Shown here: positions 1 to 64,000 of the stretch, piece by piece
How the letters are laid out: each line of letters begins with the position of its first letter
Position numbering within the stretch: position 1 is the stretch's first letter
NCBI GenBank assembly: GCA_951394045.1
Contig: OX595988.1
Location: forward strand, 3,549,352 to 3,613,351
DNA from: Nitzschia sp. DOCU1
Lineage: Eukaryota; Bacillariophyta; Bacillariophyceae; Bacillariales; Bacillariaceae
Length of the DNA: 64,000 nucleotides
Reading direction: 5' to 3'
Notes under the pieces: model-generated
The model's database searches: none
Told to the model about the DNA's origin: nothing
What the model saw: only the letters and a program-made list of their open reading frames with translations
Translations under genes and position numbers: made by a program

Positions 1-118
1 AAACACATTACACACCATGTGACAATTCATACTTTACATTTGAATGAAATCACCATGTACTTGACAAAATGCAGAGCCAGTCTCCGAGAGAAAGACGCTT
101 GTTGTCGATGACGAGGAC

Positions 119-192
119 TCGTGGGATTTTGCTGCGTAGCAACTTGCGAGTAGCCGCTGCTAGCTAGTAGGAGGATCATGCCGCACTCCTAC
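119..192 (+). repeat. Short direct repeat, upstream copy, flanking the exostosin-like gene
   Basis: A stretch beginning GGGATTTTGCTGCGTAGCAA recurs downstream of the gene at about 1820-1886 in the same orientation, with small indels; both copies end near CACTCCTAC or TACTCCTAC. The remainder of 1-351 is the upstream region of the glycosyltransferase gene and shows no other feature I can support. Confidence 0.5.
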
Positions 193-351
193 CGCCACTT
201 TGCACTCCCACCAGCAACAGCAACGTGCCAGAATCATGCATCCATCCATCGCATGTTGGCGCATTTTCATGGCAACAATCATCCAAACCCAGTGCTCCTA
301 TTCATTGCACCTCAGAGCTCCTGATCCAACGACACAGCGACTATTACTACC

Positions 352-1761
352 ATGACGAATCCTCACCATCGGCTGGACGAAAAGGTGCAACGCTATGAAC
401 GCTGGAGACTGACACAGTATCGTTTTCTGGCCGTCCTATTTAGTCTCTTGATGTTGTGGGCCTTGTTATCGACGATGATTTTGATGCGATTGTTTCTAGG
501 ACAAGCAGGCGTGGGACGAGAATTCAGGATTCATGATCCACAACTACAACAAGACTCGCCACACAAAACGGCCAACTCGTTTGTTACGACAACCGAAAAG
601 ACAAACGATTCTTTCGCCAACATCGAGAGTACTACTAGTACGAAGCAAAAGCAACTAGAGGATGGCGACGGCAACGAAGAAACCATACCACTCAACAAGC
701 TGTTGATTGAGAATCGACGAATCTGGAAGTATCCTTTGCAGGGTCAAACACGTCGTTACTATTCCAACCCTAATCGCTTGCAAGAGTTGGTGGCATTGGG
801 ACCACACTTTTGGACGACACAAAGTCCCTGTCGGATTGCCCGATGGTTTTATCCCACCATCCATGCCAAACCACGATTTCGGGACTGCTCCAATCAGGTA
901 GAAACAGCAGATCAAAAGCCAAGACGATTGACAGTGAGAACTCTATCACAACTTGAGGACGGAGATACCATCTATGTGACTTTTCTTCGCTTGCAAGATT
1001 TTGTCACGCACATTTTGGATCTGTTGACGGTCGATGTCGTCATCTTGTCGGGGCAAATCCAAAAAGTATCACCAATCGCCGACGAAACCATTTTGCGTCT
1101 TCTTAGTCACCCCCGAGTCCTTCATTGGTTTTGTCAGAACCCAAGTGTATATGGAGGCCCCAACAAGTTTCATGCGAAACTATCGCCCTTGCCGTACGGT
1201 CTGAAGGAAGTAATTCAACTACCCGAAACATTGAATCAGCCTTTACAAGCCTTTGTCAAGATGTTCCTTGAAAGTTTGGAGGCTCCTATTGTCAAGAATG
1301 AAACCATCTTTAGTGGCTTTGTTGGAAGCTCGACTCCACTTCGAGCCGCCTTGATACAAGAGCAACTATTGGCGCCCGACGAGTATATGCGGCGAGTCGC
1401 ACAATCTCAATACATTTTGTCGCCCAACGGCGATCGTCCCGAATGTTTTCGTCACTACGAAGCGATTGGATTGGGAACCATTCCCATTACCGAGTTGGAC
1501 CCTTTCATGTTTCGACACTTGCGCGAAGCGCCCATTGTTTTCAACACTACCGACTGGAATTTGCAGAGCATGCAATATCGACTGCCCACAACGACAACGA
1601 CCACTACGGACACGTCCATGGTCAATAGAAATTTAGTGCTGGAAGAGTATTGGATGGAATACATGGATTGGACGGTGGGGCGGCTATTAACGTGGTGGAA
1701 TGTTGAGGGGCGACGACCAATGCTCGTTCCTGAATTATTTTATGCCGATCATGTGGTCTAG
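352..1761 (+). CDS. Exostosin-like type II membrane glycosyltransferase
   Basis: A 469-residue protein starting at a clear ATG. Residues about 25-48 form one hydrophobic segment behind a basic N-terminus, the layout of a Golgi type II glycosyltransferase. A low-complexity stem follows, then a globular domain from about residue 115. Near residues 356-379 lies the motif LSPNGDRPECFRHYEAIGLG, closely matching the C-terminal donor-binding region of exostosin/GT47-like proteins, in which Gly, Asp, Cys, Arg and Glu recur. The family transfers sugars to glycans or proteoglycans in the secretory pathway; donor and acceptor here cannot be told. No intron is needed and the frame is intact. An (ACN)n-type threonine tract near residues 411-421 is simple-sequence expansion. 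It is unlike its duplicated neighbours in being single copy in the window. Family assignment rests on one motif plus topology, so it could belong to a sister exostosin-like group. Confidence 0.7.
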   Translation: MTNPHHRLDEKVQRYERWRLTQYRFLAVLFSLLMLWALLSTMILMRLFLGQAGVGREFRIHDPQLQQDSPHKTANSFVTTTEKTNDSFANIESTTSTKQKQLEDGDGNEETIPLNKLLIENRRIWKYPLQGQTRRYYSNPNRLQELVALGPHFWTTQSPCRIARWFYPTIHAKPRFRDCSNQVETADQKPRRLTVRTLSQLEDGDTIYVTFLRLQDFVTHILDLLTVDVVILSGQIQKVSPIADETILRLLSHPRVLHWFCQNPSVYGGPNKFHAKLSPLPYGLKEVIQLPETLNQPLQAFVKMFLESLEAPIVKNETIFSGFVGSSTPLRAALIQEQLLAPDEYMRRVAQSQYILSPNGDRPECFRHYEAIGLGTIPITELDPFMFRHLREAPIVFNTTDWNLQSMQYRLPTTTTTTTDTSMVNRNLVLEEYWMEYMDWTVGRLLTWWNVEGRRPMLVPELFYADHVV

Positions 1762-1819
1762 AAGTAGTAGTAGACAGTAGTCAGAGGAGAACCGAACTAA
1801 AAATAAGATACCGATAATA

Positions 1820-1886
1820 AACGGGATTTTGCTACGTAGGCAACAACTTGCTAGCCGCCACTACGATGACGCCGTACTCCTACTTC
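1820..1886 (+). repeat. Short direct repeat, downstream copy
   Basis: Matches 119-192 (GGGATTTTGCTACGTAGGCAA start). The pair brackets the glycosyltransferase gene; this could be an old duplication of regulatory DNA or a relic of insertion. Confidence 0.45.
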
Positions 1887-1981
1887 AATATGAGGAGCTA
1901 CGCTTGATTCCGAATCGTCACAATGATCCCTAGCTACACCTCATTCGCACCGTTTTCAATAAATTCTACTACATTATCTAA

Positions 1982-2080
1982 ATTCATCGAACCGATTGGC
2001 TGAATTTGTTCACGCAACAAATTACTGAGCCCCACCGCTACGTCAAAGCTGTTCGATATGGATGGGGTAGGCCACATACA
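1982..2080 (+). repeat. Dispersed repeat related to the terminal inverted repeat of the 55304-57292 element
   Basis: The block ending in CCCCACCGCTACGTCAAAGC, followed by a GGGGTAGGCCAC-type segment, matches the left arm at 55304-55466 and the reverse complement of 57130-57292, with divergence. It appears to be a solo, older copy of the same terminal sequence. Reverse translation gives the shared peptide FDVAVGLSN in all three, but I see no surrounding gene. Confidence 0.65.
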
Positions 2081-2399
2081 ATGTGTCCCCAATGCTAGCT
2101 TCAGTTGTTGTGTTGAAATACCTTTATTGAGTTGATTGTTGACTTTTCCTTTGTTCATTGTCCTCTTTCAATGATGCAAATAGCCTTTTGGTAGAGACAG
2201 TAGAGAGAAGGTCATCCAGGGAAAGGAGTGAGTTCTTGCGTCCAAAGCGCTCCTTCGCCAATCAGGAATGAATGCCACTATCGTGGTACTTTTTCTACAT
2301 GGCTTTTGCGTGTGCGCGCCTGCCAACCTGTCCATGACCATGTTGACTTCTTTGACCAAACGATGGAATCTCTTCTCTCTCCACTAGTAGAGAGTAGCG

Positions 2400-2730
2400 A
2401 CCGATAACTAATGGTAGCCTGTCCATTGTTGAATCCGTAGCTAACGAAGCGTTCTTAAGAATAAACTATGAGTATGCTAGCTACCTACCTACCTACTAGA
2501 GAGTACTATTAGCTTGTAGCTTGTACCTTGGTTCATAATTCGTATGACGGTAAAGAAAGGGGGACCATCGAATACTACTTTTAGCGTTTGAATCTGCTAC
2601 CGACCGCATCATAGCTGTCCGTCGTTGAATCCATATGCTAGCTCGTTGAATCCATATGCTAGCCAGGTACTAGAGACTACTACTAGGCTGGTCCTTGGTT
2701 CATAAGTCACATGAAAGTATGGCATTCGTT
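2400..2730. repeat. Degenerate local repeats in intergenic DNA
   Basis: A phrase with CTGTCC..TTGTTGAATCC, a CTAGC-rich stretch and CTTGGTTCATAA occurs twice about 200 bp apart (about 2416-2545 and 2615-2710). GTTGAATCCATATGCTAGC is also tandemly doubled at about 2623-2663. The rest of 2081-2897 contains no coding sequence I can support. Confidence 0.45.
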
Positions 2731-2897
2731 GTTCGTCTCTATCCCATCCTTCCATATTCCGTTCTTCTTCCATTGGCACGATGAGTCTTATTATTCCAAG
2801 TCCCGATGATTACACCATGCCATTTTGTGATAATGTTGGTTGATGCCATCGATTTCTGTCAATTTCAAATAGGCTTTTGCCGCTCGTGCCGTTCCCA

Positions 2898-5566
2898 TGC
2901 CGTAATGCTCGAGATCAGTCAATACAATGCCATCAGCATCTCCTTGAACTAGCTTGATGGAATCCGTGAGATATCCCACCATGTGTTCGATGCGTCGAAC
3001 GGCATGTTGTTCTTAGTGGGTATTGAGATTAGAACGACGAATATCTCTTCCCACCGCTCTCCAAAATTTTGGCAAGGACCAATCGTCCTGGAGAATATTG
3101 ATGAGTAATCAAATGTTGTCGGGGTGCATAAATATCTCACCCTGCTGCCCATGCTCTTAATGATAAGACTATTTCTTTTCCCTTAAAGCACCATGGCACT
3201 TACGGATCAAAGGGTACAGCATGTAAAGCCCGTCGGATCACTTGAAAAGCACGAGGTCTCTTGTGCCTGGAATAGTCAGCAATCTACTCCAGGGAAACGA
3301 AGTATTCAGGACCGACGGCCGACAATAGAACCCCAGCATCGTATTTGACTCCACAATAAACGATACGTTGACACCGTGAAAAGCTTCGGATAAAAAGACG
3401 GAAGAATCGAGATCATCCTGGGTCGCGCCGTGCTTGATCCAATTCTTCGTTGTGCTTTGTCTTGATTGACCGCCCAAAGAAGAAAATCTGCATACGCGCA
3501 TCCTGTGGCATTCAACTACGAACCGCTAAAGTCTTTGTAATTGTAACCGTAGGGATTACTCAATCGGTTGCGTTCAACCATGGTCTTTGATAGCTACAGA
3601 GTCATAGCTGCAAAATGGGAGGAAACGAAAGACTTGCGATCTTTTCCCGCAAAAGATACGCCGTGCGGCTGCAAGACGCTCTTCGCACCATTTCGCTTCC
3701 ACGTGGAAATCTTAGTTCAACTACACACTACAAAAACACACAAAAGGATATCCTTCTCATCATTCGCTCGAATCGTTGCCCTGACTCTTATTCTTTACTC
3801 AATGTCAGCTCCTACCACTACTAAAAGTTCTGACACTACAAAAAAGGCTGAAGCCCGCCCCGACCCCCCGCCGTATTCTTCGAGCAGCGCCGACCCGGGA
3901 TTGTCAACCTTTGGTCTCCTGTTAATGTTGTCGGGAATAGCGTTGGCCATTTGGATCGAATCATGGGCCGTCCAAAAATACCAGCGATTGGACATTGGAT
4001 TACATCACGTCATACCATTGGATGTGGATTCTACGTCATTACGGGATCAGTTGGTGTACTTTTCGACACTTAACTATACGACAGCCTCCATAAGCGCCAC
4101 GCCGCCGCTCCAGGATTCTTTGTTTCGTTTGACTCTACCCAACGCTGTCAAATTGATGAGAAAGGTCGAAATTTATCAATGGGTAGAACGAAAACGCGTG
4201 CACAAGGTCCAGACGGAAGATTTTGCTGTTGCCCCTGCGGAAGATGAAGAAGACAAGGATCGATTGCAGAAAAAGAAGAAAAGGTCCAAAAATGCAGTGG
4301 TTGCCAATCAGGCCGGGCAGCTCATGACAAAATATCACTATGAACAAAAATGGATGCCGGCTCCCGTGGATGATGCCCACTTTCGACGTCGAGAAGGGCA
4401 TCGAAATGTGGGTACTTTACCCCTTGAAAGTGAAACCGTTTGGACCAAACGACTGGAAGTGCACATTGGCAAGCTGACGATTCAAATATCACATCCACAA
4501 TTCCTGCAACAACTGGATGAGATGGTTCATATTCCTCTAAACGGCACTCTGGACGAGAACCTTCCGCCAGACTATCAATTACAAGAAAATTCTCTGTTTT
4601 ATCGAACCAGCGAGCTAGTCCCAGAAGATGATTCCGAACCAGAGAACGAGGCTCCACATACTACTCGACACGACGATGACAATGACAAGACCAAAATTAT
4701 CGAAACGACATACAAAGTGGATGGCGAAGAAACAACTCTCTACCAAGTAGTTGCGACGGGTGAATCCTTTTCGTCTAGGGAACTAGCCGAGCAAGGCGTA
4801 TTGATGCAGTGGGTCAAAGTCGAAACTCTGAATCTGGATGGCACTCAACGGACCTTGTATCAAGTGGAGGACGAGCGGTACTCGTCGCATACCAAGGCAC
4901 TTGAGCATGCGGCTCGCCTCCAACAACAATGGCTAGATACGCAAGCGCAACTTCCAGCAGCACAACGCTACAAAAAGTACAAGTTCTTGCCTCAAATCGG
5001 AGACGTTCGAGTGCAATTTTGGAAAGTTCCTGTTCCGGCCAATCTTAGTGCCGTCGGACAATTGATAGTAAACCATGAAGAAGCTACGACTGAAAATGAC
5101 GGGCAGTCGTTTCGGTTAGAGCCTTGGATACTGCTAGGGTCAAAGACGAAGCAAGGAATCGCCTTGATGAGCAGTGGCTATCATACACCCGAAGATTTAT
5201 TTGCCAAGGCTCAAAAAGATACAGTCTTTGTGACGTGGATGGCAAGATTTGGAGCTTGGTTGGTGGGCATGATTGGTACTGTCTTTTTGACGCAGTTTGG
5301 TTCCTCACCATTACTGCCCATGGTCTATTTGGTGCTTGTGGCGCCCACAAAGAAAGTTTTGGGAATGTGGGGGGCGAACTTGATATTACCTTTGGTAAAT
5401 GGCCTACTCGCTGCTTCGTTGGTTTGGATTCGGACGCGGTCGGACTTAGGTCTCGCAATGGGAGTCATGGGCGGTATGCTCATGGTGGGGATTCGTTGGG
5501 CGGCGGCGCGTAGACCGACAAAGTCTAAAACGGAATGAAGAATGTACAGCAGAAAAGAAAAGATCA
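2898..5566 (+). repeat. Segmental duplication unit A, copy 1
   Basis: Near-identical to 15937-18659. The shared block runs from TGCCGTAATGCTCGAGATCA to the AAGAAAAGA just after the TMEM43-like stop codon. The first 900 bp hold only short broken ORFs on the minus strand; similarity of both copies at every frame argues that they are non-coding or already dead. Confidence 0.9.
3802..5538 (+). CDS. TMEM43 (LUMA)-family membrane protein, copy 1
   Basis: I place the start at the ATG at 3802 (MSAPTTT...), giving 578 residues. The second copy yields exactly the same length from its matching ATG, whereas the sequence upstream of it differs in reading frame between copies. One transmembrane segment lies at about 35-52. 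A large lumenal domain follows with family features such as the YHYEQKW and FRRREGHRNVG region and the late GDVRVQFWKVPVP strand. Three to four hydrophobic segments fill about residues 480-565, and the tail is basic. Animal TMEM43 is an endoplasmic reticulum and inner nuclear membrane protein of about 400 residues with this one-plus-several arrangement. The extra length here is an acidic insert plus repeated GEETTLYQV and GTQRTLYQV segments. The exact role is unknown. A single uninterrupted exon. Confidence 0.8.
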   Translation: MSAPTTTKSSDTTKKAEARPDPPPYSSSSADPGLSTFGLLLMLSGIALAIWIESWAVQKYQRLDIGLHHVIPLDVDSTSLRDQLVYFSTLNYTTASISATPPLQDSLFRLTLPNAVKLMRKVEIYQWVERKRVHKVQTEDFAVAPAEDEEDKDRLQKKKKRSKNAVVANQAGQLMTKYHYEQKWMPAPVDDAHFRRREGHRNVGTLPLESETVWTKRLEVHIGKLTIQISHPQFLQQLDEMVHIPLNGTLDENLPPDYQLQENSLFYRTSELVPEDDSEPENEAPHTTRHDDDNDKTKIIETTYKVDGEETTLYQVVATGESFSSRELAEQGVLMQWVKVETLNLDGTQRTLYQVEDERYSSHTKALEHAARLQQQWLDTQAQLPAAQRYKKYKFLPQIGDVRVQFWKVPVPANLSAVGQLIVNHEEATTENDGQSFRLEPWILLGSKTKQGIALMSSGYHTPEDLFAKAQKDTVFVTWMARFGAWLVGMIGTVFLTQFGSSPLLPMVYLVLVAPTKKVLGMWGANLILPLVNGLLAASLVWIRTRSDLGLAMGVMGGMLMVGIRWAAARRPTKSKTE

Positions 5567-5683
5567 CGACAAACGGAGCGAGAACGTCGGTTCTCTCGTG
5601 CTATCACGATCGGTTGGAAGACTTGTGCCGAGTCTTATTTCACTCCAAACCACCACAACGTGTCGTTTCACAAACAGGAAACC

Positions 5684-6616
5684 ATGACGGCATCGTTAGC
5701 AGCATCTCAGGCCATGGTGGCGGCGGCAGCTACTGCTGCTACTTCTGCTTCTAGTAGTAGTGAGAATACTGCTACTAATCCACAACAGCAGCAGCAGCAG
5801 AAGCAACGAGCGCATCGCAAATTGCTCTTGCCCTTTCGCCGACGTGGGGGCGGCGGCGTCGTTGACATTACAAATACTTCTGCTTCATTGGCACAGACAC
5901 AATGCAATCATGGTGAATTGCAGATTGTTCCTACCATGTCGGCCGAATCGAAAAGTTCCCAAGAAAGTACCACGGTAGCTTGTAATCGGGGCACTGGAAG
6001 ACGGCGTTTCCATGGCAATTCCAGCCGCCTTGACAAAGAACGCACTACGTGCTCCCTCTTGTTTGCCCTGCTACCCGAATTTGTACCCAAATTCGTGCTG
6101 GAAGTATTGGGTGGAGCTGGAGCCATTTGGGGATTTAGTGAAGCGTGTGGATTGCGACGTCCTAGCACAATTTGGTTTTGGAGACCGGCGGCTCTTTGTG
6201 TCGGCTTTTTGTTTCTTCTAAGATTTCTCCATCAATTGTACTGCAAGATCCAGCAACTACAACGGCAACAAGCACCACCAGTATCCTATTATCGAGATTT
6301 GGAACTAGGCGAATCGACGTCGTCGTCGCCAGTGCCAGTGCCTCCACCAGTGGATACGACCATGCTAGAATTGACACCGGGGGCACCGAGTACTACTACT
6401 ACGACTACTACGACAGGTTCTTTTGATTCCTTTCAAGAGCCACCACCCACGCTTTCCTCTGCCAGCATGATGATATTGGAAGAACGACCCCTCTCGCCAC
6501 CCACTACCGAATGGACGTCCTTGACAGGAGCTGCTGCCGCAGCACAACAAGCCGGCAGTGGGGCAACCTTGTCCCCCCTCGATCCCTTGCCTCATCGGCG
6601 GACATTGACTCGATAA
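5684..6616 (+). CDS. Unrecognised membrane protein, FVPK family, member 1
   Basis: I do not recognise this family. The first ATG is at 5684 (MTASLAAS), giving 310 residues; the open frame extends a few codons further upstream without an ATG. The N-terminal half is low complexity (Ala, Gln, Ser and basic runs). The conserved core at about residues 125-190 reads FVPKFVLEVLGGAGAIWGF, then RRPSTIWFWRP and a hydrophobic VGFLFLLRFLHQ segment, probably one or two membrane passes. A YRDLELGES motif follows, then a Thr/Pro-rich region. The extreme C-terminus HRRTLTR is shared by all three members in this window. It lies directly downstream of a TMEM43-like gene in the same orientation; at 18729 a member lies downstream in the opposite orientation. 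Confidence 0.75.
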   Translation: MTASLAASQAMVAAAATAATSASSSSENTATNPQQQQQQKQRAHRKLLLPFRRRGGGGVVDITNTSASLAQTQCNHGELQIVPTMSAESKSSQESTTVACNRGTGRRRFHGNSSRLDKERTTCSLLFALLPEFVPKFVLEVLGGAGAIWGFSEACGLRRPSTIWFWRPAALCVGFLFLLRFLHQLYCKIQQLQRQQAPPVSYYRDLELGESTSSSPVPVPPPVDTTMLELTPGAPSTTTTTTTTGSFDSFQEPPPTLSSASMMILEERPLSPPTTEWTSLTGAAAAAQQAGSGATLSPLDPLPHRRTLTR

Positions 6617-6832
6617 TCAATGCCATGACGACGACGGCGGCGAGAGCCGTTGCTCTATCCTGGGTAGCACTGGCAACTACGGCCTCTTGTTGTTTGTTCG
6701 TTTGGGCGCATTTTTATCATTAGAATTGGAATACGGATCCGCTCAGTAGATTCTTCCAATAGTTTACTACTAACGTTTACTACTACCATTACAAATGACT
6801 ACTTTTTCTACTAGAGTAATAATAAGTCAACT

Positions 6833-6855
6833 AGCTAGCTAGCTAGCTAGCTAGA
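6833..6855. repeat. (AGCT)n microsatellite
   Basis: A run of CTAG/AGCT tetranucleotides after the FVPK gene; the equivalent site in unit B2 (about 30904-30916) has fewer units. Each unit is self-complementary, so the tract can fold on itself. Confidence 0.9.
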
Positions 6856-7059
6856 GGTTGTAGTTTCAGTAGAGAAAGACGCATACATGTCAAGCTGGAA
6901 TACTAACTCGTGTTGCTTCAAACTCCACGTCTAACAACAACAACGACATGATAGACTCTTACTTCTAGTACTAGGGATTGTAAAACCTCTTCCTGCATAG
7001 TACAAACATCCAAACAGACTTGCCATTACTGTGCTTTACTAGACACGTTCCAACAAAGG

Positions 7060-7317
7060 ATGCACACATCGTCGAAGGACGCTAGCCAGCATGATTGCCA
7101 TCCATGGTGGTGGCTGGTACTTGCTTTCATCACGTTCTTCCAGCAATTCAGAACTTGCTTTTGCGACGAGCAAACAATGTGGTACGGCAAACAGCGCTCA
7201 CATCCTATGAAATCTTCCCTTTGTCCTATCGGACTGTCGGGATGCAGTATGCCGCTCTTGACGTTCTTTGAATGCTGCCGTCGGGACGACCTGCCTCCTC
7301 GAGCGAGGAACAACTAA
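7060..7317 (+). CDS. Possible small membrane or secreted protein, copy 1
   Basis: An 85-residue ORF from an ATG with a hydrophobic segment (WWWLVLAFITFF) followed by a Cys-containing tail. I do not recognise it. Support comes from comparison with unit B2 (31126-31383): over the body of the ORF the two copies differ by several separate 3-nt insertions or deletions, all of which keep the frame, while a 4-nt change occurs only at the very end. Flanking DNA does not show that restraint so clearly. It could still be chance in triplet-rich DNA. The neighbouring stretches 6617-7059 and 7318-8076 hold triplet and (CT)n simple repeats and no gene I can support. Confidence 0.35.
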   Translation: MHTSSKDASQHDCHPWWWLVLAFITFFQQFRTCFCDEQTMWYGKQRSHPMKSSLCPIGLSGCSMPLLTFFECCRRDDLPPRARNN

Positions 7318-8076
7318 AGGCTACTAGTAGAAACCTCTTGTCGTCTCGCTTGCAAACACGCTTCACTCGACAACGCTTCTTTTCATCACATCTCATTTGT
7401 GGTTATGGTGAATAGTAGTAAGCAGCCGTCGCAAAAGAAAGCTTCGACAACACGACCAGCAGAACCGTACTACTAGTACTACTAGTAGTAGTAGAGAGGA
7501 AGATTGAAGAACTTCTTCTCTTGTTGTTCTTCATCGATACAAAATTGATAGTTCTTTCTCCGAATGCTACTAGTAGTAGCATCCTTAGTACCACCATCAA
7601 ACGATATCCTAGCTGCTCTCTCTCTCTCTCTCTAGCCTTCCTGCAATACTATTCACCGTCGTGCTTGTTGTCTACCTAGTCGCCTCGTCGATGATGATAG
7701 TCACTACTACTACTTCAGCTATCATTGCCATAAACAGGATAAAGGTGTTGTTCTTCTTGCAGAACCAGAAAAGAACTTCGAAGGAGAGGACTGATTTCTT
7801 GTTGTTCTTCTCGTCCTCTCCCCGTCGCCCTCTTGATCATCTCCTTGTTGTTCCTGCTGTCTTCATGACACCTTCTTCCTCGTCCTTAGTCGATCAGCCA
7901 CCACCAAAGAAAGTGATGCATTCCCCGACCGAAATAATGCTGGCGTTGCTCAATCATCATGATTGAAGCAACGCACAACGCGAAGTCGGCGTTAGAGGAC
8001 GCATCTTCTTGTTCCAGTAGAACTGACATCAAGAACCAGCATTCCCCCGACGAGAACAAAATAGGACAGTAGGGGT

Positions 8077-8490
8077 AGTAGTCGTGTGATTTTCACGCGT
8101 TTGACACGACCAAGGGGAAATTTGGTCCAAGTGTGATGTTCTTTTGAGAAAAATGTCAACAAACGTCATCGGGTCGAATCGAAGCTACGACTGACTACCT
8201 ACCGGTAATCAGTTTGTTACCCGTGGAACAAATGGACGACCATCGTTCCGAATAGAGGGCATTTCGACCGGACGAATGACGTTAGTAGTCGTGTGATTTT
8301 CCCGCGTTTGACACGACCAAGGGGAAATTTGGTCCAAGTGTGATGTTCTTTTGAGAAAAATGTCAACATACGTCATCGGGTCGAATCGAAGCTACGACTA
8401 CCTGCCGGTAATCACTTTGTTCCCCGTGGAACAAATGGACGGCCATCGTTCCGAATAGAGGGCATTTCGACCGGACGAACGACGTTTTTG
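8077..8490 (+). repeat. 207-bp tandem duplication upstream of the Cys-rich gene copy 1
   Basis: The block starting AGTAGTCGTGTGATTTT recurs at 8284 with few differences. Unit B2 has only one copy of it (from about 32115), so the duplication is specific to copy 1. It lies about 190 bp upstream of exon 1, in the probable promoter region. Confidence 0.85.
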
Positions 8491-8682
8491 GCGTGATTTT
8501 TGGCGTGAAAAAGAAATTACCTGGTATACGCGTCTTGCTCGTCGGCCTCAATGGCAGCAGAACTTTCGCCACTTTTTGTAGGTGCTGCTCGAGCATTTAC
8601 CACCGCCACATGTCCTGTTGCTATTGTCGGCATCAGAAGCAAAAGGGTCGCTTTTCAAGAACGCCGACACAGATAAAAGAAT

Positions 8683-11600
8683 ATGATCATGAAGTATCAA
8701 GCCCCAACGGGGGGCAGTCAGCAGGATGATTGTTTGACTCAAAGCACTACTACTACTAATTCCAGCACTGCCGCCTCCGGTCGTGGCGTCGGCCATACTC
8801 AAGCTGCTGCTGGAAAAGTGGTTTCTCGCAGCGACGAGGAGGGGGGAATGATGCTGGGGGTGTCACCACCGGGTACGAACGAGGAGTCCTACTACTAGTA
8901 ATAGTAGTATGAGCGAGTCTCCCCCTTTCTTGTTGTTGGTGGCTTCTCCATCATCGCTAACCATACCTGCTTTTTTCTCTCTCGAACTCGAACTCGCTCC
9001 TCCCGGCCGCGCTCTTGTTTGTTGCTCTCTGTTCGCTCACCAGGTTCCCAAAACTGTGCTCCCACCACCTTCCCAATGAAAGGTTGTGCTGTTATCCGCC
9101 GTGGATTGGTTCTTGCCACCAAGAAGCATTCGCCGATGGCTCTGTTGTTGTTGACGGTGGTGGTACTACTAGTAATAGTAACTGCCGCCGCCATTTGTGC
9201 TATCACCATCAAGGGGGTCAAGTTCAGCAAAATGAGTACTGCTGTAGCCCTACAAGAAGAACTGCCGGCAGTGCAAGTAGAACATGACTCGTCAACGGAT
9301 GGTACGTATTGCTCTTGGTTCTAAAATACGGCATCCAGATTTGGCATACCCCGCTCTTTCCGCTGGTGCACCAGTAAACGTTTTGTATGTTACTCACGAC
9401 ACACTCATTTTGAAACATTCTTTTAAAAGCAGTTAGAGGAGCCGAAAAACTGACTGCTGGTGAGAGCCACCACCACTACAACCACGAAGGAAGTTCCGAC
9501 GGCATCATGGACAAACCTCACAAGAACCTGATTGAAAAGTATGTGGCAGAGGACACAGGGATTGCTTCTTTTACTACTACTAGTAGTAGCTTGGCCGCGA
9601 GAGAGAAGGACATGCCGAGCACTAGTAGTAGTACTACTCGTGTCGAAAAACCTACCACTACTACCGAAAACATTCGAGCCAAGAAGAGCGCGACTGGCGT
9701 CAGAGAACTCCAAGAAGCCGACGCACCAATCGACTGTGTACTTTCGCAAGAAACCCCGTTTGTCGTCACAACTCTCGTGAAGCTCAATAGCCCCCAAGGC
9801 TTATGCGCGAGTACTGGTACGACCGCCGATGGTACATTCAGCAGCGTGTTCTTGAGCGAAAATGACAAGGAAATAATCTCGAATGTCATATTGACTTCCT
9901 TCACTTCGTTGGCAGAACAATATTGCGACCCCTACCATCGTAAGATCTCCAGCATCAACATCATCCGACAAGGCGTTTCTCCTTCTTCCCTGTTGCAGGA
10001 GGGCGCCAGCGGCTCCTCATCATTGACTTTGGAGATCGAGGTGATGGGTACACTACGTTGCCAAGAATCGGAGTTGCTGGTGGGACCATGCAATTCGACT
10101 AAAATTGGTCTGTTCGATTCTCTGGGACAAGTAGATCTTCAGCAACAGGAACCGACATGTTTGTGTCCCGTGTCAAATAGTACTAGCACGGTCGAATCCA
10201 ACATTACTGCTACCATCGCAAGCAATCGGGGTCCAACTGAGGCTGAGTTTATGGATTACTTCGGTCTTCGCTTGGCGGCGATTGCACCCTCCTCTTCCCT
10301 AGACTGCCCCGATCTCCAAGTGGCTGATTGCGGTTTCGGTACCGTTTTCCAGTCGGCCTTGGCGGTCACCTTTGCCGACGCAGACGCAGCCAGAAACGCT
10401 AGTGATTTAATCGGATCAGAGGCACTGATGACTCTGAACTCTCTATACACTCCTGTTGACCCGACTGTTTGTTATCCCGAGTTTCGAGTCTTTGACTCAG
10501 TCAGGGTCGTGTTCCAAGAAGCTCGTCGACAGCTCCAAGTTATGCCGACTCCAAATGCATCTCCAGGGACAAACGTCTCGGTGCCGACTGACCTTGTCAA
10601 TGGTATTGGGAACGTCACATCAGCTCCATCATCCTCACCTTCTTCGCTTGATGGGGCCCCCATTCCTCAACCACTTACAGCGATCCTGTACATCGAAGGA
10701 GTTTGTTCTCAATGTAGAAGTGACCTCTTCTTCCAAAACGACGTGAGCACAAGAAGACGTGCCCATGATGCACCAGCATTCCAGGATACAGGACGAAGTC
10801 TGCAAGCTATCAGCGCCACCATCAAGTCCAACTGCTTCTGTCCCATCGACTCTGTGGTGGCCGAAGTGCCTGGCCCAGGGATCGAGGAGTTCGAAACGAC
10901 GCTGGCCGAGCGACTCCAGCTCGAGATTACAGAGATCCGACAAGTAGACCCCGAGGAGATTGTCGTGCGGCCGGATAATAGCACTTTCGTCGACGACGAC
11001 GGCACTTATCGGTTCTCTTGCACCGACATTGGTACGACGTTCAGGAAAAACGTCACCCTGGAGTTGCAGGTCCTATGTGGCTCTGCTCCTGATTTATCGG
11101 ATGAGGATAAAAACAAAATCGGCTTTGTTTACGTTAGTGCCTACAACAGCCGTCGAAGTACGGTGTGTGATCCGTTCAACTTGGAAGTGACCTCCGCCAA
11201 GGTTGTTGAAACAGGTGACTTGAGGGCAGGTGAATTGTCCAGCTTGCCGCTAAGGATCGAAGTGACAGTGATCTGCTACGGCTGCGATCCCCTTGCGACC
11301 GACGTCTACGGATTCCCTGAAGTATTTCTGGAAGAGGAAACGACAGGAATCAACAACGAGACACGCAGGTACTTGTATTCGACCTACGAACTGAAGACGC
11401 GCCGTCTCCAGGGAGTGGGCGAAGCGACGTGTAGCTGTAACTCAACGCTACCACGGCGAGCTCCTTTGGAAGCTGATGTTACGGATGCTTTCGACCTTAT
11501 CTCCGTTCAACAACAAGATGTTCTCCCAGCATGCATTGGGAATGCAACAACGTGTGATTTTGGCAAGACTTTCACGACCAGTGCTCTATTCGAGGTCCAA

Positions 11601-14257
11601 GGTACCCTTGATCCCCTCGAAATAGCCTCGATCTTAGAGCAAGCCTTTACAAATGCGTTGGACAGCCTGATTGGCGGGGGGAACGCGACGGTTTGTAACT
11701 CTTTTTTTGGCCTTGTTACAGATGCCCAAGTATACCTCGACTTTGTCTACAACAGCGTGTTTAGGAACTCCAATGACACGGCAAGACGTCAACTCCAAGA
11801 CCTCCTACCAACTGTGGCGCCCACATCCGATACCACCTTTACGTTCTGGTTGGCGTCTGGGGGCAATATCACCGACACTCCTACCACGGCCCCAACGGTT
11901 CAAATAGTCAGTGCAACAGAATTTTTCCTGCTTGATGCATCTGGGCTATGCAACGGGTGTCCTGCGGAGCTGATTTTCAAAAACGCAGCTGCGGATGGTC
12001 GCAGACGAATCGACCAGATCAGTACCGAGGACACGATCAGTAGCACTTCCATTACTCAGTCTCGGTTCTTGGAAGACATCGCCGGGGAGGAACCAGAATC
12101 AGAGTGCTACTGCCCGATTGGGTCGGTTCAGGTTGTACCCGATTTCGAGCAGATTTCTCTCCTTGAAATCATCCAACAAGAGGTTGCCAAAATCAGCAGC
12201 AACCTTACAGTAATAGGAACAGTGTCAGGGCTTACAAGAGTCGACTGCGTCGAAGAGACACCGTTCTCAACCACCATCGACTTCCGATTCTCAGCTTTCG
12301 AGTGGGTTATCAACAATCCAAATGACGTCCAAGGCCTTGGCGACGTGATAGCCAACATCTACAATGGCTTGGTGGAAGAGTTCTGTGACGAATACTTTCG
12401 TAACTCCATCTCTTTGACGTATGTCGCTGGGAGCTTGCAGCGGTCGACCGGAACAGGGCGACGGCACGACAGGGACCTGCAGAATATGCAAGGATGTCTG
12501 AATTACCATGCCACATTCACTGTTTCGGGTCTTTGCCGGGGTTGCCAAGCCCTTGGAACACCCATCCCGCTGTTCGGTAATAGCACCACCAATCGAAAGC
12601 TTGACGAACTCGTCCTGCGACAACTTACGCAGATATCAAGGTATCGCAGTATCCAAGAAGCCGGATCAACATGTATATGCGACAGTACGTCTGTTGCTCA
12701 GCGAACTTCTCCAAGCCGAGCGGCTTGGAAGCATTGATTCCAGATCAATTACCATGGGCACAAAACCCGTCCATATGCGGACTCCCTGTTGATGTAGAGA
12801 TACCTTGCCCAACAATTCCGGCTGGTCCCTCCACCACAATTTCCATGCGATTCTAGGCCCGTCGCTCGGATGGCAGTTGCTTAAAAGCCGCAGATTTGCT
12901 GCTCATGGCCACGCAGTTCTCGACTACGTTCAACTCTAATATGCAGCTGGGACACTTCCCATGTGAGCCACAATACCTTCAAGTCTCCAATGTCATGATC
13001 GACCCTTTAACCCTTGGTGGTTGCCGTCGCGAATTGCTGAGAGGCAGCAAGATTGACGACAGCGAAACCCAAAGTGGAAAAACGTCCAGAGAGCTCCTCC
13101 GGGACTATGACGGCGTACTGGCGTCCATGACGGTCACTGGTAACATTTATGCGATCAATGTAGATGCCATTCTAGCCAGCCAAAGCACTACTCTGCGAAC
13201 TGCAGCTTCCAGTATCACGGAGACAAGCGGGGGACTTTACGACATTGAAACTGGAAGTGCCACCAAGACTCCCAGCGCCGTGCCATCCGCCTTTCCAAGT
13301 TCGTTTCCGAGTTCGTTTCCGAGTTCGTTTCCAACCGATTTTCCTACGTCAAAACCGTCTGAGGATTCATGCTTTCCTACTTCGAAATCTTGCACTGGAA
13401 TATTATCAGTTGTCGAAACTTGGTGCACCTCATTCGCTGGCACAGCTGATGCCTGCTGCTCAATGAGTGATGTCTGTCGTTGGACTGGGGAAGCCACAAT
13501 TTTCAGGGGATCGTGTAATGGCGACGCTGCTTGCTGGTTTCCAGACACATCGACATCCATCACTGTTGGTGCCAAATCCTGCAATGGACGATACGCGTGC
13601 CAAGCGATTGGTTTCGCTACTGCCACGTCCATTTCCATCGGCTCAAACTCATGCAATGGAAGCTACGCGTGCCGTTCCGTTGGTCGATGGGCAGGCGAGA
13701 CCATATCTATTGGCGCCAGTTCCTGCCTTGGAGACGAAGCGTGCACTTGGGTTGGCGGCAGGCTGGCCACATCCGTTACTATCGGGGATGGCTCGTGCAA
13801 CGAATATTCGGCGTGCGTTGACCTTGGTTACGCCGAGGCCACCGCCGTCACTATTGCGAGTGGGTCTTGTGCCGGTCGGCTTTCGTGCTGGCAAGTTGGC
13901 AGTTACAAGGCTACTACCGTTATTATTGGCGCCAGTTCCTGCCTTGGAGTCTATGCGTGCGAAGACGTTGGCGCTTATCTGGCCACCGCCGTTATTATTG
14001 GCGCCAGTTCCTGCCTTGGAGACTCTGCGTGCGGTGATGTTGGCGCTTATCTGGCCACCACCGTTATTATTGGCGCCAGTTCCTGCCTTGGAGACTATGC
14101 GTGCATTGATGTTGGTAGATACTCTTCAACTTCGGTGACAATTAAGAAATCGACTTGCACCGCCAAGGCTTGCGGTAACACCGACCCTCTTTGTGGTTAT
14201 TTCGACTTCACCGGTGACGTGACTTGCGACGCCTGCGAATGTTTATCTTCCAGGTAG
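8683..14257 (+). pseudogene. Cys-rich modular surface protein with C-terminal solenoid, copy 1 (broken)
   Basis: Three exons are inferred: 8683-8872, 9044-9301 and 9433-14257. Introns 8873-9043 and 9302-9432 begin GTACGA and GTACGT and end CAG; both junctions are in phase 1. Exon 2 encodes the single membrane span (MALLLLTVVVLLVIV region). Compared with copies 2 and 3, exon 3 lacks 13 bp after 12722, which shifts the frame so that the long frame ends at 12737. A TAC-to-TAG change at 12854-12856 also stops the correct frame. The correct frame is open again from 12857 to 14257 and encodes a stalk and eight solenoid units. The rest is nearly identical to copies 2 and 3, so the damage is recent. 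The first 1,100 residues could still be made as a truncated protein lacking the solenoid. Confidence 0.85.
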
Positions 14258-14474
14258 ATAACGAGTTGAATTGGCAAAGCCAGTTCAACATCATACATGT
14301 TACAATATGAATGAATGACTTTACATCAACGACTTTAGCATTGTCTTTTTGTGTGGTTCATTGTCAAGGCCATGAAGACAATGTGCGTCATGCAACCTTT
14401 GTTGATGTTGAAATACCTGCAACTCTTCGGGGGTTAAGAGGTCTTACTTATTAACCCAATTCCGAAAGATGGGA

Positions 14475-14617
14475 TTAGACGACAATATTGTCGTCTGGCG
14501 CGCCTGCCCACCCAATTAGACGACAATTTCATTGTCGTGCAATTCAAATTAGACGACAATTTTTCTTAATCGGGCCTTAATCGGCCCTTAACCGGAGCTT
14601 AATCGGTGCTTAATCCT
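14475..14617. promoter_or_regulatory. Array of TTAGACGACAAT motifs and five 11-bp CTTAATCGG repeats
   Basis: TTAGACGACAAT occurs at 14475, 14516 and 14549. The first lies in a perfect 20-bp palindrome, AGACGACAATATTGTCGTCT (14477-14496); the second forms an 8-bp hairpin with ATTGTCGT at 14531-14538. Directly after comes CTTAATCGG or a close variant at 14565, 14576, 14587, 14598 and 14609, spaced exactly 11 bp, about one helical turn. The array lies about 75 bp upstream of an ATG. It could be a transcription-factor array or transposase-binding subterminal repeats. Confidence 0.6.
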
Positions 14618-14691
14618 ACCCTCATAATACTACGCATTACACCTCCCTCTGCCTCCAGTGCCCATCACTCTCATTTTCATCCTTTGCCATC

Positions 14692-15390
14692 ATGAGTTGG
14701 TCCGGAAGCAATCAAGATCGATCCTACAATCCATACGGTATGGACTTTTTCCGGGGGCCTGGAATACGATTCCGATGTCGAGCCCAACCCCATGGATGCA
14801 CAAATTGCCGCAACTCTTCGCTTGTCAAACGAGGAACACAACCGCCGTACCGGTAAGAATGAACCGCCCGAGAGGATTCAGGTTTCCAACGTTGGAGGGG
14901 GCATCCACATGTTCTCAGAGCCAGGCCCCGATCCCGCTTCAAGACGTTTGACTTCCCCGAACACATCTCCACTGAACAGGTTGAAGCCTTTGAACAACAC
15001 ATTTGTCATTGCGGCCGCTACTCGCTGGCATCCCCGACTAGAGTTCCCTCACCTACCCTTGAAAATGTTCCAGAGAAGTGCAAGTTGTGCGATGAATTGC
15101 CTTGTATCTTGAATCTTAGCCCCGACGGTGTCCGTTCTGGTCATACCCTGCATGAGTTTCTTTTCGAAAAGGGTGATTCCATGATGGAGCAGGGAATCGC
15201 AAATAGCAAGATACGTTATGCACTCTACCGTGACGCAACAACGTTCATCAACGGCTACCTTGGCAAAGGCAACCGGAAGGAACTCCCTGCTTGCGTCGTC
15301 GGAGAGATTCACGATAGTTACCCGGCCAAATGTGGTAACTACACTGGATTCAAAAAAGTATTCTTGGAAAAAGAAAACAAAAAGAAGTAG
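14692..15390 (+). pseudogene. Degenerate ORF with P2X7 ballast-like zinc-binding C-terminus
   Basis: Reading starts at an ATG (MSWSGSNQDRS), continues in the next frame (DSDVEPNPMDAQIAA, NEEHNRRTG) and ends in the first frame, so at least two frame changes are needed. A GTAAG donor at 14853 with an AG at 14881 would restore the second shift, but the intron would be only 29 bp. The final open segment contains ICHCGRY, then KCKLCDELPCI, then a helix-rich stretch with YALYRDAT, LPACVV, and the end motif CGNYTGFK. This series of Cys pairs, an arginine/tyrosine helix, LPSC and G-x-Y-x-GFK is what I know from the cytoplasmic ballast domain of animal P2X7 receptors and from related ORFs scattered in other eukaryotes. 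It ends at TAG 15388-15390. No channel region is present. Confidence 0.5.
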
Positions 15391-15458
15391 TTATATAAAT
15401 CTATTAGCTCTACAGTATTCATCATTAAGCAGTACTACCTATCAATTAGAATCATTTA

Positions 15459-15934
15459 CTACACTGGCAACACTTGAATGCTTCCTCTTCTGCCCCCGTT
15501 TTGGCGGTACGTAGCCGCACTTTTGCACTTTTCCCGCAGCTCAACCAGCCCTGGATGGCTAGTCTTTACCCAAATTTTTCCATCGGGGTTTTTGCTCCAT
15601 ATTTCCCTGCCAAGTGGTGTCCTTAGAATCTCATGACAGGACAATCCAGAGGGAAAAATTTTTGGCATGCGTCGGCGTCGTTATTGTCCGGAAGAACATG
15701 CATATGGCTTGGCCCACATGAAGCACAGTTGCTTACGCCAGCACGAACATTCTTGTTCTTGCCTGTGTAAGCAAAATTGAGGGAACAGACTACGCAACTC
15801 CTCCAATTGTTGCCAGGTCTGATGATGCATCTTTGTTCCCCCATTGTTACAATGACCGTTTCATCAACAGCTTCAAAGGTGGCTCTTCTCTCCCCCGGGA
15901 ATTCCATCAACTTCTTTGCAATATAGGCATACAA
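15459..15934 (-). pseudogene. Zinc-ribbon-like fragment, possibly the C-terminus of a transposase
   Basis: Minus-strand reading gives RSCVVCSLNFAYTGK, then NCASCGPSHMHV, then, after a one-base frame change, LSCHEILRTPLGREIW and a SHPG segment. Paired Cys-x2-Cys motifs followed by His and Cys resemble the zinc-binding tail of piggyBac-like and other eukaryotic cut-and-paste transposases. No catalytic core lies upstream within the insertion. The frame break between about 15640 and 15665 means it is not intact. The identification is tentative. Confidence 0.35.
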
Positions 15935-15936
15935 CT

Positions 15937-18659
15937 GCCGTAATGCTCGAGATCAGTCAATCAGAATCTCCTTGAACTAGCTTGATGGAATCCGTGAGAT
16001 ATCCCACCATGTGTTCGATGCTTCGAACGGCATGTTGTTCTTAGTGGGTATTGAGATTAGAACGACGAATATCTCCTCCCACCGCTCTCCAAAATTTTGG
16101 CAAGGACCAATCGTCCTGGACGATATTGATGAGTAATCAAATGTTGTCGGGGTGCATAAATATCTCACCCTGCTGCCCATGCTCTTAATGATAAGACTAT
16201 TTCTTTCCCCTTAAAGCACCATGGCACTTACGGATCAAAGGGTACAGCATGTAAAGCCCGTCGTCGTCTGGATCACTTGAAAAGCACGAGGTCTCTTGTG
16301 CCTGGAATAGTCAGCAATATACTCCAAGGAAACGAAGTATTCAGGACCGACGGCCGACAATAGAACCCCAGCATCGTATTTGACTCCACAATAAACGATA
16401 CGTTGACACCGTGAAAAGCTTCGGATAAAAAGATGGAAGAATCGAGATCATCCCGGGTCGCGCCGTGCTTGATCCAATTCCTCGTTGTGCTTTGTCTTGA
16501 TTGACCGCCCGAAGAAGAAAATCTGCATACGCGCATCCTGTGGCATTCAACTACGAACCGGTAAAGTCGTTGTAATTGTAACCGTAGGGATTACTCAATC
16601 GGTTGCGTTCAACCATGGTCTTTGATAGCTACAGAGTCATAGTTGCAAAATGGGAGGAAACGAAAGACTTGCGATCTTTCCGCAAAAGATACGCCGTGCG
16701 TCTGCAAGACCGCTCTTCGCACCATTTCGCTTCCACGTGGAAATCTTAGTTCAAATACACTACAAAAACACACAAAAGGATATCCTTCTCATCATTCGCT
16801 CGAATCTTCTTCTTCTGTTGTTGACCCTGCCTTCACTGCCAAAGAAAGACGACACTCTCATAGCACATATCGTTGCCCTGACTATTACACGTTACTCAAT
16901 GTCAGCTCCTACCACTACTACAAGTTCTGACACTACAAAAAAGGCTGCAGCCCGCCCCGACCCCCCGCCGTATTCTTCGAGCAGCGCCGATCCGGGATTG
17001 TCAACCTTTGGTCTCCTGTTAATGCTGTCGGGTATAGCGTTGGCCATTTGGATCGAATCATGGGCCGTCCAAAAATATCAGCGACTGGACATTGGATTAC
17101 ATCACGTCATACCACTGGATGTGGATTCTACGTCATTACGGGATCAGTTGGTGTCCTTTTCGACACTTGACTTTACGACAGCCTCCATAAGCGCCACGCC
17201 GCCGCTCCAGGATTCTTTGTTTCGTTTGACTCTACCCAACGCTGTCAAATTGATGAGAAAGGCCGAAATTTATCAATGGGTAGAACGAAAACGTGTGCAC
17301 AAGGTCCAGACGGAAGATTTTGCTGTTGCCCCTGCGGAAGATGAAGAAGACAAGGATCCATTGCAGAAAAAGAAGAAAAGGTCCAAAAATGCAGTGATTG
17401 CCAATCAGGCCGGGCAGCTCATGACGAAATATCACTATGAACAAAAGTGGATGCCGGCACCCGTGGATGATGCCCACTTTCGACGTCGAGAAGGGCATCG
17501 AAATGTGGGTACTCTACCCCTTGAAAGTGAAACCGTGTGGACCAAACGACTGGAAGTGCACATTGGCAAGCTGACGATTCAAATATCACATCCACAATTC
17601 CTGCAACAACTGGATGAGATGGTTCATATTCCTCTAAACGGCACTCTGGACGAGAACCTTCTGCCAGGCTATCAATTACAAGAAAATTCTCTGTTTTATC
17701 GAACCAGCGAGCTAGTCCCAGAAGATGATTCCGAACCAGAGAACGAGGCTCCACATACTACTCGACACGACGATGACAATGACAAGACCAAAATTATCGA
17801 AACGACATACAAAGTGGATGGCGAAGAAACAACTCTCTACCAAGTAGTTGCGACGGGTGAATCCTTTTCGTCTAGGGAACTAGCCGAGCAAGGCGTATTG
17901 ATGCAGTGGGTCAAAGTCGAAACTCTGAATTTGGATGGCACTCAACGGACCTTGTATCAAGTGGAGGACGAGCGGTACTCGTCGCATACCAAGGCACTTG
18001 AACATGCGGCTCGCCTCCAACAACAATGGCTAGATACGCAAGCGCAACTTCCAGCAGCACAACGTTACAAAAAGTACAAGTTCTTGCCTCAAATCGGAGA
18101 CGTTCGAGTGCAATTTTGGAAAGTTCCTGTTCCGGCCAATCTTAGTGCCGTCGGACAATTGATAGTAAACCATGAAGAAGTTACGACTGACAATGACGGG
18201 CAGTCGTTTCGGTTAGAGCCTTGGATACCGCTAGGGTCAAAGACGAAGCAAGGAATCGCCTTGATGAGCAGTGGCTATCATACCCCCGAAGATTTATTTG
18301 CCAAGGCCCAAAAAGATACAGTCTTTGTGACGTGGATGGCAAGATTTGGAGCTTGGTTGGTGGGCATGATTGGTACTGTCTTTTTGACGCAGTTTGGTTC
18401 CTCACCATTACTGCCCATGGTCTATTTGGTGCTTGTGGCGCCCACAAAGAAAGTTTTGGGAATGTGGGGGGCGAACTTGATATTACCTTTGGTGAATGGC
18501 CTACTCGTTACTTCGTTGGTTTGGATTCGGACGCGGTCCGACGTAGGTGTCGCAATGGGAGTCATGGGCGGTATGTCCATGGTGGGGATTCGTTGGGCGG
18601 CGGCGCGTAGACCGACAAAGTCTAAAAAGGAATGAAGAATGTACAGCAGAAAAGAAAAG
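15937..18659 (+). repeat. Segmental duplication unit A, copy 2
   Basis: Near-identical partner of 2898-5566. It has small indels in the 5' flank, including an additional stretch of about 60 bp near 16807-16868, and lacks some bases near its left end. After the TMEM43 stop codon, homology ends within AAGAAAAGA. Confidence 0.9.
16899..18635 (+). CDS. TMEM43 (LUMA)-family membrane protein, copy 2
   Basis: A 578-residue paralogue of the 3802-5538 gene with a handful of substitutions, for example Tyr to Ser and Asn to Asp in the first lumenal stretch and Leu-Gly-Leu to Val-Gly-Val near the C-terminus. The reading frame, the first span near residues 35-52 and the C-terminal hydrophobic cluster are all kept, so both copies are probably functional. 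The frame extends upstream of the chosen ATG, but that part does not match copy 1 in the same frame and includes a 57-base insertion, which is why MSAPTTT is preferred. It lies tail to tail with an FVPK-family gene (18729-19487). Confidence 0.8.
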   Translation: MSAPTTTTSSDTTKKAAARPDPPPYSSSSADPGLSTFGLLLMLSGIALAIWIESWAVQKYQRLDIGLHHVIPLDVDSTSLRDQLVSFSTLDFTTASISATPPLQDSLFRLTLPNAVKLMRKAEIYQWVERKRVHKVQTEDFAVAPAEDEEDKDPLQKKKKRSKNAVIANQAGQLMTKYHYEQKWMPAPVDDAHFRRREGHRNVGTLPLESETVWTKRLEVHIGKLTIQISHPQFLQQLDEMVHIPLNGTLDENLLPGYQLQENSLFYRTSELVPEDDSEPENEAPHTTRHDDDNDKTKIIETTYKVDGEETTLYQVVATGESFSSRELAEQGVLMQWVKVETLNLDGTQRTLYQVEDERYSSHTKALEHAARLQQQWLDTQAQLPAAQRYKKYKFLPQIGDVRVQFWKVPVPANLSAVGQLIVNHEEVTTDNDGQSFRLEPWIPLGSKTKQGIALMSSGYHTPEDLFAKAQKDTVFVTWMARFGAWLVGMIGTVFLTQFGSSPLLPMVYLVLVAPTKKVLGMWGANLILPLVNGLLVTSLVWIRTRSDVGVAMGVMGGMSMVGIRWAAARRPTKSKKE

Positions 18660-18728
18660 AATGGATTATGAATAATAAACTTAGTCTAGTTCTTCTAGTC
18701 TCGTTGCCTTGGATCACACCAGCTCAGT

Positions 18729-19487
18729 TTATCGAGTCAAAGTTCGTCGATGCGGGCTACGGTACGCCTTTTGATGATCCATAAGAGTGGTTTCGATGCA
18801 GCCGTCCGAGCTAGAGTCCGTCGTGGACAAGGATTGGGCAAGACGTATTTGAAGAGCAATGTTGGATTCTCCCAGCTCCAAATCATAAGAATGATTTCGG
18901 ACCAAATCCGCAACGCGGGACTGCCCATAAAAGACATCCACAGCCAGTTTGACTTGGTAGAGAAATCGTAAAAAGAACAATGCTCCAACTACCAAGGCAC
19001 AGGGTCTCCAAAACCAAATCGTCTCTGGTCGACGCAAGGTTACGGCCTCGCTGAATCCCCAAATGGCTCCAGCTCCACCCCAGACTTCCAAGACGAGTTT
19101 GGGAACAAATTCGGTGGTCAAGTACCAGACAAGCCGACGAGTGCTAGTGTCGTGAGATGGCGATTGAGCCAACTTTACAACGTCTTTGTGCTTCTTGACA
19201 ACATGCTCGATCGAGTCGTCCGAGCTAATGGAGCCATGACTTTCAATCACAGGCAGGCCTTGGAGGCTCTTTACGCGTAGCTGTCGTTCGTGGACGTTGC
19301 TGCTCCCGGCTTTTGTCGTCGACGCCGCCGTGGTGGCCGTTCCGATGGATTGAAAGCTTTGACTGCTGGATAGTCGAAAGGGTGACGCTGACTTGCCATC
19401 GTTGACGCTTTTGGATTTGTCTTGGTCTTTTCTTGCGCAACTGCCATTCGGGGCGTTCCTAAACATATTGTTGTTGTTGTTTGTCAT
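18729..19487 (-). CDS. Unrecognised membrane protein, FVPK family, member 2 (inverted)
   Basis: A 252-residue protein from the ATG at 19487 (MTNNNNNMF...). It shares with members 1 and 3 the core TEFVPKLVLEVWGGAGAIWG, RRPETIWFWRP, a hydrophobic VGALFFLRFLYQ stretch, the YDLELGES motif and the terminal PHRRTLTR, but its flanks are unlike theirs. It is therefore an older paralogue whose core is under constraint. It is inverted relative to the other two and convergent with the TMEM43 copy 2 gene, with 93 bp between the stop codons. No function can be given. Confidence 0.75.
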   Translation of the reverse strand: MTNNNNNMFRNAPNGSCARKDQDKSKSVNDGKSASPFRLSSSQSFQSIGTATTAASTTKAGSSNVHERQLRVKSLQGLPVIESHGSISSDDSIEHVVKKHKDVVKLAQSPSHDTSTRRLVWYLTTEFVPKLVLEVWGGAGAIWGFSEAVTLRRPETIWFWRPCALVVGALFFLRFLYQVKLAVDVFYGQSRVADLVRNHSYDLELGESNIALQIRLAQSLSTTDSSSDGCIETTLMDHQKAYRSPHRRTLTR

Positions 19488-21414
19488 TGTCGCCAATTGA
19501 AATCAAAGATCGGATCAGCACGTGCAGAATGTAAGATAATAGGAGAACATTTGTCCTTTAGCACGTGCATCTTTGTTATCAAACTCGTTCTTCACTCCGA
19601 CGAAGTGTTGTCTGGTATTCGTTTTTCCTATTGCATTGTGTTGTCTTGTAGACCATCGCAAATTACTCTTTCGCGTACCGTTATGAAATGTACGCCTATG
19701 TAACTTTGGCCGCATGACTCATCCGGGAACCGTTGAGCAAGACAAAGGCATTATTAGAAATTACATTCTGCTGTATCCTCTAGCAAGATTTGTTGTCGGG
19801 CTGGTGGGATGGGAAAGTTGTTCTTGCAATCTTCGCAGTTGAAAGCAACACGGGCTCGATTCGTTTTCGGTTGAACTCAAAATTTGAAGGTCGGCGCGCT
19901 CGAAAGATGCATCCAGGTGACGTGTACGGACTACACCTCTATTTATTCAATATCATATTGGTCAAAATATGTCACTGTTTTTCTCGCCCTTCGCATCTTT
20001 GCGCGCCGGTCCGCATTGCTCGAAGAGAGCTCAAGCTTTTGTCACAAAGTGGATTGGCAGCAAGAGAAACGCACATTAGCTAGCGTCCTTACGTAACTGT
20101 CTCTCTAAAAAGGCATGGGCGTCCTCTCACATCTGATCGGATAATGGATGCTGTTCCTTCTTTTCAAAGGCCTACTTACACAAAAGAAAGCTTCGATTTC
20201 AATTGTCAACACAATCATGCAATACGATATAAGATTGATGAAGATCGCGATCCAATCGGATCGATAGGGAATGCGTGGGATTTCAATGACGGGAGGCTGT
20301 TGAAGCAGGCAATCTCTGAAGGAATCATTGGATGGTCTTATGCTAAGTGTGAAGTCTACGGTATAATAGGTTGGGGAGGTTCCAAATGCGGGTAGTTGCG
20401 CACACAAACAGCTGTATAGTACGCGTCGAGACATTCCGACGGCGACCACCAAAGAAACGCAAGAGAGTTGACAGGCGACCGCAAGGACAAGAAGTTCAAT
20501 GAGTTTTCGAATGGGTCTCGCGGACAACCTTAAGCCTAAAATGGAGTGGCTGGATGAATGAGTGAGCATACATTCGAGCAGGAAGATGGAGTGTGCGATT
20601 CGAGCCTTCCCACCAACGGAACCTTGGTCTTCATTTGTGCTGCTGCATCGGTGACTACACACGACCTAGCCTTTGCTGCTGCCAATATCAACATACTATC
20701 AACCGAGAAGGTTATCTGCGGAAACACGAGGATCATTCTACATCGGTACTCCCATTGTTTCTTCTGTATCTACGTCGACCAACTATTCACATGCATTCGT
20801 CGATATCTGCGTCCACAAACACTGTTTCTACCGCTCCCTGCTATTTGCATCGGCCGAACAACTGAATAATGAATCCAACAACAGACAAAGATTTCTTGGA
20901 CAGGATTTACTTTGAATTTGGACAGATTCTTTTGCTCATGTGTCGAAAACGGTAGAATGAGTTCATTTTCAATGGCTCTTGAAAAGCAGTACTGGTCATG
21001 TCCCGCCAACTAAAGGAAGCAAAATAGTAATCCAAGGTTGAGACAGACGAAAATACTCAAGACGAATTTCCTGTCTCCAATTCTCTGGTATTATGCTGAT
21101 ATGAGGAGAGCGGCAGCATCATGAGTTGTACCAGCCGGATACTATTCATCTGTAAACGAAGGTACTCTGCAACGCTACTACTAGTCAGTAGCAGGGGCAT
21201 TACGAATCCTGCTCGGCACCACGCCAGCTAGTAGCATGAACAACTACTAGAGGCCGCCCCGAGCAAGAAGCAAAGCAATTGGGATTTGCTCGTCACACTA
21301 CCATCAGTCAATCTACGAACCATACAAACAACATCAATTGAGCCCCTCCTACGCTGCGATTTCTGGCTATCATATACATTTTCTAAACGCTAAGAAGTTG
21401 TGGGCACAAAAGTC
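19488..21414. other. Gene-poor stretch with a diverged copy of the LRR downstream flank
   Basis: No gene I can support. About 20580-21010 resembles 24800-25090 (for example TTTGAATTTGGACAG against TTTGAAAATGGACGC, then TTCAATGGC and CAGT.CTGGTCAT), so the two LRR genes were duplicated together with their 3' flanks. A 185-codon minus-strand ORF at 20105-20662 has no support beyond being open. Confidence 0.55.
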
Positions 21415-24072
21415 TTAGTCCGCGTGGCAATCTTCTCTCTGAATTCCAAGCACCTCCGAAGCATTGAAATACAGAAGCGACCATTCGATCTCGTACTCCG
21501 AAGGGATTGTCCCGTCTAAACAATTCTCCGAGAAGTTAACCTCAGTAACGTTTCCCCAAGCAGCGTATGCTTTTGGGAGAGTGCAAGCCAGATAGTTGTC
21601 ATTGAGCGATATAGAGTTCAAGGTCCACGCCCAATTGCTCCAAGCGGTAGGGAGTGTCCCAGTCAGGGCATTCCCACCAAGATCTAAATCCCGAATTGCA
21701 ACCCACTCACTCCAAGACTCGGGCAGTATGCCTGTAAGATAGTTGTTGGCAACGTCAAAACGATACACGTGGGTCCAATTGCTCCACTCATCTGGGAGTG
21801 TCCCAGTCAAAGAATTCCCACTAAGGTCCAAGTCAAACAAAAAAAGTTGACTCCAAGACTCGGAGAGGGTGCCGGTAAGGTAGTTGTCGGCAAGGTCAAC
21901 ACTCCCCACGTAGGGCCACTGGCTCCACTCGTCCGGGAGTGTCCCTGTCAATGAATTTCCAGAAAGATCTAGCTGCCAAAATTCTGTCCAATGACTCCAA
22001 GACTCGGGGAGCGTGCCGGTAAGATTATTTTCGCCGAGGTAAACAATCTCCACGTAGGTCCAATTGCTCCACTCTTCCGGGAGAGTCCCAGTCAAGGCGT
22101 TCTCTGTAAGGTCCACATGCGACAACCCTGGCAATTGACTCCACGACTCAGGGAGCGTGCCAGTTAGATCGTTATAGGAAAAATCCACAACCGAGATGTT
22201 CGTCCACTGACTCCAGGCGTCAGGGAGAGGCCCTGTCAATCCGTTTCCAGAAACGTTCAACCGGGACAGTAAGTTGGGAAGCGACCCGGGCAGTGTACCC
22301 GTCAGATTGTTAGCGTTGAGCCCCACTTCGACCACGTTGGCTAACTGACTCCAAGTGTTAGGGAGTGTGCCAGTCAAGATGTTTTCATGAAGGAGCAATT
22401 GAAACAAGGATGTCCATTGACTCCAAGACTCCGGAAGAGTTCCTTTGAGTTGGTTCTCGTAAAGGTACAGCCGTGACAAGGTTGTCCATTGACCCCATGA
22501 GTCAGGGAGAGGCCCTGTCAAGTCGTTGACAGAGAGGTCCAACCTATACAGGGCTGTCCATTGACCCCATGACTCCGGGAGTGTGCCAGTTAGGTTGTTG
22601 TTCTGAAGTTCAAGAGTTGAAACGCCTGTCCACTGACCCCAACCGTCAGGGAGCGGCCCGGTCAAACCATTATTGTCAAGGCCTATGTCTGACAATGCGG
22701 TCCATTCACTCCAAGAAGACGGAAGTGTGCCAGTCAAATTATTACGAGAAAGCCACACCTGTTCCACGTTGGTCCACTGACTCCACGACTCAGGAAGCGT
22801 GCCTGTTATGCTATTGTCGATAAGGCTCAAAACTTTCAAGTTTGTGCACCTGCTCCAAACGTCTGGAAGTGTCCCGACCAGGGCATTCAAACCCAAACTT
22901 ATATATTCCAAGTTTGAGAGTTGACCAAATTCGTTTGGGAGAGTTCCCGTCAACAAGTTGAAATGAAGCCGAATAGTGCGAAGTTCCGACAAGGCTTGAA
23001 ATAGCGAAACCGGTATGGTGCCTGCCAAACCGTAGTTTTCGGATAGCTCAAGAAATTGAAGATTAGTTAGCGCTTTCAACTCGGTCGAAATGGTCCCAGT
23101 TAGGCTACATCCAGAAAGAACCAACGTTTTTAGACCGGTCAAATCAGCCAACCATGTCGGTATTGGCGAAGCTTCAAACCAGGCTTCATCTAAAACCAGT
23201 TCTTTGAGGTCGGAGAGTCTTCCAAGAACACTTGGTATTGAATTTCGGAGGCCGTTTTGATAGATGCGAATAGATTCCACTCGCCCTTCGGAATCGCATG
23301 TCGTAACACCGGATGGAAGTGTCGTAACGTGAAAATCATCCGAACCGGGTCCCATAAGGTTGTAATCAATCATTTCATTCCATGTACATTCATGATTCTT
23401 GGACACAAAGTGAAGCTGGTTTTCCCATCGAATTCCTTTGGTAGCGAAATAAAAGTACGCCAGCACGTAACGTTGTACAATCCGCCAGTCGGGAGTGTAC
23501 GGGTCATTCAAAATGCCACTCCGGTCGCTTGAAGTAAGCCAATTATAGGCTCGTTGCGCATTGACATCATCCTTAAAGCCCCCCTTCCCGATGATTGGCT
23601 GCAAAATCTGCCATGGGTCTTTCAACTCTGGTGCAGCAGTTGGAGAAGGAGTCTCTAGTTCGTCATTCTTGTCTTGAAGCACAATCGGCAACGTAATGCC
23701 CAGCGTCAATGCAAGTAACGCAAAGGCAAGCAGCCGACGAAGAATCCGCCAAGCCTGAGCGTCGACTAGAGTCTCGTTCTGGATTACAGTCGCCTCTAGT
23801 GCTGTGGTTGTTTTTCTTTCTTCCCTCGGTTGTTCGCCCACAACATAGGCCTCCACTTGCAGTTCTCCTTCGACTGAGGCTTGGTCCACCTCGTTTACAG
23901 GAGAAGTCGAAGTCGTTGCAGCTCCGCCAGCGAGCCATTGTCCTTCCACGTCCTCGTTGGATGCTGGATGCTCAATGCCCGCCATCGATTGTTCATCCTG
24001 TCGGGAAGGAGTGATAGCGTCACTTTTCTTGCTATTTCTTCCTCCAGGGTGTTGCTTTCGTCGCCTTCCCAT
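21415..24072 (-). CDS. Transmembrane leucine-rich-repeat protein, LRR-1
   Basis: An 885-residue protein (MGRRRKQHPG start). Residues 1-105 are polar and disordered; a basic LRR stretch precedes one membrane span at about 111-132, followed by a Pro/Thr spacer. A conserved block at about 150-270 precedes roughly two dozen LRRs of about 24 residues, of the plant-like type LxxLxLSxNxLTGTLPESWS. An unusual feature is a Trp pair (WSQW or WSNW) in nearly every repeat. No kinase or other output domain is present. The positive-inside rule suggests a cytoplasmic N-terminus and an extracellular LRR solenoid. Stramenopiles encode many such kinase-less LRR membrane proteins; ligands are unknown. Single exon. 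It is a tandem paralogue of the gene at 25421-28906, with homologous 5' and 3' flanks. Confidence 0.85.
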   Translation of the reverse strand: MGRRRKQHPGGRNSKKSDAITPSRQDEQSMAGIEHPASNEDVEGQWLAGGAATTSTSPVNEVDQASVEGELQVEAYVVGEQPREERKTTTALEATVIQNETLVDAQAWRILRRLLAFALLALTLGITLPIVLQDKNDELETPSPTAAPELKDPWQILQPIIGKGGFKDDVNAQRAYNWLTSSDRSGILNDPYTPDWRIVQRYVLAYFYFATKGIRWENQLHFVSKNHECTWNEMIDYNLMGPGSDDFHVTTLPSGVTTCDSEGRVESIRIYQNGLRNSIPSVLGRLSDLKELVLDEAWFEASPIPTWLADLTGLKTLVLSGCSLTGTISTELKALTNLQFLELSENYGLAGTIPVSLFQALSELRTIRLHFNLLTGTLPNEFGQLSNLEYISLGLNALVGTLPDVWSRCTNLKVLSLIDNSITGTLPESWSQWTNVEQVWLSRNNLTGTLPSSWSEWTALSDIGLDNNGLTGPLPDGWGQWTGVSTLELQNNNLTGTLPESWGQWTALYRLDLSVNDLTGPLPDSWGQWTTLSRLYLYENQLKGTLPESWSQWTSLFQLLLHENILTGTLPNTWSQLANVVEVGLNANNLTGTLPGSLPNLLSRLNVSGNGLTGPLPDAWSQWTNISVVDFSYNDLTGTLPESWSQLPGLSHVDLTENALTGTLPEEWSNWTYVEIVYLGENNLTGTLPESWSHWTEFWQLDLSGNSLTGTLPDEWSQWPYVGSVDLADNYLTGTLSESWSQLFLFDLDLSGNSLTGTLPDEWSNWTHVYRFDVANNYLTGILPESWSEWVAIRDLDLGGNALTGTLPTAWSNWAWTLNSISLNDNYLACTLPKAYAAWGNVTEVNFSENCLDGTIPSEYEIEWSLLYFNASEVLGIQREDCHAD

Positions 24073-25420
24073 TATTCTTTCTTCTTTGCTATGTTGCGCA
24101 GTTTATGATTGTAGTAAACCACTTGGGAGGATGGTGCGATAATGTGGCGGCTCCCCCCCCCCCCCCCGTTTCAGTTGCAGCCATCATCAGGCGACAAGGG
24201 GGCCTTCGCATCGACCTTGGGTTACCGGTAATATTTAGCGCAGTTCCAAGTATCGTCCCGAAAGTCGGCACTTTTACAACGATCGTAAATTCCAAGCGTC
24301 GTTCGCATTTTCTCCATCCGTCAATGATGGTGATGGTAATCGCGTGGTTCGCTTTCGTGTTGTTGCTACTACTAGTACTACATCTCAATCTTTGAACTAG
24401 CTAGAATAGAAACGTCCAAAGGGGGTGGGGCGTGCAACAACAACCATCAATAACATCCTCAAGAAGTAATAGTCGGCACTCCATAGCAAGAGCAACGATG
24501 TGATCTCGTATTTTGACTTTTTGCTTCAGTCGTAGGTATGAAGGCAGCATTAATGAGTGTCAACGCCATATGTTGAAGTGCGCATCATGCGCACTCCTCG
24601 GAGAGCTCGCGTTTCGCCAGAGCTCGTACCTAATAGATCGCGATATCCACAACCACAACCACACATCTAATCGATCCATCGACCATGGCCTCCCACTTTG
24701 GACGATCCTAAAGGCTCACTGCGACTAAATGAAACGCTTACCGCTCGCAGAATCATCTCTACAATCGTCTAAAGAATGTTACTTGCCCCAACGAAAGAGC
24801 AGGAAGACGGAGTGTGGTCGGCGATTCGAACGCCGGCACGTTGGCCTTCTCTCTGTGCTGTGCTGGAACGATGACGAGATCTTGCTGCCGCCAATAGCAA
24901 CAAACTTTGCACAAGCGGAACCACTGGATCGTGGTGGATCAAACTACAAAATGAAATGATGCATTTGATTGAGCTTACTTTGAAAATGGACGCAGCCTTG
25001 TCTCTAGGGTCGAAAGCATCACAAAGAACGCACTTTCAATGGCCTCTTGGATAGCAGTTCTGGTCATATGCCGCCAGAACTAGCAACCTCGAGTAACGCC
25101 GATATCGATTATTCAGACAATCCACGGTTGCGATATACGAACATAGAGACGGTGCGTTGTCTCGGAATCTCTGGTATTCCTTTGATAGGAGGGAAGAGGC
25201 GCCGAAAAGTTCTTTTCAATGGTGGTCGCTGTGGCAAAATTATCATTGTCGTTGCCAAGGATCCATGACCGCCGTAATATATCGGCGTTGCTATCGGCTA
25301 GCGAGAAGATAGTCTTATCAAGACGATTTCGTTGTTTCGGAATCTCTGGCACTTTTTTGATTGAACCCACTACCGGTAGTAGGAGAAGGAAGGATACAGA
25401 AAGGGTGACGCATGTCCTCC
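24073..25420. other. Intergenic region between the LRR genes, with poly-C tract
   Basis: It contains a C15 run at 24153-24167. The 5' flank of LRR-1 (about 24127-24245) resembles that of LRR-2 (about 29000-29110): GTGCGATAAT, GGCGGCTC, GCAGCCATCATC and TTTAGCGCA in the same order. About 24800-25090 is the duplicated 3' flank. No gene is supported. Confidence 0.6.
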
Positions 25421-28400
25421 TTAAAGTATTATTATATCTATATTGGTTTGGTTTTCCTCGCGGCACACTTCGCGTTGAATTCCAAGCACCTCGGAAACAT
25501 TCACTTGCAGACGTGACCATTCGAGCTCGTACTCCGAGGGGATGGGGCCTATCAAACAATTGGCCGAGAAGTTGACCATTGAAATGTTTCCCCAAGCCGC
25601 GAATGAGTCCGGTAGAGTACCAGTCAGAAAGTTGCCGTCAACGAGCGCACATTCAAGTGCTGACCACTGACTCCAAGCGTCAGGGAGTGTCCCAGTCAAA
25701 GCGTTTCCGCTAAGGTTCAAATCATTGATTGATGCCCACTGACTCCAAGACTCAGGGAGCGTGCCGGTAAGATAGTTGTCGGCAAGGTCAACACTATACA
25801 CGAGCGTCCAATTCCTCCACTCGTCCGGAAGTACCCCAGTCAAGGCGTTCCCACTAAGGTTGAAATCATGAATTTGACGCCACTGACTCCAAGACTCGGG
25901 AAGAATGCCGGTAAGATAGTTGTCGGCAAGGTCAACACTATACACACTATACCCGAGCGTCCAATTGCTCCACTCGTCCGGAAGTACCCCAGTCAAGGCG
26001 TTCCCACTAAGGTTGAAATCATGAATTTGACGCCACTGACTCCAAGACTCGGGAAGAATGCCGGTAAGATAGTTGTCGGCAAGGTCAACACTATACACAC
26101 TATACCCGAGCGTCCAATTGCTCCACTCGTCCGGAAGTACCCCAGTCAAGGCGTTCCCACTAAGGTTGAAATCATGAATTTCACGCCACTGACTCCAAGA
26201 CTCGGGAAGAATGCCGGTGAGATAGTTGTCGGCAAGGTCAACACTAGACACGAGCGTCCAATTGCTCCACTCGTGCGGAAGTGCCCCAGTCAAGGCATTC
26301 CCACTAATGTCCAATCTAAGGTAGTAAGTTTCTCTCCATTGACTCCAAGACTTGGGGAGTGTGCCGGTGAGATAGTTGTCTGCAAGGTCAACACGTCCCA
26401 TGAAGGTCCAATTGCTCCACTCGTCCGGAAGTGTCCCAGTCAAGGCATTCCCACAAAGGTTCAAAATATTGATAAAATCAACGATTGGTAAAGACTGACT
26501 CCAAGACCACTGACTCCAAGACTCAGGGAGCGTGCCGGTAAGATTGTTGTCGGCAAGGTCGACACCCTGCAAGTAGGTCCAATTACTCCACTCATGTGGG
26601 AGTGTCCCAGTCAAGGCATTTCCACTAAGGTCCAAGTCAAAAAAGACTAGTTGACTCCAAGACTCGGGCAGTGGGCCGGTAAGGTAATTGTCGGCAAGAT
26701 AAAGACTGTCGATGTAGGTCCAATTGTAGGTCCAATTGTACCACTCGTTTGGGAGTGTTCCGGTCAATTTATTCCCGCTGAGGTCTAAATTTAAGGATAT
26801 CCGTTGACTCCAAGATTCGGGGAGGGTACCAGTAAGATGGTTGTCACGCAGAAGCAAAAGATGAAGGTCTGCCCAATAGCTCCACCCGTCCGGGAGTGTC
26901 CCGGTCAATTCATTTCCCTCAAGGTTCAAGTCCCACAAGACTAGCTGACTCCAAGACTCCGGGAGCGTGCCGGTAAGCTTATTGTGGGCGAGGTCCACAG
27001 TTCCCAAGGAGAACCAATCGCTCCACACGTCCGGGAGTCTCCCCGTCAAAGCATTTCCACTCATGTACAAGGATTGCAAGCCCATCATTTCATTCCAAGC
27101 CTCGGGGAGTGTGCCAGTGAGATTGTTGTCGCGAAGGTCAATCGTCACCAGTAAGGTACAATTGCTCCACGCTGGCGGGAGTGTCCCGGTCAAGCGGTTC
27201 CCCGAAAGGTCCAACTGCGTCAAGTTCTTTGTCCAATGACTCCAAGAGTCAGGGAGAGTCCCTTTCAAGCCGTTTCCAGACAGATACAAGCCCGACAAAA
27301 CTGTCCATTTGTTCCAAGCGTCAGGGAGCGACCCTATGATCAAGCCATTGTCATTAATGGACAATACTGACAAGGTGGTCCATGCGCTCCAAGAAGCAGG
27401 AAGTGTGCCACTCAAATTATTACGAACACGCCCCCCACGATCAAGCCACACCTGTTCCATATTGGTCCAACGACTCCACGAATCCGGAAGCGTGCCTGTT
27501 AGGCTATTGGCCGCAAGGTCCAAATATTCCAAGTTTGTACAACGACTCCAATCGTCTGGGAGTGTCCCAGTCAGGGAATTCCAGCTCAAATCAACATATT
27601 CCAGCTTCGAAAGTTGGCCGATTTCATTTGGAAGGGTTCCATTCAACTGGTTCCCATCAACGACAAATGCGCGAAGTTGGGACATGGCTTGAAATAGCGA
27701 CCCCGGTATGGGGCCGGTCAATTCGTTCCAGTTCAACTGAAGATGAAGAAGATTAGTGAGCGATTTCAGCTCGGTCGGAATGGTCCCAATTAGGCTACAT
27801 TCGGAAAGAACTAATATGTCCAATCCACTTAGCTCAGCCAACCATGACGGTATTGGCGAAGGTTCAAACCAGTTCATCTCCAAAACCAGTTCTTTGAGGT
27901 CCGAAAGATATCTTAGAGAGCCTGGTATGGTATGCTGGAGGCTGTTTTGAGCGATGCGAAGGGATTGAATTCGCTCTTGCATATCACACTTTATTACACC
28001 GGCCGGAAGTGAAAAAACGTCGTAACCGTCCGAACCGTAATCCCAGTAAGGAATCGTCTGTTTCCACGTACATTCATGATCATTCGAAAGAAAGCGAAGC
28101 TGGTTTTCCCATTCTGGCCCATTGGTGGCAAAGTAGAAATGTGCCAGAACGAATCGTTGTACAATCCTCCATTCGGGAGTGTATGGGTCGTCCAGAATAC
28201 CACTCTTGTCTTCTATAGTGAGCCAATCATATGCCATTTGCTCGTAGCTTCCATCCTGCAATTCGTTTCCGATGATTGGCTGCAAAATTAGCCATGGGTC
28301 TTTTAGTTCTGGTACAGCGGTTGGTGAAGGAGTCTCTAGTCCGTTGTCATTCTCGTCTTCTTGAAGCACTAGTGGTAACGCAATGCCCAGCGTCAATCCA

Positions 28401-28906
28401 AGTAACGCAAAGGCAATCAGCCGACGAATAAACCGCCAAGCCCGAGCGTCGACTAGAGTTTCATTTTGGATCACAGTGGCTTCCACTGGTGTGGTTGCTT
28501 TTTGCTGTTGGTCGCTCACAAGATAGGCATCTACTTGTAGCTCTCCTTCAAGGAGTGTCGCTTGGTCCTCCTCGTCTACCGGAGGAGAACTCGCAGTCGT
28601 AGTACTTCCGCCTGCTAGCTGTCCTTCTACATCATCCTCATCGTTCCAATTCTCGCTGCCGGCAATCTCTTCGTCATCCGCAGGGATGTTTGTCGACTGA
28701 TTACTATTATTCGGAGCAGGCGAAGTCGTAGTAGTAGCTCCACCAGCAATCAATTGTCCTTGTTCCACGTCCTCGTTGGCTGGATTCTCCGCGCCAGGTG
28801 CCATCTCTGGCTCATCGTGGTCTCGAAGTGCTGTTACTCCTGCGGCCTGTTTGGAATGAACCGCATCATCTTTCTTTCCATATCTTTGCTTTCGTCGCCG
28901 TCCCAT
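25421..28906 (-). CDS. Transmembrane leucine-rich-repeat protein, LRR-2
   Basis: A 1161-residue paralogue of LRR-1. The disordered N-terminus is longer and itself duplicated: a DVEQGQLIAGGATTTTSP-like phrase occurs at about 46-63 and again at about 91-106. The motif EATVIQNETLVDA, shared with LRR-1, precedes a basic stretch and one membrane span at about 160-182. The ectodomain has roughly thirty or more LRRs with the WSQW/WSNW signature, alternating between LPESWSQW and LPDEWSNWT types, so every second repeat supplies an N-glycosylation sequon (Asn-Trp-Thr). Three almost identical 51-residue blocks occur late in the array. No kinase is present. A receptor, co-receptor or adhesion role at the cell surface is an inference. 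Confidence 0.85.
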   Translation of the reverse strand: MGRRRKQRYGKKDDAVHSKQAAGVTALRDHDEPEMAPGAENPANEDVEQGQLIAGGATTTTSPAPNNSNQSTNIPADDEEIAGSENWNDEDDVEGQLAGGSTTTASSPPVDEEDQATLLEGELQVDAYLVSDQQQKATTPVEATVIQNETLVDARAWRFIRRLIAFALLGLTLGIALPLVLQEDENDNGLETPSPTAVPELKDPWLILQPIIGNELQDGSYEQMAYDWLTIEDKSGILDDPYTPEWRIVQRFVLAHFYFATNGPEWENQLRFLSNDHECTWKQTIPYWDYGSDGYDVFSLPAGVIKCDMQERIQSLRIAQNSLQHTIPGSLRYLSDLKELVLEMNWFEPSPIPSWLAELSGLDILVLSECSLIGTIPTELKSLTNLLHLQLNWNELTGPIPGSLFQAMSQLRAFVVDGNQLNGTLPNEIGQLSKLEYVDLSWNSLTGTLPDDWSRCTNLEYLDLAANSLTGTLPDSWSRWTNMEQVWLDRGGRVRNNLSGTLPASWSAWTTLSVLSINDNGLIIGSLPDAWNKWTVLSGLYLSGNGLKGTLPDSWSHWTKNLTQLDLSGNRLTGTLPPAWSNCTLLVTIDLRDNNLTGTLPEAWNEMMGLQSLYMSGNALTGRLPDVWSDWFSLGTVDLAHNKLTGTLPESWSQLVLWDLNLEGNELTGTLPDGWSYWADLHLLLLRDNHLTGTLPESWSQRISLNLDLSGNKLTGTLPNEWYNWTYNWTYIDSLYLADNYLTGPLPESWSQLVFFDLDLSGNALTGTLPHEWSNWTYLQGVDLADNNLTGTLPESWSQWSWSQSLPIVDFINILNLCGNALTGTLPDEWSNWTFMGRVDLADNYLTGTLPKSWSQWRETYYLRLDISGNALTGALPHEWSNWTLVSSVDLADNYLTGILPESWSQWREIHDFNLSGNALTGVLPDEWSNWTLGYSVYSVDLADNYLTGILPESWSQWRQIHDFNLSGNALTGVLPDEWSNWTLGYSVYSVDLADNYLTGILPESWSQWRQIHDFNLSGNALTGVLPDEWRNWTLVYSVDLADNYLTGTLPESWSQWASINDLNLSGNALTGTLPDAWSQWSALECALVDGNFLTGTLPDSFAAWGNISMVNFSANCLIGPIPSEYELEWSRLQVNVSEVLGIQREVCREENQTNIDIIIL
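25821..26280 (-). repeat. 153-bp tandem repeat inside LRR-2
   Basis: The segment around ATGAATTTGACGCCACTGAC recurs at 25868, 26021 and 26174, exactly 153 bp apart. Each period encodes 51 residues, that is two LRRs plus a three-residue extension. Near identity indicates very recent expansion that preserves the reading frame. Confidence 0.9.
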
Positions 28907-29674
28907 TCTTCTTCTTTCTTCTTTGAGCTACTTAGAAAAGCTGCAATGAAGGCGTGTGGATGATTCTTTATCTTCTTTTTTTTTGAAGCAAGCAAGCATG
29001 CGATGATGATCTGAGTGCGATAATAGTGGCGGCTCTCTCTCGTTACGCTATCATGGGAGCAGCCATCATCCAGCGTCGGCCTTCGCTTTCGCCTTGGATT
29101 TCATAGCGCATCACTGGTATTATTTTATTGTCCATTCACAACATGTAAGATCCCATAATAAATAATGGCATCGTTCGCATTTTCTCCGTCCACTAAACCC
29201 GGTAAACTGCATGGTTCGGATTCTTTGCAGATGCCTCGCATGGTATCATCATCGATAGAGAGGATCCTTCTGGTAGCTACATAGAGAGAGAGAGAAGGGG
29301 ACGGGGCACCCACAAACAAAAACAACGCAACAACAAAACAACCACCAAACATGTGGTTGCCCGAAATCTGCCGCCGAATCTGGCGAGAACGTCTCTGCCT
29401 GCGACACATTACGAATAAGCCCCAAGAATTGTGAATATGTATGCAGGTGGTACAAAACGATTCAAACAACACGAACCATCGGCACGAACGTGCCCGTTCA
29501 TCTTCGGTTCATCTAACTACGAGTGGTGAACGGCTGACGTGTCGGAAGCAAGGCCCGCTCATGGCATTCAAATCCCGCGGACAGTATGACGACTCCATCG
29601 CCTTCCTTGCCTTCCGCCGGGCGTAGTGTCACGCTATCACGACAAACAGAGAGCGAGAAAATCTGCATGTGCGT
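28907..29674. other. Intergenic region upstream of LRR-2
   Basis: Contains the LRR-2 upstream region, a short GAGA-rich tract near 29284-29297 and no gene I can support. The left edge of unit B2 follows at 29675. Confidence 0.5.
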
Positions 29675-29766
29675 TATCACGATCGGTTGGATAACTTGCG
29701 CCGAGTCTTATTTTCACTCCATTCTCTCAAACCAACAACAACTTGTCGGTTTACAAACACATCACC

Positions 29767-30687
29767 ATGACGGCATCGTTAGCAGCATCTCAGGCCATGG
29801 CGGCGGCGGCAGCTACTGCTGCTGCTTCTGCTAGTAGTAGTGAGAATACTGCTACTCATCCACAACAGCAGCAGCAGCAGAAGCAACGAGCGCATCGCAA
29901 ATTGCTCTTGCCCTTTCGCCGACGTGGGGGCGGCGGCGTCGTTGACATTACAAATACTTCTGCTGCCACATTGGCACAGAAACAATGCAATCATGGTGAA
30001 TTGCAGATTGTTCCTACCATGTCGGCCGAATCGAAAAGTTCCGAAGAAAGTACCACAGTGGCTTGTAATCGGGGCACTGTAAGACGGCGCTTCCATAATT
30101 CCAGCCTTAACAAAGAACGCACTACGTGCTCCCTCTTGTTTGCCCTGCTACCCGAATTTATACCCAAATTCGTGCTGGAAGTATTGGGTGGAGCCGGAGC
30201 TATCTGGGGATTTAGTGAAGCGTGTGGATTGCGACGTCCTAGCACAATTTGGTTTTGGAGACCGGCGGCTCTTTGCGTCGGCTTTTTGTTTCTCCTTAGA
30301 TTTCTCCATCAATTCTACAGCAAGATCCAGCAACTACAACAACGGCAACAAGCACCACCAGTATCCTATTATCGAGATTTGGAACTAGGCGAATCAACTT
30401 CGTCGCCAGTGCCTCTTCCTCCACCCGTGGATACCACCATGCTAGAATTGACACCGGGGGCACCGAGTACTACTACTACGACGACAACGACAGGTTCTAT
30501 TGATTCCTTTCAAGAACCACCACCCACGCTTTCCTCTGCCAACATGATGATATTGGAAGAACGACCCCTCTCGCCACCCACTACCGAATGGACGTCCTTG
30601 ACAGGAGCTGCTGCCGCAGCACAACAAGCCGCGGCAACCTTATCCCCCCTCGATCCCTTGCCTCATCGGCGGACATTGACTCGATAG
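29767..30687 (+). CDS. Unrecognised membrane protein, FVPK family, member 3
   Basis: A 306-residue near-identical copy of the 5684-6616 product, from the ATG at 29767 (MTASLAAS). Differences are mainly in-frame gains or losses in Ala, Gln, Ser and Thr tracts. The membrane core (GGAGAIWGFSEA and the following hydrophobic segments), the YRDLELGES motif and the HRRTLTR end are unchanged. In-frame behaviour of all indels argues that it is a functional gene. Unlike members 1 and 2, it has no TMEM43 gene beside it. Confidence 0.75.
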   Translation: MTASLAASQAMAAAAATAAASASSSENTATHPQQQQQQKQRAHRKLLLPFRRRGGGGVVDITNTSAATLAQKQCNHGELQIVPTMSAESKSSEESTTVACNRGTVRRRFHNSSLNKERTTCSLLFALLPEFIPKFVLEVLGGAGAIWGFSEACGLRRPSTIWFWRPAALCVGFLFLLRFLHQFYSKIQQLQQRQQAPPVSYYRDLELGESTSSPVPLPPPVDTTMLELTPGAPSTTTTTTTTGSIDSFQEPPPTLSSANMMILEERPLSPPTTEWTSLTGAAAAAQQAAATLSPLDPLPHRRTLTR

Positions 30688-31125
30688 TCAATGCCATGAC
30701 GACGACGGCGGCGAGAGCCGTTGCTCTATCCTGGGTAGCACTGGCAACTACAGCCTCTCGTTGTTTGTTCGTTTGGGCGCATTTTTATCATTAGAATGAA
30801 TTGGAATACGGATCCGCTCAGTAGATTCTTCCAATAGTTTACTACTAACGTTTACTACTAACATTACAAATGACTACTTTTTCTACTAGAGTAATAATAA
30901 ATTAACTAGCTAGCTAGAGGTTGTGGTTTCAGTAGAGAAAGACGCATAAATGTCAAGCTGGAATACTAACTCGTGTTGCTTCAAACTCCACGTCTAACAA
31001 CAACAACAACGACATGATAGACTCTTACTTCTAGTACTAGGGATTGTAAAACCTCTTCCTGCATAGTACAAACATCCAAACAGACTTGCCATTACTGTGC
31101 TTTACTAGACACGTTCCAACAAAGG

Positions 31126-31383
31126 ATGCACAGCACATCGTCGAAGGACGCTCGCCAGCATTGCCATCCATGGTGGCTGGTACTTGCTTTCATCACGTTC
31201 CAGCAATTCAGAACTTGCTTTTTCGACGAGCAAACAATGCGGTACGGCAAACAGCGCTCACATCCTATGAAATCTTCCCTTTGTCCTATCGGACTGTCGG
31301 GATGCAGTATGCCGCTTTTGACGTTCTTTGAATGCCGTCGGGACGACCTGCCTCCTCGAGGAACAACTAAAGAAGGCTACTAG
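31126..31383 (+). CDS. Possible small membrane or secreted protein, copy 2
   Basis: An 85-residue ORF equivalent to 7060-7317, with the hydrophobic stretch WWLVLAFITF. Relative to copy 1, it has 3-nt gains or losses at several separate places and a changed last few residues. The surrounding intervals 30688-31125 and 31384-32514 contain triplet and CT/TA simple repeats and the single 207-bp promoter block, and no other gene I can support. Confidence 0.35.
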   Translation: MHSTSSKDARQHCHPWWLVLAFITFQQFRTCFFDEQTMRYGKQRSHPMKSSLCPIGLSGCSMPLLTFFECRRDDLPPRGTTKEGY

Positions 31384-32514
31384 TAGAAACCTCTTGTCGT
31401 CTCGCTTGCAAACACGCTTCACTCGACAACGCTTCTTTTCATCACATCTCATTTGTGGTTATGGTGAATAGTAGTAAGAAGCCGTCGCAAAAGAAAGCTT
31501 CGACAACACGACCAGCAGAACCGTACTACTAGTAGTAGTAGAGAGGAAGATTGAAGAACTTCTTCTCTTGTTGTTCTTCATCGATACAAAATTGATAGTT
31601 CTTTCTCCGAATGCTACTAGTAGTAGCATCCTTAGTACCACCATCAAACGATATCCTAGCTGCTCTCTCTCTATATATATAACCTTCCTGCAATACTATT
31701 CACCGTCGTGCTTGTTGTCTACCTAGTCGCCTCGTCGATGATGATAGTCACTACTACTACTTCAGCTATCATTGCCATAAACAGGATAAAGGTGTTGTTC
31801 TTCTTCTTGCAACCAGAAAAGAACTTCGAAGGAGAGGACTGATTTATTGTTGTTCTTCTCGTCCACTCCCCGTCGCCCTCTTGATCATCTCCTTGTTGTT
31901 CCTGCTGTCTTCATGACACCTTCTTCCTTGGCTTAGTCGATCAGCCACCACCAACGAAAGTGATGCATTCCCCGACCGAAATAATGCTGGCGTTGCTCAA
32001 TCATCATGATTGAAGCAACGCACAACGCGAAGTCGGCGTTAGAGGACGCATCTTCTTGTTCCAGTAGAACTGACATCAAGAACCAGCATCCCGACGAGAA
32101 CAAAATAGGACAGTAGGAGTAGTCGTGTGATTTTCCCGCGTTTGACACGACCAAGGGGAAATTTGGTCCAAGTGTGATGTTCTTTTGAGAAAAATGTCAA
32201 CATACGTCATCGGGTCGAATCGAAGCTACGACTACGTACCGGTAATCAATTTGTTACCCGTGGAACAAATGGACGACCATCGTTCCGAATAGAGGGCATT
32301 TCGGCCGGACGAATGACGTTTTTGGCGTGATTTTTGGCGTGAAAAAGAAATTACCTGGTACGCGTCTTGCTCGTCGGCCTCAATGGCAGCAGAACTTTCG
32401 CCAATTTTTGTAGGTGCTGCTCGAGCATTTACCACCGCCACATGTCCTGTTGCTATTGTCGGCATCAGAAGCAAAAGGGTCGCTTTTCAAGAACGCCGAC
32501 ACAGATAAAAGAAT

Positions 32515-35500
32515 ATGATCATGAAGTATCAAGCCCCAACGGGGGGCAGTCAGCAGGATGATTGTTTGACTCAAAGCACTACTACTACTAATTCCAGCAC
32601 TGCCGCCTCCGGTCGTGGCGTCGGCCATACTCAAGCTGCTGCTGGAAAAGTGGTTTCTCGCAGCGACGAGGAGGGGGGAATGATGCTGGGGGTGTCACCA
32701 CCGGGTACGAACGAGGAGTCCTACTACTAGTAATAGTAGTATGAGCGAGTCTCCCCCGTTTCTTGTTGTTGGTGGCTTCTCCATCATCGCTAACCATACC
32801 TGCTTTTTTCTCTCTCGAACTCGAACTCGCTCCTCCCGGCCGCGCTCTTGTTTGTTGCTCTCTGTTCGCTCACCAGGTTCCCAAAACTGTGCTCCCACCA
32901 TCATGAAGTATCAAGCCCCAACGGGGGGCAGTCAGCAGGATGATTGTTTGACTCAAAGCACTACTACTACTAATTCCAGCACTGCCGCCTCCGGTCGTGG
33001 CGTCGGCCATACTCAAGCTGCTGCTGGAAAAGTGGTTTCTCGCAGCGACGAGGAGGGGGGAATGATGCTGGGGGTGTCACCACCGGGTACGAACGAGGAG
33101 TCCTACTACTAGTAATAGTAGTATGAGCGAGTCTCCCCCTTTCTTGTTGTTGGTGGCTTCTCCATCATCGCTAACCATACCTGCTTTTTTCTCTCTCGAA
33201 CTCGAACTCGCTCCTCCCGGCCGCGCTCTTGTTTGTTGCTCTCTGTTCGCTCACCAGGTTCCCAAAACTGTGCTCCCACCACCTTCCCAATGAAAGGTTG
33301 TGCTGTTATCCGCCGTGGATTGGTTCTTGCCACCAAGAAGCATTCGCCGATGGCTCTGTTGTTGTTGACGGTGGTGGTACTACTAGTAATAGTAACTGCC
33401 GCCGCCATTTGTGCTATCACCATCAAGGGGGTCAAGTTCAGCAAAATGAGTACTGCTGTAGCCCTACAAGGAGAACTGCCGGCAGTGCAAGTAGAACATG
33501 ACTCGTCAACGGATGGTACGTATTGCTCTTGGTTCTAAAATACGGCATCCAGATTTGGCATACCCCGCTCTTTCCGCTGGTGCACCAGTAAACGTTTTGT
33601 ATGTTACTCACGACACACTCATTTTGAAACATTCTTTTAAAAGCAGTTAGAGGAGCCGAAAAACTGACTGCTGGTGAGAGCCACCACCACTACAACCACG
33701 AAGGAAGTTCCGACGGCATCATGGACAAACCTCACAAGAACCTGATTGAAAAGTATGTGGCAGAGGACACAGGGATTGCTTCTTTTACTACTACTAGTAG
33801 TAGCTTGGCCGCGAGAGAGAAGGACATGCCGAGCACTAGTAGTAGTACTACTCGTGTCGAAAAACCTACCACTACTACCGAAAACATCCGAGCCAAGAAG
33901 AACGCGACTGGCGTCAGAGAACTCCAAGAAGCCGACGCACCAATCGACTGTGTACTTTCGCAAGAAACCCCGTTTGTCGTCACAACTCTCGTGAAGCTCA
34001 ATAGCCCCCAAGGCTTATGCGCGAGTACTGGTACGACCGCCGATGGTACATTCAGCAGCGTGTTCTTGAGCGAAAATGACAAGGAAATAATCTCGAATGT
34101 CATATTGACTTCCTTCACTTCCTTGGCAGAACAATATTGCGACCCGTACCATCGTAAGATCTCCAGCATCAACATCATCCGACAAGGCGTTTCTCCTTCT
34201 TCCCTGTTGCAGGAGGGCGCCAGCGGCTCCTCATCATTGACTTTGGAGATCGAGGTGATGGGTACTCTACGTTGCCAAGAAACGGAGTCGCTGGTGGGAC
34301 CATGCAATTCGACTAAAATTGGTCTGTTCGATTCTCTGGGACAAGTAGATCTTCAGCAACAGGAACCGACATGTTTGTGTCCCGTGTCAAATAGTACTAG
34401 CACGGTCGAATCCAACATTACTGCTACCATCGCAAGCAATCGGGGTCCAACTGAGGCTGAGTTTATGGATTACTTCGGTCTTCGCTTGGCGACGATTGCA
34501 CCCTCCTCTTCCCTAGACTGCCCCGATCTCCAAGTGGCTGATTGCGGTTTCGGTACCGTTTTCCAGTCGGCCTTGGCGGTCACCTTTGCCGACGCAGACG
34601 CAGCCAGAAACGCTAGTGATCTAATCGGATCAGAGGCACTGATGACTCTGAACTCTCTATACACTCCTGTTGACCCGACTGTTTGTTATCCCGAGTTTCG
34701 AGTCTTTGACTCAGTCAGCGTCGTGTTCCAAGAAGCTCGTCGACAGCTCCAAGTTATGCCGACTCCAAATGCATCTCCAGGGACAAACGTCTCGGTGCCG
34801 ACTGACCTTGTCAATGGTATTGGGAACGTCACATCAGCTCCATCATCCTCACCTTCTTCGCTTGATGGGGCCCCCATTCCTCAACCACTTACAGCGATCC
34901 TGTACATCGATGGAGTTTGTTCTCAATGTAGAAGTGACCTCTTCTTCCAAAACGACGTGAGCACAAGAAGACGTGCCCATGATGCACCAGCATTCCAGGA
35001 TACAGGACGAAGTCTGCAAGCTATCAGCGCCACCATCAAGTCCAACTGCTTCTGTCCCATCGACTCTGTGGTGGCCGAAGTGCCTGGCCCAGGGATCGAG
35101 GAGTTCGAAATTACAGAGATCCGACAAGTACACCCCGAGGAGATTGTCGTGCGGCCGGATAATAGCACTTTCGTCGACGACGGCGGCACTTATCGGTTCT
35201 CTTGCACCGACATTGGTACGACGTTCAGGAAAAACGTCACCCTGGAGTTGCAGGTCCTATGTGGCTCTGCTCCTGATTTATCGGATGAGGATAAAAACAA
35301 AATCGGCTTTGTTTACGTTAGTGCCTACAACAGCCGTCGAAGTACGGTGTGTGATCCGTTCAACTTGGAAGTGACCTCCGCCAAGGTTGTTGAAACAGGT
35401 GACTTGAGGGCAGGTGAATTGTCCAGCTTGCCGCTAAGGATCGAAGTGACAGTGATCTGCTACGGCTGCGATCCCCTTGCGACCGACGTCTACGGATTCC

Positions 35501-38391
35501 CTGAAATATTTCTGGAAGAGGAAACGACAGGAATCAACAACGAGACACGCAGGTACTTGTATTCGACCTACGAACTGAAGATGCGCCGTCTCCAGGGACG
35601 AGTGGGCGAAGCGACGTGTAGCTGTAACTCAACGCTACCACGGCGAGCTCCTTTGGAAGCTGATGTTACGGATGCTTTCGACCTTATCTCCGTTCAACAA
35701 CAAGATGTTCTCCCAGCATGCATTGGGAATGCAACAACGTGTGATTTTGGCAAGACTTTCACGACCAGTGCTCTATTCGAGGTCCAAGGTACCCTTGATC
35801 CCCTCGAAATAGCCTCGATCTTAGAGCAAGCCTTTACAAATGCGTTGGACAGCCTGATTGGCGGGGGGAACGCGACGGTTTGTAACTCTTTTTTTGGCCT
35901 TGTTACAGATGCCCAAGTATACCTCGACTTTGTCTACAACAGCGTGTTTAGGAACTCCAATGACACGGCGAGACGTCAACTCCAAGACCTCCTACCAACT
36001 GTGGCGCCCACATCCGATACCACCTTTACGTTCTGGTTGGCGTCTGGGGGCAATATCACCGCCACTCCTACCACGGCCCCAACGGTTCAAATAGTCAGTG
36101 CAACAGATTTTTTCCTGCTTAATGCATCTGGGCTATGCAACGGGTGTCCTGCGGAGCTGATTTTCAACAACGCAGCTGCGGATGGTCGCAGACGAATAGA
36201 CCAGATCAGTACCGAGGACACGATCAGTAGCACTTCCATTACTCAGTCTCGGTTCTTGGAAGACATCGCCGGGGAGGAACCAGAATCAGAGTGCTACTGC
36301 CCGATTGGGTCGGTTCAGGTTGTACCCGATTTCGAGCAGATTTCTCTCCTTGAAATCATCCAACAAGAGGTTGCCAAAATCAGCAGCAACCTTACAGTAA
36401 TAGGAACAGTGTCAGGGCTTACAAGAGTCGACTGCGTCGAAGAGACACCGTTCTCAACAACCATCGACTTCCGATTCTCAGCTTTCGAGTGGGTTGTCAA
36501 CAATCCAAATGACGTCCAAGGCCTTGGCGACGTGATAGCCAACATCTACAATGGCTTGGTGGAAGAGTTCTGTGACGAATACTTCCGTAACTCCATCTCT
36601 TTGACGTATGTCGCTGGGAGCTTGCAGCGGTCGACCGGAACAGGGCGACGGCACGACAGGGACCTGCAGAATATGCAAGGATGTCTGAATTACCATGCCA
36701 CATTCACTGTTTCGGGTCTTTGCCGGGGTTGCCAAGCCCTTGGAACACCCATCCCGCTGTTCGGTAATAGCACCACCAATCGAAAGCTTGAGGAACTCGT
36801 CCTGCGACAACTTACGCAGATATCAAGGTATCGCCGTATCCAAGAAGCCGGATCAACATGTATATGCGACAGTACGTCTGTTGCTCAGCGAACTTCTCCA
36901 AGCCGAGCGGCAATCCGAGCTGGCTTGGAAGCATTGATTCCAGATCAATTGCCATGGGCACAAAACCCGTCCATATGCGGACTCCCTGTTGATGTAGAGA
37001 TACCTTGCCCAACAATTCCGGCTGGTCCCTCCACCACAATTTCCATGCGATTCTACGCCCGTCGCTCGGATGGCAGTTGCTTAAAAGCCGCAGATTTGCT
37101 GCTCATGGCCACGCAGTTCTCGACTACGTTCAACTCTAATATGCAGCTGGGACACTTCCCATGTGAGCCACAATACCTTCAAGTCTCCAATGTCATGATC
37201 GACCCTTTAACCCTTGGTGGTTGCCGTCGCGAATTGCTGAGAGGCAGCAAGATTGACGACAGCGAAACCCAAAGTGGAAAAACGTCCAGAGAGCTCCTCC
37301 GGGACTATGACGGCGTACTGGCGTCCATGACGGTCACTGGTAACATTTATGCGATCAATGTAGATGCCATTCTAGCCAGCCAAAGCACTACTCTGCGAAC
37401 TGCAGCTTCCAGTATCACGGAGACAAGCGGGGGACTTTACGACATTGAAACTGGAAGTGCCACCAAGACTCCCAGCGCCGTGCCATCCGCCTTTCCAAGT
37501 TCGTTTCCGAGTTCGTTTCCAAGTGATTTTCCTACGTCAAAACCGTCTGAGGATTCATGCTTGCCTACTTCGAAATCTTGCACTGGAATATTATCAGTTG
37601 TCGAAACTTGGTGCACCTCATTCGAAGGTACTAATGATGCCTGCTGCTCTCTGGGTGATGTGTGTCGTTGGACTGGGGAAGCCACAATTTTCAGGGGATC
37701 GTGTAATGGCCTCGCTGCTTGCTGGTTTCCAGACACATCGACATCCATCACTGTTGGTGCCAAATCCTGCAATGGATCAGAAGCGTGCCGAACGATTGGT
37801 GTCGCTACTGCCACGTCCATTTCCATCGGCTCAAACTCATGCAATGGAAGCAGCGCGTGCGGTTCCGTTGGTCGAAATGCAGGCGAGACCATATCTATTG
37901 GCGATGGCTCTTGCAACGGATTTGTTTCGTGCTCCTATTTAGGCGGCAACCTGGCCACATCCGTTACTATCGGGGATGGCTCGTGCAACGAACAATTTGC
38001 GTGCATTGACCTTGGTTACACCGAGGCCACCGCCGTCACTATTGCGAGTGGGTCGTGTGCCGGTCAGTATTCGTGCAACCAAGTTGGCCGTGACAAGGCT
38101 ACTACCGTTATTATTGGCGCCAGTTCCTGCCTTGGAGATAATTCGTGCAGATTTGTTGGCGGTATTCTGGCCACCACCGTTATTATTGGTGCCAGTTCCT
38201 GCCGTGGAGACTATGCGTGCAGTAATGTTGGTTCTTCCTCTTCAACTTCGGTGACAATTAAGAAATCGACTTGCACCGCCACGGCTTGCGGTAACACCGA
38301 CCCTCTTTGTGGGGGTTCCTTCTTTGGTCTTTATGGAAACCTTGCCGGTGACGTGACTTGCGGCGGCTGCGAATGTTTATCTTCCAGGTAG
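32515..38391 (+). CDS. Cys-rich modular surface protein with C-terminal solenoid, copy 2
   Basis: The inferred exons are 32515-32704, a duplicated exon 32877-33086, 33258-33515 and 33647-38391. All junctions are GT-AG in phase 1 and the sum, 5403 nt, gives 1800 residues; use of the second exon alone from the ATG at 32903 gives 1728. Domain order is a Ser/Thr-rich cytoplasmic tail, one span (MALLLLTVVVLLVIV region), then about six repeats of a module with F..(N/D)..YN.L....CD..FR-like positions ending in RRQLQ, alternating with Cys-x2-Cys ... Cys-x-Cys modules. An SSFPSSFPSDFP stalk follows, then seven solenoid units of the type T-S-V-T-I-G-x-x-S-C-x-G-x-x-A-C, and a Cys-rich cap. Many Asn-x-Ser/Thr sequons fit an extracellular location. 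Compared with copies 1 and 3, it lacks 30 nt in frame near 35109. I do not recognise a named family. Confidence 0.8.
32519..33282 (+). repeat. 382-bp tandem duplication of exon 1 and intron 1
   Basis: TCATGAAGTATCAAGCCCCA occurs at 32519 and again at 32901, and the two 382-bp units are almost identical. The second unit carries an intact intron-1 acceptor before it and a donor inside it. It therefore forms an internal exon, 32877-33086, whose length (210 nt) and phase (1-1) keep the frame. Confidence 0.9.
37480..38390 (+). repeat. Stalk and solenoid repeat array of copy 2
   Basis: The SSFP repeats at about 37490-37535 are followed by repeats of about 72 bp from 37680. Counting units that begin T-(S/T)-x-(T/S/I)-(V/I)-G gives seven before the terminal TSVTIKKSTC unit. 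The equivalent arrays are at 13300-14257 in copy 1 (eight units) and 43735-44573 in copy 3 (six units). Confidence 0.85.
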
Positions 38392-38562
38392 ATAACGAGT
38401 TGAATTGGCAAAGCCAGTTCAACATCATACATGTTACAATATGAATGAATGACTTTACATCAACGACTTTAGCATTGTCTTTTTGTGTGGTTCATTGTCA
38501 AGGCCATGAAGACAATGTGCGTCATGCAACCTTTGTTGATGTTGAAATACCTGCAACTCTTC

Positions 38563-38820
38563 CTGCTTCGACTAACTCGAAATTCCAAGAAGACGAGTCA
38601 TCACGATCAATCTCCAAGTACTCGTGTGCAGTCTCTTCGTTGCTGAAAATTTCAACCTCTTCCGTCTTGTCTCCAAGGGTCTTAGACATAGGTCCCAATG
38701 TCGACTCCATAGTATCATCGGCCGGCACCATTTCGGCGGTCATGGGAGTCAGCTTCGGCTCGGGACAGGTTGAATCCCGGATTATGAGCTAGGTTATGAG
38801 CTGGCAACACCATTCGACTG
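38563..38820 (+). other. 3' flank shared with the region after copy 3
   Basis: About 38583-38815 matches 45335-45565 (for example GACGAGTCATCACGATCAAT and the GGCCGGCACCATTTCGGCGG stretch). In copy 3 the match is displaced about 580 bp by a 192-bp tandem repeat. Confidence 0.8.
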
Positions 38821-41800
38821 ATTGAATCCAAGCTACGACTACCTACCGGCAATCACTTTGTTACCCGTGGAACAAACGGACGAAGATCGTTCCGAATAGA
38901 GAGGGCATTTCGACCGGACGAATGACGTTTTTGGCGTGAAAAAGAAATTACCTGGTACGCGTCTTGCTCGTCGGCCTCAATGGCAGCAGAACTTTCGCCA
39001 CGTTTTGTAGGTGCTGCTCCGGCATTTACCACCGCAACATGTCCTTTTGCTATTGTCGGCATCAGAAGCAAAAGGGTCGCTTTTCAAGAACGCCGACACA
39101 GATAAAAGAATATGATCATGAAGTATCAAGCCCCAACGGGGGGCAGTCAGCAGGATGATTGTTTGACTCAAAGCACTACTACTACTAATTCCAGCACTGC
39201 CGCCTCCGGTCGTGGCGTCGGCCATACTCAAGCTGCTGCTGGAAAAGTGGTTTCTCGCAGCGACGAGGAGGGGGGAATGATGCTGGGGGTGTCACCACCG
39301 GGTACGAACGAGGAGTCCTACTACTAGTAATAGTAGTATGAGCGAGTCTCCCCCTTTCTTGTTGTTGGTGGCTTCTCCATCATCGCTAACCATACCTGCT
39401 TTTTTCTCTCTCGAACTCGAACTCGCTCCTCCCGGCCGCGCTCTTGTTTGTTGCTCTCTGTTCGCTCACCAGGTTCCCAAAACTGTGCTCCCACCACCTT
39501 CCCAATGAAAGGTTGTGCTGTTATCCGCCGTGGATTGGTTCTTGCCACCAAGAAGCATTCGCCGATGGCTCTGTTGTTGTTGACGGTGGTGGTACTACTA
39601 GTAATAGTAACTGCCGCCGCCATTTGTGCTATCACCATCAAGGGGGTCAAGTTCAGCAAAATGAGTACTGCTGTAGCCCTACAAGAAGAACTGCCGGCAG
39701 TGCAAGTAGAACATGACTCGTCAACGGATGGTACGTATTGCTCTTGGTTCTAAAATACGGCATCCAGATTTGGCATACCCCGCTCTTTCCGCTGGTGCAC
39801 CAGTAAACGTTTTGTATGTTACTCACGACACACTCATTTTGAAACATTCTTTTAAAAGCAGTTAGAGGAGCCGAAAAACTGACTGCTGGTGAGAGCCACC
39901 ACCACTACAACCACGAAGGAAGTTCCGACGGCATCATGGACAAACCTCACAAGAACCTGATTGAAAAGTATGTGGCAGAGGACACAGGGATTGCTTCTTT
40001 TACTACTACTAGTAGTAGCTTGGCCGCGAGAGAGAAGGACATGCCGAGCACTAGTAGTAGTACTACTCGTGTCGAAAAACCTACCACTACTACCGAAAAC
40101 ATCCGAGCCAAGAAGAACGCGACTGGCGTCAGAGAACTCCAAGAAGCCGACGCACCAATCGACTGTGTACTTTCGCAAGAAACCCCGTTTGTCGTCACAA
40201 CTCTCGTGAAGCTCAATAGCCCCCAAGGCTTATGCGCGAGTACTGGTACGACCGCCGATGGTACATTCAGCAGCGTGTTCTTGAGCGAAAATGACAAGGA
40301 AATAATCTCGAATGTCATATTGACTTCCTTCACTTCCTTGGCAGAACAATATTGCGACCCATACCATCGTAAGATCTCCAGCATCAACATCATCCGACAA
40401 GGCGATTCTCCTTCTTCCCTGTTGCAGGAGGGCGCCAGCGGCTCCTCATCATTGACTTTGGAGATCGAGGTGATGGGTACTCTACGTTGCCAAGAATCGG
40501 AGTTGCTGGTGGGACCATGCAATTCGACTAAAATTGGTCTGTTCGATTCTCTGGGACAAGTAGGTCTTCAGCAACAGGAACCGACATGTTTGTGTCCCGT
40601 GTCAAATAGTACTAGCACGGTCGAATCCAACATTACTGCTACCATCGCAAGCAATCGGGGTCCGACTGAGGCTGAGTTTATGGATTACTTCGGTCTTCGC
40701 TTGGCGACGATTGCACCCTCCTCTTCCCTAGACTGCCCCGATCTCCAAGTGGCTGATTGCGGTTTCGGTACCGTTTTCCAGTCGGCCTTGGCGGTCACCT
40801 TTGCCGACGCAGACGCAGCCAGAAACGCTAGTGATCTAATCGGATCAGAGGCACTGATGACTCTGAACTCTCTATACACTCCTGTTGACCCGACTGTTTG
40901 TTATCCCGAGTTTCGAGTCTTTGACTCAGTCAGCGTCGTGTTCCAAGAAGCTCGTCGACAGCTCCAAGTTATGCCGACTCCAAATGCATCTCCAGGGACA
41001 AACGTCTCGGTGCCGACTGACCTTGTCAATGGTATTGGGAACGTCACATCAGCTCCATCATCCTCACCTTCTTCGCTTGATGGGGCCCCCATTCCTCAAC
41101 CACTTACAGCGATCCTGTACATCGACGGAGTTTGTTCTCAATGTAGAAGTGACCTCTTCTTCCAAAACGACGTGAGCACAAGAAGACGTGCCCATGATGC
41201 ACCAGCATTCCAGGATACAGGACGAAGTCTGCAAGCTATCAGCGCCACCATCAAGTCCAACTGCTTCTGTCCCATCGACTCTGTGGTGGCCGAAGTGCCT
41301 GGCCCAGGGATCGAGGAGTTCGAAACGACGCTGGCCGAGCGACTCCAGCTCGAGATTACAGAGATCCGACAAGTAGACCCCGAGGAGATTGTCGTGCGGC
41401 CGGATAATAGCACTTTCGTCGACGACGGCGGCACTTATCGGTTCTCTTGCACCGACATTGGTACGACGTTCAGGAAAAACGTCACCCTGGAGTTGCAGGT
41501 CCTATGTGGCTCTGCTCCTGATTTATCGGATGAGGATAAAAACAAAATCGGCTTTGTTTACGTTAGCGCCTACAACAGCCGTCGAAGTACGGTGTGTGAT
41601 CCGTTCAACTTGGAAGTGACCTCCGCCAAGGTTGTTGAAACAGGTGACTTGAGGGCAGGTGAATTGTCCAGCTTGCCGCTAAGGATCGAAGTGACAGTGA
41701 TCTGCTACGGCTGCGATCCCCTTGCGACCGACGTCTACGGATTCCCTGAAGTATTTCTGGAAGAGGAAACGACAGGAATCAACAACGAGACACGCAGGTA

Positions 41801-44764
41801 CTTGTATTCGACCTACGAACTGAAGATGCGCCGTCTCCAGGGACGAGTGGGCGAAGCGACGTGTAGCTGTAACTCAACGCTACCACGGCGAGCTCCTTTG
41901 GAAGCTGATGTTACGGATGCTTTCGACCTTATCTCCGTTCAACAACAAGATGTTCTCCCAGCATGCATTGGGAATGCAACAACGTGTGATTTTGGCAAGA
42001 CTTTCACGACCAGTGCTCTATTCGAGGTCCAAGGTACCCTTGATCCCCTCGAAATAGCCTCGATCTTAGAGCAAGCCTTTACAAATGCGTTGGACAGCCT
42101 GATTGGCGGGGGGAACGCGACGGTTTGTAACTCTTTTTTTGGCCTTGTTACAGATGCCCAAGTATACCTCGACTTTGTCTACAACAGCGTGTTTAGGAAC
42201 TCCAATGACACGGCGAGACGTCAACTCCAAGACCTCCTACCAACTGTGGCGCCCACATCCGATACCACCTTTACGTTCTGGTTGGCGTCTGGGGGCAATA
42301 TCACCGCCACTCCTACCACGGCCCCAACGGTTCAAATAGTCAGTGCAACAGATTTTTTCCTGCTTAATGCATCTGGGCTATGCAACGGGTGTCCTGCGGA
42401 GCTGATTTTCAACAACGCAGCTGCGGATGGTCGCAGACGAATAGACCAGATCAGTACCGAGGACACGATCAGTAGCACTTCCATTACTCAGTCTCGGTTC
42501 TTGGAAGACATCGCCGGGGAGGAACCAGAATCAGAGTGCTACTGCCCGATTGGGTCGGTTCAGGTTGTACCCGATTTCGAGCAGATTTCTCTCCTTGAAA
42601 TCATCCAACAAGAGGTTGCCAAAATCAGCAGCAACCTTACAGTAATAGGAACAGTGTCAGGGCTTACAAGAGTCGACTGCGTCGAAGAGACACCGTTCTC
42701 AACAACCATCGACTTCCGATTCTCAGCTTTCGAGTGGGTTGTCAACAATCCAAATGACGTCCAAGGCCTTGGCGACGTGATAGCCAACATCTACAATGGC
42801 TTGGTGGAAGAGTTCTGTGACGAATACTTCCGTAACTCCATCTCTTTGACGTATGTCGCTGGGAGCTTGCAGCGGTCGACCGGAACAGGGCGACGGCACG
42901 ACAGGGACCTGCAGAATATGCAAGGATGTCTGAATTACCATGCCACATTCACTGTTTCGGGTCTTTGCCGGGGTTGCCAAGCCCTTGGAACACCCATCCC
43001 GCTGTTCGGTAATAGCACCACCAATCGAAAGCTTGAGGAACTCGTCCTGCGACAACTTACGCAGATATCAAGGTATCGCCGTATCCAAGAAGCCGGATCA
43101 ACATGTATATGCGACAGTACGTCTGTTGCTCAGCGAACTTCTCCAAGCCGAGCGGCAATCCGAGCTGGCTTGGAAGCATTGATTCCAGATCAATTGCCAT
43201 GGGCACAAAACCCGTCCATATGCGGACTCCCTGTTGATGTAGAGATACCTTGCCCAACAATTCCGGCTGGTCCCTCCATCACAATTTCCATGCGATTCTA
43301 CGCCCGTCGCTCGGATGGCAGTTGCTTAAAAGCCGCAGATTTGCTGCTCATGGCCACGCAGTTCTCGACTACGTTCAACTCTAATATGCAGCTGGGACAC
43401 TTCCCATGTGAACCACAATACCTTCAAGTCTCCAATGTCATGATCGACCCTTTAACCCTTGGTGGTTGCCGTCGCGAATTGCTGAGAGGCAGCAAGATTG
43501 ACGACAGCGAAACCCAAAGTGGAAAAACGTCCAGAGAGCTCCTCCGGGACTATGACGGCGTACTGGCGTCCATGACGGTCACTGGTAACATTTATGCGAT
43601 CAATGTAGATGCCATTCTAGCCAGCCAAAGCACTACTCTGCGAACTGCAGCTTCCGGTATCACGGAGACAAGCGGGGGACTTTACGACATTGAAACTGGA
43701 AGTGCCACCAAGACTCCCAGCGCCGTGCCATCCGCCTTTCCGAGTTCGTTTCCGAGTTCGTTTCCAAGTGATTTTCCTACCTCAAAACCGTCTGAGGATT
43801 CATGCTTGCCTACTTCGAAATCTTGCACTGGAATAGTATCAGTTGTCGAAACTTGGTGCACCTCATTCGAAGGTACTAATGATGCATGCTGCTCTCGGGG
43901 TGATGAACTGGGTGATGAATTTGTTCCATGTCGTTGGACTGGGGAAGCCACAATTTTCAGGGGATCGTGTAATGGCGACGCTGCTTGCTGGTTTCCAGAC
44001 ACATCGACATCCACCACTGTTGGTGCCAAATCCTGCAATGGACCAAACGCGTGCCAAGGGATTGGTTTCGCTACTGCCACGTCCATTTCCATCCGCTCAA
44101 ACTCATGCAATGAAGACAACGCGTGCGCTTTCCTTGGTCGAAATGCAGGCGAGACCATATCTATTGGCGATGGCTCTTGCAACGGATTTATTTCGTGCAC
44201 CAATATAGGCCGCAACCTGGCCACATCCGTTACTATCGGGGATGGCTCGTGCAACGAACAATATGCGTGCGAGGCCCTTGGTTACACCGAGGCCACCGCC
44301 GTCACTATTGCGAGTGGGTCGTGTGCCGGTCAGTTTTCGTGCGGCGGAGTTGGCGCTAGTCTGGCCACCACCGTTATTATTGGCGCCAGTTCCTGCCTTG
44401 GAGACAATGCGTGCATTTTTGTTGGTTATTCCCCTTCAACTTCGGTGACAATTAAGAAATCGACTTGCACCGCCACGGCTTGCGGTAACACCGACCCTCT
44501 TTGTGGTTTTCTTTATGACGCCTTGACCGGTGACGTGACTTGCGGCGGCTGCGAATGTTTATCTTCCAGGTAGATAACGAGTTGAATTGGCAAAGCCAGT
44601 TCAACATCATACATGTTACAATATGAATGAATGACTTTACATCAACGACTTTAGCATTGTCTTTTTGTGCGGTTCATTGTCAAGGCCATGAAGACAATGT
44701 GCGTCATGCCACCTTTGCTGATGTTGAAATACCTGCAACTCTTCCTGCTTCGACTAACTCGAAA
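38821..44764 (+). repeat. Segmental duplication unit B, copy 3 (partial)
   Basis: Begins within the promoter block (GAATC.AAGCTACGACTACCT, compare 8388 onward) and covers the whole Cys-rich gene and its 3' flank, but lacks the FVPK gene. It is arranged head to tail behind unit B2. Confidence 0.9.
39112..44573 (+). CDS. Cys-rich modular surface protein with C-terminal solenoid, copy 3
   Basis: The inferred exons are 39112-39301, 39473-39730 and 39862-44573, joined in phase 1; 5160 nt give 1719 residues. The membrane span is at about 95-119, and the ectodomain starts at about 150. The modules match copy 2, including the 30 nt that copy 2 lacks. The solenoid has six units. A small in-frame insertion (GDELGDEFVPC in place of GDVC) lies just before the solenoid. 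Nucleotide identity to copy 2 is very high outside the solenoid, whereas inside it the codons after SC-x-G and after the second Cys differ repeatedly. This is the cleanest, apparently fully intact member. Its cellular role is unknown; type II topology and glycosylation sequons suggest a surface protein. Confidence 0.82.
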
Positions 44765-44839
44765 ACGTGGACGACTAGTCCGACAGCAGGTCTTTCTCGT
44801 AATAGCGTTGTGAATTTACCGAGCTACACGGTAGCAAAT

Positions 44840-45335
44840 TCATTCTGTAATTCGTCCAATAAAAAAGTGAGATTGTTTAGCTACTCTATCGGTCCTATCG
44901 ATCACCTTTAATCTTGGATGTACTAGTCCCAATCGAACATGCCAAGATCAGTCCAAGAGTGGTCATCACGATCAAACTCCAAGTACCCACTCGTCTTAGC
45001 TCACAGTAAACTCTACTTACACGGTAGCAAATTTGTTCTGTAATTCGTCCACAATAAAAATGAGATTGTTTAGCTACTCTATCGGTCCTATCGATCACCT
45101 TTGATCTTGGATGTAAAGTCCCAATCGAACATGCCAAGATCAGTCCAAGAGTGGTCATCACGATCAAACTCCAAGTACCCACTCGTCTTAGCTCACAGTA
45201 AACTCTACTTACACGGTAGCAAATTTGTTCTGTAATTCGTCCACAATAAAAATGAGATTGTTTAGCTACTCTATCGGTCCCATCGATCACCTTTGATCTT
45301 GGATCTACTAGTCCCAATCGAACTTGCCAAGATCA
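44840..45335. repeat. 192-bp tandem repeat, about 2.5 copies
   Basis: GATTGTTTAGCTACTCTATC occurs at 44871, 45064 and 45256. The period is 192-193 bp and the units are almost identical. Because 192 is divisible by three, a 140-codon minus-strand frame (44895-45317) stays open through it with a 64-residue repeat; I treat that ORF as a by-product. Confidence 0.9.
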
Positions 45336-45587
45336 GTCCAAGAAGACGAGTCATCACGATCAATCTCCAAGTACTCGTGTGCAGTCTCTTCGTTGCTGAA
45401 AATTTCAATCCGTCTTGTCTCCAAGGGTCTTAGACATAGGTCCCAATGTCGACTCCATAGTATCATCGGCCGGCACCATTTCGGCGGTCATGGGAGTCAG
45501 CTTCGGCTCGGGACAGGTTGAATCCCGGATTATGAGCTAGGTTATGAGCTGGCAACACCATTCGACTGATTCTTGACATGTTGATAG

Positions 45588-45887
45588 TAGAGATTTCCTG
45601 GCTTCCATTTGCGCTTCCCATTTGCGCTTCCCGCGCGAAGGGTATTTGCGAAAGATATCCTTCGCTCTTTCCTTTCCTGCTGGCATTTGCGCTTGGAATT
45701 TACGCTTCAGGGGACCGACATTTATGTGTATGGGGAGCCAGCCAGCCGCTCAAGCCTTACTACTTGGGGTGTGGGCAGTATCCATATTTCCTTCCTTCAT
45801 CCGATTGATTCATTTGCGCTTCACGACTAAATTGACTGGAAAATGAAGCGCAAACGGGAAGCGGAAATCGAAGCCAGGAAATCACTA
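45588..45887. mobile_element. 300-bp MITE-like element with imperfect terminal inverted repeats of about 45 bp
   Basis: The left end TAGAGATTTCCTGGCTTCCA and the reverse complement of the right end, TAGTGATTTCCTGGCTTCGA, match, and the similarity continues through TTTGCGCTTCCC blocks. The inner part repeats TTTGCGCTT-type words. No transposase is encoded. A convincing target-site duplication is not visible. Confidence 0.6.
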
Positions 45888-47875
45888 GTGGGGACAAAAT
45901 TGCCCACCAGCAGATGTGAGGTGATGGCGCGCTCGTGCCGAAACGGCTCCATAACGGATCGGCAGGCTTCGCCCGCGACGAGGTATGATATGATACCTGC
46001 GTTAGCACACGAATAGCGGTCGTCTCATTTTGCAACATGTGTCCGTACTACTAGATTGGACAACCTGTCTTGTTCGATAGGATAGGATGAAAACGACTAC
46101 TGTTTGATACCTTTGCTTCTCTCGTGTTGAACAATCCTGCCACGGCAGAATCGTCGGCATTCTTGGTGGCTCCTGCTCTAGTACTATTGGGATTGATTTT
46201 CAACACGGTCCAACTTGTTTATTCAGAAAGCCGCGACACGCTCCGTTCTAGTGATGCCTAGCGGGCAAAGATAGTTGGCGACTAGCAAATAACTATTGGA
46301 GATATGGGACAATGCTACTGCTACGGCATGTTGGTCGATACACTTCCACTTTGGTGCTGCTGGTGGGTGCTGGGTTCGAATTTGGCGTGCTCGTCCCTGG
46401 CCTGCGGCACCAGCCGGAAACGGGTCGCCCATGCCGTCGTCGCCGTGCACTGCATGGCCTATGAGAAGAGAGCATTGGCAATGGCAAAGAAATGAATTTC
46501 AGCTATTTTAACCTGCATGAAGTAAATGTGGCAGAGTTTCAATCCAGCAGGAAAGTGCCGGCCGTCCTCCAAGATCCATCTGCAAGTAGGAATAAATACC
46601 GTGGCCGTCATTTGAGCTATTCAATGCTGACGTCAAGCTGCAAAACGCATTTCGATCGGTACGGGACCTCGGATTGACGCTTATGCTCCTCCACCATTTG
46701 AGTTTAATCAGAACAAATTAAAGCCCCTGACTCGAATAGTAGTGCTTTGGGTATCTTGAAAAGTGGTACTATTCGCAGACGACGCCAATTCCGCGGAACA
46801 ATGTGGAGGCCGCAATTTTCAGTGCCATAAGCAGTAAAGCCACTGACTCGAATAGTGCTTGGGGTATCTTGAAAAGGGGTACTGCTTAGAGATCACGACA
46901 AGCCCAAAGCAGCAGATTCCTCGGCGTCGCCATCGACTAGCTCGTAGCAGTCTTCCCCGTTAGGTAATTCATATGGTACCGTTCAAATACACTAACCCAC
47001 TGCTCCCGCAAGGCCTGGGCCCTATGACAAGGTAACGGAACGCCCTTGAGCCACGGGACCATGGACAGCATCGCCCTGGCTATTGACCAATTCCCGTCCC
47101 TTGCCGGCTCCTCGCAGGGCCTTCCTTTCCAACAATGCAAACGGTTTATTTGTGCGAAACTGCTTGGGCAGATGAAACCAAGTACCTTGTAGACGCCCCG
47201 ACTGTTGAATGAGCCCGACTTCCCTTGATATCGTGAGTGCGCCATTCGCGGAACACGCGGCAACGATCCACGACTTTCTCCTCCTCTTTTATCAAAATAT
47301 TACACCATCGGGCTCGCACATACACTTCAGCCGCCAATGCTCCCCTCGGAATGGCTCCAAGATTGAACGGAGGGAATGCATTTAGACGGCCCCAGGACCA
47401 ATTGACCGATCGCGCAGTAGCACCTGATGAACTTCCAAACGTAAGTGATCATTGAAAGGATGACCATACAGTGGAGATGAGATCCTAGCATAGTACCATA
47501 CCACATACCGATGGGACTGAGAAGCAAGGATCGATCTATCAATACAAAAGGATCCAACTGAAAATGAACATCGAAGATGCCTACTCGGCAGCGAGTAGAG
47601 TACTTTTGAATCCATAACGCCATGAACTCAAACTGCAGTAGCAGAAAACTTCGAGTAAAAGAGACGATAAACAGGGGTAGCTCGAGATACGAGACTGCAC
47701 CGTGCCCATGACAACGTCTCGGTCGGAACCATGCTGACCCTAAAAATGGTCGCCAATCGGGATCGATCTGAGCAAAAGGAGCGGCGACGGCCTCCCCCAT
47801 CGGGGGCGAATTGGCGTCTTCCAGATGAATTTGTTTCTTTATCTTTTTCTTGACACGAGAATAAACCGATGATGA

Positions 47876-48073
47876 TTAACCCCCAGTCGTTGAAATAGTC
47901 GGAGCATGGTGGGGCTGGTGTAGTGGCAAGTTACGGGTGGGAGGACTGTTGATTTCTTCAGTGACCTCTGAAACAGAGACAAGGGACACTTGACTGGTCG
48001 ACAAAATATTCACAAGGGCGGCTGACACCAACAATACCGACAGTACACTTAAACGAGAAGTTTGATCTTCCAT
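47876..48073 (-). CDS. Possible small secreted or anchored protein
   Basis: A 65-residue ORF from an ATG (MEDQTSRLSVLSVLLVSAAL) with a hydrophobic N-terminal stretch at about 8-28 that could be a signal peptide or anchor, followed by a Ser/Thr/Pro/His-rich tail. I do not recognise it. It could be a first exon or chance. Confidence 0.2.
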   Translation of the reverse strand: MEDQTSRLSVLSVLLVSAALVNILSTSQVSLVSVSEVTEEINSPPTRNLPLHQPHHAPTISTTGG

Positions 48074-48523
48074 TATCGCTCGAATTCGTTTGCCATGACG
48101 CCGAACTCAATGATCAAGTTCCTGGCGTCACCTCGCAACTAGACGGGCATTCAGAAGATTCCCCATTGCGCCTTCCTTCCCTCTATTCGTTGTATCGTTA
48201 CTCCTGCTTCTGTTACCGGATCTTTAATAGTAGGAGACCTATTCAGGCGGTATTACGATAGGCGGCGGTGTCGAGTTGAGGCACCTCCATCGATGAGGAT
48301 TGCATCAATGTCTGCATGCAAGAGAGGGATGAATGGTGGAGGCATGCCATCAAATGAAAAAAGATCTTCGCGAGAGCGAGAGAGGGCAATCGATGATGGA
48401 TAGATACCGTTGTACATACGATGGCGACGTTGGTCGGTTGTTGTCCTCCAGACAGCCAAATGAACGTTACTACCTACGAATACTAGAATGGAGCCTAATT
48501 TTCTACTACTAGTAGCTACTAGA

Positions 48524-48665
48524 GCGCATTATTAGAATTGGAATATGACTCCATCCAAATAGGACTCATCCAATAGTCTACCAATACCACAAATGGCTGC
48601 ATTATCTAGAGTACTATTAGCTAGCTAGCTAGCTAGCTAAAGGTCGTTATCGAGAAAAACCGCCG
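48524..48665 (+). repeat. Relic of the unit B segment downstream of the FVPK gene
   Basis: GCGCATTATTAGAATTGGAA, followed by CATCCAATAGT.TACCA, ACAAATG.CT, CTAGAGTA and an AGCT run, parallels 6711-6875 and 30777-30940 in order. It is a diverged fragment of a further copy, without the gene itself. Confidence 0.6.
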
Positions 48666-49121
48666 TGCGTCGTCTCGTCACTAGAAAGTAGGCTCGCCAG
48701 CCTGTAATTCGGATCACACCGTCTGTTTTAATATAGCTAGCTAGCTAGATCGAATAGAGCAAGCCTTTGATCGGGGGGTCCTCGTTCTTTTCTCCAGTAA
48801 CAAGTCTGCTAGAACATGATGATTGCAAAACACTGGGAGCGCGCTCTAGTATTTAGCTAGCTAGCTAGCTAAAATGATGCAGCGCAGTGGGGTTGCCTTG
48901 TTCCTCGCCGTCACCAACACCAGTCGCTACTAGTTACGAAACGTTGTCGTCCCGGCATTGGACCGCCCACCGGTTGTGTCGGTAGATGATGCTAACTGCA
49001 GGACCGATACTTGCGCCATGTTGCATGCACTTCTTTAACTATAGTATGGTTATACTGTCTGTCTGTTAGCCACATTCTCATTCACGCCTTTCTGAATCTT
49101 CTTGATCGTGTTGTGTTTGTC

Positions 49122-50204
49122 TTACAAAATCATCATCATTACCATCATTCCTGCCATCATTCCCATGACTACTCCACTTCTTTCAACAGCAGCTCCACTC
49201 CCATCTTTATTATCTTTTCGCTTGTTGTCACATCCTTTAAAATTTCCATAATTGCATCGATCTTGATCATAGTTTGGATCACCAATCCAATCATCATCCG
49301 GACGTGGGACAAAAAGTGGTGGTCGGACTTGGGATTCATTAAAGGGCTCGCCCGGAATGACGGGACCTTCCCCCACCCTTAAAACGCATTCATATTCGGC
49401 CGGTGTCGGAATAAAGGTCCCATCGGGACTGAGAAATTGACCACCCGGTGGAACATTTTTGGGAGTAAATCTCTCGACTGGAACTTGAGGGTCCAAATCC
49501 CGATCCAAAGCCGTATAAGTTAAACCCCCATCGGTCCCCGAACTCCAAATATACGATTGAATGACGATCCGATTAAAGTAGGTTTCTGTATCGTACGCAA
49601 TGGTACGAAAATCCGAGAAACCGACAAACCAGTCTGGGGAAGGAGTCATTTTGACCATGCTGGACAAAAAAGGATGTTCAAAGGTGACGTTAATGGGTGG
49701 CAAGTGTTGACTGTCCGAGGTGTTGAACATGCGTTCTCCAATAATCAACATGAGAGTTTCAAATCCCGCATTATTGAATTCATTGGTAATAATGGTAGCA
49801 AAGCCTTCCTGTAGAATGTACGAGATTTAGATGCAGAAAGTGTGTATGAGTGAGTGACGTGCGATTAGACAAGGTAGCACCGTCAACATGTGACTTACTT
49901 CTGCAATGGATTCGACTCCCAGTGTCGCCGTTTCGGTTCCGGTCCACATGCGATATCCATTGGAATGCGAAATCAATATGGGAGCACTCCAACTGGGCGA
50001 TCGAGGAAAATCGTTGGGATGACGTTGTTTGTTCCATTTGCCACGAAAGGTACAATAATATCTTAGAGCGCCTTCAAACCGTTGATTGACTGTCCCGTAT
50101 TCAAACTCCAAGACTTTGTAAGTTTGTTCACGACGTTGACCGGGGGGTTCATTGAATTGAGCCGAAACGCAACACCATAAACACAATAACGAAAGGAATC
50201 GCAT
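49122..50204 (-). CDS. Spondin N-terminal-domain protein, probably GPI-anchored
   Basis: Two exons: 50204-49899 and 49808-49122, with a 90-bp GT-AG intron in phase 0, giving 330 residues. MRFLSLLCLWCCVSAQ is a signal peptide. The spondin_N domain spans about residues 40-200: YYCTFRGKWNKQRHPNDFP, then SHSNGYRMW, and after the intron HPFLSSMVKMTPSPDWFVG and the GTDGGLTY segment. The latter match the family's W-x-x-x-x-HP, SPDWFVG and DAGTDSGL-type blocks, which bind divalent metal. After an acidic, Cys-poor linker, the chain ends in a hydrophobic Met/Val-rich tail following small residues, typical of a GPI-attachment signal. Spondin domains act in extracellular matrix and adhesion in animals; the algal role is unknown. 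A (TTTC)n tract at about 50206-50227 lies directly upstream of the ATG. Confidence 0.8.
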
Positions 50205-50205
50205 C

Positions 50206-50227
50206 TTTCTTTCTTTCTTTCTTTCTT
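50206..50227. repeat. (TTTC)n microsatellite
   Basis: Tetranucleotide run immediately upstream of the spondin gene start, on the coding strand a GAAA-type 5' untranslated tract. Confidence 0.9.
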
Positions 50228-51679
50228 TGTATTGAAGAAACAATGCCCGCGGGTGCACACACACAGACAGAAGAGACTGATAGTAATACTAGGTAGTACA
50301 AGAAGATGCAACTACTACGAATAGTCTCGACAGAACGACGAAACGATGCAAACAGCAATCGTAACACCGAACGAATAATAAGGGCAACCACGCGATAAAG
50401 AACTCGGTTTCGCTCTACGCACCATTGTCCGGCGAAACAAAACGCTAGTTGCGAATCTTGGACTGGGGCCTAAATCGTGCCCTTTTCTACAGCCGTTGCA
50501 CCTAAGTTTGTACGACTACACAAAATGACCCGAAATCTGGGGTCATTGAAGCTAACATAGATCTCCCTCCGACCTGCAATAGGTTATGAGGTTGTGGGAA
50601 AATGATCCGTTCGACTACACAATCGGATCTTTTGTGCCACCAAAGATTTTTTTCAATGCAATCTGACGATGGAACGTGAGACGACGACAATGACCATGAC
50701 CAGGAAGCAGCCTTTTGTGGATGAACGTGCAGGATAGCCACAGCAGCAACTACTACACCATGGTTTTGCCAAGCTAGCGAAAGGGAAACAGAGAAGAGAA
50801 CGCCCAATCATGGCCACTACCTACTGGTGCTCATCCCATTATACCGACAGTTTTCGTTAACATGCCTTGTTGCGAATGTGCGGCAGTTCCTGTTCGGGAC
50901 AAGAACTGCATGCTACAAGGAACTATAGTGATGTTGATCCCCATCATCTGTATGGCAAGGAAATGAAGAGGATGAACGTCGTAGTACTTTCTTGTGGCGT
51001 TGTTGGAACAACAATCGGGTTGAATTGCGACTTGTGTGATGATTCGTTGTCAAAAGGTCGGCTGCTTCTTTCTTTGCCGACAAAAGAAAACAAGCTCTAC
51101 AAGAATACTTTGGAGTATGTGGATATATTGCTCCAAGCAATGTCTCTAGCCATCCAAATTGGATAGGTATCGGCGTCATCAACTCCAAACAAAAAGAATC
51201 GGCTGCCAACAGCAATCAAAAGAATAAAAAAAGCGAGGCATCACGACGACACAAGTCGGGGGGTTGGGTTTCTCCACCTTTTGCAGAATCATCGGATCGT
51301 GTGCGGTTGTCTAGAGAAATGGGAAACTATTTACACCAAAACGTCGACGTCTCCGGAATCGAATAACAGCAACAGCGACTGGGGAAAGGTGTGGCTGCTG
51401 GTGTGAATAAGAGTGAGCTTTCGCAGCAGCAGCAGCAGCAGGAGGAGGAGGAGGAGGTAGAGCAACAGCGGCCTCTGCAAAACCATCAGCAAGCCGCAAA
51501 CACGGCCGGAGCCTACTCCCAAAGGCGCAGATAGTGAGTAGGGCGGAACGCGGCCAGTCCGTCGAGCCACGAAAGGCCAAGTCGACGACGATCCGACATG
51601 AGCGTTGCTGCCACTTTGGGGAAAACGCAAGCAACCGGTAGGAAGAGCTGGCAGAGTGCAAGTCCAAAAGCAAGCGATA
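50228..51679. other. Intergenic region upstream of the spondin gene
   Basis: Open frames at 50867-51166 (plus) and 50502-50807 (minus) have no recognisable domain. A CAG/GAG-rich tract at 51425-51455 makes a poly-Leu minus-strand frame that I reject as coding. Confidence 0.4.
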
Positions 51680-54600
51680 ATGTCTCTCTTGACGCAAGAC
51701 ACGGCAGAGGACCTTAAATCGACTGGCAAACGTCGCCGAAGAGATGGAGTCGCGCCAACTTCAAACGAGGCAAGGGATGATTCCTCATTGCCAGTGGACG
51801 AATCGCCGTCTGCAGACAAGGAATCTTCCAGTTCGAACCCAGCAGACAATGCACCAGATGGGCCATTACTGTCCCAGAAACGTCTCGATGGTGGACCGAC
51901 GAACGGATTCAAGGCATCGATAATGATCTCGGTCGTTATCCGATCCTCTGTCGCGTTGAAGGAACACATACTGAGTTATCGTACGACCCCAACCTGGAAC
52001 ACAAAAGGGGCAACAAGGACGGAACGGTCACTTGGGTCATTCCTAGTAACCAGCCCAAAACTAGCAAGCTCAAGCAAAATGCAAAGCCTGTCATGCGGCT
52101 TCTCATCATGCTGCGGCCTTTGACTCTGGCAATGCCACCCGAAGGGGACGCGACCACAGGAGTCAAGCAAGAAGACGACATTTTGCTGCCGCCCAAGTTT
52201 TCAGGTGTGACATTACCGGCCAAAGACTGCTCTCCGTTCCTCGTACGCTTTTCTTCGTCCTATGCCAAATCTCGCGCCCTGTCTCTGGGGGATTCTATAG
52301 CTTGTGGCTCGGACTCAAGCAAGGGCAAGGTTGGAGAATTAGCCTCGATTGCAGAATCTTTTGGTTCCTTTCGACTGGATGACAAGCTCCCCTACGTTCA
52401 GGTCTTTTTGGAGCGGCTTTCTACGGACGAGACCGCAGCTATGGAAGAGGCCTTGACCATTCCATGGCATTCCACTGCTGCAGCTCGACTCCTGCTGGGA
52501 GCCATGCCGCCCTCAAGTCGTCGTCATTCTCCTTGCCAGCAGAGGATGCATCGCTAGTTGTCGACTTTTTAACATGGTATTCCACAGAACGAATACGGGA
52601 CGAAACCGAACAAGTGTCGTCAAAAGAGGTGGAAGGTAGCTGTACCTTGTTGTATCTCATTCGCAGTACATTGCCTCGTTACAATGGGGTAGGTAATCGA
52701 GGAGAATCGTTCCATCGAAAAGACTCTTACACATCGGGTAGGACGCTCAAGCCCGACAAAAGGTCCTACTTCTATGAAAAGTCTCTTCGCTTGTGGGACA
52801 GCGGCTCCGACAAGGAGTGTCTATCAGATTGAGAATTCTTTCCGGATGAAGCCCCAAGCTACTATTGCGCTGTCTCGATCGGAATGCATTTTGATCGGAT
52901 CCTGCGGCGTCTCGATGAGCCCCCGAGCTACTATTGCGCCGTCCCGATCGGTATGCATTTTGATCGGATCTTGCGGCGTCTCGATCACAAAAAGAAATAG
53001 CACCCCAAATTTTTTGGAACAATTCTACCATGTTTTCGGCAGAGCAGAGCGCACTTCCGGTGTTTCAAAGTGAAGTCGCCCCTGGCGAGAGCGCATCGGC
53101 AGACAATCCCCAAGTAAACGAAGAGGCCACCGCGAAGAGCACCATCATTACAATGCCGGCGCCTGAGGAAATCAAAGGCAAATGGATGCGTGCTGTCGTT
53201 GTTTCCGTCCGTGCAACGTTTCCTCGCAAATCCGACAAAGACAAGGAGAATGAGTCCGATACACCGTCCCCAGTTTTGGTCATTCGGCGGCGCTTTCAAT
53301 ACGAATGGGCTAATTGCGTATATACTATTTGCTGGATGCCGGAGTCTTCGTCTTTCCTGCGACCAAGCTGGCCAAACGGAGTTCAAGACCCTGTCGACGA
53401 GGATTTGATCCTTCCGGAAGCCACCTTCCAGAATATCCATCGCCCTCCGTGTTTGGCATTTCAGTCGACTCTGTGCGCTCCTTGCTAAAGTGCTTCGATA
53501 TTCTGAAACGTCTTTGTCTCAGTGGAATGGATCCGGATTATATCGACCGGAAATTTTGCTTGGAGAATGCTCAGAATGGGACCATCCGGTTGTCATCACA
53601 CTCGGGAACGGTCCTTGCCTACGTTCGAAGATTTACTTTCGTCGGACAGTGCGCAAGAAGTCGACAAACCGGTCAATACTCGTGGTATCCTGACAACCGA
53701 CGAAGATATAGCTTTCCGGGGGATATTGGCGAGCTCCCACTATTCGCCCCCGATAAAGCAGGTCATGTCGAACTATAAATCGATGATGGCTTTCCCTTCC
53801 GTCTGTTTAGAGTTCGTAAGGCTGCGACTTAAAAACGGATACTATCGACATCTCGTCGCTGCCATCGTGAATGATTTGCAGGAGGCCTACGTGACAAACG
53901 TGTCTTTTCTCTTTTCTTGCTTTCTTACCCGGCTTCGCGGAAGAAGAATCAAGTGCCGGCGCGGAATGAAAAGGCGCCAAGTAGCAACAGCAAGGGATTA
54001 AGTCCGGGCAACAGCAAGACTAGGGAAGGCCGTCGAGATCACTCTCTAGTAGCTAGAAACTCCTTCCATTTCGAGGACGAGGCCCTTACTACCACCACGG
54101 AGCAGCCGACTGCAAGCTGGGCAAGGTGCAGGCCTTGGGTTGTTCATTTCCAAAGGAATGGTCGAGCATCACATTGGAACTTTGGGGTAGCTGCATCCGA
54201 AGGCATTGGAAAGGCAACTACCTTTATCGTTTCCCTACCCTTATTGACTTTCAAATCATGAACAAAGCATTTGCTCGCGGCCTGAATTTTACGCCTGTTC
54301 CAATGCCAAACGGTTACAAGAAACTAGGAACTATTATGCATCGGCCCTTGACGACGACGCCGGCGGTTTCTCTGTGCTTTTTGCTGGCTTTGGATCCTGT
54401 ACTTTCAAAGACAGGCACTGAAGACGATGATGGCGACGACGAGGATGGTGGTGGGTCATCTTCCGTGTGTTCCTTGAAATCGAGTGTCCTACACGAAATG
54501 ATTTCCGTCGCCTCTTCGGCTCCTTCAGCCACACACAAGACAATATAGCTTTGTTCGTCGGACCCTGCTGGATTCGGCTACGCTACAATATTTGCGAGAC

Positions 54601-55030
54601 AGTGGAGTGGACATCATCAAGGGAGACTACGTGGCGGAAAATTCGACCATGCTTTATCATGCCGCCACGTTCGACAGCTACGGCTTATTCTCGGGTCAGC
54701 AGGCCTCGATTGAAGCTAATTGTCTGCATGGAACGCTGTTGGACAAGCCGTCAATGTCCAAAACAAGGCCACATGTCAACGACGCATTTTGTTTTAGGGA
54801 AGCTTGCCAAGACGATTCAATCAGGTAGCAACAATTCGGCGCCGGGTACATCGTCGTGATGACAATAACGTCGAGGATTGACGAAACCAACATTTTCGAT
54901 GTGCATGAAGTCAAGCTCGAAGATATTTTGCGACGGGTAGAAATGCTGAAACGGATTCCTAGGGCATACTACCGACGGCTGCTTTCGTCACCACAACAAG
55001 CGCCGCAGCAAACTAATCAATTTATCTAAG
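51680..55030 (+). pseudogene. Decayed multi-frame gene with bromodomain-like segments
   Basis: Coding-like peptide segments follow one another on the plus strand but switch frame many times. Examples are MSLLTQDTAEDL with a basic patch near 51680, a long stretch to about 52557, EKSLRLWDSGSDKECLSD near 52775, SYYCAVPIGMHFDRILRRLD near 52925, FVRLRLKNGYYRHL near 53815, and DILRRVEMLKRIPRAYYRRL near 54925. The pattern of Y/F-C-x-x-x-P-I/M, ILRRL or VRLRL, and NGYYR is reminiscent of bromodomain helices of BRWD/PHIP-type chromatin proteins. I cannot join the pieces with convincing introns, so I regard it as broken. It could also be a many-exon gene that I fail to parse. Confidence 0.35.
52856..52993 (+). 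repeat. 69-bp in-frame tandem duplication
   Basis: AGCTACTATTGCGC starts two consecutive 69-bp units that encode 23 residues each (SYYCAVSIGMHFDRILRRLD and a near copy). Confidence 0.85.
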
Positions 55031-55303
55031 ATGGTACAGAAAATAAAAACAGCAACTAGTCATAAGGATTCCTTGTGCAATTGTTTCTAGTAGAGCACGA
55101 TTGATTGATGACGCAACTGTTCTGGTGGTTCCAATCTTTACTGCTTTAATATGATGATCTATGCTGATTCTTAATCATCGAGCCTTTAGCTTCAACTGCT
55201 GGAATGGCAACGAATGACTATTAGCAAACAAATTTTCATGTCGCGATGCGAAATCTACGCGAAGGCGAGCGATTGAACACGGAATATTCCATTACAACGT
55301 AAC

Positions 55304-57292
55304 TAGATTTATCATCTATCTATTCATCGAACTTTTGGCTTCGTTTTTGTGTTCTCACACAAAAAGTTACTTAGCCCCACCGCTACGTCAAAGCAGTTCG
55401 ATTTCGGAGGGGGTGGGCCACAGCTGCTCCGCCCGGTAGAGACAACAATCCGCTTCACTCGACGGCGTAGAACCGATTCCAATTCTCGGCTCCGACGACA
55501 GCCATTTGGACTCGTAATCCTCCTCCGATATTTGTTGTGGACCCCCAAACAGTTTTGCCACCGTACCCCGACCTTGTGTCACCAAATTGCGAGTAGTGAA
55601 ATCTCGGGAAATCGCATTGCATCCCCTCGGCTGCCTCCAAGAGGGCATATGCATTTACTTAAAGGGAAATTGATCTTGAGTGATTTTGATTACCTCGACT
55701 GCTTACACATAAATTTATAGTGAAATCACGGCGGGCGACCATCTTCCCTCTATTACAATCTAACTTTGCTTACCCTTTCTGGCAAGGTCGCTCTTTACAA
55801 TATTGTATATTATATTGACTTTGACTCTAGTTTAAATTTTCATGGTCTCCTTTTGATCACAGAGTGAGTTAGCGTCATCTAAAAAACGAACTCACGATAG
55901 ACCGCGTGGCCGACCATTTTTCCCATGGGTCGAATAGGGCATTGAAAAAGGGCTACTAAGTTTCTAACTACCTATTGTAATTTGACAAAAACTTTACAAG
56001 CGTCTTCAAATTAACCATAGCTTGCCGTTTACAGCTTGGGTGTGATTGTAGCATCCAGCTGGACAGCGATCGGCCCACTTCTCTATCTTGCTATCTTTCT
56101 GAAGTAGTCCGTCTAGTCGACGAGCGATTGACGTCAGCGTCCCACCCTGAAGAGCCTGGATTTGTAAGGCATATCAATCGTGTTTAACAAACAGTGTCAA
56201 ATGTTTTCTAGCTTATGCCCTTGCCTCAGAAACTGGCGGATGATGAATGTGGATTACTTTCAGCGACCGTGGGGCTTCATCGTGGGAAAAATCACGAAAC
56301 TGCTCGCAAACCACAGCAGAAACCGCTCGGATCTCAGCATTCCTTCCAACAAATCCGTCACTTTTTCACTCAATCGACCTCACTTTTTTGCGAAGGGAGC
56401 AATCTGCATCGTTCCTTTCTTCATCGTTGCCATGAACTTCATGGCGACGATGATCAGCTTTCTTCATCAACTTTCTTTTCACTCTGCTATGAACAGACCT
56501 CTACTGCGGCGATCACTATCATTTTGATGGTGCGGCTCAGCTGTAGCGAGATAACAGCCTGAAGGAGGAGAAATCCACGGTGAAGGTCCAGTTTGTGCCG
56601 GACCGCCCTGGAACACTCGTCCTGAAGGAAGCCAATATTGGGGGTGTACGTGGACTCAGTCTCTGGAGAGCCCTCCTGATTCGGTTGAACCATGACGCTA
56701 GCTCCCTGAGGCAAACGGAGCCGAAGCAGACCCTGGAAGAAAGTTGTTGGATGAAATGTTTGATTGTTGTGTTGGTGTTGGCGGAGGAATGATTCATGTG
56801 GTGGCGCCCTTCGGAACGGTGCACTCCAAACTTGCGTTTTTGCGACTTGACGGTGCCGTTTGATCATATTTCTTTCCCGCAGTGCTACTCACCTTGTTCT
56901 TTCCTCCTTTTGCAGGCGTCTGGCGTTGTTCTACAACGAAACCAACTTTTTCCAGAGCAACGATCCTGGTCCCTGATCTCGACCCCGATTCCAATTCTCC
57001 CCGCACACAAACAGCCTGATCAACGCAACCGGTTTGTGGTTCCGGTTTTAAAACGTCCTCCACTCGCGTACGTGTCTCGTCGCGGAGAGTTTAAGTGTAA
57101 CCTGTGCTGGTGCGTGGAGAATTGGAAATGCCGTGGAGTGAAGTGGATTGTTGTCTCTACCGGGCGGAGCAGCTGTGGCCCACCCCCTCCGAAATCGAAC
57201 TGCTTTGACGTAGCGGTGGGGCTCAGTAACTTTTTGTGTGAGAACACAAAAACGAAGCCAAAAGTTCGATGAATAGATAGATGATAAATCTA
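55304..57292. mobile_element. Element of about 2 kb with 163-bp terminal inverted repeats
   Basis: The left arm 55304-55466 and right arm 57130-57292 are reverse complements with few mismatches, starting TAGATTTATCATCTATCTAT and ending at ACAACAATCC.CTTCACTC.ACGGC. A diverged solo copy lies at 1982-2080. The interior has short ORFs on both strands (for example 56180-56527 plus and 56487-56867 minus), none with a recognised transposase motif, so it is probably non-autonomous. No clear target-site duplication is seen. Confidence 0.7.
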
Positions 57293-57383
57293 CCGGTAGA
57301 GGAGTAGCTAGCTAGGTTGCATCGTTTCTCGCACGATACATAACATATTATTGCTCCGAACAAAATACGTTCTAGTCCTACTA

Positions 57384-57506
57384 TTATTTCAAATCGGTTC
57401 TTGGCGACGCTTCCGTTTTGCGTATCATATTTTTCTTCGCAAACAGTGGTCCGGCACTCTTGTGCTTGAACTGGTGATGATCACTTTCGTCGTCTTCAGC
57501 AGGCAT
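57384..57506 (-). pseudogene. Orphan N-terminal fragment of an ABCA-type gene
   Basis: A 40-codon ORF starting MPAEDDESDHHQF at the ATG at 57506 and stopping after SPRTDLK. Its first 35 bases recur in the unspliced head of the adjoining transporter gene (60030-60064), and its end recurs near 60093-60150. I infer that it is the start of an ABCA gene cut off and left directly downstream of the truncated copy. Confidence 0.5.
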
Positions 57507-57513
57507 TATCAAA

Positions 57514-60067
57514 TTAATGGTCGTTTGTGCCTAATTTGAGTTTCTCCGCTTCGGCAGCATGCATGTTGAAGACTTGTTCCAAAGAGGTCTGACTGACTCC
57601 ATAGTCATCCAAAACGAGACGTTCCTTGTTCGCTTCCAAACTGGCAAAGATACTCGAAATCTTCACACCCTCCGAGTTGACTTCGTATCGGACCTTGGTA
57701 TCCTGGCGCTCCCGGAAAATATTGGAGGCATACGAAGTTACGATGTACTCCGCAATCTTTCGGATCCTCAACTCTACGGTCGCAAAGGCGGCGAGTTCGG
57801 CAAGGGTTGCTCCCGTCGGTGAAGTCGCACTCTTGTGAATATTGTAACCAATGGGATTCTGGTCGTTGATGACAGAAGATAGGTAGGTATCACCCGTCAA
57901 TTCCTGCAGGGCCGCAACCGTCTGATCCAGATTGAAGAAAATGTCTTCCGTCTCTGGCACGACGCCCCCTTCTTCTGCTGTTTGCGCCCCGGAGCTATTC
58001 AAACGCCCTTGACCGAGCTTCGAAACTACCTCGACATAGTCAGGATCCGACCGTTCCACGAGCTTGCACTTCATCTCTATCTGGTATCCTTTGCCGAATT
58101 TGTTCTTGAGATGCTGTGCCGATCCCAGAGCCCGGAGCCGCCCATTGGCCATGATGCCGATTCGAGGACACAAGGCCTCGCATTCTTCCATGCTGTGCGT
58201 CGTCAAAATGATGCTGGTGCGTTCTTCAGGAGCGACGTTTCTCCCGGCAACCATGTTGCTTACCATTTCCCAATTCTCGCGTCGAGCCACGGGGTCCACT
58301 CCGGTCGAGCACTCATCCAAAAAGACGATTTGAGGATCACCAATGGTAGCACATGCAAGACTCAAACGACGCTTCATTCCTCCACTGTAGTTTGCGGCCA
58401 AGCGATCGCTGTCGGATTCCGAAAGACCTACTTGGGCAAGCTTGGCAGAAGTCGCCTCCTTGACGAATTCCCTGGGAATCCCCTTGATCGTAGCGTAAAG
58501 CTCGACATGCTCTCTCCCGGTCATGTTGGCAAAGTGCGCATCGAACTGAGGACAGTATCCGACCCGACGACGGGTCTTTTCAGGCTCCCTTGATACGCTG
58601 TAGCCTGCCAGGGTCGCGTCGCCAGAAGTGGCGGGAAACTCGGCGGTCAGCATCTGCATAGTCGTCGTCTTTCCACTGCAAACACGAACGCAAGATTGTA
58701 AAGGGTGAGAGACAGAGACTCATGGTGCCTCGAGCCAAAAACCGAGACTTCAAAACTTACGCCCCGTTCACGCCCAGTAAGCCAAAAACTTTGCCAGGCG
58801 GGATACCCAGAGATAAATTATTGACTGCCTTCTTTCCGTTGTCGTACGTCTTCGACAATTTGTCGCACACAATAATGTCGTTATTGGCGCCGCCGCTGCC
58901 AACACGCTCCTCCTCCGCCAATACGTCGCTGTCCTCAGCTAGTTCCGTCGTGATGTCACGATCCGACGATTTCGGCCACGAGCACGTCAGGCACCAAGTG
59001 AACTTCTTCCAGGCCGAAACAATACTTGGATTAGTGCTCCAGATATCGATCTGGATAGCAAGAATGACGTAAACCACCGACTCCCACCCCAAAAAGACCA
59101 CGTCGTACAGCAACACTTCCTTGCTCCAAACGGTCGTCAAGCCGGGGTACAAGAACTTCACAAAGTCGATGTTGAGAGCAAAGTAGAGAGCGTGTCCGAG
59201 GCAGAAGCAAGGATGGAAGCGCAGAATCCAAGACAGGATGTTGGCAATATCCACCAGATTTTGCTTGGGTTCGTATGGGTCTCCCCCGATCAAGGTGAGA
59301 ATAATGACTGTGACCGGCCCGCCCATTCCGATCAAAAATCCAGAGATAATCGAGATGACGTTACAGAGGGCCGGCGATTTGAAGAGATAGGTCAGGCAGT
59401 ACGTGTATCCAGCGGCAGCGGGCCCGTAAAGAACCATGGCAGAAATCACCCCGCCAAGGACTCCAAACTCGGTCGTCGTGAAAGCATCAACCTTGAAGAT
59501 GAAAAACATCGCCACGACGATCCAAAGAGGAAACTGGTAGTTGACAATGTCCCATAGGTACGTCGAAACCCAATATCCCGAAGGCTTGACTCCCGTCACA
59601 GTCTGCAAGTGCTTGGCCTTGGATTCGCGTTCCGCCACGATGAATGTTCCAAGGCTTCCGGCAATAAATGGGAAACTCAAAACTAGCAAAAACCATGCCG
59701 TGAAAGCATCTTCCGTCTTTGCGATGGATTTCTCAAAGTCGGTAAGCGGCAACGGGTGGATAGTGGTTTGGATTGTGAAGTCGTCCGTACCCAAAGCAGC
59801 TCGTGCGATACCCTCTGTAGCCAAGGACATGTAGGTCGGTGTGACGTGCAATGCCGTAAAGTTGTATTGAATGAGATAGCCCAACCCAGTATAAGCTGGG
59901 CAGTCACTCGCATTGTTCAACAAAGTCTGGCCAAACGATTTTGCGAGCTCGCCAACGCTAGTACAATTTGCGAGCACGATTTCGTCGAACGAGCTACCAT
60001 CCTCAAGGATGCTTGTAGAATCGTTGAATTGGTGATGATCACTCTCGTCGTCTTCAGCAGGCTCAGC
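57514..60067 (-). CDS. ABC transporter, ABCA subfamily, C-terminal half (5'-truncated)
   Basis: Exons 60067-58761 and 58675-57514, with an 85-bp GT-AG intron (58676-58760) that splits the Walker A box. Counting from the GTG at 59977, 792 residues follow. After a lumenal stretch come several membrane spans beginning near residue 92, with the ABCA motif ERESKAKHLQTVTGV. The nucleotide-binding domain follows: Walker A GVNGAGKTTT at about 402-411, Q-loop Gln near 449, signature YSGGMKRR near 502, Walker B IVFLDECSTGVDP near 522 (Cys where Pro is usual), and H-loop TTHSMEE. The end LEQVFNMHA is typical of ABCA second halves. Lipid or sterol export is the usual role. There is no ATG between the in-frame stop at 60068-60070 and the transporter sequence, so it is truncated or needs an unseen exon. 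Confidence 0.75.
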
Positions 60068-60958
60068 TCATTTGCCTTGGCGTCATCGTCATACTTTGGA
60101 TCGCTACCGATTGGGTCGGTTCTCGGCGACGCTTCCTTTTTGCGCATCATGTACATCACTCTCTACTTTGTCGTCAGGTTCGGGTTGTTCGCTTCGTCGT
60201 CGTACTTTGGATTGCAATCAATTGGGTGGATACATCTCCTCGGAAACTTGAATCAGATACCGAACAGCGACGTGCAAGAACGAACAAACGAACTTTGCTT
60301 CCCCGTCTCCTAACCCCGTGTATTCTCCTCGTGGTGCAAAAGAATAGACATTACCAAGATCCAGCGTGGTATACAATAGAGGGGCCATGATGTTTTTGCC
60401 CGAGACACCGTACAGTCGACTAATCCAAGGTCAGCTGGACCACAGCAACATGGCCGCTCCTTGTTCCAAAGGAATGCGAGAGACGGATACCGGTCGGGCA
60501 CCCAATAATCGACAGGATCGACGGTAGCCCGCTGCAATGACCAATAAAATCGACAGGATCGACGGTAGCCCGCAATGGACTATTGAACATCCCTGTTATC
60601 TCATGGTCCCCTTCTTTAACTTGCACAAGCTGAGATTGATAAGTTTACAGCGCAAAACTGGGTAACCTTCAAGTCGGGAGCCTGGGCTGGATTGATCGAC
60701 AAACGTATTCATGGATGGATGGGATTCTTGAAGGAATGTTGGCAGATTCGAGTGGGCTCGGCCTTTGGAACGCTGGGAAATCTTGCTGGCAATACTCGAC
60801 ACTAGGAATCTTCACTCACATTTGCCAGAGCCGGCTCAAAACCACCCGAGCCGCCACCCATGGCGTCCGTTGCAAACAACTGGCTCCGTCTTTGTCTTTT
60901 AGCATCCTGATGTCTGCCAGAGAATAGACGTGTGGAGCAACCCCACCAAGTCAAGACA
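60068..60958. other. Rearranged flank with local duplications
   Basis: A segment near 60093-60142 encoding a PIGSDPKYDDDAK-like phrase recurs, diverged, at about 60192-60232. A 41-bp tandem repeat (TCGACAGGATCGACGGTAGC at 60509 and 60550) follows. No gene is supported here. Confidence 0.5.
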
Positions 60959-62006
60959 TTAGCTCGGGCCTCTGCACTTGTAGATCGACGGGGCGCCTCG
61001 TTCCCGCACATTGTTGTTCGCAGCTGGTGGATGATAACCAAAGGTAGATCTCTGGGCATTGTGTGGAAGTCGTTTGCTCTCAAGCAATTTATCAAGTCCA
61101 CCATGAATGCTGTCCATGACTTCAATTCCCTTTTTCAGACGTTTTTTTAGCTCTTGCTCCACATGCTCCATGGTTGGGCGTCGAGAAGCATAATGATGCC
61201 ACGCAGATTCCACTAGGGCCTTCCATTCTTTTGTCCAAGCAGCCTTGGGTGATGTCACAAACGGAGTCAATTGTTCGTCGACAAGTGCATAATTGCTGGT
61301 GCTGTTAGCAACGACTTGAATTTTGGGCCGCCGCTGATACGTATCATTCCAGACCAGCCGCTGTAACTTGTCCATCGTCACCTTTTTCAAATTCATTATT
61401 TCAAAAATAGCAGGGCAAAAGAATAGCAATCGCATTTGGCGTCATATAGTTTGTCTGTTGCGACTTCTGGTGCCACTAAATAGCAGAATTCAATCAACAG
61501 CAACGGCAAGAGTTAATTTCAAGAACGACGTGGATTTGATACAAAAGCATCACGCATGGCTCCTCGGCACTTACTAGATCGGGAACCACACATGGCTGTC
61601 AATTTCCAAGGGCCCTCCGTTCCGTTTTGCGGAATTTCCCTGGCCAAAAACAGATCAAGAGCCCAGATCAAAGATTCTGATGTCATCACGCTAGGTAGTA
61701 GAAGAACATTATATGAAAGGAGCGAGCGCACGAGGCAACAAGAAACAGTTAGACTAGCCCCCAAATGGTTTGTGTCAAAGCGATAGTACTCACAATATCG
61801 AATCCAATATTATCCGGCTTCAAATCGCGATGCATAATATGATGCTTATGCAAATGCGCTACTGCCGATGCCAAATCAAAGGCCGCCCATAGTCGATCCA
61901 CCGTCTGTTGATGCCGTCGTTCTTTGAGTTCTTGTGGCGCAACCGATCGAGCGGAAACTTCAATCATAGTCCAATGGATTCTTGTAAGCGGGTGGTAAAA
62001 GCGCAT
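60959..62006 (-). pseudogene. Serine/threonine protein-kinase pseudogene
   Basis: On the minus strand the first exon (to 61794) carries the catalytic loop HRDLKPDNIGFDI. A 103-bp intron (61691-61793, GTGAGT...TAG) leads in frame to RDDIRIFDLG, the DFG region. A 13-bp near-duplication (GATCTG repeated) then shifts the frame before LAREIP and WKLTAMCGS. A second intron (61476-61574, GTAAGT...TAG) joins to give MAPEVATDKLYDAKCDCYSFA, the APE segment. One base appears lost before EIMNLKKV, after which the C-lobe runs to the stop at 60959. Two frameshifts with intact introns mark a fairly young pseudogene. The sequence resembles a kinase group common in diatoms, but its N-lobe upstream of 62006 is not found clearly. 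Confidence 0.7.
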
Positions 62007-63504
62007 GCGAGAACGAAGATTCCTTTTGACGAAGCCACGCCATTACATAAAAATAGAAATTCATTGCAAAGACAACGCAACATCACCAACACTTGTCACA
62101 CCACGTTAGGGCGACAATTCATTTTGCTGTAAGCCTGCCATCATGGATTAAAAGCCACGTCGAATGCTGCTGTGGATTTCTTGAGATTAGAATCGAATCA
62201 TAGGAACACAGAGTACTCGTTTCCATTAAGACATGAACGGGGGAAAGCTTTCCTCATCCGCATTCTCATGCTTCCGTCCGACTTGCGCGTCCCACCACTG
62301 CATCGAATCCATCAACGTCACTTTAGCCCCCACCACCGCCACTCTCTCTGCTTTTCGACTCTAGTTGACCGGTATCAGATATTGTGTTCTTGTTCTGTCG
62401 TCCCATCGAAAGAAGCAGCCATTACAGCAAAAGGCGACAGTTAAGGCTAACCTGGCGTGCCTTTGATGAAACAGATGTCGAATACGTGCGGGTAGGCTTG
62501 ATCCGATGCCTCGGATCCTTGAAGTTCCTGTCTCTAGGAAGCGGTAAGCCCCATTTCCGCCATTTTTCCCGGGCTCTGTTCCAACGGTGGTGCTGTTTCG
62601 TCAGTCACCGGGCTCATCATGTCGGCTAAACACAAATCCAGGAGTCTTGCATGGAATCCTGTAAAGCTCTTGAAAAACCGGATATTCGGAAGTTTCGCTC
62701 TGAGGATCATGAGGGGTCCAAAAGTATCAATGGCCACGCTCGGAGCGAGAAGCAACAAGGGCGAAGACGTCGGGGTCCCTTCTTCCGCCGAAAGATCCAA
62801 AACGAGCAGTCATCTCTGCTTGAGAAGTGATACCAGAGCCAGTTATCCTGCGATGGGGCGACGATCTGACTATGGAACGCAGACAGATAAGGCTGAAGCT
62901 TTGAACGTTGACAATGGAATCTTCTTTCTTGCCGGCGGGGCGGGCGTGTGCGATCTTTTGTCTGTCAGTCGTCAGCGTTGAATCGAATGCGTCGAATGCA
63001 ATCTCTTGTCTGTCAGCCGTCAGCGGGGCTCCCTACGGTCATTTGGATCGGATCAATCAAACAGAAATGGAAGCATCAGCTCGAGAAACGACGCAACTCG
63101 GGTATCACACGACCATGATGATGCGAGGCATCAAAGGAGCATCACTCCATCACCAAAACAATAGTTTGAGTTCTTCGAGATGCATTAAATTGGGTTCATG
63201 GTTGTCCTTTCTGTTGCCATCCGCAAGATGGGGGGAAGCGCGATCACAAGTCTAGTAGTGTCGTCTCTGGACGAAATCCAGAATCCCGCCATGTATCTTA
63301 TTCCCTGCCTTCGCTTTTGAGTACCGACCCTTCGGTTTGTGGAAACCCACGGTGTCTCTATGCCAGTTCTCTTGGGATATTAATGAGTGCCCTCATGTTC
63401 GCTTTTGGCTACCGACGACGCTTCGGATTATGAACATGATAAATAATACGCCGATACTCTGGCGGATGAGTCTACTGAATGCTCCTACTACCACCGATAG
63501 CCAA
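62007..63504. other. Region without a supported gene
   Basis: Open frames at 62172-62444, 62619-62981 and 62908-63255 (plus) and 62534-62800 (minus) overlap and have no recognisable domain. A short direct repeat, TCTTTTGTCTGTCAGTCGTC near 62955 and a near copy at about 63002, is present. Degraded kinase N-lobe sequence may lie at its left end. Confidence 0.35.
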
Positions 63505-64000
63505 AATGCCAGACCATTGGCAGCCGGCCACAAAAACAGCGCAAATGGGATGCACAGCAAGTACAGTGGCGGCTGAGCCGCTTTCGACCGACAGAGTGAA
63601 AGGACTCCTCGATCCGAATGAAACTCTTGTCGCTCTGAGAGTCATGAAAGACGTGATCGAAAAAGGTCAAGTCACTGATGACAAGACAATCCAAGATATG
63701 CTCGCTTTTCTTCTGAAACAGTTGGAGGATCAACATGCACAAGACAAGAGGCGTCAAGGGAACCTTCGGCAAAACAAACTGAGTGAAGACCATCCTATCA
63801 TCCAAATGATGTTACTTATAACGGGGTTACAACGTCCCCAAGGTACGAGGTTGAATGATCAAGAGATCCTATTGAGACTGTCAAGTATCATTCAAAAGAT
63901 GGAACAAGACCGAGCTTTCCCTGCCCCTATGGCCTCTCCATGTCCAGAGCAGGCGAGAATTCCCATAGATCGGAGACCTATGGAAGTAAAGGCCGACGAC
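63505..64000 (+). CDS. Unrecognised protein, N-terminal part, continues beyond the window
   Basis: From the ATG at 63505 (MPDHWQPATKTAQ) the frame is open for 165 codons to the window edge with no stop. After a short start it is rich in charged helical sequence (VKGLLDPNETLVALRVMKDV, then QDMLAFLLKQLEDQ, then EILLRLSSIIQKMEQD), predicted as helices or coiled coil. I do not recognise a domain. Length and composition make it a better coding candidate than the overlapping frames. Confidence 0.5.

Follow-up and report, generated by a model that had tools for sequence, protein, structure and literature searches.

Fixed sets of diversified codons within otherwise conserved repeats have been described in a few eukaryotic families. 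In Podospora, the WD40 repeats of HET-D/HET-E contain four codons per repeat that are under diversifying selection, according to the excerpted text of the report (PMC1805685), and the repeats of fungal NLR proteins with high internal conservation are defined, in the excerpt cited, by an identity above 85% along 100 residues or more (PMC4986451). In stramenopiles, the brown-algal ROCO-LRR candidate immune receptors are built on a 72-base unit with four positively selected positions per repeat, again as stated in part of the source (PMC11378527). Finally, the 90-bp-exon LRR genes of Tetrahymena, as presented in the excerpt cited, are an example of a large and young solenoid family of a unicellular eukaryote with a possible role in recognition (PMC6564038).

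The DNA analysed here (the window) is a stretch of 64,000 nucleotides from the diatom Nitzschia sp. DOCU1, which contains three related genes, all on the forward strand: copy A (approx. 9.1-14.3 kb), copy B (33.3-38.4 kb) and copy C (39.5-44.6 kb). By taking into account what the cited excerpts say of the fungal NLRs, the arrays of 24-codon units of this trio resemble them in having few selected positions per repeat, a variable number of repeats and a conserved frame, and in that broken members keep their repeats open. However, the fungal repeats are of the WD40, ANK or TPR type and are shuffled within and between genes, whereas the trio has Cys solenoid units that are ordered and changed in place. 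Furthermore, fungal NLRs have a NOD domain, none of which was detected in the long exon of copy B (no NACHT or NB-ARC match in a Pfam scan), a predicted surface stalk being present instead, and the trio arrays fall short of the fungal repeat definition, their longest near-identical run being 207 bases (69 codons) with 91% matches, at 13909-14115, where copy A carries recent 72-base duplicates. With the brown-algal ROCO-LRR proteins, as far as the excerpt describes them, the trio shares the stramenopile lineage, the 72-base unit and the small number of selected positions, but there every LRR is encoded by a separate exon and the exons are shuffled and alternatively spliced, whereas the trio array lies in a single exon (in B and in C within one open frame). 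The ROC-COR GTPase is also a point of difference, with no Pfam match to ROC or COR in the long exon of B or in the second piece of A, and the selected sites, which occupy the concave strand face in the brown-algal proteins, are off the predicted strand in the trio. The likeness to Tetrahymena is limited in turn, since in the cited part of that study Ka/Ks is mostly purifying, expansion is by exon arrays and most of the proteins are without a transmembrane segment.

The gene organization, as inferred from the sequence, is best followed in copy B. Exon 1 (33290-33515; open frame MKGCAVIRRG...) encodes a basic N-terminus followed by a hydrophobic stretch (hydropathy peak 3.12, residues 23-41). 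Such a stretch is found in exon 1 of A, B and C, in each case after approximately 20 residues, several of which are basic, and is predicted to act either as a type II signal anchor or as a signal peptide. A GT-AG intron (33516-33646) leads in frame into exon 2 (33647-38391, 1587 codons before the stop). The latter comprises a stalk of about six divergent Cys-containing domains by our segmentation and alignment (33940-37452), without a Pfam match in the Pfam scan, a Pro/Ser linker with 12-base repeats (37453-37560), the array of eight units of 24 codons, each with six variable positions and belonging to DUF7640 (37678-38253), and a C-terminal Cys cap with the stop codon (38254-38391). In copy A, exon 1 (9076-9301) is followed by an exon 2 (9433-14257) that, by comparison with B, is broken by the loss of 13 bases and by an in-frame TAG in the stalk, while the frame of its nine-unit array (13490-14137) is still open. 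Within this array, unit U3 (13706-13777) has been swapped as a block for another unit type. Copy C consists of exon 1 (39505-39730) and exon 2 (39862-44573, open for 1576 codons before the stop) with a seven-unit array (43944-44447) and a 7-residue insertion ahead of it. The assignment of the array to an 'exon 3' in the initial annotation is corrected, two exons being read rather than three, with the array in the long second one. The loop of the Cys cap, located at approx. 38308-38361 in B and at the equivalent place, ahead of the stop codon, in A and C (CGYFDFTGDVTC, CGGSFFGLYGNLAGDVTC, CGFLYDALTGDVTC), differs between copies in both length and sequence, whereas the array units are constant in length.

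Several other features are found in the window. Copy A is flanked by two copies of a TMEM43-like gene (3553-5538 and 16629-18635), 97.6% identical over 1792 bases, and two ordinary LRR genes (LRR_1/LRR_8; 21415-24102 and 25421-28927, minus strand), both with internal repeat expansion, lie between A and B. A direct duplication of 383 bases (32518-32900 and 32900-33281, 99.7% identical) is located upstream of B and reaches its exon 1, and a 192-base tandem repeat (2.8 copies, 44825-45374) is directly 3' of copy C. Further along, a gene for a Spondin_N domain protein (49122-49826, minus strand, E 8.6e-15) and an inverted pair of 163 bases (55304-55466 and 57130-57292, 98% identical) are observed.

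When A, B and C are compared along their length, the gene body (4.5 kb) shows 0-5 differences per 200-base window and the region just past the stop, in the 3' UTR, 0-3 per 184-200 bases, while up to 40 differences per 200 bases are reached in the array windows. The proposal that differences concentrate in the C-terminal repeats is thus borne out, with far fewer substitutions in the rest of the exon. The raw codons of the first full unit also confirm the reported readings RY-AC-QA, SE-AC-RT and PN-AC-QG (CGA TAC gcg tgc CAA GCG, TCA GAA gcg tgc CGA ACG and CCA AAC gcg tgc CAA GGG, respectively). Seven homologous units, with U6 lacking a partner in C, provide 19 copy-pair comparisons per unit position, the first unit and both caps being left out of the counts. 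At positions 10, 11, 14, 15, 18 and 19, 85 of 114 codon comparisons are amino-acid-changing and one is silent only, and 43 of the 114 codon pairs differ by two or three bases, in agreement with the initial observation that nearly all changes alter the amino acid and that several codons differ at more than one base. At the other 18 positions the figures are 25 amino-acid-changing and 10 silent in 342 comparisons (Fisher p for variable versus other positions, 1.6e-13 for B/C, 2.0e-15 for A/B and 5.2e-14 for A/C, by treating codon pairs as independent, which is not entirely true). When all 24 register shifts were scored, the true register came first in both pairs tried (B/C, 25 with the next at 20; A/B, 21 with the next at 14). 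Copy A, though broken, accounts for 5/30 changes as A-only ones, against 5 for C and 3 for B. The near identity of the copies over approximately 4 kb holds for the body but somewhat overstates the youth of the array, since for B/C silent divergence is higher in the array than in the body (about 4/110 versus 5/929, p 0.01).

Calculations with the NG86 method yielded, for the body, dS values of 0.005-0.014 and dN values of 0.003-0.006 (omega, about 0.4-0.5), and, for the variable positions, dN values of 0.59-0.79 with the replaced unit of A left out. Relative to the pooled array dS, omega at the variable sites was 12.2 for B/C (p 8e-12) and 8.1 for A/B (p 1.6e-9) with the automatic alignment, and about 15 for B/C with the hand alignment, so that dN/dS at these sites is far above 1. 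For the strict tests, U3 of A and U6 were excluded.

The third bases of the variable codons act as a tracer of how these changes arose. Between non-homologous units, the free third base differs in 256 of 419 cases in which base 1 or 2 differs, indicating that third bases at variable positions are not themselves under constraint. When homologous units are compared, the free third base differs in only 2 of 55 such cases (p 9e-18 for the comparison; 7/65 when U3 of A and the two-copy U6 are added). Thus, the codons changed in situ, through point changes that altered the amino acid. Import of codons as cassettes was considered and discarded, because imported units would carry their own third bases. 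A direct count in the trio gave a silent rate of 2/82 at variable codons (95% interval, 0.3-8.5%) and of 8/284 at frame codons, with first and second bases of the variable codons differing at 91/192. The automatic alignment gave 8/107 and 13/384 silent thirds at variable and frame codons, respectively, and NG86 path counting led to a higher dS at variable codons (about 5/59 versus 8/233 in the trio without U3 of A, and 3.9/11 versus 5/39 in the paralog pair L035/L039). A modest rise of the mutation rate at the variable codons may therefore be compatible with the automatic and NG86 silent counts; a rise matching the 47% change of first and second bases is excluded. Third-position changes in the trio comprise nine altering, five mixed and two silent ones against an opportunity of 29.5 altering to 56.8 silent (pooled p 0.0017), the altering to silent ratios by pair being 2:1 for B/C (p 0.28), 4:0 for A/B (p 0.012) and 3:1 for A/C (p 0.12).

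The pattern extends beyond the trio. The genome searched (52 Mb in 63 contigs, the window being on contig C4) shows its diatom origin in 18 matches to the silicon transporter family (best E 8e-181). With the array as the query, it gave 71 matches at E <= 1e-5, which we grouped into about three dozen arrays. From 34 array frames, 230 units (225 distinct) were obtained after dropping the window's own copies (L001-L003 and L015) and ten overlapping or duplicate loci (L013, L014, L016, L018, L021, L023, L026, L027, L028 and L037). In these units S6, C7, A12 and C13 look fixed partly since the unit-search pattern required them, and the six variable positions are occupied by Tyr (12.5%), Ser (10.9%), Asn and Asp (9.6% each) among other residues. 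In six other paralog pairs (L043 occurring in two of them), changes were counted in 113 of 200 comparisons at the six variable positions, as against 83 of 588 at the remaining ones; the comparison of L011 with L019 and L032 (30/54 versus 20/162) was kept out of this sum because it is not independent of L019/L032. Silent thirds in the six pairs amount to 14/153 at variable and 88/560 at frame codons, so that by this count the silent rate is not raised. Among protein relatives from other sources, two of 66 pairs exceeded both 150 aligned residues and 60% identity, and these behave similarly (variable versus other positions, 14/60 versus 6/120 for P0006/P0008 and 11/42 versus 3/84 for P0010/P0011), with position 10 invariant in both. 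In each turn, amino acid change at the six positions far outpaces silent change, with a register that is shared by the trio, other paralog pairs and outside relatives. As a separate observation, L036 and L037, approximately 20 kb apart on contig C16, are 100% identical over 9130 bases, stalk and array included. This pair is due either to a very recent duplication or to duplication in the assembly, and its heads show no fresh change.

Relaxed constraint, with the six positions simply free to drift, would account for the very many residue types found there, and finds some room in the body omega well below 1 and in the other paralog pairs. In the latter, omega is significant in two of six (3.2, p 0.0018, and 4.3, p 0.0009), the values of 1.6, 2.0, 1.1 and 1.6 of the remaining four being indistinguishable from 1. 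Drift, however, gives omega up to about 1, and the dN at the variable positions of the trio is 8- to 12-fold the pooled array dS, which refutes this explanation for the trio and makes it extremely improbable as a whole.

A targeted mutational process that rewrites the variable codons, such as DGR-like templated mutagenesis, deaminase hypermutation or another mutator, might be suspected from the presence of up to three base changes per codon against a nearly identical background, from the A-richness of the variable first and second positions (second base A in 46% across the 230 units) and from the somewhat raised NG86 dS at variable codons. However, the A-rich second base can be traced to the preference for Tyr, Asn and Asp, and 14 of 49 variable first- and second-base columns of the trio are without A, although this is weak evidence. 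A code-blind mutator hits silent and non-silent bases alike, and thus fits poorly with third bases that stay unmoved in changed codons and with a silent rate that, by direct count, is not above that of frame codons in the trio or in the other pairs. A DGR would also need a template copy, and the best array match outside the trio has no more than 64% protein identity. By taking these data together we regard a targeted process as very improbable, and the conclusion that selection rather than such a process made the trio pattern is well supported. Of the diversified binding face put forward in the initial annotation, diversifying selection in a fixed register is upheld by the omega values and the third bases, while the face itself is something that we infer.

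A further possibility is that the arrays are old and divergent, and that gene conversion between the tandem copies homogenised their flanks and the unit frame. The excess of silent divergence in the B/C array is in line with it, and U3 of copy A demonstrates that blocks do move. Stalk domain 5 (36424-36873 in B) has 55 matches in the genome, 26 of them 73-100% identical (three within one frame), while arrays outside the trio are 36-64% identical to the trio array at the protein level, a contrast that speaks for diversified heads on a conserved stalk. What does favour old arrays is a subfamily on contig C10 (L046, L047 and L048), which combines the same stalk with an unrelated C-terminal head of approximately 160-190 residues, for which the Pfam scan of the three heads gave nothing above a cut-off. 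Its stalks have dS values of 0.08-0.09 (omega 0.22-0.31) and its heads dS values of 0.45-0.88 (omega 0.70-1.05), indicating that heads are exchangeable or have been kept apart while the stalks are young or homogenised. For this reason, the C10 subfamily was rejected as a second case of fast positions, its heads being old or exchanged on a young or homogenised stalk, and is not counted as support. The silently older B/C array makes some stalk homogenisation likely in the trio too, and this may explain part of the contrast between body and array, but not the variable codons, since a conversion tract cannot reset the third base and spare the first two of the same codon. Old arrays with homogenised flanks are therefore considered an improbable source of the pattern. 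Six equal-scoring copies of the stalk domain (53% identity, E 1.1e-39) were also noted at C1:29522, C6:34061, C6:55319, C9:2471430, C9:2494814 and C11:179789, several of them no further than about 80 kb from the end of a contig; two were read in part (L049 and L050).

As to the nature of the array, the DUF7640 profile (PF24646) scored 50.1 bits with the long exon of B and 61.6 bits with the second piece of A (curated cut-off, 28.1 bits), and found 51 matches in the genome. The array is predicted to form a solenoid (model pLDDT about 78-92 over residues 81-220), in which the beta-strand would span unit positions 23-2, leaving all six variable positions outside the strand. A Foldseek comparison of this model with BspA-type LRR proteins (PDB 4fd0 and 4fdw) gave an E value of 1.7; the arrays differ from these bacterial surface proteins in sharing only 5-6% identity with them and in that a profile search of the whole genome with LRR_5 (PF13306) gave no match. 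Among the Pfam matches of the long exon of B and of the second piece of A there was no LRR family at E <= 1. None of the 40 matches at E <= 10 in a viral structure library reached E <= 0.001, and a sequence search of the PDB with the array profile returned only three acetyltransferase sequences (E 0.07-0.08). With a mean pLDDT of 55.6, the stalk-domain model did not lend itself to a search for similar folds. In protein searches, one array as the query gave one match and the three-copy profile 12, whose names include an MMETSP transcript, the diatom Craspedostauros australis and a Chloroflexota MAG; the DUF7640 protein named after the latter (P0013) might be explained by lateral transfer, by a family of wider distribution or by an error in binning. 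In open-access PMC full text, the family is undescribed among the matches listed and DUF7640 appears in none of them, though the family may still be published.

The predicted architecture is that of a signal anchor followed by a conserved multi-domain stalk, a Pro/Ser linker and a Cys solenoid of 24-residue turns, and on the basis of the predicted anchor the proteins are probably located at the cell surface. The residue composition, the fixed register, this predicted location and the existence of a repertoire suggest that the six positions make contacts in a head for recognition or adhesion. We favour, with some reserve, the view that these are long surface or secreted diatom proteins with diversified solenoid heads that would recognise something that is variable or that has to be told apart. 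In the trio, the pattern was produced by point mutations of the usual kind, on which very strong diversifying selection at the protein level then acted, and gain and loss of units and occasional block replacement add length and combinations. The six positions may form the contact surface, so that each gene would have its own specificity on a common stalk. Less favourable to this view are the omega values of 1.1-2.0 in four of the other paralog pairs, the number of A-only changes in the broken copy A and the unchanged heads of L036/L037. The most likely ligand would be non-self at the cell surface, namely a virus, a bacterium, or a chytrid or oomycete parasite; mates or self may be envisaged with less likelihood.

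Selection may be real and yet act on residues that are themselves hidden targets, such as the attachment site of a virus or parasite, or on a lineage-specific adhesive. The lack of a known signalling domain in the long exon (Pfam scan) agrees with such a role, long-stalked predicted surface proteins would suit adhesion as well, and in Seminavis robusta a link has been drawn, in the cited part of the study, between families expanded in tandem and bacterial recognition, motility and adhesion (PMC7335047). On the other hand, a common stalk that bears a different head in each of dozens of genes would suit a repertoire better than a single hidden target, an argument that is not decisive, and we consider a target or adhesive role rather unlikely. 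Returning to recognition by diversified heads, a more specific version can be proposed tentatively, at somewhat less than even chances: a germline repertoire resembling a set of antennae, in which a single conserved stalk would carry dozens of heads, of the Cys solenoid type and of one or more unrelated types. An arms race, or else the need to tell self from non-self, would keep these heads diverse, and the variable face of the solenoid would be off the strand used by known LRR receptors.

To our knowledge, how single-celled algae distinguish viruses, parasites, bacteria and mates is largely open. The silent third bases inside fast-changing codons offer a simple test that separates selection, targeted mutation and gene conversion in recent duplicates, and the present analysis provides named genes and residues for testing, in which the likely contact residues evolve approximately ten times faster than silent DNA.
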